Assembly (NCBI GenBank): GCA_030374765.1
Contig: JARGXX010000095.1
Location: forward strand, 868,001-932,000
From: Agarophyton chilense
Lineage: Eukaryota; Rhodophyta; Florideophyceae; Gracilariales; Gracilariaceae
Reading direction: 5' to 3'
DNA length: 64,000 bases
Part shown: positions 1 to 64,000 of the stretch, piece by piece
How positions within the stretch are numbered: the stretch's first letter is position 1
Layout: the number at the start of each line of letters is the position of its first letter
Program-made: the position numbers and the translations under genes
The notes under the pieces: generated by a model
What the model was told of the DNA's origin: nothing
The model's database searches: none
What the model saw: only the letters and a program-made list of their open reading frames with translations

Positions 1-1533
1 GACCCCCACAGGGGCAGGGCCTCCTGCGAGTGACAAAGACGAGTTACCTCCATCGGCGAGGAGTGCACGTGTCGGCCGACTCTTTCGGTTCTGCCGGGCA
101 CGGAGAGTATCCCCCTCAGCCTGGGCGTACTGAACCAGTTCCAAGTAGGTCAGCTTGCGCTTCTCTTCCCGATGTCGGGCAACCAATGCCCTTATCGAGG
201 GGTCCAAACCATCCACAAACATGGTGCATCTCTCGTAGGCGGGGAATACATTCCCGCATCGGTGAAACGCTTTATTCAAGCGAGTTGAATACACCGTTTC
301 GGTTTCCATCTGCTTCTGCCGCGTATCCCTTAATGCAAGGATTGCTTCCTGAATCGCATTTCCAGTAGCGTATGACCTCAAGAGGTACTGCACCGCTTCG
401 GGCCAGCACGTGGCTCCCCCTTCCGAGGCTCGGGATGATCCACGGACGGAGTTGAACTGGTCTTCAGCCATCCCCTTTAAGAAATAGGGTAATGCAAGAT
501 ACGCTTGCGCTTCACTCATACCGAGGATGTCAGCCTCCCGGACGAACCTCGCAAGGAAATCGAGCACCAGAATTGGGTCTGTTCCTGTGAACTCCATCTT
601 CTGTAGGGTGATGCTCAGCCTTTTGATGTAGTCCTTGACCTTACCCGTTCCGCGGGATGTTCGATCTCCCGAAGGGTTATCCAACCGGTACTAGCGGTAC
701 GATAGCAGCTTCCGATAGAGAGGATTCGTCGGCTTCAGCTCCCTAAATCCAAGGTGTTTCTTACCCTTCTTCCGGGTACGGATTTCTCCTTGAGAGGTGT
801 AAGTAGCCTTCGACCGAGTCGCCCGGGATGACCGGCGTCCATCTTCACTATCCGAAGATTCGGAGGACGAACTCGATGACGAGCGATTGGGGTCGGAATT
901 CGATAAATCATCTTGGAGGTGAACCCTCTTCTTGGACTGGCGGCGGTCCCGTTTAGCGGAGCGGTGTTCTTCGTCTTCCGAAACGTCGGGTTTATCCTTC
1001 GAGGCTTCTGTGTCTCCGTCCATACGGATAATGGCCTCGAGGGTGTCCAGCCGAGCTCGGAAGCGTTCCGCTTGCACGCGGTGTTCCTCCACGAGGCTCC
1101 GGTACTCCTGGATAAAGACCCCAGGGGTACCAAAGCTTTCCAAAAGGGAGTTCACATCCCTCTTCAGGGTACGAAGGTCATCGCCGACTCCCCGCACCGG
1201 GGCGTCCTCCACATTGAGGCGGAGGGTAGTAACCTCCTGAAGGAGCTCGACGTGAGTCGCGTTGGCGATATCGATTCTAGTCTCCAGGCGCTGTAATTCA
1301 GGGTCGGCCCGGCTTCGGGGTGCTGCTGAAGGGGTCTCCACCACTGGAGCTGGGCCCACAGCCACGACCTCTCGAGGACCTGAAACCACTGAGGGTGCTC
1401 TCCGAGTGTCCGGATCGATACCGGAATCGTTCCAACCTTCGGGAATTGAGTTCCTCGGCCTAGGCGGGGCCGGGGGCACTGAATCCGCTTGACGGTTCGA
1501 TCCAGTCCTGGAACCACGGGTAGGCGGCGACAT
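1..1533 (-). pseudogene. Ty3/gypsy gag, one in-frame stop, runs off left edge
   Basis: Gag-like protein of a minus-strand LTR retrotransposon. The first 280 codons (1533 to 691) have a Pro/Arg-rich N-terminus, a likely coiled coil and a Ser/Asp/Glu-rich acidic stretch. They end at a TAG (691-693). The same frame then stays open to base 1 and encodes a capsid-like region with VDGLDPSIRALVARHREEKR and LVQYAQAEGD. The second gag in this window (37.6 kb) has NPLYRKVLNYRYYRLK across the same junction, so the TAG replaces a Tyr codon. There are no frameshifts in about 510 codons. Pol must lie to the left of the window. Family assignment is by similarity to the better preserved copy at 36.7-38.7 kb. 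Confidence 0.8.
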
Positions 1534-1744
1534 GCTGCAGACACGACACCGACGATTCGGGGTAACGATGAAATTCGATCACGAGATTCCCGGAGAACGG
1601 ATGACGTAACACAAAACAAAAATAAAAACCACTTCCACCCTTTCCAAAGGGGTCCACTACAACAAATCTTCACGACGGTGCTTCCTCTTCCAAGAGATAT
1701 TCCAACACGTGGATGACCAACCCAAAAGTCCGAGAACGGATTCT

Positions 1745-1760
1745 AAGTCGGGAGACCACT
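1745..1760 (-). other. Putative primer-binding site of the left-edge element
   Basis: On the minus strand the LTR ends in CCACA and is followed by AGTGGTCTCCCGACTT, the place of a reverse-transcription primer site. Nearly the same string follows the LTR in the two other chromoviruses here (7791 and 38990). It does not match a standard initiator-tRNA end that I can place. Confidence 0.6.
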
Positions 1761-2580
1761 TGTGGAGCAAAACCCGGCGACGGGAAGTGCTCTCAAGGTG
1801 TTCGAAGCCTTGCTCCCTGAGAGGAGGCAGACTCAGATACAGAGCCCTCCGTTCCACCCGTAGTGTGGGGTGTAACTCCCACGGGGGATTCCGGCAGTAC
1901 CGACGGAGGTGAGGGGTAGAAACCGTTGGATCGGGAATGGGTATGGGTATCCCAAAGAATGGGGGAAAATCCGGCGAAGAGGAAAAACGGGGCGAGGGTC
2001 GGGCACTAACAGGCACCGGACCCGAGAACCAGAAAAGGGGCGAAACAACAAAAGAAACCCAATACAGGGGCGAAAACCTGTCCTCGAAAGGAAACACAAA
2101 AAGCACGCAACAAGTAAGCAGAACCCCCACGGGGTATCGTGCACGCAGGTCGTCTGAGCGGTCCCAAGGGGGTGGTTGCACGGAACCCAAACGTGGGCAC
2201 TCTCCAAGTGGAGTCGTGTCCCTACGCAGGCGTTGCTAACCAGAGCCCGTTCCGGGTTGTAAGGCCGAAACGATGGCGACGAAGATCCTCTAAAGGTATC
2301 GAAGACAACCCTTGGTTGTCATTTACTCTGAGCTCGGACTGTCAGATCTCCCCTCTCTAAGTAGGGCCCACTAACTAAACTCTACAGTAGTGCACACCTG
2401 CTCAGGGCCATACACGTGGAGATCCCACTGCCAGGGCCCAAAAATCCAACGTTCTAACAAATATCCGAAATTCGGTGCCAAAATTAAGCCACGTGTATCA
2501 CGGGGCCAATCTAACCATGGGCCATCCGAATTTTCCCTTATAGGCGAAATATAACCAGAAAACAGTGCCACCTCAGCACA
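1761..2580 (-). repeat. 5' LTR of the left-edge Ty3/gypsy element (outer boundary approximate)
   Basis: The inner edge is fixed by TGTGG at 1761 next to the primer-binding-site-like string. No second LTR is in the window, so the outer edge is a guess somewhere between about 2.37 and 2.58 kb. The sequence is non-coding in all frames at meaningful length. Confidence 0.5.
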
Positions 2581-2784
2581 ACTTAGAGGGGATCATAATC
2601 ATAACCCTCGGAGGGTTCAATCCTCATTCTATGAGTTGCATCTTCAAGTATCCCCTAAATGGGCTTTGCTCTACACCTACATCGACGGCAAGCGACTGGT
2701 TGTTGCGCCAGCCACTCTACGAAATAACCAAGGTTCTTACGGTATCTCTGCAGCGTTGCCGGGTTTACCCGTCAGTGAGCTAGA

Positions 2785-4659
2785 TCAAAAAGCCCGTGAC
2801 GGTTCCTCGGCTGGATTTTTCCCACTAGGGACATAAAAACAATCCATTGTTAGCTCACCAACGAGTATCAACGTGGCAACGCGTCTGCAGATCCGGTTAA
2901 AGCTTCGCTTACTGCTACGTCCCTTTGGCAAAGCTCCAAGAAGCGACTGGTTATCAATAAACATAATTATCCGTGTTCGATAATTGTCCCGATTTCGAAG
3001 AAGCCAACGCAGACCAAGAATGACTGCTTCGCCCTCTAGAATGTGTATCGGGTGTTTTTTCTTCCAACGATGTCGTATCGCAATTTTCCACTCGTGTTCT
3101 TCAATCCATTCAATCCGATCCGATCCTTCGCAAATTTTGAAAGGATCTCGGCACTCGGTATAAACTACTCCTCTACCAATTAAGCTTGCGTCTGTACAAA
3201 GGATTGTTTTGTTGACCGGCGTAGAGATATTAATCCGGATCAACGGTGCTAGATTTAAAATTAATTACAGCTCCTTTCGGCTAACTACGTTGCCGCCAAC
3301 ATATTCATTGGTTGAGGACGTAATGGAATATATTCTTTCGAAGACCGAAAAGAGTGCCCTCCTCAATAGCATAAACCAAACCCATTTTCCAATTATGCTT
3401 TTTACTTCTTGTACCTTCCATATTTTCTTTTTCAGCATGTTTTCAGTAATTGTTATCAACGTTCTCATTTTTTCACGTTTTGGCATCAATACGCCATTCT
3501 TCCCGACTTGAATTCCCAAGACTTCTGTACTTTCTCCTTCTGCCGGCCATGATACTTTTGTCGCCTGCGAAGGCAAAGAGCTACGCTCAGACTCCTTTAC
3601 CACGGCTCGCAGATTTCTTTCCGACATCTCTTTGCTTGTTCCAAACGAAAAATAATCGTCCACGTAAGCTCCAAATTTATATTCGCCAACGGAAATTGAA
3701 TCCGCTACCCAGTCGTCCATGCAGAGCTTGGCGCGAGCTAAGATTTCTACATGGATTTTCTGAGCCACAAAGGCAGAGTGTGACCACCCCATGGGCATTG
3801 AGAGCATGACGGGGAATAATTTTTTCCCTCCAACTTCGATTGGTGGCAAACCAAAATACGTATTCATCCATCCTGGTAATTTCATATGGTGGTATTGATT
3901 GTCCATGTCTGACTTTCCAAAATAAAGCGTTCGTCCTTCCGGGATGTGTTATCTCGCCAGATGCCCTGGGTTAGGAATATCGATTTTTGGTGGATCGATA
4001 AACTGAAGGTTAGCGTTCCGAGCGTCGATTATGAGCCTTTGTTTTCCCTCTTTTTTAGGAACCGCAAAAACACCATTTACAACTTTCGGTTTTCTTTCCC
4101 TCAAATCTACTAACCCCCCTTCCACCAATTTTCTAATCAGGGCATTGTAATCTTTCGCCTTCACTCCACAAAACGGCTTCTTAGCTCCTTTCACCTCTTC
4201 ATCTTCTCGGATAATTTTTCTAGTTATATATAGTAGCTGTATATCCCCTGGTAGTAATGAGATAATATCAGCCGAGGCTGCCAGACCATTTTCTGGCAAT
4301 GATACTCGGTCCGGATTCAGCCAGACCCATTGGTGTAGGTCACTGTATTCGAACGTAGAATCAACCTCTCCTACGGACTCCTCCGCAACGAAATAATTTC
4401 GGCGGTATGAGTCCTCCCCGATGCCTTGCAAGATATTTCTCGCCAGGCTTTGGACAGCGTTCCTTCCTTGTACCGGTAGAAAGGGGTAGACATGCCTGGC
4501 ATACAAGCAATTAAGCCCACTTCGAAGTCCCTCAAGTATACTTTGGATTTTCTCCTTGCGTCTCCACTTTTGTCGTTGTGGTGCGCTTGCTTTCTTTGTA
4601 TCCCCGTCCTGTATATCAGACGCCCCTGACATAGGAAGCACGTCCCGCCTGTCCGTCAA
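2785..4659 (-). pseudogene. DIRS-like reverse transcriptase and RNase H, two in-frame stops
   Basis: One minus-strand frame holds three open blocks separated only by TAA codons near 3949 and 3262. Block 1 (4659-3952) has the RT N-terminal finger with LIIDARNANLQFIDPP. Block 2 (3906-3265) has the palm, with GAYVDDYFSFG as the catalytic YVDD box and PMGWSHSAFVAQ upstream. Block 3 (3243-2785) is an RNase H with CTDAS, the Glu of LEGEAV, DNQSLLGALP and a C-terminal GKNPAEEPSR. This RT-RNase H pairing resembles DIRS/tyrosine-recombinase retroelements, but no recombinase ORF is visible. ORF1 lies immediately upstream in the element. Expected activity is reverse transcription of element RNA; this copy is probably dead. 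Confidence 0.7.
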
Positions 4660-4666
4660 ATTAAAA

Positions 4667-4695
4667 ATTGTTGTTGTTGTTGTTGCTGTCGTTGT
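4667..4695. repeat. TTG-type microsatellite between element ORFs
   Basis: A short run of TTG triplets (CAA on the coding strand) lies between ORF1 and the RT ORF of the DIRS-like element. Confidence 0.8.
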
Positions 4696-4702
4696 TTTTA
4701 TA

Positions 4703-5875
4703 TTAATTTTCGTTCCCGTCTCCTTGCTTCCGCACGGCAGACTTATCCTTCTTAAACTCCTTACGAAGTTTGGCCGACTTGTAAAGCCTTCGCTCCATTG
4801 ACTCGCTTTTCAAATCGTCGTGCTCTTCTTCGAGTTCTCTGGCCGCTTCCCAGTTGCCAGTCTTATCAACCATTGTCACTGCAGCCAACCTGCGAATTGC
4901 CAACTCCACCGCCAACTCATTTTTGGCTCTTATTTTGCCTAGCGGGCTGATGAGGCAGTCGATAACCCGAGCTAGCGTTGCAGCTTCCCGGCGGTTCCGA
5001 ATGCCCGTCAAATGACAAGCTTCAACCCACGCAGAGACCGTCGGATAATTCGTCAGGGCTTTGCGGAGCATATCTTCCCCTTCAAGACTGTCAACCGAAA
5101 CATATTGTTCAGGAAACGGTTTGCTAGCGAAAGCAACCCAGAACTTTTTGTTCGCCTTCTGCCGCATCGAACTCAAAGCCTTCTTCGCAAGGCTCGAAAT
5201 CCCCTCGTCTCCATCGTCGGACTCTGAACCGGAGTCATTGCCAGAATAGACAACAACTCCTTCCATCGCCTGTCTGATGTCAACAAGAAAATCGTCCCCC
5301 TTTGACTTCTTTTTTGAGTTTTTTCGCGACTCCTTCAATTCCTTAATGTCTTTAGTCATGCGTTTCTGCGCCTTCTCCAACCCCTCCATGAAAGAAAGAA
5401 TTTTCTGCATTTCACTGGGGCGCGTAGTAGCCTCTTCCTCAGAGTCAGAATCCGGAGCGGACTCGGACTCGTATTCACTCGACGATTCACCCTTTTTGCC
5501 CCCCGTCACGCGTTTAGAACGCCCTCGAGGCTTTTGATCCGAGACGGTTACAACTCGAGTACTCGCTACTCCCTTAGAAGACCCCGCTTTCGACGAACTC
5601 CCTCCGACACTTAGTGGGTATGTTTTATCTTCAATGCAATGAAACAAGACTTCCGTCTCTCCCTCTTTAGGGATTCCCGGAATCTCATTCCTTATTACAA
5701 GAAGGAGCGCATTTTTGCTCTGTGACTTTTCTCCAAGGTAAACTGAAAGCTTACCCCGAAAAGCTTCTCTTACGACTCCCAAGGCGTCTTCCCCCATGCC
5801 CTCGATTTTCTGCCCGAGAGCCCTACAGTTTGAAATTTTGTTTGTAGCAGGTCCATCACCTCTAAGGACCGTCAA
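4703..5875 (-). CDS. ORF1 (gag-like) of the DIRS-like element
   Basis: An uninterrupted 390-codon ORF upstream of the RT ORF on the same strand and separated by 43 bases. It has a Ser/Asp/Glu-rich, low-complexity middle (about residues 100-160 and 210-235) and a Lys-rich coiled-coil-like stretch (about 160-200). A compact helical C-terminal region contains NYPTVSAWVEACHLTGIRNR, and the tail is strongly basic. I recognise no named domain. Position, size and charge pattern suggest the nucleocapsid-like ORF1 of a DIRS or similar retroelement. It is in a different frame from RT. Being open while the RT carries stops suggests recent inactivation or relaxed constraint. Confidence 0.6.
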   Translation of the reverse strand: MTVLRGDGPATNKISNCRALGQKIEGMGEDALGVVREAFRGKLSVYLGEKSQSKNALLLVIRNEIPGIPKEGETEVLFHCIEDKTYPLSVGGSSSKAGSSKGVASTRVVTVSDQKPRGRSKRVTGGKKGESSSEYESESAPDSDSEEEATTRPSEMQKILSFMEGLEKAQKRMTKDIKELKESRKNSKKKSKGDDFLVDIRQAMEGVVVYSGNDSGSESDDGDEGISSLAKKALSSMRQKANKKFWVAFASKPFPEQYVSVDSLEGEDMLRKALTNYPTVSAWVEACHLTGIRNRREAATLARVIDCLISPLGKIRAKNELAVELAIRRLAAVTMVDKTGNWEAARELEEEHDDLKSESMERRLYKSAKLRKEFKKDKSAVRKQGDGNEN

Positions 5876-7344
5876 CCCATTCCGTCCTCGGGACTACTTA
5901 AACCCGTAGTGCAGGCTTGCGCTTTTAGGAGGGCTGCTCCTGGCTGAGCGCCCGACCTAAATAGATCCAGCCGTCACCCGACCCCCATACAAGTGGAATT
6001 AGGTCCGGGCCTCGTATCCGCCAGGTCCCTGAGATTCGTGCCTCGACAACACTACCCGCAGTTACTACTGGACAGACCTTGGTGCTTTAAACACCCCCGC
6101 CTTACTTCATTACGCAAGGCGCATGGTACAGAAATTTGAACAATTGTTTTCCCGAAAACCCCTCAAAAACTAAACACCGATAGCGCGGAAACCGTTAATT
6201 CCGATATGCAACTTCAAAAACCCTTATAAGACTCGATTAAAAAACACGCAGAACCCCCAGCCAGATATGAACTTCACGCGAGCTCCCGGATTGCACTGAC
6301 GATAAACTTGCGCACGTGGGAAAAAAACCCCTGATCACCCAATTAAGGAAAGACCTTACATAATTCCGTTTCCGGACTCTAACACAAGCAACGCTAGCAA
6401 AGCCCAATGGACAACAACCCATACGGGAACACACTTAAGCTCTGCATTTCGTCGAACCTAGCCTTAAAAAATTATTTTTCACCAGCATACCGCAATGCCC
6501 GGCCCCGAAGTACCGAAAATTTAATTTCCTCAGAAATTTGAAACAAGTTTCAAGAATTTCGAAAAAAGACACCAACTTGATAGGGATCACTGGCCTACGG
6601 ATGCCTGATCACTTCCCTCTCCAACAGGGATCCCTCCCTGACTTACTCCGTTAGCCAGCTTACGCTGCCCAGTCGACACCACGAGGAGGTGGAGTAAAGC
6701 TTTAGTCGACCAAACGCAGAGGCGTCAATTTCTCGTCAAGTCTCCGGAAATAATAATCCCTACGCAGGCTCTGGATTAAAACAATGTCTGTTGTTTTTCG
6801 TTTGATTTCTTCCTTTTGTTGTATCACAAACTGCCGCCGGCGCAAAAACGAACCTAGCTTCGATTCAGGTATGTGCGGCTTGGCTGCAGATCACATAATG
6901 AATGTTAGACTCTCATATTCGTCTAAGGATAGAGAACGTTTAGTTGAAACGCTACTAAAAAATGCATCCTTGAGGAAAGAGACTTCGAAAATGCCCAATT
7001 ACACCTTCTCTTTCTTCTAAAAGCCCAAAAAAACGAAGGCTTTTATGAGGTGACCATACCTTAAATTCATATTTTTAAGTTTCGAGAGTTTGTTGAAAAC
7101 ATTTGCTAAATGTTATTGAAGTCTCCCTTCAAGCTTCCGAGATCCGATGATCACAAAATGACGAAAAAAACTTTGATTACCAAGAAAAATCTGCCCCCTT
7201 TTTTTTATTAATAAGTTCCCAAAACCTTCCGGCAGGTACCGTCTCAACCTTGATAAAGCCGCTACAGTCATGTGAAATCTCCTCTTTACGCGCTGGAGCT
7301 CTGCTGCTCACTATACATAGGAGCTTAAGAACATTGTGGGTCAG
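5876..7344. other. No gene recognised
   Basis: Only short ORFs without recognisable motifs. It probably includes the 5' terminal repeat of the DIRS-like element (right of 5.9 kb) and old intergenic sequence up to the next LTR. I see no RNA gene. Confidence 0.5.
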
Positions 7345-7790
7345 TGCGAAGAAGCAACGATCAATGTTGAGTTCTGTAAGCTGCCAGAGCCTGAGGTATC
7401 CTACAGACGCCACGTGGACCGGCCCACCTCGGCTGGGCTCATTTAGATAATTATTTTGTTTCAGTTAGTGTAATAGATTAGCATAAAGGTGCCAGGGAGA
7501 TCCCAGCGCCTCGCCATTGAGATTTACTTGGCTGAAGTGACGCTTCTCTCTTAGAGTAAAATAGGCACCGTTGGGATACTAAATTACCCTCTTTGGTACA
7601 TTAAGTCCACCAATTGGTCTTCAAGCCATCGTTTCCGTAGCTCCGATCTGTACGACTACGCAGTAAACGCCAGCCCATTGCACCAAGAACGCTGGGAGTG
7701 CCGCCATCAAAGATACGAACCTTAGGATCCGCTCTACTACGCTACAACTGGTTGAGACCTGTATGCTGACCCACCAGTCATTGCGTTACA
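7345..7790 (+). repeat. 5' LTR of the plus-strand chromovirus
   Basis: Starts TGCGAAG and ends GTTACA. It is paired with 17423-17868, which starts TGTGAAG and ends TTTACA. Confidence 0.88.
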
Positions 7791-7812
7791 TTTTGATCTC
7801 CCGACTTAGAAT
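7791..7812 (+). other. Putative primer-binding site
   Basis: TTGATCTCCCGACTTAGAAT directly follows the LTR. The core TCCCGACTTA is shared with the other two chromoviruses in this window. Confidence 0.6.
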
Positions 7813-7825
7813 TCCTTAGGAGTAT

Positions 7826-9832
7826 TTGAACGAACCACTAGAACGAAGAATTATTCTGAATTTAGACTTTGGTTTAATTCTCGATCTGACAAGAAGTACA
7901 GAAGCAACCGCCATTATGGATGCAAGAAACATTCCCAACCGACCAGAACATAGGATTCTTACGGCAAGACCAGTCACCACTGCAACGCCGAAGATGTCTC
8001 CTGAACCACAGGTTGATAATGTCAGCGACGGCTGGAGCTCGAAAAGCCAGCCGCAAGGAGTACTGACTACCATGAACGTCCCTGAAAGGATTCCCAGAAA
8101 ACCCACGATAGCAGAGCCTTTACGAGACAGCCTCACTGGGGCCACCTCTAGGCCAGGAACACCTCAAGGAGAACCCCCTAAGACCGAAGGAATTAGAGAG
8201 AACATTCCCGCAGGGCTTGCCAACCTTCTCTGGCCCCGCATCCGTGAGCTCTTCTCAGCTCAGGGGGATTCCATTATGGACATACGACTCGCTAAGCTGA
8301 TCGCTGACCATTTGGATTGCCACGTTATGCGAATCGTTACCAAGGTCATGGATTCTGAGCGAATCTTAGACTCCATAATTCAGGCCGTTTAAGGAACAGT
8401 CACCAGCCAGACAGGCAATACGGTCACTAGAACTACTACACAAGTCAATAATCTGGATTTCATATAGCAACCCCCTACCGAACCCCCAGGAGTGGTGGCG
8501 TTATCCGCCTCTCGCCGGGAAAACCATCAAGAAAACCACATGGTGGGACAATCTAGGAGCAGGAGAGAAGCTCCGCGTCTAGGTGAGAGACAGGTTGCCC
8601 ATCAGGAGAATCCAAGGGCGGAACAAGCGAGCAGCAGAATAGAACCTCCGCGTCTAGAAGAGGGACAGATTGCCCTTCCCAAAGGACAATATGAGGTACA
8701 GCGACCTCAGGGCTTCATCGGATCTGATAGAGAGATAGATCCGCTAGGTCCCTATTCCACTGGAAAGAAAAGAAGTAACTGCAGGAGAAAGAAGAACAGA
8801 AGAAGTAAAAGAAGAGACCATTCGGACACGAGTGATTTCGAATCGGCCTCGACCGAAACGACCGCCTGGGAAGTAGATGCGGGTGCCGTTCGAGGCCTCA
8901 AACCACTGAAAACCACAGACAAACTTTTCCTTAAGGTTCTACACTACCGGAATAATCGGCGGGCCGACAGGTCCCCGAAATATTCTGGTTCGCTGGCTCG
9001 AAGAGTCGCTAAATAAACCAAACGGATGCAACTAACCATTACGGACAAGTTCTCGGGTTCCAATCCCACAGCTGTCCTTAGGTTTCTCAGTTTGTTCCGT
9101 ACGGCCTTTTATCAGAACGGTGTCCACGAGGGCGCCGTTCAGTACCTTTTCCATTTCTTCCTCACAGGACAGGCGCGTGACCGAGTGGTTTCGAAGAAAT
9201 CTGGCACAACTGACCTCGTGGATGCTCAAGACCGGGAGCTACTCAGGTCATACCCTCAGGTTATTCATTACCTCTTGGAAACTTACACCACGGATGACGT
9301 TATAATGGATGCCCACCAGGAAGTAATATCCTTTAGCCAGGGCTCCGACATGACCCAATCGGCTTTCGCGGACGACTTATGGAAGAAGGCTTACCGATGT
9401 GGAAATGTATTCTCCGAAGGACAGCTCGAACTTCACTTCATCACAGGATTACTCCCTGCCATTCGGACACCTGTTCGCAATTCCCACACGGAAAACACAC
9501 AACACTCCTTCCGAAGGCTCGTTACTTATGGCGAAGGTTATGGAAAAACCTCCAGGACTTCCAGGCGGAATGCTGACATATCCAGAGGACACGCAACCCC
9601 ACTGCTTAAACCTAACCAAGCCCATTTGGTTAGCTTCACAGAATCGTACATAGAATCATCACTCCATTATACCGACTCCGGAGATGTCCTCGCGGATAAT
9701 TTCAGTCCTCTTCCGTCCGGGACCCCATCATATACTTCCCAGGGAACAATAGCGACCACTGGACCACCCCCGCCCAAATATTCTCCCTTTCCGCGAGAAT
9801 TACCGGGTGCGGCGATCCGAAGGATTGTTTAG
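7826..9832 (+). pseudogene. Chromovirus gag, three in-frame stops
   Basis: One frame spans about 669 codons with stops only at TAA (8390), TAG (about 8465) and TAA (9014), and no frameshift. The first part is Pro/Arg-rich. The second contains a basic Lys/Arg/Asn cluster. The third (9026-9832) is the capsid-like core, with KFSGSNPTAVLRFLSLFRTA, LFHFFLTGQARDRV and YRCGNVFSEGQLELHFITGL. This pattern matches the gag of the minus-strand chromovirus at 37 kb (CGNVHSTEDKITLYIDGL). No intact zinc knuckle was seen after it. It would form virus-like particles around element RNA; this copy is inactive as it stands. Confidence 0.75.
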
Positions 9833-10131
9833 CAGGGCACAGCAACGAGCCACATGTACACCTGGAAGCTCACGCCATGCCACGCCTCAGGATACTCCGA
9901 TCAAATCCCCACAGGTCCACGCCATTGTAGACCCTACAAAAGACCCCGGGACGAGTTTTATCCTCAGGAAGAAACGGAAAACCCATTGGAAAACTGTTAG
10001 AGGGTCGACGCGAGTCAAATCCTCGCTCTTTAAGCCCCTGTCTCAACCAATTGGACGGTCATGAGCCAAAGATCTCCTCACCTCCCAATGCAAACCACCT
10101 ACGATGGACCACTCAGGATGAACCAGAATTG

Positions 10132-11743
10132 AAACACCGTAACGACCCTGTCTGTATCCTAAGAAAGAGAATTACAAAGTTCGAGTAACCGTAGGACTTC
10201 GTTCCAACAACTCTCGAATGACCACAGCCGTATTGGACACAGACGCTGGTCCCAACTAGGTCCATCCTAAGCTACTCCCACTTGGATGGAAAGATTTCGT
10301 TCAGGCAAGGAAGACGCCCAGTATTACCGATGCATCACGTGACCCAATGGACATTAAAGAGAAAGTACCACTTTACATCTAGTTAGGATGATTCAAAGTC
10401 CGCACGTGGTTCCTTGTATGTCCTAACTTGGGCGCTGAGGCAATCCTAGAGACCTCCTTTATCGATCGATACACCAAGGCCATTTATCCGGGCTTTATGA
10501 AAGTCGCATTCTACCGCGCACCTTTCCATCTCCATAACTGGTTCCGCCCCAGGGCGAAACGCAAACCGCAAACGAACGGTTGTCTCCGAAAACACTAAGT
10601 CCAATAAGGTTCGCCTGTCAAAGGCCATAAAGATATCCCCGATGACCCAAATTGCTGTATCGGTCCATTCCCAGTTCTCAGGTCTCGTGGCGATTCACAA
10701 CTACCCGAAAACGGTTCTGAAGCACCTTACCTTAATGGCAAATGTAGTAATGGACATCCGCCCCAACAAGCCCTTCTTGGTCAAAATCAGAAACTTCAGA
10801 GATAAACCCGTACGGATACCTAAAGGTACAGTGATTGGCATCACTCTACCCGCGCCCGTGGCCATCATGGAGGCCCAATTGGATATCCTTTTAACGCCAA
10901 CTCCCGACGAGGACGTTGACTTTTGGGAGGGGACAGTCGCTATCGGTGCAAAATTCGAGTTCTATAGGCCCCAGGTACCTGATCTCCTCAGGGATTACCA
11001 GGCCATGTGGTCAGGTGGATTGGGCAAAATTAGAGCCACTACACACCGCATTGACTTTCAGGATGATGCTAGACCACAGTTCCAGCACCCATACAGTACA
11101 GGCCTTAAGGGTAGGGAAATGTAGCCGGCCAGATGGACAAGATGCGCAAAGCTCAATTCATAGAGCGGGCGCCTCCGAACCATTCCGAATGGGCAAGTCC
11201 CTTTGTCCTCGTGGCGAAGAAAGATGGCTCCGTGAGGTTCTGTGTCGACTACAGGAAGCTGAACGCAGTAACAAAGAGGGACTCATACCCGTTACCCCGG
11301 ATGGAAGACTGTCTGGATTCCTTAGGCGAAGCTGTCTTATTTACCACATTGGACGCTAACTCCGGAAATTGGCCAATCCCCTGGCCGAAGACGAGAGAGC
11401 GCTGACAACCTTTACCACCCATGAAGTTCTGTTCAGATTAACTCGTATGCCCTTTGGTTTAAAGAATGCGCCAGCAACTTTCCAACGGATAATGGACATC
11501 ATACTGTCCAGAGTCATACGGAACTTCGCCCTGGTTTATTTAGATGACGTAATAATCATCTCACAGACCGTTAAGGAACACCTTCGCTATGTGAAGGCGG
11601 TGCTAACAATCCTAAAGGACGCTGTATTATCACTGAAACTCCGCCAATGCGATTTCTTCCAGGCCTCGGTGGAATATCTCGCTCACGTCGTCCTCCCAGG
11701 AAAGCTAAAGGTAGCCATACGGACCACGAACGTTATCCGCTAG
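10132..11743 (+). pseudogene. Chromovirus protease and reverse transcriptase, multiple stops and shifts
   Basis: The aspartic-protease motif AVLDTDAGPN lies near 10.21 kb and is followed at once by a TAG. RT follows in pieces in three frames: 10642-11124 (linker up to WSGGLGKIRATTHRIDF), 11133-11405 (KKDGSVRFCVDYRKLNAVTK, then DSYPLPRMEDCLDSL) and 11369-11743 (FRLTRMPFGLKNAPATFQ and the catalytic YLDDVIIIS). Motif order and wording are textbook Ty3/gypsy. At least four stops and two frame changes make it non-functional. The LDTDAGPN protease variant is shared with the second chromovirus at 36.2 kb, so the two belong to related lineages. Confidence 0.85.
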
Positions 11744-11749
11744 GCTAAA

Positions 11750-12345
11750 CCCCCTAAGACCCACACGGAACTACGATCCTTCGTGGGCTTATGCAATGTC
11801 TACCGACGGTTCGTCCAAGGGTTTGCCAAGATCTCGGCCCCGCTCAACGCAATGCTGAAGAAGGGAACACCTTCGGAGTTTGAGGCCCTTACCGACCACC
11901 AGTAGGAGGCATTTCAGATCCTAAAAGACAAAATACTGAACCCATCTATGTTGGCTTTACCAAAACCCTATACGCTCTTTGTCCTGGACACAGACGCATT
12001 TGATGCCTAAGTTGGATGTGCACTGCTACAGGAACAAAAGTCACCGAAAGACTATCGACCTATTGGATACTGGAGCAGAACGCTCACAAGCGCGGAGCAA
12101 AACTACAGTACCCCGAAAAGGAATGTCTAGCCATCGTAAGTTCCATATTTACACTCCGTCCTTACTTCGAGGGAACTAGGGTTATCATTAGGACAGACCA
12201 TGATTCACTCTGCTGGTTCCTCAATATTTCCGGTGCATCAAGTCGCATCGCTCATTTGCGCCTTAGGCTCTCAGAGAACGACTACAACAACCTATAGGCC
12301 AGGCATCAAGCACCAGGCAGTAGATGCCCTGTCGCGAATCATTAC
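11750..12345 (+). pseudogene. RNase H domain remnant
   Basis: The block 12016-12297 reads YPEKECLAIVSSIFTLRPYF, then VIIRTDHDSLCWFLNIS and HLRLRLSE. In the next frame comes YRPGIKHQAVDALSRI, the standard Ty3/gypsy RNase H tail. A frameshift near 12290 separates the two. The RT connection domain (FVGLCNVYRRFVQGFAKI, near 11.78 kb) precedes it. Confidence 0.75.
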
Positions 12346-12657
12346 CAACTGTTGCTCGCGAACGCTACGCAGGACGAGATCCTACGCGTGCAGTGGGGTC
12401 ACGCAAAAAGAGAAGACACAAAGCCCCCTGGAAGACTACTACCCAAGCTGCCTCCCGCTCTCAAAGGTCTGCCGAGGAGAGCGGGCTTTTATCTTGTAGT
12501 TTCCCGCAGAGCGGGAACCGTGGACTGCAACGGCGTGGGTTGCGTTCCAGACGACTGCGCCTTATTCGCTCTCGTTGGGTCTAATCTAACAGCCATAATT
12601 GTGGTTCTCTTGCAAGGCCAGAGACAGCTATCAATCTACTAATTCAAACTACTGAAT

Positions 12658-14222
12658 TTGCTACCTACGGCTTCGTGGGTGGCCCGGAAAGATAGATATA
12701 ATACTGTAACAGATAGGATTGCTCGCATAATTAACACCGACGGAACTGATGACACTCCATTGGAGGACCTAATTCCTACCCCTTTTACAGATGATGGACC
12801 TCAGGGTTATACAAAAACGGATGACGTCATGGGTAAGGTCCAATCGGACGATCCTGAGGTAAAGGAGAACGAAGTATACCTATTGAACTGGGAGACAGTA
12901 CCCCCCAATTCAACACCACCTCAGGTTAACGCGGTAGCCCCAGAGGAGAAAGAGCTCCTCCCTATAAATATTAAAGAACTCCTACGGACTCAAGTCGAAG
13001 ACGAGTACTGCAAGGAAACAGCCCGATTGCTAGGAATCCCTGGATGCTTACTGGAATTTGACCGATTTGGACTACTGTGTCGCCGCTCACCACTAGATGG
13101 CGCACTCCAACGGGTAGTACCAAGATCTCTAAGGGCGCGATTGCTATAGTTCGCCTATTTTCCTTGCTTGGCTGACCATTCTGGAGGCGGAAGAATGTAC
13201 CAGACACTAAGGAAGTTCTTCTAGTGGCCAATAATGGCGCAAGGCCTATGACAAACCGCACGGAACTGCACTTCGTGCGCACAGATCCGAAGATGTCGCG
13301 CCAACCATAAGGCCAAATTAAAGCTCTTCCCCGCCACAGGTCCAATGGAATTTGTCGCAATGAATATTCATGGACCTTTGCCTAAGTCATCCCATTGGAA
13401 ACGGTTTGTCTAGGTAGAAACCGATAGGTTTACCAAACTTAACCGTGCCCTACCTGTAGGGAAAACAACAGCCACAGATGTCGCCACGGCCTTCTTGTCC
13501 TATTGGGTATACCCATATGGCATTCCACTCTACCTCCTCACGGATAATGGCAGCCAGTTTGTATCCAAATTCTTCTCTCACTTTGGTGCTACTTTAGGGA
13601 TCGAACATGTGACGACCACGGCGTACCATTTGCAAACCAATGGTCAAGGCGAACGCTTCAACCGCACTCTTCTGGACCAATTGACAGACTACGTATCGAA
13701 GCACCAATTGGACTGGGACGACGAAATTGAGCCACTGGCTTCTGCCTACAACACGCAGGTGCACGCTTCCACGGAGAGAACACCTTTCGACTTAACGCGA
13801 ACGGGATTGCCGCCACCGATAGCTGTTGACCTTCAGGAGCCTATTATACCCCAGAACATAACCGAAGTAATGACTCCTACCGAAGCGAAGCGCTACACCC
13901 GCCGACGCATCGACCGCATTATCCAATCGGCTGGAGCGTTACTGACCAAAGCCCAACGGCGCCACACGGTCAATTTCGACAAAGCCGTCTAGAACACACC
14001 TACCTTCGGGAAAGGAGAATTAGTTTACCTGGACCGGCCAACGAAAGAAAGCGAAGAGCTAAAGGACACTACGCGGAAGCTCTTACCCCGCTCTACGGAA
14101 CCATAAAAAGTCCTTAAGGTCAATCAACATACCATTGGGTTCCTAATTGAAGGCGTAGAGGATACCGTATCTATTGATCGGGTGACACGAGCCCCCAGCT
14201 CGCCAAAGTCACCAAAATCCTA
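12658..14222 (+). pseudogene. Chromovirus integrase, several in-frame stops
   Basis: A single frame carries most of the integrase. It has an N-terminal zinc-binding region near 13.15-13.3 kb (CLADHSGGGRMYQTLRKFF, then CTSCAQIRRC), the core with MNIHGPLPK, LLTDNGSQFVSKFF and HLQTNGQGERFNRT (the second Asp and the Glu of DDE), and a long C-terminal part. Stops are mostly TAG (13147, 13222, 13411, 13990), with one TGA near 13247. It would insert element cDNA; this copy is dead. Confidence 0.8.
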
Positions 14223-14256
14223 GCCTCCTCTTCCAACGAAATCACTACGACCTCAG

Positions 14257-14655
14257 GTGGACGCTCAAGCCCCCACACCCCCTAAGGCATTTCCCGCGGA
14301 CCCGAATAGCCCCATGGACCCAATGGTCAGCGCCAATAACGATGACCCGCCTCTTCCAACCGACTCCATTGAATTCGCCACTCTGGACCACGCTCTCCTT
14401 CCGGAGAATGAACACCAACCGGAATACGTGATGGAGCGCATCATCTCTGCCGGTCGGAGAGAAGATAGAAGTATGCACTATCGCGTCCATTGGTTCGGCT
14501 ACACCCCTGAAGACGACACTTGGACAGACCGTCAAACCGTTCCGGCTAGTTTTATCGCCCGTAATGGCGCAAAACCGGCAGCACGCAACGCAGCTTTCAG
14601 GATGGGGCAACCATTGGCCCGAATAATACCAAAACGCCTCCCAAAACAACTCTAG
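14257..14655 (+). pseudogene. Integrase C-terminal chromodomain
   Basis: An open 132-codon block in the integrase frame contains EYVMERIISAGRREDRSMHY, then RVHWFGYTPEDDTW. This is the chromodomain signature (aromatic cage strand and YxVxWxGY-type core) that defines chromoviruses. Family knowledge: such domains steer integration to particular chromatin marks. It ends with a stop at 14653. Confidence 0.85.
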
Positions 14656-14932
14656 AAATGCCTTTCGACACGACGTTTCGCCGTAGCACCCGCATCAGGG
14701 AACAAAGTCAGTCTTCAGGCGACACCTGAGGTAGACCTGAGACGCTCTCAAGGCTCAGACATCGTCCCGGGGCAAGCACGTTTGAGGAATACAAGAGGCC
14801 CTTTGGGAAAGCACAAGCATTACTTTTCTTGACTAAGTAGAAGAGGCCTAAAAGCCCTCATTATGACCTCAAGGTTCGCGAAAGCGCTCCATACACCGAC
14901 AGGACTCACTAGGGCGGCGCAGGAGTAAATTC

Positions 14933-17013
14933 CTAGTCCTCATTGGAACATGCAGGAGCGAAACCAGAACTAGGGTCACTCGAGGAGCCGACTGTACCAA
15001 TAAGACTGGCCCCAGCGAGTTGAGCACGCTTCTTCGGCGGAGATTCACCCGAGGAACTATTGGTACCATCAGAAGCCTCCCAATCACTCAGATGTAGACC
15101 GTACCGGGCATCCAAGTCTGCAGTAACCCTCTGGGACATCATTTGTGCATTCTGCTACAGGAGATTGACCATAACGGTCTTCAGATCCTGACCCTGTTTG
15201 CCAACCGCGGCATAGCGCGCCGAGCGAGGCACCCAGGAGCAAGCTTTCCTCAGAACTGTCGCAATCACCATCGAGGCAGTAATACCAACGGTACGGCAGA
15301 CATGACGGAGATACGCGGCTGCAGCCGTGATCGAAGCGTAAAAATGCGGCAACGGAAAGGACGAAGCGATGTCGACGCCCCCCGTGGACTTTTGAGCCAG
15401 CGCATCACCTACAGGACTTTCGAGTTCGACAGTAACCTTGCCAGGGGGGATGTCCACTTTGGCAACGGGCGGCTTTAATGAGATTTCATCCTGAGAAGCA
15501 GCGCCCCGAGGAGCTAGAGGAGGGAAAGCGGTCGGCCACACAACAGCGAACTCGACCGGAAGATTGACGCCCTCCACGGGTAGGACGAAGGGATCTTCAC
15601 CGAAGGGTTCTCAATAGGACGTACCAGCAGGAACCAACTGCGTGGCTTCCAAGCCAGGCTCGAAGCACAGAGAATCGAAACCAATGGCCTTCGGGTAATA
15701 GTGAGGCACATGAAGCCTCGGAATATCCGATGTCTGAATCCTCAAAGGCTTGGAGGGTTAGGCACGAGCGTCTCCCGACCCTGTGGATGTAGCGGAATCG
15801 GCGTGAACGAGTCGTTATCGTGGTCATACCAAAAGAACCCGGGAGTCTTGCTCCACTCCACCTGTAGGACATGATCCAAAAGAGTTTCGGCCTCCTCGAA
15901 TGCGAACTGGGTCTCACGGAAGATATTCTGGACGTCCAGGTTCCTTAGGAAACGGATTGTTATGCCTGGAAGTAGGATCAGACTTCCTCTACGACCGGGT
16001 ATGTTCTCGTCGTGCCATATCCTCCAATCATCCAAACGGACATTAGCACGCACTCCGTACTTCGCGGTATCCAGTAAGGCCATGAAGGACATCAAACCGA
16101 ACTCAACGAAGAGTACGTGCCAGGGCAACCAAGACATTCGGTAATTGCCATCGCCCATGAGTTAGGACGAGTCACACGCCGCTACGGACGGCGTGGGAGC
16201 CAAAACGAGCGGCGGGACACGCCAGTTTATGGCCCATTTGTTCTCATCCGCACGGGGCACTGAGAGATATAACGGAAGACGCTTGTCGACGCTCATGTCG
16301 TGAATCTCCACCCGGTGCCAGCAGAAGAAGAACTCGGGGGATTGACGTAAACGACCATCGGGCTCGTGCATCTCGTTCCAATAGACCCTATTGGACATCC
16401 GAAACAGGAGGTCATACAGCGGACGGAAGCACATGAGCGCCAAGAGGCTGAGACCCGCCGGAGAAAATCTCACATGAGGCGAGAAGAAGTCCGCGTGTAG
16501 GTCCGAAAGAAGTTTGTTCACCGTGAACTGGTACTCGGCTTCCTCCTCGCAGAGGACGTACGGCGTGTCCGCTTGGATGAGGGTGCGACATGGCGTCGTC
16601 GAACACGGATCCACTGGCCAATGCAGCCATCAGTTATACCACGAGACGCAACGCGCGTTTTTAATGCCATTCCGGAAATGGGGTATCTTAGCGAACCTCC
16701 GGGCGTCAAGATACATATGAAAGGATCTTTGGTATTCTTCCACAGAGGACGGAAGAATGGCATGACGCACTGCCCGCGGGTTTCGTCCGATGGTATGGTC
16801 ATAGCGGTTTCTGTGGCGCTCATATGCCACTTGGTATCCCAAGGAGCTCTTCGCTTTGTTGTTCGAAGCCATGGTGCCGCAACCCACAAGCTGGTCCGTT
16901 GGAAAATGTATAGGAAAACCGACGGAAGCGACAAAGTCTGGAGGGAGAATCGCGTAACCGACAGGCTTATAAGTCGAGTTCGGCATCGCGCGCAACCAAT
17001 GGAAAAGTTCCAC
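14933..17013 (-). pseudogene. Large antisense ORF inside the chromovirus, unknown function
   Basis: About 690 codons run opposite to gag-pol between the chromodomain and the 3' LTR. Blocks 17013-16630, 16614-16162 and 16158-15742 share one frame, split only by TGA and TAA. A frameshift near 15740 leads into the block continuing to 15155 and 14933, with one TGA near 15609. The protein has an aromatic-rich N-terminal part (MELFHWLRAMPNSTYKPVGY, DDWRIWHDENIPGRRGSLIL) and a Pro/Ser-rich C-terminal part. I recognise no domain. Few lesions over this length suggest it was translated until recently. It begins near the 3' LTR, so it may use an antisense LTR promoter. It could be a captured gene or an element-borne accessory gene. 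Confidence 0.5.
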
Positions 17014-17409
17014 GAGGAGAAGACGAGACGACCGAATTGAACTGAGCGGGCTGACAGGCGTGAACCACGGTGGACGAAGTGCGGAGGGTTGCCAAAGGAA
17101 GAGCGGAGACTAAAGAAGGCCCCAAAGACCGTCAGGGGAGAAGAAGCCATTTGACCATCTCGGCAACGCGACACGAAGAATAAACCGGCGATGCACCTAT
17201 GGCCAGCGCTCCCGGCGCGCTTGATTTTCAGTTTTCTGGCCAATTAATTGCCACCCCAGCCCCCGTGGGTAGCTCACGCTTCCTCCTACCCCCGCAGGTG
17301 ATGACGACGCGACGTCCCGTCGCGCCCGATGGTATGGGAGCAACTAAGCGCTCACGTCCCCTGGGTCAAGCATGAGGCGATCAAAACTTTGCCGTGACGA
17401 TCGAATCCT

Positions 17410-17422
17410 AAAAAAGGAGATA
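17410..17422 (+). other. Polypurine tract
   Basis: AAAAAAGGAGATA abuts the 3' LTR on its 5' side, the expected plus-strand primer position. It fixes the LTR start at 17423. Confidence 0.8.
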
Positions 17423-17868
17423 TGTGAAGGAGCAACGATCAAGGTTGAGTTCTGTAAGCTGCCAGAGCCTGAGGTATCCTACAGACGCCACGTGGACCGG
17501 CCGACCTCGGCTGGGCTCATTTAGATAATTATTTTGTTTTAATTAGTGTAATAGATTAGCATAAAGGTGCCAGGGAGATCCCAGCGCCTCGCCATCGAGA
17601 TTTACTTGGCTGAAGTGACGCTTCTCTCTTAGAGTAAAATAGGCACCGTTGGGATACTAAATTACCCTCTTTGGTACATTAAGTCCACCAATTGGTCTTC
17701 AAGCCATCGTTTCCGTAGCTCCGATCTGTACGACTACGCAGTAAACGCCAGCCCATTGCACCAAGAACACTGGGAGTGCCGCCGTCAAAGATACGAACCT
17801 TAGGACCGGCTCTACTACGCTACAACTGGTGGAGACCTGTACGCTGACCCACCAGTCATTGCTTTACA
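17423..17868 (+). repeat. 3' LTR of the plus-strand chromovirus
   Basis: TGTGAAG to TTTACA, paired with 7345-7790. Confidence 0.9.
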
Positions 17869-18351
17869 GCACCGAAGAAGATAGAAAAGAGAAGGCGGAC
17901 TGCGTTCCGTGAAACATGTTTTAGCAACTACGACGGCCGTCATGATCTTTCCGAAATCATTCCGCGGCCGCAGGAAAAGACGGAACTTGAGCTAGACGCA
18001 AGAAGAAGGCGGTTGACAAAAGAAATCGTGTGTGAGAAATAAGATCGAAAATCAATGCGACACTCACAGGAACTGGCCTGTGTTCAGGCACTTCCCTTCG
18101 ATTTTGAAAAACCATTACCAACAATAAATGATTCAAGTAGAGATAGAAGTACTCTACAAGGAGAAGTACTGGAACCGTCCGGCCAGCAAGACGGTTCCAT
18201 GTTGTTTCGGGACTTGGAGGCGCTGCCGGTGGAAGCTGGCAATAAAAATAACTATCTGCAAGAATCGGGAATCGAATAGGAAGGTGAAGACGAGATGAAT
18301 TTAGCAATTTTGTACAAAAGAATGCAAGCTGTGCTGTTAAGGGAGCGTATC
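17869..18351. other. No gene recognised
   Basis: Short ORFs on both strands without recognisable motifs. This is probably the flank of the adjacent decayed transposon. Confidence 0.4.
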
Positions 18352-21300
18352 TTTGGGTATCTGGATGTTTCTAGGGAGCAGCAGGTTCACTGCGTCGCGG
18401 CATGCGATACTAGCGGCAGCTGCTGAGGCAGCGAACGAGTCTGCTCGGTTATGCAAGTACAAAACTATCCAAACAACGATGGCTGCGGACCTGATGGAGA
18501 CCTGCTTTCCTCAGAGCAGCATCCAGTTCGTTTGCAGCATACCACGCGGACCTTGTACTGCACGTGTTCGAACAGGCTTCCACCCGGCAAATAACAAAAG
18601 CACCCACCCAGGCAACTGCGCCAAGCTCATCTTGCCATTGGAATGGGCGAAGCTGGAATTTGTCACGCACTCGTTTTATGAAGATGTACTCAAGAATCCA
18701 AGGAGCAGAAAGGCAGACTACATCAGTATTGAGAGTCCCTCTCTCTTTCAGCGTTGTGCTGTTGCCATTTGGAATTGATCTCACGCTGTGGGTTACGTAC
18801 AACGATTTAGTCTGCGCAGCTGCCTTGGGGGACAGCGTGAGTGTCCCATGCAGCTGGCGGCCACTATTTATCGGTTCTGTTGGATTAGATTTATCCAGAA
18901 TGAGGTGGATCGTTCAAGAAGACTTGGAAAACCGGCCGGATCTCGTAACGTCCTCGTTTGTGGTACTGTCGGAAGCGTTTGGTGTGTCGCGTCGTATTCT
19001 TGCAAACAGATTGAAACACTGGTGGGTTCGTGTGAGTGGTCCTCATAGGAGAAGGTTGTGTAAAAATCTCGGCAAAGAGCAACTCATTCGTCATTATCTG
19101 CCCCGCTGAGAAGGGCAATGGTAGGGAGGGAAGGCGTGGGGGGCCCTCTTCTTCGCGTGGAAGAAGTATCGCCGGGAGCACACAGTGCACCATTACCACT
19201 TCAGCGGATCTCGCGAGCATGGAGGTACTGACCGGCGATGTGTGTGTGTGATTCTTCGGCTGGAGAGCAGCAGTGAAACTTCGGGGACTGTCCATATTCT
19301 TGTTGCATCTTTAGGTCACCTTGGACGAGGGCAATTACCCTAACGGCTGATCTGGTTGCATTCTCAGTGTGACGCCCCGGGAGGGAGAGTAAAAGTCTCT
19401 CCGATTGCGGCTGCAGACGTGATACGGATTCGGAGGTGGAAGTTCGGGGACAGAGTCTTTTCCTGGAGGGCCCATGCCCAGAAGAAAAATGAACTTGGGA
19501 TATCTGAAGAACAGAGAGAGGTATGTGGTGTACTAGATACCTTTATATACTGACGGTTTCAAGCTACCTAAATCTCTGTCTGACTCAGGTTGCGTTGGGG
19601 GACACTTCATAATGCCGCTTGGTCTGTCGTTGGAGGCCAGAAGATCTGTTGTGGCCGCCCGCGTTCTTACGCTTACACCGCACGGACAATCCCTCAACAA
19701 CGCCTTGGATCTCGTATTGTATGGCGTGGTGAACAGCGCTGTGAATGGAATACAAGTAATGGACCCGTACGGACGTCGCGTTAGAATTTTCATAGATCCC
19801 GTGGCATTCTTCGGGGACTACTCCGCTGTTTATGCAACTGCTGATGTGCTGGGTTACACGGTGGGCGCCTTTCGCACGTTGTGCGAGGTGAAAAGAAGGA
19901 AATGTTGCACCGAACCGGAGATAATGTATTCCACCGAGATTCAAACGAGGAGAGACTGGGATATGTTCTCTCCGAAGAGAGGATGCGCGCCATACGGGAG
20001 TCTCAAGCGGATAGTGGAAGTATGAGGACACTTGAAGTTCGATGCGCCGCACGCGAGGGCACGAGCAGTCTGCCGTCTTTGAAGTTGTCTGAGAAGCCGC
20101 GGGCGGAGCGGAGCCCATTTCTTACCGAAAAAACAATCCTATGCTGGTGCCAGTATTTGATTCGAGTCTGAGTGCGGCTGCGGTTCCTGACCACCTCCTC
20201 CCAGGTCTCACAAAGAACCTCTTGAATATGTGTATTGAGCAGTTGGCATCGGACATTGATCGAACCGCAATGGAACTGCAGATTCTTAGAGCTGCTACAG
20301 GGAATGGTATTCCTGTTAAGTAAAATATTCTGCGATGGGACAAATCGGGCAAGTACACGGGACTCTTGGGATTGCCAATGTCGGGATTTCTCTGTGTTGC
20401 GATGTGTGCGGCTTCTGTGTTTGAGCAGTTGTGCGAGGGGTCTAAGGATTCTGTTTTCGCGCTACCACGCCCTTTTGCAAGATTTGGTAGCCTGCGTCTA
20501 CCGATGGCCAGCGGAGGAGGAGACTGGTGGTGTGGCGCACATGCATTACACGGCCCGCGAGGGTGCTCTACGGTATCAGGGAGAGGTGAGGGGAACAACG
20601 AAACGGTACTAACAAACGACGGCCGCCATTTAAAGCACACGCGGAGAGAGCGCGAAGGTTCTGAACAAGCCGAACGCCCATCGAGCTCTTGAAATATGCG
20701 TCCACACCATTCCAAATTTTGCACATACCAGGAACTGCTCCTAAATGGTTTTAGAAATGGTTCACAGAACTTTCAAGTACTGGCTTGAAATAAATTCGCA
20801 TCACGACTCGCATCTCACGGCCGTAGAGAGAGCCATTGCTCAAGTCTGGTTTGGGTAGCTCCACGCGCTCTACAATTGTTTGTCTAACGGAGGAAAAATG
20901 AAACGGGAACGCGCTGAGATGGGGCTGCAGAGGCTGCCGTTTGGGATCGATGAGATCGAATTGGAGGACACGAAAAGTGGTGCAGCTCAAATGCTGCAAG
21001 TTTTCAGGAAGGAGATGCGCGAGAGCTTTCGAGAACGGATCACGACGCAATTGCAGGAGTGTAGACAATTCAATCTCCCGTGCAGGCGACCCTTCCAATG
21101 GGAGGCATTTATTCAAGACCCGAGGGAACACCGACCTGTACATCACTTGGCGGGAGTACGCCAGCTGGAGGAGCACATTGCAGGAACCCAAGGAAGGAAA
21201 AGACAGCACACTGAGATGTTCCAGCAGGCTTGGTACGTATCAGTGAACAAGTATGGTGGGCGACGGCGAGCGTATGTGCACCACACCGTTAAAGAGGGCG

Positions 21301-21368
21301 ACGCAGTGTCATCTATTGTTGAAGAAAACGTGTCTGCAGATATTGTGGTACGTACGAGGGATGACTGA
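18352..21368 (+). pseudogene. Decayed KDZ-like DNA transposase
   Basis: Transposase-like segments follow one another on the plus strand in changing frames. One reads GIQVMDPYGRRVRIFIDPVA, then FFGDYSAVYATADVLGY (19.74-19.87 kb). Next comes KLSEKPR, then FDSSLSAAAVPDHLLPGLTK (20.15 kb). Then YHALLQDLVACVYRWPAEEE (20.48 kb), and NKPNAHRALEICVHTIPNFA, then HRTFKYWLEINSHHDSHLTA and VERAIAQVWFG (20.67-20.85 kb). A 162-codon block at 20880-21368 is the C-terminal part. The NKPN-HR-E-VHTIP-F-HARN-like signature recurs in DNA transposases of the Kyakuja-Dileera-Zisupton type as I remember them from algae. Many frameshifts and stops make it inactive. Ends were not determined. Confidence 0.5.
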
Positions 21369-22669
21369 GAAGGCGTACAGCAACTACTTATGGTAGTTGG
21401 GATTGCTAAGTGTCACGAAGATGTGGTTTGGGGTTTTGTGAAGCGGATGGAAGGAGGCCGGGACGGTAGTAGATGGTCGCCAAGTCAAATGCAGCCCATG
21501 CAATTCGGAGTGCGTGTGCGCCGCGCAGGTTTGATTCATGTGTATGACAATCGATGCTGATTCGTGAGAAAAGAAGGCACACCCGAGCATTGCACCACGG
21601 CCGTGCATGGTGGGACGTACGAGGTACTCACTAAGATGGATGGATACCCTCCGCACCTAGGGTAGATGAATGGACGACGGAGCCCGTGCACGAGGGGTGG
21701 ATTGCAATTCTCCGTGATGCTGTTTTGCTTTTTGGTGGATTCCTACATCAGTAGCGAGGGTAGTGATTGCGTGCTATTTTAGGGCACCAATGTACAAGAA
21801 ATTGCTTACAGCGCAATGAAGGAATTCACTTGGTTCCTTAAAACACGAAACCAATGTATTTAAAGTATATACCTTTGTTTTCCGAATTACCGCACCAATG
21901 AATTCTCTTGTACACCACTACTAAGGTTTGCAAGAGACTACCAACTTGAATCAACCCAAAAGTCTTGGCTTATATCGAACCATTAATACCAAATTACCAC
22001 ACCATGATATCTTAGTGGATACCCAACATATCGAAACAGCGTCACATAATTTCCCTATTACCGAACCACCAAAAGTCAGCTTTTGTTCCACTAATTCCTT
22101 TACAACGGGCCAATATTTGCGCACGTGCGTACCACTAAACGTTGTAGCACACGAATGCGTTTTTTGTGGCGCGGTACTCGTAAAACAAACGTTTCCTTCG
22201 GAATTCCTCCCGTTCGGAGACTTGGCTTTCCTACCGTTCCCTTGTTCACATTGGGGCAATGAGTGTTTTTGGTAGTACCGTACAATTACTTCCAGATGAA
22301 ACAGTAGTACGGAACCAGTATAAATCTAGTAGTTTATTGTCTATTATAACGCTATAATTCTAGTGGTGTGAGATGGAATTTCATTGGTTCTGTACCATTT
22401 AAAGTAGTGGTTGAGAACATTTTAAGAATCGAAATTTACCATGCAGTATTTCGAGAGGAGTGCGATATAGCTTCTATATTTTGCTAAATTGCAGTCAAAC
22501 TCGGGCGAAAGAGGAGGATCGTCATGTCTTTGCACCACATAAGACTGTGGGTGGGGAGTTACTGTTTCCAATTCCAGTTCCCATTGGTGTAAAGCGTGAG
22601 TTTCAGGTGGATTAATGTTGTCCTTCATGGCGGTTCTGTGTGCCATATTGCGAGCGATTAGAACCAGTA
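21369..22669. other. No gene recognised
   Basis: AT-rich sequence with only short unconvincing ORFs. It may contain flank of the copia remnant to the right. Short repeats of the type CACTTGGTTCCTTAAAAC and CATTGGTTCTGTACC occur. Confidence 0.4.
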
Positions 22670-23712
22670 TTAGTGTGATTTGGGATTTGCCCAGACGAGT
22701 TGCGCGATTATTATGATCGTTGTTTGATTCTTCCTGCTTTCGTTTGTAGCAGTCCCGGACATAATGTACGCGACGTCTGCAGTAGTAGAAGTTATTGCCA
22801 TCGCCATCTTGATTGGAAGATGATTTGTTTCGTCGAGCACATCGCTGACGTCCTCTTTTCCTGGCTGTGTCGACCTTTGGCTGTGTGAATGGTGTAGGCG
22901 TAGAAGAGGACGCGCGTTGCGTGTTGTTTGGGTTCTCTGACGGGCCACTTCGGCTTCGATGGGGTTGACAATGGAGTCGAAACCAGCATTCGTAAGATTG
23001 GACGTCATAGCCAAAGGTACAAAAGAGTTGGGAAGGCTTCTGATAAGTTTGGACACTTTCTCTTTGTCAGATACTTCTTCGTCGAAAGTGGCAAGTGCTC
23101 CAACCAATAATTTCCAGAATCTTAGACACGTGCTTGTTCTAATTTTCGTTTTATTTGTATCCAAGCGTTTCCAAGCGGTAACGGATGTTCTGAACGACTT
23201 GCCTCTTGGTAGTTGTGTACAGACGCTGAAATTAATCCAAGATTTATTTGGCTGTTTTGTCGTCTTTCACGAAAGTGCGGACGAGAACTAATGCTGAAAC
23301 GACAAGGCAAAGCGTGATTGTGCTCTTTTCCCTGACGGATTTCTCAATTCAAGTCCTCATCGAGCGGTTGTTGATATTGAATCATTTGGGACGAGGATCC
23401 AAACCACTTAAAAAATCGTCGTCACGACGGAGATAGTAGAGAAGAAGACGGCAACATAGAATGTAGTCAGTTGGGACCTTGAGCTTAGGCAGCTCACCCC
23501 AAGGAAACTCTCGTGAAATTTTGACATTGGGGAGGGAGTGATGAACGGGGTAGTACGATGGACTTGCTTAAGCGGGAAAGGATTCTGCGACCTACGGTAG
23601 GGACGTTTTGTTCTTCAACTTCTTTCTTCGACAGTCTCATGCGTGTAGAGAGGACCTTATTCTTCGGGCGGAACCTGTTAAAGGCGTTCGGGTAATACGC
23701 ACTTGGCGGCAA
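22670..23712 (-). pseudogene. Ty1/copia gag remnant
   Basis: The minus-strand block 23164-22670 has LLVGALATFDEEVSDKEKVS, then KLIRSLPNSFVPLAM and FDSIVNPIEAEVARQRTQ. This is the copia-type gag pattern in which a helical bundle selects against bad steps at LLxxLP. About 140 codons later, in another frame, a degenerate zinc knuckle reads FYYCRRRVHYVRDCYKRK. An upstream fragment extends to about 23712. No copia pol is visible to the left, so the element is truncated. It is not functional. Confidence 0.6.
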
Positions 23713-25697
23713 GACGAACCCTCTCTTCAGTATCGTTCCCTGATCAGTATTCCGTAAATTGCCTTTTGTTCTCCGCGCTTTGATCTTTGCTTTCCAACTG
23801 AAACTGAACGATCAGACAAGCTGTCTCCAAAGGTTGGAAAAGCACGCCCCACTAGAAGAAGTTATCCAGTATAATGCATTCCCAGCAGATTAGTTCAAGT
23901 TTCCAATCGTTTCCCTATTAGTTCTCTGTTTGACAAACGCCAGCCCCGATCAAAGTCCACAATGCCTCGGATAACACATTTATTTTTGTGGCCATCCGGA
24001 TGGTTTACACCCCTCTAAGCAAGGCCGACCTAGACGCCTTGAACAAGCCGGTGTAACATCTTCATCATAGCCCCGAGGCAGCACTCGAGGGGCGTAAGGC
24101 CATAGAGAGGCTGTACGTCTAGGTGTTGCGGCGCGACCAGGCGACGCGAGAAGGTAGAAAAAAGAGTTAACCAAGGCGATGGCTACAATATAGGTCACTA
24201 TTTTCATCCTTCTTGTCCCCTCGACTGATGGACCAAGACCACTGCTGGCGGATGCACACTCTATTTCGTCCGTGCAAACTACGGCGCACACTGTGATGTG
24301 CAGTTTATAAAACACGTATCATCGACTGTGCCATCTCCCTGCACGAGATGCACGGACGTCAACAAATGGCCCTACAATTCGTGGTAAAAATCACACTAGA
24401 GAACATTTACATAAGATAGACACAAAATGGTATCTTTAGCCATTTGATTTTGTAGATTAATCTAGTAGGTGTTGAATTAGAATAATTTAGCTCAATTGGC
24501 GCGGTAAAGACCCACATCAAGTTCCGAGCCACTTTAAAAGAGCTCAGAACAATATTATTTCTTCTCTTGTTCGACAACCATCGAACAAAACCTTCAACTT
24601 CTTAATCAATGCCTTCTTCATCAACATCACCGTCTTTCTTGTCCGTCTTGACCCGATTTCAAGTTTTACAACGTCCACGCCGATTCTGCCGCGCGGCATA
24701 ATTTTACTCTGTCTACATCAACTTTTCAATATCTTCTTCACGTACACCGAATCGCACTTTTCACAACGCACAGTAATAAGATCACTATTTGACAAGAAAG
24801 GTTTTAAATAGCTGCAATGCCGATCTCATTGCTTTCTTGATCAAAATCCAAGAAAATGTAAACCGCAAGTGTTATCATACGGAGCAGGCGGGCGTGTTAT
24901 GGCGCGGTCGACCTGTAATTTCAGTATGAAGCGCGTGGATGGCAACGAGAGCGCGAGGATGGTAGCGCGCGGTAGCGCCATCATCCGTTTAGCTAGTAGT
25001 GGGATTCTGTGTGGTGGTGATTTATGTTTGTGTGTCGTGCGCCGTGTGTGATGTGCACGAGGAATTACGTTCATTTTTGTACTTTGACGCGGAAAAGTTT
25101 ATAAAAGGGGACTTGATGCCCCCCGGATAGCGTTCGGGAGGGAACACGTGTGGAGAGTCTGAGTCTAAAAGGTAGTCTACGGTGTAATAGAGCACTACAA
25201 AAGTGCGTTTTGCACCGTTCAAAAGGCACTTTGATTCTCAGACTTCTATTTCAAAAAGCCCCCGAAACGGTGGCTAATCGAAAGCACAACTGTAACCAAT
25301 TCGATTCCGGATTCAATTGGATATTCTCAGTGATCTCCAATTGTGCTTGCAGCATGCAGCGAAGGCACTGCCTTGACAAGCATGAACCGAAAGGTTCAAC
25401 AACAGCCAATATGCAGTTTATAGAGGCAATCAGAGGCGTACAACGCAGAACCATACGACCGTCGACTCTCCCCTTTTGCAGGGACGCTCCCCTGTTTTCT
25501 TTTACCTACTTTCCCACGCATTTCGCCGACCTACCCACTCCACAAATCTTCAAATGTGCAACACCGTCACATCTCCCTCGTCAAGCCTTTCAAATCTTTC
25601 AAGTCCTCTTTGTCTACAGAAACCTTTTTTCGCGCGACGAAACGCGCCAAAACAAAGACTACCAGCAACCAAGTGACTTTGGCTATTTCATAGCCTC
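23713..25697. other. No gene recognised
   Basis: No convincing coding sequence. A TATA-like TTTATAAAAGGGG at about 25096-25108 resembles a polymerase II core promoter and may belong to an old LTR. The copia LTR probably lies here but no repeat partner was found. Confidence 0.4.
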
Positions 25698-27226
25698 TTG
25701 TTGCCATTGCGAATGGCACACATACACGAAGATGAAGCGCATCCGCTCTCCTCACATTGGGAAAGCGTTTGCAGGGATTCCGATATGCATAAAGTACATG
25801 TTTTTCTTTGTAGTCAGTCGGTGCAGAGTCTCAAGAAAATGTTCGAGTTTTGGGGTGTGGGCGCTCAATTCAAAGTTTCTGGAACATCCCAAGCAGTTCT
25901 TATAGCTCGAATGGTCACGTTTACCTACAAAACCTGCATTGAGGATAAGCTCTCTACAGTTGAAGACATTATGGGAGGAAGCAATTGGGAGTACCCTCAA
26001 TTTCTGAAGAGATGGCTGCTTGTGTTCATTAATCAGCCCATTCCGTGCATGCCGGCGTTGAGTAGTATTGCGCACAGAACAAGTTCAGATGCGGCAGAGA
26101 AGGTGAAATGAGATCTCGAACTGTGTGGATGAGGGAAGAGTACACTCAGTCAACGATCAAAGCGAAAACTCAGCCCTTCCAATTCTCCAGCTGGAAAGCG
26201 GAGCAAATCGTCGTAGTCAACCATCGTTGATCTCACTTCTAACGATGCAAAGAAAAACCCCGCTCTGCCTAGCAAGCCGAAACAAAAGCCATTTACGCTC
26301 TCTGAGTTTGCACGTTTGGTTCTTCTCATACGCGATTACCCCGATTGCAGGTCTGCCTTTCTTAAAGCATCCCAGACTCTCTCCAAGCGCTCTGATATGG
26401 ATATGAAGTTGAAACCTTCCGACAAGTGGGTGAACATCATTGAATGGAGATACAATGATGCATCTCTACGACCCCGACAGGCATTGGAATATTCATTTGA
26501 CGAGCCCATTACTCCGTAAGAGCCTCCAATTGGCTTTCGTCCCGGAGCCTATTTGCGGGCAGTCTGGAACGGCTTTTGAAGTCTTTCGTCATTGCCAATA
26601 TCGAATTTCAAGATGACCGGCCAGAACAATCCAAATTTTAAAGAGTTCATGGACAGTGAAGATGGTAAGCGATGAAACAAGTACAGCGATAGACAAAAAA
26701 AGAGAATTATAATCGGGGCTACTATTCTGGGTCTCGGTACGCCCAATGAAGACGAAGCTATCTTGTGCTCCTCCACAAGGTCCATAGAATACGCGTGTAG
26801 CATTGGTCACGAAGGTCGAACAGGTCAATTTGATCCAGTTGGGAACGGGTCCCGCGCTGCAAATTCAGGTACTAGATATCAGTCACGAAAACGATCGTCT
26901 GGGGAATTCGAAGATGCTGGTCTTAAATTCTTTGAATCAGTTACCAGCTACTTCAAGGCCGACGAAAAAGAAAAGGACTTAAGGAAGGCTGACAAAACAA
27001 GAGCTGCTGCTGAGAGATCCACTTCTTCAGTGACCTAGTTCCTGAATCGAAGGAAACTGTTGGAAGAGATTGCTGTGGCGTAGGATAGATTGAAGGCAGG
27101 AAAGCACACGAAAAGTTGGAAGAAGCAAATTGAAATGCTTACAAGAGCTCTTGGTGAACTAGATCAGGATGCTCCTTCATTAGCGTATACTAGCTTGCCT
27201 TTTGATTTTCGCTTTACTTCTGATTG
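25698..27226 (+). pseudogene. Broken unidentified gene, plus strand
   Basis: Reading the plus strand gives protein-like stretches in changing frames. A 137-codon block at 25698-26111 is one. A second has KPFTLSEFARLVLLIRDYPD, then CRSAFLKASQTLSKR and KWVNIIEWRYND (26.28-26.46 kb). A third has SRKRSSGEFEDAGLKFFESV and a helical tail HTKSWKKQIEMLTRALGEL ending at about 27226. The pattern (helical possibly DNA-binding centre, Lys-rich coiled-coil end) resembles a nuclear protein or a Harbinger-associated Myb-like protein, but I cannot name it. Stops and shifts make it a pseudogene. Confidence 0.35.
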
Positions 27227-28102
27227 ATGCTTCCTCTGCTTGTTAAGTACTTTATTTGCGTTTCTAGGTTCCCGCCCGTGGACAGGTACGACAATCACTT
27301 GAATGCCAGTACCATCAGAGATAGATACGCAGGCAGAAGTAGAAGGATGGCCTCAGAAGCACCGGCATAATTGACTGTTAAAAAAGACCCATTTCAAATC
27401 CCTTCCACAGGGCTATAGTTTGCTCAACAAGGCCTCCCACCCGTGCTCTGATGAACCTCTATTTCTCGAATGAAGCAAGTGCCTCCAAAATATTTGCTCA
27501 TCGCCCGCCATGCACAGTGCATAAACACGGTGAAGCTCTTACCGCTAAGGTGCTCTTTTGTGGTGGTGGATAAGGAACGATTAGAAGCACGATCTTGAGC
27601 TTCTCTCTCTGCAGACTCGGATGTTGGGGACGAGCTGCAAGTTGTTTCAGCACTTGATCGCTGAAGAATTGCCCGAATGATAGAATTCTTTCGAAGTGCA
27701 AATGCTGGAAAACAGAAAAAAAGGCGTGATGTTTTAAACGCATTCAGAGGGAAAAAGCACTTCATGCCGTTTCGATGACCAGATCTGCCGGATGAGCTCA
27801 CATCTGTGTTGTTTTCCACTCGATAATCCCCGAAATGGCCATTTGAATGAAGCTGCAGGACCAAAGAGAGCTACCCTTCGGTACATAGACCCCTGCTAGC
27901 ACTGGGTAACATTTGTGAGCGCAACATTCTCGACTATAAGTAACAGTGAATGACTTGAGTATGATTGGGATTGGGTTTCGCATCAAGGTTGATTGAATTG
28001 CTCAAAACAAGAGCCCCCTGAGGGAGTCAGGTACCCCTCAGTAACTCTTTGTTCTCTGGCACCACTGCTTGACGAAACCATGCTTCCCAACATGGCGGCT
28101 AG
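27227..28102. other. No identifiable gene; one unexplained minus-strand ORF
   Basis: A 146-codon minus-strand ORF (27424-27864) rich in Ser and Arg has no motif I recognise. The rest is non-coding by inspection. Confidence 0.35.
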
Positions 28103-28946
28103 TTAGCGATCATCAACGCCCCACTTGCCGAGAATCTCTGCAATGTGCTTTTCGTCCGTATCAATGACCAACAAACGAGCCAGCCATCGCACACCATGTG
28201 CATAAACAAGGATACTTTCGCTCTTGGTTTGAACCTCATCAAATTTACGTAGTGCGATCATGATTGAACAATCCTTGGCGGCAGCAGCCTGCAAAAATCC
28301 GGCAAACTGTTGAACTGCAGCTGAAACAGGCAAGTTGCGTGCGGCTTTTGCAGCATTGGCATATTCTGCAGCGCAATGTTACTTATTTGCTTGCTCAGAA
28401 GTTCTTTATGTGATCTGGTCGAGTTCTGTGATTGACTGAAAGCTCTATACGGCGCGACGCACTTGTTTTGTGGCTTGTTGCTCACTGACACGACGGATCA
28501 AATGCCTCATTATGATTTAGGCACCAACGCTGTCAATAAGATCGGCTGCTTGAATGGAGAGAGACGATGAGTGGGTCTCAGCGGAGTGGCTCGTTGCGAG
28601 AGCTGTTTGATGTAGACGGGAGTTAAACTGACAGTTTGATTGGGAAGAAGATATGGGGTGAGATAGCGGCGAAAGAGAGCCTCTGAGAAGGTTGAGACGG
28701 GTTGCAGGGGAGCGCTGGGGTGATTCTTGAGCGCATAGAGCACGAGCACTTGCGGCGAATCGGCGGGGTCGTTGGAGAGGATGATTTCCTGGGCGCATTC
28801 AATGCGATACTTCCACTGGTTCGGTGGGGACAGCGTGGGAGGGAGCTGCGGGAAGTTGCGACTCCTGGAGGATGCAGTTAGGCAGTCTGCGCTAACAGCC
28901 GGGCAGAAACACGGAAGCGGAAGCGGAAACGGAATCTTAAGCAAAT
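28103..28946 (-). pseudogene. Probable inositol-pentakisphosphate 2-kinase pseudogene
   Basis: The N-terminal block (about 28860-28510) has NQWKYRIECAQEIILSN, then STFSEALFRRYLTPYLLPNQ. This resembles the WxYRGEGA start and the early helix of the IPK1/IPPK kinase family. The C-terminal block (28333-28103) has AAAAKDCSIMIALRKFDEV, then RWLARLLVIDTDEKHIAEIL. This matches the AKDCSIM motif and the VxDxDxK strand of the family. Intact enzymes add the 2-phosphate to make phytate. The two blocks lie far closer than in the family, so the EIKPK substrate region is missing. Several stops (TAG, TGA, TAA) lie between them at 28.38-28.46 kb. Identification rests on motif memory. Confidence 0.5.
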
Positions 28947-29261
28947 GAATGGGACTTGCAGAAATGGGAGGCGAAATCATGGAAGCAGTGCGATTGTCGT
29001 ATGTAAACAAAGATGCAGCAAGGAGACTAAAACGAAGCAGGCTCTTCGGCAGGATTATATGTATTAGGTTCAGACAAAGAATTCGTTGGTGTCCTGCTTT
29101 TGACAGCGGGAGCGGGAAAACCCCAACCGTGAATCTGCGTCGGCTAGATACAAGTCTTGGCGATTGCGTTGCGACAAAAGACTGAAACTTTGTTCTCTTC
29201 GTGAAGGAGTTTTTAATGCATTGGAAGGAGAAACATGCGGTGAGTTGGCGACGGCTTTCTG

Positions 29262-29591
29262 TTACAGTGGAGCGGAATGATTGGAGGTAGACTCGGTGAT
29301 GGTGATTTCAGAGTCAGACCCATCGCTTTCCTTATCAATGGCAAACTGAGCATCTCCAACACCATCCAACAACGATTGCATGAACGGATAATACTGCAAC
29401 GCAGGTTCAAAGGTGCTCTTTGCGCGAGCCCGATGCGCATTGTGCAGTTGTACAGTACCAAACGTGTACCACGCACGCTCCGAGTTGAGAGGCAGTTGCA
29501 CTGCAGCTGTAGGCTTCCCCATTAGCGGCGTTGAATGATTGCAATCGATCGGTTTGAATGGCTTGCAAAAGATGACCTTCGCTTCGTACAA
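29262..29591 (-). pseudogene. TPR-like gene fragment
   Basis: The frame carries a repeat-like segment SERAWYTFGTVQLHNAHRAR, then AKSTFEPALQYYP, followed by an acidic tail KESDGSDSE. The spacing of aromatic and small residues fits one tetratricopeptide repeat at a protein C-terminus. An upstream frame (29.6-29.75 kb) may hold further repeat-like sequence. I cannot name the parent protein. It is a fragment, on the same strand as the pseudogenes on either side. Confidence 0.3.
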
Positions 29592-29639
29592 CGAGCGCGT
29601 GCAGTAGCAGAGCGTCGGCAGGCGCGGGTTAAGCGTCTA

Positions 29640-30220
29640 CCTCGAGCGAGTAAGGCTGAACGACGCGCGAATGCTGTGCCATTTGATGCGCGTCGGCGTG
29701 CATTCTGTCCATTTCCAGATGCGCTCTCGTCCTTCCGCGGAGGACGCCTCCACGCTGCCGAGTATTCTCTCCCGGAGTCGTCTACATACAGCGCCTCCAC
29801 GATTTGCAGACGCAGATAGTTCACGTCCTACCCCATCTTTGGCACCGGCTTGCCGATGAACACAGTGATTTCGCCCGCCAGGCCGTTCTTCACGCTGCGC
29901 GTCAAAACGAAACAGCTGCGCGTCAGCTTTCTGGCAATCGGAAGGTAGTCGCTTTCCTTGCTGCAGTTCAGACCCCAACCCTGCCCGTGCAGTGCGGCGT
30001 ACGCAAGTGTCGCTGGAAAGAAACATGGCAAATGATCTATGTGCTCTCGAAACGTTGACGGTCGATCACGTCTCCTTTCGCCAATGTACAGGTTGTGTGC
30101 ATTGTTTCTGCTCAACATGTGCATGATCGCTTGCACAGAGCGCTCAAACAACGAACAAAGCGCAGAGTCATGTCGACCCCACATGACCCAATTCTTGACA
30201 AGCATCTCGTACAATGAGTC
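29640..30220 (-). pseudogene. GH47 alpha-1,2-mannosidase, 3' half
   Basis: The minus-strand frame from 30220 reads DSLYEMLVKNWVMWGRHD, then EHIDHLPCFFPATLAYAALH, then ARKLTRSCFVL and NYLRLQIVEALYV. These correspond to the DSYYEYLLKQW, MDHLxCFLPGTLALG, ARxLMxTCY and LRPExVESLxY blocks of class I processing mannosidases. A TAG (29828-29830) sits inside the frame before NYLR, and sense is lost by frameshift soon after. The C-terminal FNTEAHP block was not found. The gene continues upstream at 55833, beyond the inserted elements; the first bases here are the GAGTC target duplication. Confidence 0.82.
30216..30220. other. Left target-site duplication (GAGTC)
   Basis: GAGTC directly precedes the LTR start TGTAG. 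The same five bases follow the far LTR end at 55833-55837. Confidence 0.88.
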
Positions 30221-30886
30221 TGTAGTATCCGCTCTAACGGAAAGAGCAGGCACCTGCGACAGCGTTCAGACTGCCGCTGGGTCGCTTGCGGCGAAGGAAA
30301 AGGGGTGGTAGAGCTACAACACCAGCGAGCTGGAAGTGGAGTGTAAGGCCACTACTCGCCAGCGAGGGTGAACAGTGCAACTGTAAAACGTTGATGGGAC
30401 GTAGGTACGAGACGGCTCGTGAAGTGGTTGGGGGCTGACTATCTATTATAGCTCGTCCGGATCTCCGGTTAAGGAATCCTAAGCGAGGAACAGAATAGTC
30501 ATGATGCCCATGTTGTAACCTTTACTTGGAGTCAGCGCTCACCTCTGGTACACTATGTACTGTGTGCCGGGGTGAGTGCCCAAATAATATGTAAATAATA
30601 CCCAGTGGTCAGCCACTTAGCCAAACCACTGTATGGGTATGGTCCCTAATGGACGTCTAGCTACAAAGGGTAGTAAAACCAGCCACGTGGATCTCCACTA
30701 CATGCGCCGTTGCAAGCCAGTCCACTCGTGATACCACGTGTTCCACTAATGTACCCTGCCTTCTGGCATCCTACGCGGTGTGTTGTTTCATATCAAAAGT
30801 TTGATGACATCACTCACTTATGAGTTCCAACCGCGACTTCGCGAAAAATCATCCTATCGGACTCCCCGACATAATAGAATACTACA
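30221..30886 (-). repeat. 3' LTR, intact copy, 666 bp
   Basis: TGTAG to CTACA. It matches 38991-39327 over its first half and 55504-55832 over its second half. It serves as the empty-site reference for the transposon insertion at its position 30557-30560. Confidence 0.92.
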
Positions 30887-30899
30887 TACCCCCCTCGTT
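30887..30899 (-). other. Polypurine tract
   Basis: On the minus strand AACGAGGGGGGTA abuts the 3' LTR, which confirms element orientation and LTR edge. Confidence 0.8.
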
Positions 30900-30910
30900 A
30901 AGCGCGAACC

Positions 30911-31453
30911 ATGGGGGACGCAAGAAGCGTTTATACGCAGTCGGACTGGTGTTCCGGGTTCTCATCGTCATCACGAAATCCTCGCCGCCCGACGAACTCT
31001 TACAGTTCTCAACAGCATTCTGTTCCGCACCGCTCTTCAGCTCGATCCCTCGCGATGGATCCGAACGCCGGGTCCAACCCGTTTCAGCCCTCCTCTGATG
31101 ATGTGCCTTCTGGGGCTCATTCCAACAATGCTGGTTATGCGTCGCAGCCTACTGCTCAACTCGGTCCATACCGTTCGTTCCCCACACCGTACACCGGATT
31201 CCGGTCGTTACCGTTACCTCAGCCAACCGTGGCTCCGATGACAAACGCGGCTTACGTCGATCAATCCGCAGCGGCTGGAGTTGCTCAAGAGAACCTTCAT
31301 GGTTTTTCCCAACAACCGAGTGCAGTGCCGGTCGAAGATCCAGGCTTGGAGCCGCTGAAGCAGTTCCTCTTAGATGCGGGCTTTCCCGTGGACCAAGTTG
31401 AGGGTGATCGCGCACAGCTTCTTGCGAACCTGCGTGCTCGCACGTCTCTTTGA
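30911..31453 (+). CDS. Antisense ORF between chromodomain and 3' LTR
   Basis: An open 180-codon ORF opposite to gag-pol; its first ATG lies 25 bases inside the element from the 3' LTR. The protein is rich in Ser, Pro, Gln and Asn over residues 1-140, as in disordered proteins. It ends in a short helical segment with EPLKQFLLDAGFPVDQVEGD. A second ATG (MDPNAGSNPF) at about 31058 could be the start. It has no recognisable domain. Its place and orientation parallel the larger antisense ORF of the other chromovirus at 15-17 kb, though I see no sequence similarity. Unlike gag-pol it has no stops. Confidence 0.4.
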   Translation: MGDARSVYTQSDWCSGFSSSSRNPRRPTNSYSSQQHSVPHRSSARSLAMDPNAGSNPFQPSSDDVPSGAHSNNAGYASQPTAQLGPYRSFPTPYTGFRSLPLPQPTVAPMTNAAYVDQSAAAGVAQENLHGFSQQPSAVPVEDPGLEPLKQFLLDAGFPVDQVEGDRAQLLANLRARTSL

Positions 31454-31565
31454 TGATCCTAGAAAAGACTCCTAGTCAACACCCTTGCGGTGGTATCTTG
31501 ATACCAATAAAACTCTGGTGACTTCGTGTCTTCACGTTCCCTTCTTATCTTCTGGTCTTCATCTC

Positions 31566-31700
31566 TTCTCGCTTCTCGAGTTCTTAACTTCTTCTTCTCG
31601 CTTCTCGAGTTTCATACTTCCCTTCTCGCTTCTCGAGTTCTTCAATCTTCTCTTCTCGCTTCTCGAGTTCTTCAATCCTTCTTTTCGCTTCTCGAGTTCG
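31566..31700. repeat. Imperfect tandem repeat, five copies of an 18-mer
   Basis: TTCTCGCTTCTCGAGTTC (last copy one base different) occurs five times at roughly 20-35 base spacing in the non-coding part before the 3' end of the chromovirus. Each unit contains CTCGAG. Confidence 0.85.
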
Positions 31701-31812
31701 TCATAGTTGATAATCAGTAAATGTCCTTTGCTTGCGTGTCTTCACGTTTCCTCTTCATGATTTCTTGTTTTCTTCTCTCCTTTCGAGTTTTTACTACCTT
31801 TGTAGTCCATAC

Positions 31813-32508
31813 TTAGAAATCGGATGTGCCCATAAGCCCGACTATCGAGGAGTTGATCTCCCTGAGGAGTGGTAGTCGCATGCGTCGATGATATCGCACG
31901 AGTTGCGAACGGCTGATATGAGCTATAGGTTCCCACGTATCCGCTTCCGGAGGAAAACCGTACCAATGGACTCGATACAGTAATTCTCTGGTATCTTCAT
32001 GCTCGCCATGTTCACATATGCGATCCATAATATATTCCTCGGCGTTTCCCAATGCTTTCGCTGTTGGCGCGACATTCCTCTTAATAGGTTTGAAATGCAT
32101 TAGGGCTGACCCAAGCGTCTCTGTGTTAGCAGTCTCAGCGTCGCCAAGCGTTCGCTCGTCGACTAACTGTCGTTCTGCCCGCAGGGGCAGTGTACTCATT
32201 CCTTGAGAAGCTTTCACAGATAAAGAGCTATCCTGTTTTCCAGGTTCCATAGAAGCGTACTTCTCGCTACTTCTCAATTCCATTCGTGGATGAACTTCCT
32301 TCGGTTTATCCGATTCTGACCGCTTTTGTGTGGACGATGGTGCTTGCACCACGACAGGAGGCGATACCTCTTCTTCTTCCTGCCCACGAGGGATGGGAAC
32401 CGATATCGGAGGAACAGCGAGTGGCGCTTCACCTAACGGTTCATCCTGAAGCGGCAAAGGCGCGTTTTCGCGTGCACTCGTTTCCAAGTCCTTGGGGCCA
32501 AATTCCAA
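31813..32508 (-). pseudogene. Integrase C-terminus with chromodomain
   Basis: The 231-codon block ends with EEYIMDRICEHGEHEDTREL, then LYRVHWYGFPPEADTWEPIA, a clear chromodomain. Upstream it is Ser/Pro/Glu-rich linker. It is in frame with the integrase core but separated from it by stops near 32.5-32.7 kb. Confidence 0.85.
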
Positions 32509-32706
32509 TACATCTTTCCTGCTTTCTGGTTACATTTCTGTACTTCCGGGTGTGCGCGTGCCACGGGGCATATCCCGATATTTGGAAAGCTGTCCGTTAT
32601 TGGCGTACGCAACCGCCGGGGGTGGGAGATCAGGAGCTTTCTCCTCCGCACGATCCCTTGGTGGCGGTTCACTCTCCCCAGAGTCACTTGGGCTTTTGCC
32701 TTGACG

Positions 32707-34338
32707 TTACGTCGCACTTGCCTCCTTAGTTCTACCAAGTACCTGGACTTCCACTTGCGGGTCAGGCGCGACTTCAACGCGATCGCGCGATACACGTTCA
32801 ACGTCCTCACCTGTCTTGATGACCACTGTGTCTTCATCAAGGTCCACCACTTTGAAGGGTCCAGCCGCTATCGGCAACAACTTATGACGAGATTCTTCTT
32901 GTTTGTCCGGTCTTTCAACTCGCACGAAGAAGTGACCTTCTACTCGGATTGCCGGATTTCCTCTTCGCCTTCTGGCGTCATAGTTTCGCTCATAGCGAGC
33001 TTTCGTCTTTGATAACTCTTTAGCGGCTTCTTCCGCTCTGGCCTTCGGGTCATTCCTCCATTTCAGATGGTACTGAGCCGGGGTCGGCGCGTCCAATTCT
33101 GTCTCGTCGTCGAGCACAACCGGTAAAGCCGGAGGGTTACGTGAGCGCACGAGGTCGAAAGGTGCCGTCTTTGTAGAGGTATGCACTTGCGTATTGTACG
33201 CGTAGCACAGAGTATCAGTAAACATGTCCCATTCTTTCGGGTGGTCCGCGATGTAGTGTCGTAATGCTGCTCTCAGCGTGCCGTTGAAACGCTCCACCTG
33301 ACCGTTTCATTGCGGATGATAGGTCGTGGTAAACACATTTCGATTGCCCATAATGCGGCAAACATTCTGAAAGAACTTTGCAACGAATTGCTTCCCATTA
33401 TCTGATAACGGAACTTTTGGTGGTCCGTATATAAATACCCAGTGTTTGATAAACGCCTGTGCGATTACGGTTGCGGTTATCCGCATCAACGGCACAGTCC
33501 GCACTAGCTTCGAGAAGAGGTCGGTGATTACCAATATGTAAGGATAACCTCGCCTTGATCGAATCAATTCGCCTAGGATGTCAATACTGACGTATTGTAA
33601 AGGCGCTTTCGCCTGGAAAAACGTCATCGGTTTCCGCTTCCTGTAAAGCTTCACGCGATTCTTCGCACATGTTGTACACAACCTCACTGTATCATGGCAC
33701 TCCATTGCCAAAGTAGGCCAGTAAAAATCTCTTCTTAGAGTCATGAACAACATCGTTCCTCCTGGATGACCAGACAGCCTGCTGTAGTGTGCCAGATGGA
33801 GTACTCGACTCTTCAAGACGAGTGGAATCACGATTTGATCATGCTTTTCGACATGTCTTAACAATATTCCTCGTGAATCGAGTGAAAAGGGGAGCTCTTC
33901 CCCCCCGTTAAGACGAGAGCGTATCGACGCACAAAACGTATCGGCGTGTTGCTCATTGAGGAGCTCAGTGCACGAGATTCGCTCGAGTTGAAATGAAGGG
34001 TCAGTGTCTGCTAATGCAAGCAACGGGTCTGCATCCGAATAATCATCAAGGGTCTCTTGCTGTTCTTCTTCAAAAGATGGTGAATGGGTCTCCATGTAGA
34101 AGCAAGGTATCTCTTCATCTATTTCGCCTTGGGTTTCGCCCAGTGTTTTGAGTCGCGATAGCGCGTCAGCTTGGACATTGGCCAATCCCTTCTTATAATT
34201 CACTTCGAAATCGAATTCAGAAAGGCGTAAGCGCCATCGTGTGAGACGACCAGACGGGTCTGTAATGGACAGAAACCATCGTAGAGACGAATGATCCGTG
34301 TTGACGGTAAAACGTTCTCCTTGGAGATACGGTCGCAA
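32707..34338 (-). pseudogene. RNase H and integrase, one in-frame stop
   Basis: Block 34338-33307 starts with the RNase H end (FTVNTDHSSLRWFLS, ANVQADALSRL). It continues with the integrase zinc finger (HYSRLSGHPG ending CTTCAKNR, an HHCC arrangement) and the core strands DILGELIRSRRG and LSDNGKQFVAKFFQ. A TAA follows HPQ at 33304-33306. The same frame then goes on NGQVERFNGTLRAALRHYIA with the catalytic Glu. One reversion would restore the core, so this is a recent lesion. Confidence 0.85.
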
Positions 34339-34475
34339 TGTGGTTAGAGCCCAAACAACTGCAAGGCATTCCTTTTCTGAAACTGAATACTTCTTCTCAG
34401 CTGCGTTCAGCGATCTTGACCAGTAACCAATGGGTTTGCGTTCACCATCAGGGTGTGTTTGAAAAAGGGCACACC

Positions 34476-36590
34476 CTATTGGTACTCGCTAGAGTCGGTA
34501 TCCACTGAGTATGGCAGGTTGGGGATGGGCAGCGCCAAGACTGGGGCTGTAATAATCCTTGTCTTCAGCGTGTCGAACTCTTCCACTTCAGCTTGTCTGA
34601 ATTGTTCCAGCTGTACTGGTTGTCCTTCACGCAGCTTTGCGTTGAGCGGTGCTGCTATATGCGAGTATCGCGGCACGAATCGTCGGTAGACGTTGCACAA
34701 GCCGAGGAAAGATCGCAATTGCTTCTTTGTCGGCTGAGGTTGTACTTCGCGCAGAGCCGCTGTTTGTGCCTCTTGAATGACAAGCTGTCCCGGCTTGATC
34801 ACATGTCCTAAGCACCGGACGGTGCCAGCGAATCATTCGCATTTCTTGAACTTCAAGATGATACCTGCGCTCTGCATTGCTTTGAGGATCTGCTGGACAT
34901 GCCGTAAATGGCTTTCCACATCCTGGGAAAAGATGATCACATCGTCCAAATAGACTAAACAAGTCTTCTACTTGTATCTTGAGAGTAAGATGTCCAGAGT
35001 ACTCTGGAAAGTAGCCGGTGCATTCGTTAAGCCAAAGGGCATCCTTTTGAAACCGTAGAGACCGGCGTGGCACGTAAATGCGGTTTTGTCTTGGTCTTCT
35101 TCCGCTACAGGCACCTGCCAATAGCCAGAGTTGGCGCCCAACGTGGTGAACACGTGCCCTTCTCCTAAGCTGTCAATACATTCGTCCATTCGAGGCAACG
35201 GGTATGTATCTCGAACTATAACTGCGTTCAGTTTTCGATAATCGATACAGAATCGTAAAGAACCATCAGGTTTTTGAACCAGCACCACTGGTGAGGCCCA
35301 AGCAGATTGAGCTGCTTCGATTACTCCTTCTTCCAGCATTTTGCTGACATTTTCCTCCTCAATTTGGCGAGTTCGCGGTCCCGCTCTGTAGGGTGGTTGG
35401 GAGATTGGCCGTGACCCTGGGACCAAATCAATGTGGTGTTCCGTAGCGTAGATCTCTCCTAGTTTTCCACTCCACATGGATGTATACTTCTTCAGCATGG
35501 ACCTGATCTTGGCTCTGTAGTGTTCCAACACATGTGCTAAGTCTAGCTCATCGACCAGGCTCTCTGGATCCTTTTCCGTTGGCAATTGATCTCCAGACGG
35601 AGTCTGCAGTTCTTCGTCTGTGTCACCGACATGGGTTAATCCCAATACTTCTGCAGTAGAAATATGAGTAGGGACCACCACTGTGGGGTGAGGCAAAGCT
35701 GTTGCAACAACCTCATTCTTCGGTATCTGATAATCGTTTTCGGTGAAGTTACTCACTAGTATCCAAATAGGGCTACCAGGATCAACCTGAACAACGCCGT
35801 TAGCGACTAGCAATCTACAGGATTCGTACATCCGAGTATTCGGTTGAATTACCACGAGTCCGTGTCGTTCTGTTCTTACTTGAACCCAAGTTTGGGTTTG
35901 CGCCTTCAGCATGGCACTCTTCCCTACTCGCATCCTCGGCGAGACACGTCCTCGGGATTTCCCGTATTCCATAGATGGTGGAAGTGGAGGTGCTTCGGGG
36001 CAACGACGCATTGGCTTGCGAACTATTGGTACCATTGATCCATCATCTAGTTCGACTAGTTTTCTTCGCGGGCGAATGGCTTCGACGAACTTTTCGCAAT
36101 AATCAAATCCCAATACCACTGGTGCAGCTAACGTCTTACAGACGATGAATTCGACTAGGACTACAAAGCGTACCAAACGCACCACGAGTCGAACTGTTCC
36201 CAGTGTCTTCACAGCATTTTTGTTGGCATCCCGGATGTCCGGTAAAGTACCGTATCGAATACGTTCTAAGTCCGCAGGAGCGAGCTTCGATTCCCGTATA
36301 AAGTTCGGACCAGCATCTGTGTCCAGGATAGTCAATCGACGAGATACCAGATTCCTGTCAGAGCCGATGTCGGCATAGACCTTATAGTTTCTTTTAGACA
36401 CTACCATGAGGGAACTTTCCCGTTTTGACGGACAAGCACAACGTCTCCAAGGACGATGTAACTCACAGTCAAACTGTACTCTCTTTTTGTCCGGCGAATT
36501 GATTCCGTACGGCAGAAATTTGGGAGGCCTTAAGAGAATCTTGGGCTTCCAAGCGCAGGAGCAGGGAGGCGAGCTCTCCCTTGTCAGCAC
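34476..36590 (-). pseudogene. Aspartic protease and reverse transcriptase, two in-frame stops
   Basis: The 540-codon block 36590-34968 includes protease ILDTDAGPNFIRESKLAP, a linker with MWSGKLGEIYATEHHIDLVP, and RT motifs KPDGSLRFCIDYRKLNAVI and GFKRMPFGLTNAPATFQS. After a stop at 34968 the same frame gives CLVYLDDVIIFSQD (the catalytic YLDD), a second stop at about 34840, and the connection domain RSFLGLCNVYRRFVPRYSHI. Sense is lost near 34476, where the RNase H start is scrambled. The wording is standard Ty3/gypsy. The protease variant DTDAGPN is shared with the 7-18 kb element. Confidence 0.88.
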
Positions 36591-36748
36591 TACGGGATTG
36601 ACTAGTGCCCACCCCCTAGGGGCTCCCTCACTTAGTTTTCCGGTTGCACCGGCTTATTCGCCTCAAAGGCGCCTCTTCCTACCGGAGTTTCGGGTTGTAA
36701 CACTTCAGCATTCTGAGCAACCGGCTTGTCCGTCCGGCGCATTGGTGT

Positions 36749-38653
36749 CTAAGAAAACCAACTTTTGGCTTTCCAATACATGCCCGCCGGTACGCGGCTC
36801 CTTTCCTCTTCTGAGAGTGCTCTATAATTCGTCATGATACGACTCAGATCTTTTGCAGGAAGCGTGCATTCTGCACTCAAATGGTGTTTTCCATTACATG
36901 AATAACATATCAAACCTTCACGACGGTTGGTCAACATAGGTTGTGAACGGTATGCCGTGCGAGTATCCACCCATCCGGGTTTCCCGTTCTTAAACCCTCC
37001 TTGTGGAGGCACCGTGTAGGGACGGTACATAGGGCGACGGCCCTCCATAGCCATTAGGGCTTCCTCGTCCTGAGACTCCGAGTGTGGGAGATCCACTGTA
37101 GTTACAGAAGAGTATGTATATTCCATTAAATGGACCGCCTCCTCATGCGAGTCACTCCCTTTGGGTGCCAACGACGAATATCGTGAGGGCACTGGAGATT
37201 CCAGGTGTAGCAGTTTTCTGCGCTGATTAACTCTGGCGGAGATCTTCTCCTTACTCATGGAGGTTTCAAACGCCACTGAACGACGGGGGCTACCACGCGT
37301 TCTGGCCGCGTCTCCTTCAGCTTTCGCAAACTGAACTAACTCCAAAAAGGAGCCTCTTCCATGCTTCTCTCGATATCGAGCTACCAACGACTTGATGCTC
37401 GGGTTCAACCCGTCGATGTACAAGGTAATCTTGTCCTCCGTCGAGTGGACGTTTCCACAGCGGACTGAAGCTTTGGTAAGCCTTGAGCTGTACTCAGCTT
37501 CGCCCTTCTCAGGCTTTTGGGTCACATCCCTTAGGTCCAGGATCGCCTGACGTATCGCGTTTGAAGTCGCGTAACTGCGCAGCAAATACTGCACCACCTC
37601 TGGCCATTAGGTAACGCCGCCTTCATTGGCTGTCAATGATCCGCATACGGAACGATATTGCTCTAAAGCAAAACCCTTCAAGAAGTGTGGTAAAGACAAA
37701 AATGCCTGTGGTTCACTCATCTCTAGAGTGTCTGCTTCGGCAACGAATCGAGTGAGAAACTCGATAACGAGAATGGGGTGTTTCCCATCAAATGTTAAAT
37801 CGTTAAGGCCGATCTTCAATCGTTTGATGTGATCCTTCACCTTCGCGGTTTCGCGTCCTGAGCGCTTCTTGCTCTTCACCTTCAGACGGTAGTACCTGTA
37901 ATTCAGGACCTTTCGATAAAGCGGATTCGTGCGCGGGAGCACCTTCAATACTCTGTAAGGTGAGCCTTTTTTTTTTCATTAACCACGAAGACGTGTTCTT
38001 TTTCCGAGATCGAGACCTTCGATCACCATCATCCCTGTCGTCGTCATCTGACGTATCTGAATCATCACAATCATCAGTACTGGAACTGAAGCCCTCCGTA
38101 CTTGACGATTCATCACTCGAATGACGTGCGGACTTCCGCTTCTTACGTCGTGACTTCGAATTCTTCGAACGAGCTTCCTCCCAAGGAGCTCCTTTCTCTT
38201 CCAGCACGACTGGTTTAGCAGCAGTCTGCGCATGAACTGCCGCCTCCAGGCGTTCTAAACGAGGGTTAACTCGAGTGAGGACTTCTTCTACATCCACGGT
38301 TAAGCCGGGTAGCTCATCGGGCGTATTCCCGTACCTCTCCATAGATGGTTCAAATCCTCACGTAGTGTTTTCACTGATGCAGAGACCTGCTTCCCATCGT
38401 CTTGACGATCGAGTGCTTGATGCGCACTGCGTAATTGTTCGACATCAGCGATAAGAGCGGCGATCTGCGATTCAAACGCAACCATGCGCACACGCGAAGC
38501 GCTTGACTCAGACTTGAGACGACGCACTTCCCTGCGCAAATCATCCTCTTCTTGAGGTCCGACGACCTCAGGGTCAACTACGGCTTCTGTAGTGGGCGCG
38601 ACTGCCGCTGCCACAGGGGCCGGTACATCCGAGAGATCTCGTTCATTATTCAC
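36749..38653 (-). pseudogene. Chromovirus gag in three frames
   Basis: N-terminal piece 38653-38300 is a predicted coiled coil (LRREVRRLKSESSASRVRMV). A frameshift near 38330 leads to an acidic Ser/Asp-rich piece. A second shift at the poly-A run near 37970 leads to the capsid piece (NPLYRKVLNYRYYRLK onward). A TAA at 37607 precedes the final piece 37597-36749, which holds VRCGNVHSTEDKITLYIDGL and a CCHC zinc knuckle CYSCNGKHHLSAEC (CX2CX4HX4C). The homologous gag at 1-1533 confirms the joins. It is non-functional. Confidence 0.82.
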
Positions 38654-38975
38654 CGAGCGTGAGCGCGACGATACAGTCGTTCTCCGGCTTCAAAAGATGA
38701 GGCGAGCCTCGGTTTCGGGGGAGATCCCGCAGGACCGGGGCGACCAGTACTCGACTGGCTTCGGGTCTTCGGCATCCTAGACCAAACCTGAGTCCAAGTG
38801 CGAACCAAATGGTGTCTTCGACTTCTCGACCACGTGTTCAACCACGAAGAATTCCGCAGTTGCTGGAGGTGGTTCGATAAACAAACACTGTAGTGATTCC
38901 ACTTCTTCCAAGTATCGATATCGATTCCACGCTCCAGGAACGAATTGTTCAATGCATCTGACCACAGTAGTTTTA

Positions 38976-38990
38976 AGTCGGGACACCACT
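38976..38990 (-). other. Putative primer-binding site
   Basis: On the minus strand AGTGGTGTCCCGACTT follows the LTR end GCTACA, close to the strings at 1745 and 7795. Confidence 0.65.
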
Positions 38991-39327
38991 TGTAGCATCC
39001 GCTCTAACGGAGAGAGCAGACACCTGCGACAGCGTTCGGACTGCCAATGGGTCGCTTGCGGCGAAGGAAAAGGGGTGGTAGAGCTACAACACCAGCGAGC
39101 TGGAAGTGGGGTGTAAGGCCACTACTCGCCAGCGAGGGTGAACAGTGCAACTGTAAAACGTTGATGGGACGTAGGTACGAGACGGCTCGTGAAGTGGTTG
39201 GGGGCTGAATATCTATTATAGCTCGTCCGGATCTCCGGTTAAGGAATCCTAAGCGAGGAACAGAATAGTCATGATGCCCATGTTGTCTCCTTTACTTGGA
39301 GTCGGCGCTCACCTCTGGTACACTATA
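38991..39327 (-). repeat. 5' LTR, first piece (interrupted)
   Basis: Matches 30221-30557 with about 11 differences and stops at the transposon end. The sequence resumes at 55504. Confidence 0.92.
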
Positions 39328-39351
39328 TCGTCTGTGTTCTCGGAATGCTAG
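39328..39351 (+). repeat. Left terminal inverted repeat
   Basis: TCGTCT followed by the shared core GTGTTCTCGGAATGCTAG. It pairs with 55480-55503, with mismatches at positions 3 and 6. Confidence 0.9.
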
Positions 39352-39425
39352 ATAAGTGTGCTAGATAGCTAGTTTTGTAAATAACAAGCCTAAAAATCTA
39401 AGAATTTTTGCAGATTGCGCTAGTT
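39347..39425. repeat. Left subterminal GCTAG motifs
   Basis: GCTAG occurs at about 39347, 39360, 39368 (as GCTAGTTTT) and 39418. Similar motifs cluster at the right end. These are likely transposase-binding repeats as in CACTA elements; that role is inferred. Confidence 0.6.
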
Positions 39426-40007
39426 CGGCACCTGAAAAAAAATTTTTTTGGAAATAAGAACTCCATGCATCTTAGTGTTTTGACCATTTAATGCAGTTTA
39501 ATCTGCATTTGCAGTTTACTGGTCACTTTTGACCGCTCTAGGTGGAGATCCCTACCAACGCAGTCGTCAGTACCTTCTACCTCCTTACTGGCCCTTTTGC
39601 TTACTAGGCTCCAGCGTTCCACCGGGAGGGTATTTGATGTTGAAGAAGTCCACCACCGCATTCTCAACCTCGTCTACCTCCCCACTGCTCAAGTTCCTCA
39701 CACCCGGCTGCCCCACCACACACACATTCCCACCCTTCTTCTCCACATCCTTACCAACCCTCCTCTTCTTCAGCCGAATCTCTCCAACTCCTCCCCCTTT
39801 CCATTCCTCTCTCCCCTTCTTCATCCCAGCCGGCTCCCCGCGTCTCCCTGGCGTCACCGGCGACCCTTTCGCTCTCCCCCTCTCCTCTCCCACCTCCTTC
39901 AGATACTCTGAAACAACTGTTCAAAGAGCGGTATCATATCGTTACCTATGTGCAGCGTACAAGAAAGACTAGCAAACCGGAACGCCTTTACTAAGATGTT
40001 CAGTTAG
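39352..40007. other. Left flank of the giant transposon, pyrimidine-rich
   Basis: After the subterminal part, 39660-39910 is extremely pyrimidine-rich on the plus strand. ORFs exist on both strands (39529-39972 plus; 39585-39893 minus, basic and Gly/Glu-rich). I cannot tell whether either is real. The minus one has the purine-rich coding style of the large ORF at 49-51.6 kb. Confidence 0.35.
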
Positions 40008-40835
40008 CAAACACTCTTCACATCGACCTTATCGTTAACAATCACACTAACTACACTCTTCGGAGTTATAGACCCAGCTCTTCAATATACGCTTCCATTC
40101 AGATTCAACTCTCTCCTTCGGTTCATTCTCATAACGCTATTGAGGTGTCCTATCCAAAGCCTGCTGCACATTCTCATAATCGAAGGAGGCGTACAATGTA
40201 TAAACGCGTTATACGGGTCTCTACAAACTACGCCGTTCAATCCAAACCAGCGATATACCTGGAAGAAACGAGCCTTTCTGGAATTCGGGGCTCTTCTCCT
40301 TACTCTACTCATCCCCCTCAACGCCATACTTTTCCTCGTTCACCGCTTCATTCCAGTCAGCGGTACCCTTTCATCAGACGTAAAGACAAATTGTATCGCC
40401 TTCTCCACAGGAGGGGCTGCAGTTGGCGCTTTGGCATATCTTCTCCAGCTTGTTTCTATATCCTTCTTTCCAGAGTCCTATCTTAACACAAAGTTCACAA
40501 TGACCCCGGAACCACGGAGAACCTCTTTTATGAACCTCGTGCTTGGCGCCCTCTCCCACTCTTTTCAACAGGCTTTATTCATATCCAGTCCGGCTGTAAC
40601 CTTCCGACTACTCGGTATGAGGCTGTCGGCATGCACTTTCGCTGCACTCTCTTCAACCGCCTTTTCCACATCTCGCATTGAGGGCCCTGGTGTTCCTATA
40701 CTGCTTGGTAACACAGTGGATGTCGTAATCTTGATATCTTCGACAGTTGTCATTCACTATGAGAAAGTGAAAGCAAGTGCTGCTCTCACGCGTTTCAATC
40801 CAGTTGTTCAGGAGTTTCTACTGAAAGACGACTGA
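40008..40835 (+). CDS. Multi-pass membrane protein-like ORF, start unclear
   Basis: Open from a TAG at 40005 to a stop at 40833. It is hydrophobic in several stretches: about 40015-40170, FGALLLTLLIPLNAILFLVH (about 40290-40350), GAAVGALAYLLQLVSISF, and VPILLGNTVDVVILISSTVV near the end. No ATG lies near the 5' end, so the start may be upstream of a small intron or non-ATG, or the gene is truncated. No family is recognised. Its neighbour at 40917 is convergent. It might encode an integral membrane cargo protein; the alternative is a decayed ORF. Confidence 0.4.
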   Translation, partial: QTLFTSTLSLTITLTTLFGVIDPALQYTLPFRFNSLLRFILITLLRCPIQSLLHILIIEGGVQCINALYGSLQTTPFNPNQRYTWKKRAFLEFGALLLTLLIPLNAILFLVHRFIPVSGTLSSDVKTNCIAFSTGGAAVGALAYLLQLVSISFFPESYLNTKFTMTPEPRRTSFMNLVLGALSHSFQQALFISSPAVTFRLLGMRLSACTFAALSSTAFSTSRIEGPGVPILLGNTVDVVILISSTVVIHYEKVKASAALTRFNPVVQEFLLKDD

Positions 40836-40916
40836 TCACTATTACAAGAAAAGGGGACTACTCCACATATTACCTCAAATTGTACTCTTTATTGTTCAAT
40901 AGGTAACAGATACTAT

Positions 40917-43045
40917 CTAGTCGTCGTCTTCATCCATTATCATACCGCCGTCTTCATAGTCTCCATCTGTGTTAGCCGAGTTGAGACCCATCCCAGGTTC
41001 ATCATCCTCTTCTTCATACTCCTCTTCCCCACTTTCAACAACTTCCATTTTATAATCTTCATCCAATTCCTCATCCTCATCTACCTGGACGTCTTTATCA
41101 TGACCCTTGTTGGAATCATCCTCTTCGAACTTAGGCCGAAATGCTGGTTGCTTATGCACTGCGTCCGGTAGCTTGTACCCATCCGGTACCAAGTACATGT
41201 GATACCTCATGCAAACTTCCTTAACCAATGCATCCTCGTAACCAGCTCCAGCATGAAACACATCTCCTCTTCCAATAAAAAAGGAGTACGGCGGAATCCT
41301 GAACTTCCTCACTACCATCGTCCGAGACAGCCGCTTCAAGCTCCTGTCGTCGGGAACGTACATGTTATGTGACCTCTCACAAACCCAAAGCATAAACGAA
41401 CTCGCTCCCGACGCCATCATGAAGAACCCTGGAACCTCTCCGACGTTCTTCTCGGCATCGGTCAGTCCTCGAAAGTCCGTATGTAACACCTGCGTTGGAC
41501 AGCCCTCCGCCGTAAGCAGCACTCGCCCCCCTGTTTCAGGGGATACATCCTCTTCTTCCCCGACCGGTTGTTGCACAACCGAAGAGCGGCCGCAATCTGT
41601 CCAAACCTCGCATCCAACAATGCCCTTTTCCTCACCATTAAAACGTTGTTCTCGTCCCCCTCCACAGAATCCACAATCCCCACCTTCGTCGTAATGTACC
41701 GCCCAACTCCCTTCATTCTATCTCCAGCGTCTCTCTCCTCACCAGCGTTGATTATAGCGTCCCATTTCTTTCTATTTCCTTCAATCGTCAAGTCCGGCTG
41801 GTTAAAGAAATCCGTCTGGAAGAACTCTAGCAAAGTCCCAGTCACATACCCATCGAAGTTTACCCCCCTCTTCTTCGCCTCATCCGCCATCGCCTCGTCC
41901 GTGGCAAACTCTTCCAGCACACAAAATCCTTTCTCCATCAGCTCACTTCTCTTAGTCGCGAAGTACTCGCGGGCCAAGTCATCCCTCTCCATTGCTGCCA
42001 TCCATATCGCCTGCTCTTCATTCACAGGTTGGTCCTTCGTCGGTAGAATCACCCCAAGAACCGGTTCTTTCGTGGAACCCAGTTCCTTGTGCCTGTTATG
42101 AGCAGCACGCCAATAAACCGCATGGTGCACACTTTTCAAGTCTTCTACCCTCAAGCACTCCGCCCTGTGCTTGTTCCGTAGGTAAATCATCTGCATCCAG
42201 AGGTGCTGATGCTTCACTCCATTTTCACCCGACGGCCACTCGCTCGGAAGTGCATTCACCAAGTACACCCACGACATACCCGACCCCCCCGCATACGGTC
42301 CCGCCCTCTTCAGCCCCTTCGGAACACCCTCCAGATTATTGTCTTCGAAGCCACGCATTTGCACACCTTCCTCCTCTTCGTCCCCTACAAATGCACCCTG
42401 CCCCCCGTCATCATCCCGTTCATCCTCACTCGATGAGAAAACATTGAGTACATGTTCCTTCAAGAAGCGCTTCACCTCTTTCCTGCTCATCTTCTTGAAC
42501 ACATCCACCACGTCAGCCGGTATTTGAGCCGCAGATGTGCCCACCGTCTTTCTCCTCTTCCTATTCCGCTTTAAAGGCTGTTCATACTCGCGTTCATCAT
42601 CACTAATGACCACAGCCTTTCTCTTCCCCTTTCTCTGTCTAGGTTCCATCACCCTCTCACCCGCAGCATCCAGCCCGCGCTCAGTACCTTTTCTAGTTCG
42701 TGTGATGCGTCTGGGAACCACGGTTTCCTGGTGGGGTACAGACTCCCCAGCACTCGACGAAGGAACATTCACAGAAGGTGGCACCTCCACCACATCCTTC
42801 TCCGCACTTGGGGACGCCAGACTCACTTTCAGACCGCCTTCAATCCGCCTTTGTGCGATTTTCATCCTCTTCGACACCAACCCCGGCCACAACCGCTTCG
42901 GACCACTGAGCTCCATCTTCGCCGTTTGCATGCAAAGGTACTCCCTTAAAGACACCTCGGTGTATCCCATCACAATTGTGCTGTCTAGAACCTTCCCCGC
43001 CGTCAGACCCTTCTCCTTTCCCGCCCTTTCGCATAGTTGGAACAT
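40917..43045 (-). pseudogene. Putative Fe(II)/2-oxoglutarate dioxygenase, one frameshift
   Basis: A 527-codon block from ATG 43045 has a disordered basic/acidic N-terminal half (Lys/Arg nuclear-localisation-like clusters, SDDE, DEEEEG). The oxygenase-like start follows (MEKGFCVLEEFATDEAM). Near 41545-41580 the sense switches by one base to a second frame running to 40917. That frame has TQVLHTDFRGL (an HxD metal motif, His near 41483), GDVFHAGAGYED (possible distal His) and RYHMYLVPDG (possible 2-oxoglutarate Arg), then a long acidic tail. The phytanoyl-hydroxylase-like fold is inferred from this motif order. The frameshift is a mutation, sequencing error or programmed shift. Substrate unknown; DNA, RNA or chromatin is plausible from the neighbours. 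Confidence 0.5.
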
Positions 43046-43229
43046 TCCTATGGCGCATTGGAAGAACTGCTTTCGCGTCTCCTGGAAACGTCCCCATATT
43101 CCCCGTAGAACCCATCCTCACCCTCACATGTAGCTGCAAACAACGGATTGCGAAACGGAATATTTCGTCTTCGAGTCCTAACAACCAGTCACTCGACACA
43201 TGCGCAAGCGTTAGCACTGGACCCTCCTT

Positions 43230-44603
43230 TCATACGTTCTCAAAGAACTCCAGGAGACCTTCGCTCCTGACGAATTTCAACCAAAGAGTCGCATAGCGAT
43301 TCAAATGGCGCAAGCTGTAGATTCCTATAGCTTCGCTCGTCTTCAGCGCCCCAGCTATCCGTGTAGGAGTAAGGTCAGCCAACTTGGTTCTCTTATCGTC
43401 AATCAAGTTGCAAATGAAGGACACTGTCGAATGAACCTTGTCGGCGAAACTCATCTTCAACACATTTGAACTCATTTCATTGAGTACATTACCAAGATCG
43501 GGCACTTCGTTCAGCGATAAAGGCTTCCGGTCCTTGCGTCTCCAAAGAACGACATCAAGAGACCGCACAATTTCCAACCACTTTCTCCCTTCAGAGGGAT
43601 CATTCTTCAGATCTCGCAGAACCAAGACGCGGTGATGACCGTCAATGAGTATGACAGGCACCACTACCCTCCCATTGTGAACAATTTCACTGAAATCTAA
43701 TTCCATTCCCCCGACGATGGCAACAGCAATCGACCCTGCCGACGCAAGCCAGCCAAACGTTTTGCACTTTGCCATCGTCGCCGCCTTGTGTTCCGCATTC
43801 ACACTTCTGACAGTCTTCTCGGGGATTTGTATGTCATCTATGTCCACAATCAAGCGGCACTGGTCATAGTCTGAAACAGAGATCTTCTTTTCCACGAGAG
43901 TTCTATCCACTTCCTGCGAAGGAACGGCATCGCCGTCATCGAACAACTCCAACTCGGGACCGGTGTCCGAATCCCCGCGTACATTCACTGCTGACCCCAC
44001 CTCCACAACATCTTCATCAGAATCATCCACTATCGTCACCCTCTTTTTCGGCTTGACGGGTTGCTTCATGGCCGGCGGCACTGTTGGTGGCTGTGCCCTC
44101 TTCCCCCTCAAAGGCATAGCAGACTCCTTCGAGGGGGTCACGCTTTTGGGAGTCTCCGGCCGAAGAGGCCCTGGAGTCAGCACAGAGGAGACGCGTGTCA
44201 TCATCGAGGTATCCCATGCGTATATACCTGCCAACACCATATCCTTCAGCAACTCCGGCGGCTCCTCTGCTCCCTTGAAGGAGTACGGATACTTGGAGTT
44301 GATCCCCTCCTTAATTTCAGTTCTCCAGATGGCCACCAAGTCCTCTCCCGGCTTCGCAGACTCGCGCAACGAATGGCCATGCATCGCTCTGCAAAGCGCC
44401 TTCCCGGCCGCTCCACTGCCCCCAACACCTCTCAACTCCGCAGTGCCAACCATAGTACCCTTCTGCTTTCCTGTCCCATCCGCCAGGAACAACGCCAATC
44501 TATCCCCACCAGCCAGATTGTTTCCCGATGTAGCTTTTCGCAGAGTGGCGCGTGGAGTACCCCGCGGAGTACCCCTCGCTTTCGCTTCGCCTCGAGTCAT
44601 CAT
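43230..44603 (-). CDS. ParB/Srx-fold protein
   Basis: An uninterrupted 457-codon ORF. Residues 1-230 are mostly basic or disordered (MMTRGEAKARGTPRGTPRAT, a Pro/Lys stretch, then SDEDVVEVGS). From about residue 250 comes a ParB/sulfiredoxin-like domain: CRLIVDIDDIQIPEKTVR (the typical entry strand and motif) and, after about 65 residues, VVVPVILIDGHHRVLVLRDL, whose DGHHR matches the GxHR-type box of the fold. A helical C-terminus follows (LADLTPTRIAGALKTSEAIG). Family members bind DNA and hydrolyse CTP, or act as nucleases or kinases. Eukaryotic cases are rare outside mobile DNA. It is divergent from the methyltransferase gene across a palindrome array. The dioxygenase-like gene follows 185 bases downstream. 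Confidence 0.65.
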   Translation of the reverse strand: MMTRGEAKARGTPRGTPRATLRKATSGNNLAGGDRLALFLADGTGKQKGTMVGTAELRGVGGSGAAGKALCRAMHGHSLRESAKPGEDLVAIWRTEIKEGINSKYPYSFKGAEEPPELLKDMVLAGIYAWDTSMMTRVSSVLTPGPLRPETPKSVTPSKESAMPLRGKRAQPPTVPPAMKQPVKPKKRVTIVDDSDEDVVEVGSAVNVRGDSDTGPELELFDDGDAVPSQEVDRTLVEKKISVSDYDQCRLIVDIDDIQIPEKTVRSVNAEHKAATMAKCKTFGWLASAGSIAVAIVGGMELDFSEIVHNGRVVVPVILIDGHHRVLVLRDLKNDPSEGRKWLEIVRSLDVVLWRRKDRKPLSLNEVPDLGNVLNEMSSNVLKMSFADKVHSTVSFICNLIDDKRTKLADLTPTRIAGALKTSEAIGIYSLRHLNRYATLWLKFVRSEGLLEFFENV

Positions 44604-45574
44604 TTGAATCGGATCGTAGTCGGTCGAGGTTTCAAATGGTCGCAGAGCGCTTTGAGCCTTTTATGGTATACAGACTAAGACGTATTGGATCGAGCTCCTT
44701 TGGTGGCGACTATCCGGAACACTCCCTGGAGCAGTTCGTTGCAATCAGCCCGAACTTCGTCCGCTTAGTTTCAACATGAGCTACGTCCGCTTAGTTTCAA
44801 ACTCAAGAAACTCCTTGTCTCTTTCCATCGCAAACACGCATATTGGCTTGGTAGGCGATACAAAAAAATAAAATTAAAAAATTAAAAATATACCGACGGC
44901 CGACAGAGGTGCACTCCGACTTCATCGGGGGTCCCGATGAAGTCCCCGCGCACCTCTGTCGGCCGACATAATACATATAATTTTGTAATTTTTGGAACGC
45001 TCAGGTGTACACGGTGCACTCTGTCGGCCGACAGTCGACCAACATCTCAGAAACGCATCATGCGTGATGTTATGGCGTATTTGTCGACCGACAGGGGTGC
45101 CCTGCGACTTCATCGGTCCACCGATGAAGTCGCAGCACACCCCTGTCGGTCGACATAATACATATAATTTTGGAACGCCCAGGTGTACACGGTGCACTCT
45201 GTCGGCCGACAGAGGTGCGCTCCGACTTCATCGGGGGTCCTGATGAAGTCCCCGCGCACCTCTGTCGGCCGACATAATACATATAATTTGTAATTTTTAG
45301 GAGGCCCAGGTGTACACGATGCATTCTGTCGGCCGACAGAGGTGCGCGGGGACTTCATCGGGACCCCCGATGAAGTCGAAGCGCTCCTCTCACGGCCGAC
45401 AGAATGCAACCAGGATAGCTGCGAAGTCGTTCCGCAACAACCGTTCTTCCGTGCGCGCTCCTCAACCGTACTCACAATATTTCCGTACCCACCCGCACCC
45501 ACCCGCACCCGCTGCTCTCTTTCACTCAGGCTCTCGTGACGACCGCCCGTGAGGTTGTTTGAACACGTACATAA
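44604..45574. promoter_or_regulatory. Divergent promoter region with palindrome array
   Basis: 971 bases separate the ParB-like (-) and methyltransferase (+) start codons. It holds four palindromic units (see next), AT-rich spacers with ATACATATAATTTTG that resemble TATA elements, and a direct repeat CGTCCGCTTAGTTTCAA at about 44757 and 44785. Both promoters probably lie here. Confidence 0.55.
44896..45405. repeat. Four large palindromes in tandem
   Basis: Units centre near 44931, 45118, 45239 and 45364. Each arm is about 32 nt, beginning GGCCGACAGAGGTGC (unit 2: GTCGACCGACAGGGGTGC) and ending GACTTCATCGGG at a 3-5 nt loop. Within each arm a short block differs between the two sides, giving the palindromes an orientation; unit 4 has the arms swapped relative to unit 1. 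Spacers repeat TAATACATATAATTT and CAGGTGTACACGGTGCACTC, the latter containing the palindrome GTGTACAC. This looks like iterons or operators bound by a dimeric protein; the adjacent ParB-like protein is the obvious candidate. Confidence 0.85.
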
Positions 45575-47941
45575 ATGGCTCCAGAACCCACGAGAACTTC
45601 TTCATCGCCTGCGGCAGACACCTTCGAAATGGGTAAACTGTTTGGTACGGCGGATGAAGTTATCAGGGCGTGTCTGGATTAGCGTGATCGTTACGCATCA
45701 ACGAGGCGGGAGGAAGATGAGCCGCGAAAAGTGGGGCACACTGCATTCATCGATTTCGCAATTGCCAATCGCCACATCCTACCGGAGACTGCGAAGTTTT
45801 TTTATACTCTCTTAGGTCCCGACCACACCAATTACACAGAAGATGAGCTCCGAGTTGTAGGAATGAGGGGCTCGAACTGTCAGAATTATTTCTCGGCGAG
45901 GTTGCTGGATATAAGGGATGGGGATCCAGATAGGCGCGTGAGGGACTTTTGGAACGCGTACGAGGCTGTGGAGTTCAAGGACATCCCGAAGAATGTCACT
46001 TTGACAGAGTTCTTCAAAGGTCTGGATACAACCCGAAAGAAGGCGAGCAAAAGCCGGGCTCCATTCGCGACCGACTTCCCGACAATGTTCCAGAGGTTGC
46101 TGTTCCTCATTTGTATTCAGTCGGTCTCTATGGAGAAGAGAAGAGTCTCCCGTAAGCGAAGAAAGCGGGACAGAACCTAAGATACGCCATTTTCGAAGGT
46201 GGCGATTTATGACAAACCAGTAGCTCAGCGTGTGGGCTTTGGTGTGCAGCTCGTCAATAACGCGTGGGACAGCTTCGCCCAGTATTTGGGATTCCCTGGC
46301 GTGGAATTCATGGTTTTGCCCTTTATCCATCTACGATATTCTGATATGCAGTTTCAGGCAATCGGAAACAGAAGGGATGGGTTCTCTCACAAGGACATGG
46401 CCCAACGACTCCTTCCTGGTAGAAACCGTACTTTATTGGAGGAGGATGTCGTCCCATGGGCGTGGAACCTGCCGGAGTACGTTGACACTCCACTTCGTAT
46501 GTTGGCCAGAGAGTTTCTCGCTGACCTGCACAAAGTGGTGGAGAATGAGCAGCTTTACTCTATATCAGCTCCGGAAAGATGGGACGTTCTAAAACCGTTT
46601 ACATACACTTTGCCTACAGTGTTTGCGGAGAGATTCGACTGCTTCTCGAACTCTCTTATCTCTACCATCTCGGAATACATATCGCCACTAAAGCTGCGAG
46701 GGAGTGTGGAGGTGTAAGTGGTGGCTGCGACAAAGGCGGAACCTACTATGGTTATGGAAGAAGACGAGATAGAAGTTGTACCCCCTGAGAAAGATTTGGA
46801 GGCTCCGGCGGTGGAGGGTGGAGAGGGAGTGGAGGGTGGGACCGGGAATGAGGAAGAGAACATGGGTGTTGGTCAGCATTCTTCCACAGCTGGACCAAGG
46901 TCGGTCGAATCTGAGTCGGTGGATATTCTGCCGCCTCACGATCTTACCTCTCTGGATGATATAATGTCTCTCCAAAAGTGCGAGTCGGAGATGGATAAAC
47001 ACTGTCGAATGTACAATTGTACTTTCGAGAACCTGGTGGAGATTGACGAGACATTGCGCAGCAATGGGGTCTCTCCGATAGGGAAAGTGCAGTTGGTTCT
47101 CATGGACCCGCCGTATAATATACGTGCGAAGAAGAACAGGAAAAACAGCTGGTACGACGTTCTTAACCGGCAAGACATGGTGAAGACGGCGAAGCTCATC
47201 TCTAAACTTCTGCGTCCGGGAGGGCATTTCGTTATATTCTGCGCGATTGAGCAGGTGAACGAATGGAAAGAAGTGTTGGGTCGAATTGGTGCAAAGGATG
47301 AGAATGGACAGAAGAGCAGGTCGTTTGTCGTGGACAAGGTCCAGCTGTACTTCATTCGCTCTCAAGGCAATCCGATGCGTAATCCCGGACGTAGTTCGTG
47401 CTCCCTGTTTCCCGGAACAGAGTACGCCATTTATGGAGTTCGCAGCAGGTTGTCCTACGCCAAACAACATGGCATGGTGAACTATGAGAACTTCAGCTAT
47501 GTACCATCGCGATATCCGGGTTACCATAGCGTTATTGACCAAGTGCCTCCCATGTCGAATGGTGAAACACTTCTATGGAGAAGAAAGAATGCCAAAGGAG
47601 CAGTTACGTATCAGAAAGTGCGGGCGGAACATAAGTCACGCGCTTTGCTGAAGGAGCTCATCAGCAGGTTTTCTCAGCCGGGAGACATAGTGGTGGACCT
47701 CTTCGCCGGAACATTTTCAACGGCCATGGCATGCATGGAACTGGAAAAGCACCGTCAATTTCTAGGGTGTGAGCCAGATTTGCCGTGCTTTGCTCATGCG
47801 AAGCACGCCGCTACAGTGAAATTTGCGTCATGCATGCGGAACAACGAGACGGACATTCATATATCGCAAGATGTTCGGAACGCTGTGACTCGAGTGACAT
47901 GCTTGTTTCCGGAAGTCGTCATAAAGCGTTCGAAGTCCTGA
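45575..47941 (+). pseudogene. Beta-class DNA amino-methyltransferase, three in-frame TAG/TAA
   Basis: From ATG 45575 one frame of 789 codons runs to TGA 47939, interrupted only by TAG (45680), TAA (46178) and TAA (46715), without any frameshift. The first 380 codons are an unrecognised region (FIDFAIANRHILPETAKFF; VEFMVLPFIHLRYSDMQFQA). An acidic linker follows. The catalytic domain has LVLMDPPYNIR (motif IV, residue about 511), LLRPGGHFVIF, and SQPGDIVVDLFAGTFSTAMA (motifs X and I, residue about 700-720). The order IV before I marks beta-class N6-adenine/N4-cytosine enzymes. The last 407 codons alone form a complete catalytic unit starting after the third stop. Each stop is one transition from CAG or CAA. 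It is divergent from the ParB-like gene and followed by SET 30 bases on. Confidence 0.8.
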
Positions 47942-47971
47942 AAAACACCTACCGGATTTCCCGAGCATCAG

Positions 47972-48661
47972 ATGTTTCCACCTCATATCGTGGATTTTCT
48001 CTCCTCCATGTGGCAAGATAAGAATATATCGGAGATTGTGCGACGGCAGGCGCTGTATGAGTGGCCAAGAAGTTTTCAAGGAAAGATGTCACTGTTGGAT
48101 TGGAATGCTATTCTGGCAGTGGAGGGGACAGTATGTGGTTGTCGGATTGCAAATGCTGGAGTTGGTGTGTATACAACACGCCGGGTGATACAAGGTGAGA
48201 CTGTTTGTTACTTTTACGGGACTTTGGTGTACCATGATCTTTCAAAGCGGAAGGAAGTTCATAAGGCATACGGAGGGGGGCAATTGAAAGCGACTGCTGA
48301 TCGTTTTCGGCAGTACGCGATGGAGATAAGCGTCCGAGGGGAAGTGTTTCACAAGCTACCAGGAAGAATTAGTGGGGTGTCTCTTATTCCGGTGTGGATT
48401 GTCCCTGCTCCATTTTGCTTGCGGGGAACAATTAACGACCCCAAGTATTTGGAAGGGGATAGGGACAGGGATGCGGTTGAAGACGGGTTAATGAGACGCC
48501 GAACTGCAAATGTTCGGGTCATCAGAACTCCGGGGACGGGGCGGACCCCATTTCAGTTGAGAGACTATAGATTGCTTTCTGTGCAAGCAATTCGAGATAT
48601 AGAAATAGGAGAGGAGCTGTTCACCAGATATTGGAAAAGTATTCTCCTTCGGTGTACATGA
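47972..48661 (+). CDS. SET-domain protein
   Basis: A 229-codon intact ORF starting 30 bases after the methyltransferase and in the same frame. SET features: CRIANAGVGVYTTRRVIQGE (the GxGV/F entry and strand), VCYFYGTLVY (YxG-like), TINDPKY in the place of the catalytic INHSCxPN knot, and VQAIRDIEIGEELFTRYW (GEELxxxY). Family members methylate lysines on histones or other proteins, in nucleus or cytoplasm. NH is ND here, so activity is uncertain. It is small, like single-domain viral and bacterial SET proteins, without pre-SET or post-SET cysteines that I can see. Probably nuclear, from the company it keeps. Confidence 0.7.
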   Translation: MFPPHIVDFLSSMWQDKNISEIVRRQALYEWPRSFQGKMSLLDWNAILAVEGTVCGCRIANAGVGVYTTRRVIQGETVCYFYGTLVYHDLSKRKEVHKAYGGGQLKATADRFRQYAMEISVRGEVFHKLPGRISGVSLIPVWIVPAPFCLRGTINDPKYLEGDRDRDAVEDGLMRRRTANVRVIRTPGTGRTPFQLRDYRLLSVQAIRDIEIGEELFTRYWKSILLRCT

Positions 48662-48982
48662 CATTCCTTTAGCATATGTACTACATCACGCTTTGACGTT
48701 ATATGTAGCGACAAACATAGTAAAAGCCCACAATATCTGGTACACTACAATGAAGTAAAGTAACAAAAGCGATGCACTTTTAATCGATTACTATGACTGG
48801 CGTGTTATTCATACTCCGTTCGAGCGCATATTTAAAATATCTGAAAAGTTTGGGGGTTTTCTAAGAACACGAAAAGGGTGGAGGTATATTTTTGGAAGCA
48901 GAATGTTTCGAAGCTTCTCTCCCATCCATCGCATTGCAACGCGTGGAAGACCATAACACGATCGCTCTCTCTCTCTTCAACC

Positions 48983-51637
48983 ATGGCTCCGAAGCGCAAA
49001 TCGAGAAGCGAGAACACTAGCGGGCGCGGTACAAAATCACGGCGGCATGGAGGGGATGCGGAGGGCGGAAGGAACAAGGGGCGTAGGCTCCAGGGCGCCA
49101 GTGGAGAGAAAGGAGGCGTGCGCCTGAGAGGTAGATTAAGGCAAGATGGTGGGGAAGGAGAGGCGAGTGGGGGCAAAGGAAAGGCTGTTCGCGCAAAGGA
49201 GACGGTGACGGAGGAGAGTGCGGAGCAAATCACGTCGCCTATGGAGCAAATCACGTCGCCTACGGGAGAGATGGTGCGGAGCGGCGATGGAAAACGGGAT
49301 GGCGTGCGAAGCAACCGCACGCGTGTACCTAGAAGTGGATTGCGGGGGAGGGCGAGCAGAGCTCCAGGGAGGACAAGGAGAGGGGATGCATTCGAGCGGA
49401 CTCTAAGTGCTGTACTCACGTCTTCAGCTGATGTGGAGCCGGTAAATCCATGCTCTGCACCTGAAGGAGGTGAAGAGATTCCGAATGAGAGGACGAAGGG
49501 GCGTAAGGAGGGAGAGAGAATGATCGGAGAACGTGGATCCCGCCTCAGAGGCGTTGAAGAAGCAGGGGCATCGTTTACGGGTATGAGGGAAGAGGACGGT
49601 GATGATGAGATACAGAAAGGGAGAATAGAGAGTAGCCGTGGTGGGAAGGGTAGAATAGGTGGACCCAGTAGTGGTCTAATCGCGGGCGCAAGAGTAGTTC
49701 GAGAGAGAACAGAAGGAGAGAGTGTTGGAGTTACCGCGGGGGAACAGGCGGAAAGATGGGAGGGGGCGAACTTGGATTACGTGGAAGAAAGGAGAGAGCG
49801 TGCAAGGGAAAGAATGGGGAGTGTTCGAGTTACAGGAAGAAGAGCGATAGACGAAAGGGAAAGCAGAGAAGTGCATGTGAGTGAGGGGGGGAGAAGGGGG
49901 TTTGCTGGAGGGAGAACACGTGGTTCAGGGGAGGAAGGCGATGGAAGAGCAGCAGTTCTTTCTCATGAGGGAGAAGATGTCGAGCGTTTGCCACCGAGGA
50001 GAGGGGTGGGTTTGGGAGTTGAACGGTTTGAGGTGAACGCAAGGCGAAGGACGCCGGAAGGTATGCGAGTAAGGAGAAACATTGAATTCACAAGGAATAA
50101 TGATAACGGGGAGAATGTGAATTTAAATGTCGTGGAGAACGCCGTTCGTATAGTGGAAGATGAAGCAAATGATGATGACATAGGTTTGTTGCCGCGGTCG
50201 ATGCTAATTGAGAAGATGAATGTGTTGAAGGGACCAATGGGACGTATGAAGGAAGACAGCTACAGTGTGATGGTGAGTTTGAAAATGACCCAAACGGAGC
50301 TGGATCGGGCGAGGGAGGAAATGAAGCAGCAGAATGTGCTGATTGAGAGTTTCAGGGAGGCGTCGAAAGGTAGAATCGCTGGGGAAGGGAGGGGGGAGGG
50401 AGGCGTGACGCGGCGACGAAAGTATGACATTGGAGTGCAGGAATGCTTTTATGGATTTGCACGTCGTGTGTATGATAGGATTCTTCATTATGAAAAACTG
50501 GAGGCATCGGAACTTTGCTTCGACACCGAGAATGTGGGTCGAAGCTGGAAGAATAGAAGTGAGGCGGTTGGGGAGAGTAGGGAGGAAAGTATGTTTGTGG
50601 TGGGAGGGAAGGAAATGGTTCCGAGATGTCCAATTGAGGTTGCATATGTGATAAGACCGTATACGCAGTCGACAGAGGGCGGGAACCATTTGTTGTTGAA
50701 GCACGTGGTAGAGACTGAGTTAATGGGAGAGAAATGGGAGTCGATAAGGGAAGCGGGGAGGAGAGAGGAATGCGTGGAAAATGTAAGTGCGGATAGGTGC
50801 TTGAGACAGAGGATGAAGCAGACATTGAGCGATGTGGTTGGGGTGCATAAGCGAGCAGCGCGTGATAAGCTGTTTTCCTTGCTTGGATATGATTTGATCG
50901 CGAAACGAGCTAAGGTGACTGAAGGGACAGATCTTTGGGCGGAGTTGAAGAAGCAGATTGAGGAGGCGCAGGAGAAGTTGATGGGGTCGGGGGAGGATGG
51001 GAGAGGTAAGCTGTGTGCGTGGAGAACGAGTGCGATTGAAGATAATACTTATTCTGGATCGAAGGTGTCTGAGAACTTGGAGGACTTTGGTGAGGCAGAT
51101 ATGTATTTTCGAAATCAGGTGTCGTTGAAAGTGTTGGAGGAGTTTATGGGCTACGCGGTAGAGAGTCATAGAAATGGAGAAAGGCAGTATGTGGATGGGA
51201 CGGTGATGCATCTTGCGCGACTTGATGCATGGATTGGATGTGTGGTGACCACGATGGATAGAGACGTTGGGCGGGGAGGCCAAAGGCAACTTTTGTTCTC
51301 GACGCTGTTTGGGAGGTTTCTGCCACTGGCTGTTGAGGACATATTGAGGGTTGCCTGGAACATGGTGAAGGATGAGTATGCTGAGGTGTTTGAGAATGAT
51401 GGATTCTGTGGAGGGAATCGTAGAGATGTGAGTGGGAATAAGGAGAGAATCGCGACGGTTGGGCTATGGATACCGTCGAGAGAAAAAACCTATCTGGCGA
51501 TAAGGGAGGAGTTTTTCATGGAGAATCTCACGAGAAGACTTGGAGCGGTGTTAGATTGCTATATAGCGTCATGTGGACCAGAAAAACCACGGTTCAAGCG
51601 CTTAGCATTGGGGAGTAGGCAAGGAGTGGGAGAGTGA
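48983..51637 (+). CDS. Large basic protein of unknown function
   Basis: An uninterrupted ORF of 885 codons from MAPKRKSRSENTSG; the frame is open from 48878, but this ATG has a good context and a nuclear-localisation-like start. Residues 1 to about 430 are low-complexity Arg/Gly/Glu-rich. A coiled-coil-like stretch follows (VMVSLKMTQTELDRAREEMK). From about residue 475 there is a globular C-terminal region with GVQECFYGFARRVYDRILHY, TLSDVVGVHKRAARDKLFSL and AVLDCYIASCGPEKPRF. I recognise no domain. It is convergent with the transposase 397 bases away. It could be a DNA-binding accessory factor of transposition, like TnpA of CACTA elements; that is inference from position and charge. Confidence 0.65.
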   Translation: MAPKRKSRSENTSGRGTKSRRHGGDAEGGRNKGRRLQGASGEKGGVRLRGRLRQDGGEGEASGGKGKAVRAKETVTEESAEQITSPMEQITSPTGEMVRSGDGKRDGVRSNRTRVPRSGLRGRASRAPGRTRRGDAFERTLSAVLTSSADVEPVNPCSAPEGGEEIPNERTKGRKEGERMIGERGSRLRGVEEAGASFTGMREEDGDDEIQKGRIESSRGGKGRIGGPSSGLIAGARVVRERTEGESVGVTAGEQAERWEGANLDYVEERRERARERMGSVRVTGRRAIDERESREVHVSEGGRRGFAGGRTRGSGEEGDGRAAVLSHEGEDVERLPPRRGVGLGVERFEVNARRRTPEGMRVRRNIEFTRNNDNGENVNLNVVENAVRIVEDEANDDDIGLLPRSMLIEKMNVLKGPMGRMKEDSYSVMVSLKMTQTELDRAREEMKQQNVLIESFREASKGRIAGEGRGEGGVTRRRKYDIGVQECFYGFARRVYDRILHYEKLEASELCFDTENVGRSWKNRSEAVGESREESMFVVGGKEMVPRCPIEVAYVIRPYTQSTEGGNHLLLKHVVETELMGEKWESIREAGRREECVENVSADRCLRQRMKQTLSDVVGVHKRAARDKLFSLLGYDLIAKRAKVTEGTDLWAELKKQIEEAQEKLMGSGEDGRGKLCAWRTSAIEDNTYSGSKVSENLEDFGEADMYFRNQVSLKVLEEFMGYAVESHRNGERQYVDGTVMHLARLDAWIGCVVTTMDRDVGRGGQRQLLFSTLFGRFLPLAVEDILRVAWNMVKDEYAEVFENDGFCGGNRRDVSGNKERIATVGLWIPSREKTYLAIREEFFMENLTRRLGAVLDCYIASCGPEKPRFKRLALGSRQGVGE

Positions 51638-52033
51638 TAAGGTACGGGGGGATAAGGGGGTAAGGAGGTGGAGCAAGATGGGGGTCGGCTATGGAAGAAA
51701 AGCAGCGGTGACTATTTTATTGGATCATGTGCCTTAGGAGGTATTATTATGGGTGCCACCCAGTGGTGGTGTTGTGCCACCAGTGGTGGTGTTGGAGAAG
51801 TAGGGCTTGGCAGTTGGGTCTCGGTAGAATCTGTTGAGGTAAAATCGATGGAAGCGCCAGTGCAATCGAGGGGTGAAGGGGGGTGCGGGGTAGTTTTGGC
51901 GGAGTACATGAAAGGGGCCGAGACTGGAAGAGGATGGTACGAGGCCGAACCAGGGGGAGACGTTGTCGGAGTTGGAAGTGTTTGAGATAGTAAGGGGGTG
52001 GGCGGTGTGGTTTTGTTCGTCGTCTGTTGCCCA
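51638..52033. other. Convergent gap between large ORF and transposase
   Basis: No gene. It contains a tandem of GTGCCACCAGTGGTGGTGTTG-like repeats at 51755-51800 with local inverted symmetry (CACCA/TGGTG). It may hold 3' ends and termination signals for both genes. Confidence 0.4.
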
Positions 52034-54988
52034 TCAGAGGCAGATGCAATTGAGAGAGACATCGACTTGATCCTGGGGTGGAACGAGTTCGAGGAACTGA
52101 ACGAAGGCGAACTCGTTATGAGTGGAAGGGGAAGAAGGGGTGGTGAAGCGAAGAAGAGAGTTGAGCTTGCAGACCCAGGCGGTGGGAGTGGGGTTGGAGA
52201 AGCTGGAACCGGCAACGAGGATGTGGGAGAACTTTGGGGTTTTAGAGGGACCGAAGGAGGGAGCAGCGAAGATACGTTGAATGAGTGGGAGAGGGGGATC
52301 TTTGACGGCGAGCTCGTTTCGATCGGCGATGTAGTCGTCTAGGGTTGGGGTGAAGCCGCCGACGACGTATGCGGAATTGACGAATGTGAGACGGGTTTGG
52401 CAGAGAGTGGGGGAGTCCTGGTTGAGAGCTATTGTTTCGAGTGTGAGTGTGACGAAGGAGGGGAGTGCGAGGGTTCCAATCTGTGAGATGATGGCGATAG
52501 TGTCTGCGGAGAAGAGGTCCTGAAGGGAAGAGATTGTTGAGTGGGGGTTTGCTCGAAGGAATTTGTGAGCGGTGATGAGATCGGAAAAGGAGGTGTGCTT
52601 GCCATCACGGACGAAACCTGGTTTGCGGGCTTGGAAGGGAGGAGGAAGGGCATGGGAGGATGAGGTGACGGAAGGATCAGCGGAGAGAGAAATCCAATTG
52701 TTGACGGCATCGGAGCGTTCGATGGCACGGATGGTTTCGTTGTGCGCGGTGGGTCTGCGCTTGGAGGTTCGGGAGTAATGTGCTTTGAAGAGGGTATGGG
52801 CTTGTTCGAAGATGCCTGCATCGTTGAAGTGGAGACCCCCAAAGCGTCGAATGTCGTCTACGATGTGATCGAGGAGGTGGAATTTGAGGGTGCCAAGGTT
52901 GGAGGTATGGTATGGACCGAGAACATCGACAGCTCTGTGATCGAAGGAATGGATTTGGGAGGCGAGTTTGGCAAGACGAGAAGTGGTCCATTCGGGGACG
53001 GAGTTGTAGCACATGGGGGTGAGGAGGAGGTCTGCGTACTTGGAGAAGACGGTTGTGATGGGAGCGGAATTGGCTTCGTCACAGCAGCGGTCGAAGAAGG
53101 CGCCGATGAAGGGGAAGACCATGTCGAGGGCGCGGTAGTCTTTTGCTTCTAGCATGCCGCGGACGCCGTCAGTTGTGAAGAAGCCGTTGAGGGACTGCCC
53201 GCTTTCGGAAGTAGAGAAGTCGATGTGGAGGCCGGTAGCTGGGGAATGATTTTCGATGGCGGTGAGGATGAAGTTGGAGTGCTTGAGGATGGAGGTGCGA
53301 ACGGAGTGGAAGGAACGGCGAGAGTTTGTGGAGCTGATGGTGGTGAAGAGGTGTTCTGATCTGAGACGTTCGATGGCGGCGAGCTTGATGAGTTTGGAAA
53401 CGCCGAGGTGGAAGTTGTGGAGGGGTTCGAAGGGGAAGATGTTGTATGGGGTGAGGAGGGGGGTGATGTTGAAAAGGGGGTAAGACTCGAAGAGGGAGGG
53501 GTATTTTGCGAGGGAAAGGGAGTGGAGTGCTTGGAGAGCTTGTTCCTTGAAGTTGCGCGAGACTCTTGGCTTGCGGGCGAGGAGAGCTGCTTCGGAGTCC
53601 TTGAGGATAGAGAAGTGTTTGTTGCGGGCTGCAAGGGTGGGGGGAAGAGATCGAGGGGGATGGGCGTGAGAGTGTTGGTGGAGTTGTGAGCGAGGGACAG
53701 AGCATCTGTGGCAGGGGTGCTGGGGGCGGGTGCCGTGGGAGAGGGCGAGAATACCCTTTGCCTCGGGAATGTCTGCGCAGTAGCTGGCGATGATGGGGTG
53801 GCATTGACGAAGAACGCCGTCTGCGTCGCGGAAGGGGAAACCGGGGAGGGCGGAAGAGAAGAGAGGTTGAAGGAGGGAGGAGATGATCTGCTGTATGAGT
53901 TCCATTTTTGTTTGGCGGGGGATGGAGGAGGAATGAGTGATGATATCTGCATCTGGAGAAGGAGTGATTGGGGTGAAGGAGGTGGGAAGATAGCCGAGGA
54001 GTGTGAGATTGTCGGAGATGCATTTGCGGCGAAAGGAGTCGGAGAAGTTGAGAAGGGTGATGTGGAGGGGGTAGGAGGTTATGGAAGAAGATTTGAGAGA
54101 GGTAGGGGACTTGTCGTAGTAGATTTGGACGAGGCCGATGAAGGAGTCGATACTGGTGGAGTGGGGGAGATGCCAGACGATGTTATCTTTTGTGGACTGC
54201 ATGATGGCGGTCTTGAGTGCGGGGACGACTTTTGAGCCGAGGGTGGCTGCCATGGGGTGTGCAAAGGCGGGGGAGCCGGAGGCGGATGTTTGGGAGATGG
54301 GGTGGAAAAAGGTGTTCTTGAAGTGTGCGAGGGCGAGCTGTTGTTTGAGGACATGGATTGCGTCTTTCTGGAAGAGGGTTGCGGAGAAGCGTTTGTGGGG
54401 ATCGAAGATGGTGGAGGGGGCGAAACCAATAGACCTGATTCTCTGGTGGAAGAGGTCTGCCTGGAGCTCGAGGCATTGCTTTGCGGAGGAGACTGAGTTC
54501 TGGAATGTTGATTCGGAGAAGTGGGGATCATTAAGGAGAGTGATGAGTTCGTCAGCCTTTCGTTGTCCAAGCTTGGAGGCGATGGAGGAGATGTAGAGGA
54601 CCATTTTCTCCAGGTGGGGGCTGTCGACGGGGGGAGTAGAAGGAGGGAGGGGGGAGAGAGCGAGAGAGGAGGGGGAACCGAGAGGGGCAGTGGCGACGTG
54701 GATGGCGTCCTGGGTGTGGAGGGAGAGAGAGAGCTGGTCTTGGAGGTAGGAGTCATGGTGTGCGAGAGGGACGTTGTCGGAAGGGCGACGTGAGGGAGGA
54801 GGATGAGGGGGGAGTTGTGAGGTGGACTTGTGGCGTTTTGTGCGGGGGGGGAAGTTGGGTTCATTTCTGCCAGGGGAGAGGAAGCGCTTGTTGGCGGAGA
54901 GGCGATGAGGGCACCTTCTCTGGTGCCGCTGGAGGGCGGGGATTTCTCGGGCGAAGAAGGAGCAACCGTTGAAGCAGCAGGAAGGCAT
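52034..54988 (-). CDS. Plavaka/CACTA-like transposase
   Basis: 984 codons from MPSCCFNGCSF; the frame is open 39 codons further upstream but without ATG. An N-terminal C2H2-like zinc finger (CFNGCSFFAREIPALQRHQR, then RCPH) and a Ser/Pro-rich linker come first. The catalytic region has YPLHITLLNFSDSFRRKC then LLGYLPTSF, and CHPIIASYCADIPEAKGILA then CHRCSVPRSQL (Asp and a CxxC insert). It continues with PYNIFPFEPLHNFHLGVSK and LKFHLLDHIVDDIRRFGGLH then IFEQAHTLFKAHY. This order matches Plavaka-type RNase H-fold transposases, relatives of CACTA and KDZ, as I remember them. They bind the terminal repeats and cut and paste the element in the nucleus. Length is typical. It is free of stops, so it could be active. 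Confidence 0.82.
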   Translation of the reverse strand: MPSCCFNGCSFFAREIPALQRHQRRCPHRLSANKRFLSPGRNEPNFPPRTKRHKSTSQLPPHPPPSRRPSDNVPLAHHDSYLQDQLSLSLHTQDAIHVATAPLGSPSSLALSPLPPSTPPVDSPHLEKMVLYISSIASKLGQRKADELITLLNDPHFSESTFQNSVSSAKQCLELQADLFHQRIRSIGFAPSTIFDPHKRFSATLFQKDAIHVLKQQLALAHFKNTFFHPISQTSASGSPAFAHPMAATLGSKVVPALKTAIMQSTKDNIVWHLPHSTSIDSFIGLVQIYYDKSPTSLKSSSITSYPLHITLLNFSDSFRRKCISDNLTLLGYLPTSFTPITPSPDADIITHSSSIPRQTKMELIQQIISSLLQPLFSSALPGFPFRDADGVLRQCHPIIASYCADIPEAKGILALSHGTRPQHPCHRCSVPRSQLHQHSHAHPPRSLPPTLAARNKHFSILKDSEAALLARKPRVSRNFKEQALQALHSLSLAKYPSLFESYPLFNITPLLTPYNIFPFEPLHNFHLGVSKLIKLAAIERLRSEHLFTTISSTNSRRSFHSVRTSILKHSNFILTAIENHSPATGLHIDFSTSESGQSLNGFFTTDGVRGMLEAKDYRALDMVFPFIGAFFDRCCDEANSAPITTVFSKYADLLLTPMCYNSVPEWTTSRLAKLASQIHSFDHRAVDVLGPYHTSNLGTLKFHLLDHIVDDIRRFGGLHFNDAGIFEQAHTLFKAHYSRTSKRRPTAHNETIRAIERSDAVNNWISLSADPSVTSSSHALPPPFQARKPGFVRDGKHTSFSDLITAHKFLRANPHSTISSLQDLFSADTIAIISQIGTLALPSFVTLTLETIALNQDSPTLCQTRLTFVNSAYVVGGFTPTLDDYIADRNELAVKDPPLPLIQRIFAAPSFGPSKTPKFSHILVAGSSFSNPTPTAWVCKLNSLLRFTTPSSPSTHNEFAFVQFLELVPPQDQVDVSLNCICL

Positions 54989-55479
54989 GGTGGGTGGAGG
55001 AGAGGTGGTGGGAAAGAAGTTGGTAGGGGGCGTAGACGGAGAGAGAGTATGGCGCACACAGGGCACGTGACAGGGGAAGGCGGTGGAGAATAATATAGAA
55101 TGCAAGGCACGCGAGGTCTGCCAGGTCGGGCTGCGATTCTATTGCGACTGATATGGATGGTACTAAATGTTCAATTTCTATTTTGAGGTCCATTTTGGGA
55201 CCGGTTGTTTGTACTAATCTGTCAATCTAGAGCGCACAAAGATTGAATCTGCTCCTGCACCACTTCTCTACTTTTACCTTTAAACTGCGGCGACAGAAAG
55301 ATTCACGCTAGTTTTACCTCCATCAAAACTAGAAAAACTGCAGATATGTGCTAGTTTTCCTTCCCGTACAAACTAGCACTAATGAACGAATGAAAATATT
55401 TTCGGAAATGAACACCTCCAAATTTGGATAAATTCACAGGTTTTTCGTTCATTTCAATTCGTCCTTTTTGACCACTGAA
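54989..55479. other. Transposase leader and right subterminal repeats
   Basis: No other gene. CTAG motifs in both orientations cluster at 55305-55490 (ACGCTAGTTTTACC, AAAACTAGAAAAA, GTGCTAGTTTTCC, AAACTAGCAC), mirroring the left end. Likely the promoter of the transposase and its binding sites. Confidence 0.55.
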
Positions 55480-55503
55480 CTAGCATTCCGAGAACACTGA
55501 TGA
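55480..55503 (-). repeat. Right terminal inverted repeat
   Basis: Reverse complement is TCATCA plus GTGTTCTCGGAATGCTAG; it pairs with 39328-39351. Confidence 0.9.
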
Positions 55504-55832
55504 TACTGTGTGCCAGGGTGAGTGCCCAAATAATACGTAAATAATACCCAGTGGTCAGCCACTTAGCCAAACCACTGTATGGGTATGGTCCCTAATGGAC
55601 GTCTAGCTACAAAGGGTAGTAAAACCAGCCACGTGGATCGCCACTACACGCGCCGTTGCAAGCCAGTCCACTCGTGATATCACGTGTTCCAACAACGTAC
55701 GCTGCCTCCTGGCATCCTTCGCGGTGTGCCGTTTCATATCACAAGTTTGATGACATCACTCACTTATGAGTTCCAACCGCGACTTCGCGAAAAACCAACA
55801 TATCGGATTCCCCGACATAATAGAACACTACA
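55504..55832 (-). repeat. 5' LTR, second piece
   Basis: Matches 30558-30886 with about 19 differences and ends CTACA. On its own it looks like a truncated solo LTR; with 38991-39327 it completes the LTR. Confidence 0.92.
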
Positions 55833-55837
55833 GAGTC
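55833..55837. other. Right target-site duplication (GAGTC)
   Basis: Matches 30216-30220 and lies within the Val-Asp-Ser codons of the mannosidase reading frame. Confidence 0.88.
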
Positions 55838-56286
55838 CACTGACTCGCCGATGGTCAATCGGTCACCGTGGAATCATCCGCCGGACACGTAGAACATGGG
55901 TGGCACAAGGCTATTGTTGGGGTAAGCCTTCATAACCACATTCATACAATGATCGACAACGTTTTTGTAATTGAGATCCTTGAAGAAGTGAGACAGAGTG
56001 CGAAACTCCAACCGAAGCGTGCCAATTTCCGAGGCGCTGGAATATAATGGTTGAGGATGCACGCTCATTCAAAGCTTGATGGAATCCTCGACGAACACCT
56101 CCGACGGCGGACACTTGGTGGGCGTGGCTTCAAATGCATAAAAAAGCATATATGCTAGTTGAACGCTCTTGTTGAGCCAAAACTCATCTCCGGTAAGGTC
56201 GTAGGCCGAGTTCATGCTGCCCATGGCTCGAATAACAAGCTCAAACATGGAAACAGTAGGCGAAAATCCTTCAAGCCGATGCGAAG
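55833..56286 (-). pseudogene. GH47 alpha-1,2-mannosidase, 5' half
   Basis: The minus strand reads FSPTVSMFELVIRAMGSMNS, then AYDLTGDEFWLNKSVQLAYM. After a TGA it continues SEIGTLRLEFRTLSHFFKDL, then SLVPPMFYVSGG. After a second TGA it ends FHGDRLTIGESVDS. These match the family blocks SVFExxIRxLGGLLSAYxLTGD, SxQLEFRxLSRLTGD, GLVPxFINxxSG and LGARxDSxYEY. The last residues run directly into SLYEMLVKNW at 30220 once the insertion and one GAGTC copy are removed. The catalytic N-terminal part of the family is not found further right, so the gene was also truncated. Intact enzymes trim mannose from N-glycans in the ER/Golgi. Confidence 0.82.
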
Positions 56287-56859
56287 ACGCAGCTCACTCG
56301 TGCGATGCCCTATAATCATCATGCAAGCGCAGTGATGCTTCCTCTTTCATATCCACTCTCAACCTAGACGTGTAATTCGTTGCACACCGGACTAGCACAT
56401 GTAAATATGTGCCTTGGAACATTCGACTGGTCACCGAAGTCGTCTTTGTAGAGTCTGAGCCTAGAAACGCCGCCTAGGGGAACGAGTCAGATACAGAGCC
56501 CTTCAGAGTAAACCAAAATCTCGAATCTAATGGCTACATTTGAGCAGCAAAATGGCCACCTTCATCGTCCCTCAACTCCCATTGTTTTCCTCCCAGTTCC
56601 GCCGGACTAGCGGCCAGTTTGCGAATTCTAACACCGCATACGGGAACAGAATACACTCCTCTTTCAACTCAAGCAAGCATGTAATTCGCTCTTCATACTC
56701 ATCATCGCCATCTCCCCCCCTAAAACGCATCGCAAATCGTTGACAGTATCCTCAAAACAATTCAAAGCACCGACGGCGGCTTCAAAATGAGCTTGCATGA
56801 GGTGGTACCGGGTACCGATTTACCCCCAAACAAGGATGCACAAACTTAAGCTTCTCAAT

Positions 56860-58190
56860 AATGCGACACAGCCTGACTCGCGTGTTCTAGTAGTTGTCAG
56901 CAAAACCCACAATAGCTTCAGAAAGGCAACTGTCGCCAGTGAAGTTGTCGTCTTCCAACGGATCGAAATAAAAATCGTGCCAATTAGTTGACCACGCAAG
57001 CCATATCTCCAAACATTCACGGGCTTCAGACTCAAAAACACTACCATCAGAGCACAAAACATCACCAAAATCACCAGAATTGATGCAGTAGTTATGGAGC
57101 CGCATGGCAGTGTTCACAATTATTAAAGCCTTTTGCACATCGAACTGAAGAGGTCGCGCCACAGAATACCCCATCGTCCCTTGAGCCTTCCAAAAGCCTG
57201 TTTCACATGTATATGATGAGAGGAAAGGCAAAAGTTGAAGCCATCTTGATATCTGCTAGCCATAGAGCGCGAAATTGGGGTAACTATGTAGTTCGTGCAT
57301 ACATACGCCTCATCTCCAGCCATTCAGAAGCCCTTAGAAAGACCTTCCTGTTCCAGAAATATGCCAATGTTCGAGTGAGCGAGAGCCATGCGGTCAACCG
57401 TAAATCCCACACAAACTGCGGATAAAGCAATAAACCGAAACTTTGCGTCATAAAACGCCTGAACATGAACTACAAACCCGCCTCTCCTGGTTGAAAACTG
57501 CTGATTTTTAAGCTCCTTCGTCGGCTTTCACACAAAAATTAAAGTTCCATATACGGCTCCGACGCAACCGCGAAGAGTAATCTTTGCCTGTCGTGATACA
57601 GCAAAATCCAAAGCCGTTCCCCGATGAGTTTTGATTTTTTTTCGATGAAATACCTTCAAACACTAAGACATTGTCACAAGCACTTAGAAAGTCGTCAAAA
57701 ATGCTATAGACGGTTGATTGTGCTAATCCATAAGTGAAAATAACATCATAGCAACTAGCTCCAGAAATTAAGCGAAAAAATGCCCCAAGTTTTGTAGCGG
57801 TTTCTATAGATCTACCGTTGAGATGCTCTTTCAATTTTTCTTGATTTTTTCTTCGTTGTATTTGGAAAAAATGCACAAAGTGATGTTCAAAGTCGTTGGA
57901 AAGACGTTTTTGAAATCCAATAGCACGACCTGAATTCGCCATCAGAGAGACTGTGGTTCACCTCGATAAACGATCGTCTTTCTCGAAGACCTCTGCGCGC
58001 GATCCTGCGACGAGGTCTGATGAAGTAGTACAATTCCGAGGAAACCCCTGCAACGGAAATTTTGCGACGCCTTGCTTCCTTTATTTCTCTCTGAATGGCT
58101 TTTATAAAACTTTGGAAGCTGCTCCCGATATGAAGTGGCTTGAAACGCGAGGCGACGGTCACATCGTGATTTCACAGTATCTCGGTTGTT
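56860..58190 (-). pseudogene. Decayed PIF/Harbinger transposase
   Basis: Pieces in order on the minus strand: RRSFIEVNHSLSDGEFRSCY (N-terminal helix-turn-helix entry), KLGAFFRLISGASCYDVIFT then YGLAQSTVYSIFDDFLSACD (HTH), and RGCVGAVYGTLI (first catalytic Asp of GALDG lost). Then FVVHVQAFYDAKFRFIALSA, AGDEAYVCTNYIVTPIS (second Asp present), HVKQAFGRLKGRWGILWRDL (third acidic residue appears replaced) and ALIIVNTAMRLHNYCI. This is the DDE_Tnp_4 pattern of Harbinger-type elements. Stops and shifts occur throughout. Ends and target duplication were not resolved. Confidence 0.78.
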
Positions 58191-58196
58191 CACAGT

Positions 58197-58231
58197 GACC
58201 AAACTAGCTCTCTTTGAGAGCTAGTTTGGTC
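58197..58231. repeat. Perfect 16-bp hairpin
   Basis: Arms GACCAAACTAGCTCTC and its exact complement surround a TTT loop. It lies at the 5' edge of the Harbinger remnant and may be part of its terminus or a small foldback element. Confidence 0.8.
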
Positions 58232-60057
58232 TGAACATTTATGGGGCCATATATGAAAGTTTTCTCTAAATGGCTCTATTTGGCAGTCAGTGTATTATCG
58301 CATCCTGCCGCTATGGACAGCCCTTAAGTGGTGCATCGCAACAAACACAAGAAAAATTTCAGAATAATGTGAAGAAATCTATTTGTCCATGAAATTGGTT
58401 TCTTTGTTTGCTGTATTTTGTAAGAAGCACTGGCGTCTTCACTCCAGTGATTCCTGTAGCCTTCTTTTAAGCTTCTATCAACCGTCATATTCATGTGTTC
58501 TTCATCTTTTACTTTATTATAGCCTGACGCTTTTGGCTCCGAATTGCCAGGATTCCTATCGCTACAGATATTATTCTCGTTTCACAGTGGCCAAAAACCG
58601 AGACGGCTAATAGTTCATAAAGACTATCAAACGTCGTATCTTTTTTTTTTTAAGCATCGGTAGGATGCCACAGTCAATTTCATTTTTCTAATGACATAAA
58701 AAACGCCCATTATCAAAGCTGTGTTTGGCAAATGTCTCAGTCTCATCGAATTATCCATGCGGCACATGTTTGGTAATCTTATGAATTGTACCAACTATTC
58801 TTCAGCTGCATGATTGCGCCTCTCTGAGACAAGTTCATCAGTGTTCACAGTATGGGGGCCTTCTGCTTCTACTTCAGTTTAGAGTATCAAACATGACTGG
58901 CTTAGATTATTAGATGTGGTACAAAGGGTATCTCTGAGGGAGAGAGAATCGCACTCTAGCCCGTTTAGATTGGTGAAAAGGAAAACCAGCCCGTCATAGG
59001 GCACGTGCGATTCTCCTGCAGTGATTTTCGACTTCCAAAGCAATGTCTCAAAAATTGTAGTAGAGCTCCTACGACGTCTAACGTTCTCCTAATCTCATCC
59101 GAAAACCGTGAATCGAGTGAATCAATGAAATAGGAGAACATCAACACTTCGGATGACTGCGAATGTATTTGAAACAGAACCGAAATATTTCCTCTGAACA
59201 CTTCCTCTTCCCTCGTCGTTTGCTCCTCGACAACCCACTTTCATGACGTAACGGATCCTCGCGCCTCTTTATCGACGTAAACACAATATTTAATATTTAA
59301 GAAAATGATGGCTGAAAAAGCTTCTGGCCCTCATAAACTGAAAAGGAACTGCTTCAACTACTCCCGTATTCTTCTGCCAGAGTGCTGCAGACCATGAAAA
59401 AGGATAGTAAAAAGGGATTACACAATCGACGATGGTTTTAAAAGGGCAGTCCCTTCTGAAGAAATGAATAGGTAGATTGAAGGCTTCTAGAGGGATAATC
59501 AGACCCGAGCAAATGGACTCCAGCGAAGACCTACGAGGCACTCAAAAGAGCTACTTATCTCTGCCACCGGGTGTAGTCATCTGCAACAGACCCGCTCGTG
59601 CAACCATTTCGCTTCCTTGCAATGTGCATTGGAATCCCCCCTGAAGAGGCCAAACCACAGGCCTTCCAGAAGATGTAAGATCTTCGAAGTACGATTATCT
59701 CCAAACTTCGACATCGTCTCCACCACAATGAGCAAAAGACTGTAAAGAAGAAGACGAGTGAAAGCCATATGTGAAAGTTATTTGTGAATGTCGAATTCTT
59801 CTCTAGACTGCCCAAGCTACAATGCGTTTCCTTCTTCAGCATTGCCATTGGGCTCCTGATACGGGTTTAAAGCACGGAGGTAGGTGACATGTCCTAAATC
59901 CAGGAAGAAACATTATGATGAATGTGTACCTGTCTTGGCGATTTTAGAGGCTTTCGACGACTACTAGGTATGTATAATAGTAGGAGCATATCGTGTTGAT
60001 GGCAGTTTAACATTCGACGGGTTCTCGTAAGAGTAAACGGTGAGTTTCTATTTGCGT
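58232..60057. other. No gene recognised
   Basis: AT-rich sequence with short ORFs lacking motifs (for example minus-strand 58965-59201, 59290-59541 and 59555-59848). This may be old transposon debris plus the 3' flank of the transporter. Confidence 0.4.
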
Positions 60058-61359
60058 TCATGATAGTAGCTGATCCACTTCCGTGAGGGTCAAATTCCTT
60101 GTTTCTGGAACCTTGGCATATACAAAGCAGCTGCTGAGAGCGACACATGACGCAAAGAGAAAATACACGGAACCACCAAATACATTCAAAGCTGACAAGA
60201 AAGAAGCACCAATTGCCAGAGAGAATGTCGCTAGCAACAAGCTACAAAAACCCATCGCCACTCCCTTGTATTCAACAGGGAATATCTCAGCGATGATTAG
60301 GAACGGCACAGGACCGTATGTAATAGCAAATGATACAATAAACAAAAGCAACGCTCCTAAACCGATAACACTGCTAACGGGAATCACTTCACTTCGCATC
60401 GCTCCCAACACAAGCAAACTACAGATCATGGGGGGGCCGGCTGTCAGTAGTAGAACTTTTCGCCCAAATCGTTCAATAGCGGTGAGTGATACAACTGTGG
60501 CGAGGAAGTTGGCAGCCCCTACACAAGCGGCTGCTATGAATGGGGCGCTGGAGCTTTGAAGTTTGAGAACATCTGACACGAGAGCAGGCCCGAAAAAGAT
60601 AACAGCGTTGATTCCGGTCATTTGCTGCGCCACAGCTAATGTGCTTCCAATCAGTAGCCTTTTTCGCCCTGAAGGGTTTCTTAAAGCGTCTAGCAAGGAT
60701 ATATTTGTTTCCGTAGAGCACGGACTGCTCTCCCATACGTGAGATTCGGTGACTAGAAGCGCAACGAGTAGTAGCATTATTGCAGCGGGGATTGCAGCGA
60801 TCCAAATAGGTAAACTCCAATGACTATGTTCCCACGTAAGTGCATTCACGGCCTGCGCGGAAAAAATACCAAGGGTGATCAACAGTTGATACAGATTGAC
60901 CAACACACCACGTATTTCAGGCGGTGCTATCTCGGCCGTGTAGAGAGTGCATGTGACATTTGCCACCGCGTACCCAAGACCTGCGACAAATCGAAAGAGA
61001 AGAAGCTGGTACAGGGTTTTGGAAGAAGCCATTGCGATGGTGGATACCAAGAAAAGCAGAGCAGCAATAATGAGCGCTTTGCGCCGTCCCAATTTGTCGC
61101 ACATAGGCCCCGCCGGAACGGCACCGGCAATAAACCCCATGATTAGTGCGGAGGTAATGACAGATTTGGTGTAGGGGGTTAGATGAAACGGCATCTCAGA
61201 AGCAAACGATGGCATCTCAAGAATTCCGGAAAACAGTGCGAGGTGCAGACCGACAAGTAAACCGCCGAGATTTGCCGAGAAGCACATGGCCCACAAACGC
61301 GTTGAGGTGACCATAATTCTTCGCTTGATTGGGGAGGTTGGGCGGTATCGCGGAAGCAT
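60058..61359 (-). CDS. MFS sugar transporter
   Basis: An intact intron-less ORF of 433 codons, slightly shorter than the usual 450-520. It has about 12 hydrophobic helices. Sugar-porter signatures: GPMCDKLGRRKA (loop 2-3 GxxxDxxGRR), FRFVAGLGYAVANV, YTAEIAPPEIRG (PESPR-like loop 4-5), QQMTGINAVIFFGPAL (sugar-binding helix 7), ERFGRK (loop 8-9) and VPETRNLTLTEVD (PETKG-like after helix 12). It moves hexoses or polyols, probably by proton symport, in the plasma or an internal membrane. The start ATG at 61359 precedes a basic cytosolic N-terminus (RYRPTSPIKRRIM) before helix 1, as expected. It is divergent from the LIM gene. It shows no decay, so this is a live host gene. Confidence 0.93.
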   Translation of the reverse strand: MLPRYRPTSPIKRRIMVTSTRLWAMCFSANLGGLLVGLHLALFSGILEMPSFASEMPFHLTPYTKSVITSALIMGFIAGAVPAGPMCDKLGRRKALIIAALLFLVSTIAMASSKTLYQLLLFRFVAGLGYAVANVTCTLYTAEIAPPEIRGVLVNLYQLLITLGIFSAQAVNALTWEHSHWSLPIWIAAIPAAIMLLLVALLVTESHVWESSPCSTETNISLLDALRNPSGRKRLLIGSTLAVAQQMTGINAVIFFGPALVSDVLKLQSSSAPFIAAACVGAANFLATVVSLTAIERFGRKVLLLTAGPPMICSLLVLGAMRSEVIPVSSVIGLGALLLFIVSFAITYGPVPFLIIAEIFPVEYKGVAMGFCSLLLATFSLAIGASFLSALNVFGGSVYFLFASCVALSSCFVYAKVPETRNLTLTEVDQLLS

Positions 61360-61898
61360 TTGAGCGAGTGTTCAGACACGTTAGTCAAGCATTTGTTGTT
61401 GGTAACGGTTAGATGGCATTCAAAGATAACGCTGCTTCATTCGAAGAAAGAAGAAAGCGACCCTGAAGGCGGGTGACTAAAGGAGGATCGTCGCGAAGCG
61501 CCGAGGCGGGGACTATGACGACAACGGGTAGATACCGTGCTTGACATCATAGCGAAGGAAGGTTTTAATGGCTTAGCTAGCAATTGCTAGAGCTACAGTA
61601 GCTACGGTGGCGGCGTTGATTGGCAGATCCAAACGCGCGCAGATTTGCACTGCGCGCGAGCGCTCTTTGCGAGATAAAACGCGTGTGCTGTCTCGGCACA
61701 GCACGCCGTGTCGCATGGAGCACCACAGAAGACTCCTACTCTCCACAAGATTGCTAGAGAGCAATAGCTTACCATTTTTGTTCCGCGACGGTGGCGGCCT
61801 GCTCACTCCAAAGGTAGTCCTCCTCCATTGCCGGGTCGTCTTCCCGCCCAGTCGGCACCGTCAGCCTCCCTCGCGCTGCTTCCCAGTCTCCAACCCTC
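61360..61898. promoter_or_regulatory. Shared intergenic region of two divergent host genes
   Basis: 539 bases between the transporter start (-) and the LIM-gene start (+). It includes inverted repeats such as GCTAGCAATTGCTAGAGC and GCGCGCAGATTTGCACTGCGCGC near 61575-61660. No TATA box is obvious. Possibly a bidirectional promoter. Confidence 0.5.
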
Positions 61899-64000
61899 AT
61901 GGCTTTGTTTGAGCGCCCCACCGCTCATCAGTTCAACGCGCTTTTGCGTCTTGGCTTTGCCGCCCGTCTCCGCTCGGAAACCGCTGACACTTTCCTTGCG
62001 CAAAAGTCCGCCACACTCTCCCGGACCGATACGCGTGAGAACGCTGCCGTTCTCTACTTCGTGTCCGGCGACAACACCTCGATTCTCAAGCCAATTCAGA
62101 CAGCGGTCCTCCTGCAACACGCACAGCAGCACACAAACCAGTTCCTCACGCTAGCGGAAGCTCCATTTCTCTCAGAAGCCCCGACGCTTCTGAAGCTGCA
62201 GTTAAAAGATGCCCCAAATCCTCGTCGCATGCTGTTTTCACTGTGCTCGCTCTCTAAGCCGCTGCGCTATCTTAGTATGCACTCCGTCAAACGAGACAAA
62301 AATGTGCGCTTGCGCGACGAGTGCACCAAGTGGGAGCTGTTTCATTTAGAAATCATTCCGGGCTCGCCTGGAACTGGGTTGAAACACTCTCCGATTCCGT
62401 TTGCCCCATCATATTTGAAGGTGCCTGAGGCTATTTCACAAGCGCTCTTGTTGCTTGGCGTCCGTTTCAGGCTTCGGTCTGCTCACTCACGCGTCTTGCA
62501 CAGAGACGTTGCACAAGACGACCAAATTGCTGTGTTACAAACTGGTGCGACTAGCGATATCAATTCTAGTCGTGATTGTGACCTCGTCTTCGTTCCTTCC
62601 AGATGCCCATCAGATAAGAGCGTTCCCAGTTCGCTATGTTTCTACCTTAAGGAAGTGAGTACTAATCGTTACCTAGCCATCGGCACATCGCAAGCAAACG
62701 GCTCGTGCGCAAAACTGCTCACCGAAAAGACACCGATTGCTGTAAACATCTCAGGTTCGCTGGGGGATATTAATCTGGGCCTTCTCCACCATGACAAATT
62801 TCATTCCGTCCAATGGCTTATGGCAGGTCCGCATGGTCGACTGGAAATGCGCAATGATAGGAGGTCATGGGAAACATTTGGACTTGAATATGTGCAACAG
62901 TCGTACATTGTTGAACTTGCACTCATACCGGTTCCGTCAATCTATTCGATAGCTGAAGAAAAAACACGCGAGTCGTTGAGACTAGAAATTGAAGCCAAAG
63001 TTGCCGCGGCCAAAGGCGAAGCTAAACCATCTCAAGGTGCTCAGCGAGGAAGCGCTTCCCCGAGATTTGATCATGCGGCTGCACTTGCCGGCCTTTCCGA
63101 TGCTCCGAAGAAAACCCCAAGGCCGTCAGTCTCGAACAAGAACAAGCAAGAAGCCAAAAGCAAGGCCAAACAGCCACCACCAGGAAAACCAGGTCCAACC
63201 CCGAAGAAAGTTGGGTCGGCTGCTTCTAAAACCGCTGCTGTAGCTTCTGCTTCTTCAGCATTGCCAAGGAACAAAGCAAACCGGAAGGCAGCGAAGAAGA
63301 ACAAAAAGAAGCAGAAAGGGAAACAGGCAAAGGCGTCTGCCGCTCGAAGTCAACGTGACCGTGCTCCGCCATCCACTGTCAACGGACCTGTGAATGATGT
63401 CACACCTGCATTGCAATCAGAGGAAAGTAAGAAACAAGAAAGCGAATCGGCTCCGATACGAGAAGAACCGTCTTCTGCGTCTACTGCAAGCTCTAATATG
63501 CACGGACCAAAGTGTGCTGCTTGTGGGCTCACCATGGCAGGGCCAATCACCAAAGCAATGGGAAAAGAATTTCATTCCCAATGCTTTTGCTGTGGTGTGT
63601 GCAGACGACCAATGGCCATGGGCTCCAGCCAATTCCGGGAGAGAAGCGGGATTCCATTTTGCAATCCATGTTACGCGAACCAAATTGCTTCCCGATGCGC
63701 TCGGTGTTCGAAACCAATCATGGAAACGGTCATTACAGCAATGGACAAGACATGGCACAAAGAATGTCTAACATGCACAATTTGTAGACTTCCATTAACA
63801 CAAACTTTCTGGCTCTACGCTGACAAGCCGAACGAGCCGAGATGCAGCAGATGCGTTACAGGCGAAGAAACTGTATCGGGCAGGCATAGGTCTTCGAGAA
63901 TGGTCAATCTCCCCGGCTTTGGCCCTGCAAAATCAAATGTCCCCAAGGCACTTCCATTGGCACCCAGCGGGATTCAAGGAAACTCTGCCCAACCAGGACG
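61899..64000 (+). CDS. Two-LIM-domain protein, continues past window end
   Basis: Open from ATG 61899 to the last base (700 codons, no stop). Residues 1 to about 350 have no domain I know and look globular. About 350-530 is basic and Lys/Ala/Pro/Ser-rich. LIM1 spans Cys539-Cys591 (C539, C542, H559, C562, C565, C568, C588, C591). LIM2 spans Cys600-Cys652 (C600, C603, H620, C623, C626, C629, C649, C652). All zinc ligands are present and the domains are spaced as in tandem LIM proteins such as paxillin or CRP relatives. LIM domains bind partner proteins, often cytoskeletal or nuclear. The true product is unknown because the C-terminus is outside the window. The gene is intact and intron-less and shares its 5' region with the transporter. 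Confidence 0.9.
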   Translation, partial: MALFERPTAHQFNALLRLGFAARLRSETADTFLAQKSATLSRTDTRENAAVLYFVSGDNTSILKPIQTAVLLQHAQQHTNQFLTLAEAPFLSEAPTLLKLQLKDAPNPRRMLFSLCSLSKPLRYLSMHSVKRDKNVRLRDECTKWELFHLEIIPGSPGTGLKHSPIPFAPSYLKVPEAISQALLLLGVRFRLRSAHSRVLHRDVAQDDQIAVLQTGATSDINSSRDCDLVFVPSRCPSDKSVPSSLCFYLKEVSTNRYLAIGTSQANGSCAKLLTEKTPIAVNISGSLGDINLGLLHHDKFHSVQWLMAGPHGRLEMRNDRRSWETFGLEYVQQSYIVELALIPVPSIYSIAEEKTRESLRLEIEAKVAAAKGEAKPSQGAQRGSASPRFDHAAALAGLSDAPKKTPRPSVSNKNKQEAKSKAKQPPPGKPGPTPKKVGSAASKTAAVASASSALPRNKANRKAAKKNKKKQKGKQAKASAARSQRDRAPPSTVNGPVNDVTPALQSEESKKQESESAPIREEPSSASTASSNMHGPKCAACGLTMAGPITKAMGKEFHSQCFCCGVCRRPMAMGSSQFRERSGIPFCNPCYANQIASRCARCSKPIMETVITAMDKTWHKECLTCTICRLPLTQTFWLYADKPNEPRCSRCVTGEETVSGRHRSSRMVNLPGFGPAKSNVPKALPLAPSGIQGNSAQPG

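Follow-up and report, generated by a model that had tools for sequence, protein, structure and literature searches.

The 64,000-nucleotide stretch of Agarophyton chilense DNA analysed here (the window) harbours a genuine Plavaka-type DNA transposon of 16 kb, and we consider it somewhat probable that this element, present here in decayed form, belongs to a giant red-algal family with its own DNA- and chromatin-marking system. The element spans positions 39329-55502, as determined by comparing its ends with an intact partner of the LTR that it interrupts. Its left terminal inverted repeat (39329-39351, plus strand, CGTCTGTGTTCTCGGAATGCTAG, with a CGTC... terminus) and right terminal inverted repeat (55480-55502, minus strand, reverse complement CATCAGTGTTCTCGGAATGCTAG), read from the end sequences, the partner LTR and other copies, are identical at 21 of 23 bp. 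An initial annotation had reported inverted repeats of 24 bp with 22 matches; the inverted ends are present, but one target base was probably included in that count. The dinucleotide AT is duplicated at the target site (39327..39328 and 55503..55504). An uninterrupted partner LTR lies in the same window at 30221-30886; the left part of the interrupted LTR (38991..39326) matches partner positions 30221-30556 at 96.7%, the right part runs from about 55505 to 55832, and partner positions 30550-30886 are 93.8% identical to 55494-55832. The partner segments align up to both element ends with AT left on each side, bearing out the exact interruption of an LTR proposed earlier. Of ten other copies whose two ends were both read, seven are flanked, like the window element, by an exact 2-bp duplication, a length within the 2-3 bp range of Plavaka elements, and three have none. 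All ten of these copies begin with CGTCTG and nine end with CTGACG, the window's own right end being TGATG. The subterminal motif GCTAGTTTT does occur at both ends, as the initial annotation stated (39368, 55307 and 55350, in identical orientation), and a fourth copy lies beyond the element at 14545. A left-end block of 573 bp (39329..39901, plus strand) is common to all seven other left-end loci read (L002-L008), six of which diverge from the window beyond it through deletions or an extra ORF. An extended inverted repeat of 44 bp was rejected because the uninterrupted LTR partner carries it too; it reflects palindromy of the LTR target.

The cargo is a constant part of this transposon. Near-full-length copies of the methylase/SET block occur in at least 37 places, the window included, at 97-100% identity (37 of 40 scored places, from 131 candidates); the corresponding figures are at least 38 places for the ParB/oxygenase block (38 of 40 scored; 68 candidates) and at least 37 for the 930-codon block (37 of 40 scored; 158 candidates). 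Each of the cargo blocks recurs near full length, with identities of 96-99%, in 36 or more places besides the window, so other copies do not share just the transposase and ends. When chains of five markers were built from the best 40 matches per marker, at least 17 of 92 held four or more markers with the cargo co-linear with the ends, and at least two, the window and one other, held all five. Hence, the proposal that the cargo travels with the transposon is upheld, and dozens of near-full copies per block indicate that it is no artefact. An assembly artefact or a chance inverted repeat, in favour of which nothing was found, has a negligible probability given at least 40 left ends, at least 40 right ends and the near-full methylase blocks in separate places of the genome, together with the precise, uninterrupted LTR partner. 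The family is high-copy, recently active and roughly 16 kb long, and its best copies contain four large intronless genes. The window copy is decayed: it had been taken for intact, but breaks or truncations affect all but one of its four large genes.

Assignment to Plavaka rests on the transposase ORF (52034..55138, minus strand), which matches PF18759 (2.2e-21; 76.9 bits, cut-off 26.3) and in which CHRC and HLLDH are visible by eye. Described as uninterrupted, this ORF in fact lacks the last 103 C-terminal residues found in two other copies (L093 and L094). The genome contains 123 Plavaka matches out of 235 candidates. Plavaka was the sole Pfam model matched by the transposase, with no match to a Kyakuja/Dileera/Zisupton (KDZ) transposase, and the host is a red alga; the fungal, KDZ setting of the initial annotation is therefore not supported. 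Light-harvesting and phycobilisome-linker genes in the host genome rule out a fungal host. We do not claim membership of lineage B because the ends of the other copies (CGTCTG on the left, CTGACG on the right) differ from the PlavakaB termini, 5'-CATCA..TGATG-3'. Starship giant elements carry a tyrosine-recombinase captain; no tyrosine-recombinase Pfam domain was found in the large ORFs.

One cargo gene (45575..48661, plus strand) encodes, according to ORFs, Pfam matches and a 30-locus alignment, an N-terminal domain fused to a DPPY DNA methylase (46718..47941, plus strand; PF01555, 4.2e-17) and a SET domain (47942..48661, plus strand; PF00856, 1.3e-4). The initial annotation had listed separate methylase and SET genes, and the window's gene does contain in-frame stops and an altered C-terminus. 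Among the 30 aligned loci, which are the best-scoring matches with the window included and not a random sample, the stop at 46178 is missing in 29, that at 46715 in 28 and that at 47939 in 27, while the full frame of 1036-1043 codons is open in 10 and broken in 20; methylase and SET are thus one gene. In beta-class amino DNA methylases the DPPY motif precedes the SAM-binding motif, and this order is present in the copy at L010 (DPPY at residue 511, DLFAGT at 708), with PF01555 recovered at 3.3e-18 in a further Pfam scan. The closest PDB matches of the methylase are adenine methylases. The SET domain exceeds its threshold (PF00856, 23.4 bits against a cut-off of 22.4; 8.3e-5) but has ND in place of the NH typical of such domains, which leaves its activity in question. 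The methylase-SET architecture recurs in environmental proteins from unassigned hosts (P0001, P0002, P0005, P0007 and P0012), in a search that under-samples the distribution outside this genome (407-aa query; proteins of about 224-712 aa admitted). One scan of prokaryotic genomes with one short peptide pattern confirmed no relatives.

A second fusion gene (40917..44603, minus strand) has a ParB-like and an oxygenase-like part, named by motif. It is one ORF in three of five other copies (L047-L049), with 1247 codons between stops and a product of about 1,228 aa if translation begins at the first ATG, the five being best-scoring matches and not a random sample; the ParB-like, middle and dioxygenase-like pieces once annotated separately are fragments of this gene, which is split in the window into ORFs 43230-44660, 41462-43117 and 40917-41717. 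By eye, the ParB-like part contains the motif VPVILIDGHHRVLVLRDL and the oxygenase-like part an HTD..H pattern. The ParB-like part has no match in Pfam, NCBIfam, PHROG or PDB, the oxygenase-like part matches no TET/JBP or other 2OG oxygenase in Pfam, NCBIfam or PDB, and a search for homologues of the protein found none; the names given earlier thus gained no statistical support. Modelling the structure of the ParB-like part from its single sequence gave no usable result (pLDDT 35). A 930-codon frame (48845..51637, plus strand, stop to stop), taken from the ORF list and other copies, has a basic N-terminal half and stays open over 930 codons in L095 and over 915 in L096; its protein has no Pfam match, and structure prediction of the C-terminal part was uninformative. 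A putative ORF of 275 codons (40008..40835, plus strand) is also open in L003 (271 codons) and in a copy on C79 (275) and has no Pfam match above cut-off.

Between the two divergent fusion genes, and absent from the initial annotation, lies an array (44893..45402) of nine palindromes, CTGTCGGCCGACAG, with 0-2 mismatches and a spacing of 56-65 bp; 0.18 palindromes at this stringency were expected. Exact sites number 207 genome-wide against none for a reversed control, and each of the 50 that were listed has an element marker no more than 8 kb away. The array is present in all 12 other copies read. It is also kept beside the left end in three deletion derivatives (L002, L007 and C3:97010) that lack the ParB-oxygenase gene which normally separates the two. 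Judged from their sequence, the palindromes look like binding sites.

We infer that the cargo may mark, protect or maintain element DNA, a role to which the palindrome array and the once-open fusion genes lend some weight. Because it carries methylase-SET and ParB-oxygenase-like genes together with the palindromes, the element may control the marks on its own DNA and chromatin. The transposase would move any DNA bearing these ends, and management of element chromatin would fall to the other three proteins. Of these, the ParB-oxygenase protein would bind the palindrome array through its ParB-like half, the methylase-SET protein would write a DNA mark and a histone mark on element chromatin, and the oxygenase-like half would remove or oxidise a mark. 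Adenine methylation is the likeliest DNA mark given the DPPY motif. The joint effect of the three proteins might be an element that stays readable and mobile, or one that curbs its own activity, independently of host silencing. A complete, self-addressed epigenetic circuit, in which the array is the address, the ParB-like protein with its eraser domain loads onto it, one enzyme writes DNA (probably 6mA) and histone marks and a paralogue writes at the subtelomeres of this genome, in which no C5-cytosine methylase was detected, is a tentative extension that we regard as rather unlikely. Should the fusion have the activities that its domains imply, a single enzyme carried by a transposon would couple DNA and histone methylation, a coupling that to our knowledge is achieved by separate proteins in other known cases. 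Such an enzyme would give direct access to two questions: whether adenine methylation of the bacterial type truly serves as a eukaryotic chromatin mark, and how DNA transposons deal with their own silencing in a setting that may lack 5mC.

Several known systems share features with this element, as far as the available portions of the cited reports describe them. Kojima (2025; PMC12730594) described TET/JBP-bearing PlavakaB transposons in mushrooms and proposed a counter-silencing role. Both have a Plavaka transposase, a 2-bp target duplication and an additional gene resembling a DNA-modifying 2OG oxygenase, but the host here is a red alga, the ends are CGTC..GACG rather than CATCA..TGATG, and the oxygenase-like part, for which no TET model gave a match, shares one protein with a ParB-like part. 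Relative to PlavakaB as described in that portion, the methylase-SET fusion, the 930-codon protein and the palindrome array are additions. Plavaka-associated giant repeats of Amoebidium (PMC11244446) are likewise very large units of intron-poor genes, some with red-algal database matches; unlike our element, they are tandem gene clusters with many tyrosine recombinases, and the available description gives no ends, ParB, methylase-SET or array. Phytophthora HarbingerS and MuDR elements carry SET genes and plant Vandal elements carry anti-silencing proteins (cited in PMC12730594); these too are DNA transposons with a chromatin-acting protein, but they belong to different transposase superfamilies and a DNA methylase fusion goes unmentioned in the part of that report available. 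Bdelloid rotifers captured a bacterial N4CMT methylase (PMC8885841), another bacterial-type amino-methylase in a eukaryote. The methylase described here is transposon-borne, SET-fused and of the DPPY type. The rotifer enzyme, in contrast, is reportedly a host gene with an SPPY motif.

The copies also record how the cargo has fared. The majority letters of the 30-locus methylase-SET alignment give 1043 codons without a stop, private changes are neutral (ratio of non-synonymous plus stop to synonymous changes of 2.79, with 2.82 expected) and five loci (L010-L014) have no private changes at all, indicating an active ancestor and later decay. As private substitutions are neutral, no selection on the cargo is visible after insertion. 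The 61 changes common to two copies are skewed towards synonymous ones (ratio 1.65, expectation 2.27) while the 15 common to three or more show the opposite skew (6.50, expectation 2.42), such that this alignment gives no clear sign of selection. These observations bear on the possibility that the modifying genes are passengers caught by chance, with the ends and transposase alone mattering and the array being a promoter minisatellite. Neutral private substitutions within the family, the 20 broken frames among 30, derivatives without cargo and one subfamily with an additional ORF at the left are what passengers would produce. We nevertheless find this explanation doubtful, as the ancestor that amplified had an open methylase-SET frame, all four genes have open frames in near-identical copies, and the methylase-SET fusion is conserved in the environmental proteins and in a subtelomeric paralogue.

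A plasmid- or virus-like origin, in which the ParB-like protein and array would represent a parS-like partition system of a former episome that gained Plavaka ends and whose methylase-SET and oxygenase shielded or hid its DNA, appears improbable. Tandem palindromes between divergent genes beside a ParB-like motif would fit such an origin, as would the intronless large genes, a match of the methylase to phage methylases (PHROG 67, 2.3e-26) and the intron-poor, Plavaka-flanked giant repeats of Amoebidium, as described in the available part of PMC11244446. Set against these are the motif basis of the ParB identity, the absence of any viral or plasmid hallmark gene from Pfam scans of the large ORFs and a PHROG scan of three, and viral contigs in which four pattern-based scans, reaching mostly close relatives, confirmed no relatives.

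Our preferred reading, an element with its own marking system, must also accommodate a full-length methylase-SET paralogue in the same genome (L097), which is subtelomeric and 34% identical overall (methylase 53%, SET 43%, N-terminal part 27%, linker 27%; SET domain 25.9 bits against PF00856). The protein is therefore not bound to this transposon. It could chiefly serve a subtelomeric system, the transposon having borrowed it or the reverse, with a secondary role in the element; we rate this as low in probability as an episomal origin. An identity of 34% means an old split and hence no recent borrowing, the stretch C95:9100-19200 is free of Plavaka ends, transposase and exact palindromes, and members of the element family show no clustering near contig ends (at least 8 of 46 loci within 20 kb). 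The second family itself favours a subtelomeric role: among 30 hand-picked loci, a frame of 1130 codons or more is open in 21, the nearest contig end is no more than 20 kb away in 26 (expectation at most 6.8%) and an OrsD-domain gene adjoins 29 on the same strand.

The giant transposon occupies 39329-55502 of the window and, as the initial annotation had held, interrupts an LTR whose intact partner lies in the same stretch: the part to its left (38991-39326) matches 30221-30556 of that partner at 96.7% and the part to its right (55494-55832) matches 30550-30886 at 93.8%, with AT remaining at each junction. Inverted repeats are present, but rather than the 24 bp with 22 matches first proposed we read 23 bp, of which 21 are identical between the left end, CGTCTGTGTTCTCGGAATGCTAG, and the right end read inward, CATCAGTGTTCTCGGAATGCTAG. 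Among ten other copies with both ends read, seven have an exact 2-bp duplication and three have none. The LTR retrotransposon that received the insertion lies at 30221-39326 and 55505-55832; ORFs between its LTRs look polymerase- and integrase-like, by eye only. An automatically called 44-bp inverted repeat was rejected, as it reflects palindromy of the LTR target and falls outside the element.

A search of the genome (79.8 Mb in 135 contigs) gave no fewer than 40 left and 40 right ends (40 scored of 126 and 133 candidates, respectively), together with 123 Plavaka transposase matches from 235 candidates. For the methylase/SET block, 37 of the 40 places scored from 131 candidates, counting the window, preserve almost its full length (at least 1905 of 1944 bases), with identities of 97-100%. 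Nearly complete copies make up 38 of the 40 places scored for the ParB/oxygenase block (68 candidates) and 37 of the 40 for the 930-codon block (158 candidates; 96-100% identity). With 40 scored places per marker, five element blocks searched as markers form 92 chains, of which 54 join two or more markers and 17 four or more; all five occur together in 2, one being the window. Gaps in chains are expected because each marker list comprises 40 scored places only. The test set in the initial annotation, whether other copies have nothing but transposase and ends in common, therefore leaves the element standing. This is a mobile element with constant cargo, fusion genes and a palindrome array, and a genuine Plavaka-type giant transposon. 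We did not find an earlier description of its host, gene set or architecture in the open-licence literature, where no title or abstract found describes this gene set, in agreement with the first impression that no such element had been described.

The copy in the window has decayed and gives a false picture of the gene structure. Its methylase was aligned with the 29 next best-scoring loci, a set of 30 that is not random. The window stop at 46178 is absent from 29 of the 30 loci, that at 46715 from 28 and that at 47939 from 27, and ten loci hold a single open frame of 1036-1043 codons, which encodes an N-terminal domain that belongs to no known family, followed by a DNA methylase of the DPPY type and by SET. 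Pfam matches on this frame are PF01555 (methylase, 3.3e-18) and PF00856 (SET, 8.3e-5), and its top PDB matches are the bacterial adenine methylases DpnA (8.9e-10) and CcrM (1.8e-5). The methylase and SET proteins suggested as cargo are thus borne out as domains, but not as two separate genes. The pieces at 40917-44660 also belong to a single gene, whose frame runs uninterrupted through 1247 codons in three of the five other copies read (the best-scoring ones). Inspected by eye, this gene shows a ParB-like motif, VPVILIDGHHRVLVLRDL, and, close to the C-terminus, HTD .. H, a pattern resembling that of iron oxygenases; searches of Pfam, NCBIfam, PHROGs, PDB and homologues gave no match for either label, and the structure model of the ParB-like part reached a pLDDT of only 35, leaving the earlier ParB-like and dioxygenase labels as by-eye motifs. 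The 930-codon ORF is open in the window copy and in copy L095, with 915 open codons in copy L096. The transposase, previously taken to be uninterrupted, does match Plavaka but is incomplete, its C-terminus falling 103 residues short of those of copies L093 and L094.

For 629 private changes in the methylase-SET frame, the ratio of non-synonymous plus stop to synonymous changes is 2.79, against 2.82 expected under the same mutation spectrum; majority letters of the 30-locus alignment give no stops over 1043 codons, and five loci (L010-L014) have no private changes. Hence an open ancestor was amplified, partly recently, and its copies decayed neutrally thereafter. Changes in exactly two copies (61; ratio 1.65 versus 2.27 expected) and in three or more (15; 6.50 versus 2.42) form small classes with opposite directions, and we therefore draw no inference from either. 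Within the family, this comparison of the methylase-SET frame thus gives no clear indication that the cargo is under selection. C-to-T changes show a modest excess at CpG (73 of 384 sites versus 159 of 1203 elsewhere, p 0.006). One element subfamily (L004, L005, L008 and C79:1140137-1144100) is longer by about 2 kb at its left, where an ORF reaches up to 300 codons; the N-terminus of this ORF resembles a nucleotide-binding (Rossmann) motif by eye, and its only Pfam match, to a ketopantoate-reductase C-terminal domain (0.25), is weak and below cut-off.

The methylase piece as query returned 13 homologous proteins; P0008 is from the red alga Pyropia, and the others used are environmental sequences. 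Alignments span at least part of the methylase and SET in P0001, P0002, P0005, P0007 and P0012, end early in SET in P0004, and in P0008 cover the methylase and a conserved WPR of the linker, not SET; both domains are found by Pfam in P0001 and P0002 and among precomputed domains in P0002, P0007 and P0012. The genome holds 116 PF01555 matches. Manual assignment placed 76 of these, 46 with the element family and 30 in a second family; the other 40, mostly partial or weak, stayed unassigned. Of the 30 second-family loci, 26 are no more than 20 kb from a contig end (at most 6.8% expected), 21 have an open frame of 1130 codons or more, and 27 point away from the nearest contig end, the three exceptions being on contigs under 60 kb. 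An OrsD-domain gene (PF12013, 1.4e-6) adjoins the methylase-SET gene on the same strand at 29 of the 30 loci, and OrsD copies are mutually 96-100% identical (40 scored of 91 candidates). Contig C95, which opens with telomere-like CCCCTAAA repeats, carries such a subtelomeric unit, made up of L097 (C95:11632-15057) and L121 (C95:15928-19200). The L097 gene, the single one of its family read completely, is a full-length homologue of the element gene, with 34% identity over 1072 aligned positions; the methylase is the most conserved part (53%), followed by SET (43%), with 27% in both the N-terminal part and the linker. Of all the evidence, this pattern of conservation speaks most strongly for a functional fusion. 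In a small tree, element and subtelomeric genes group together (support 0.93), with Pyropia next on a long branch (0.93).

The stretch separating the divergent fusion genes contains nine copies of the palindrome CTGTCGGCCGACAG, each with 0-2 mismatches and at a spacing of 56-65 bp, against 0.18 expected by chance. Allowing up to three mismatches, all 12 other copies examined contain them, 2 to 18 each within the stretches examined; exact sites number 207 genome-wide (reversed control, 0), and all 50 sites listed of these 207 have an element marker within 8 kb. The array adjoins the left end in three copies without the ParB-oxygenase gene (L002, L007 and C3:97010, the last also retaining parts of the transposase and right-end region), and its retention there therefore suggests, without proving, a cis function. 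The ParB-like protein would bind this array, the methylase-SET protein would write a coupled mark and the oxygenase-like part may edit a mark; the likeliest benefit to the element would be an anti-silencing or self-limiting role. The TET-bearing Plavaka elements of mushrooms (PMC12730594) offer a precedent for anti-silencing; the red-algal element differs in also carrying a writer, and 5mC may not be its target. A six-frame genome search for C5-cytosine methylase (PF00145), run without a eukaryotic positive control, gave no candidate, and PMC9861306 reports 5mC changes and a DNMT3-like gene in other red algae; absence of 5mC is therefore not established.

Light-harvesting genes occur at eight places in the genome, and seven of 13 phycobilisome-linker matches are on contig C39. 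The top PDB match of one light-harvesting protein is chain 7y5e_72, from Porphyridium, and that of an ApcE-like gene is 5y6p, from Griffithsia; jointly, these findings mark the host as most likely a red alga. On C39, three linker matches fall in one 892-codon ApcE-like frame, at about 39 kb and again at about 225 kb, as if plastid sequence had been assembled twice in one contig. Elsewhere in the window, 7345-7790 recurs in direct orientation at 17423-17868 (446 bp, 96.9% identity), and the two copies may be the LTRs of a further element; ORFs at 56887-57957 resemble a PIF/Harbinger-type transposase by eye.
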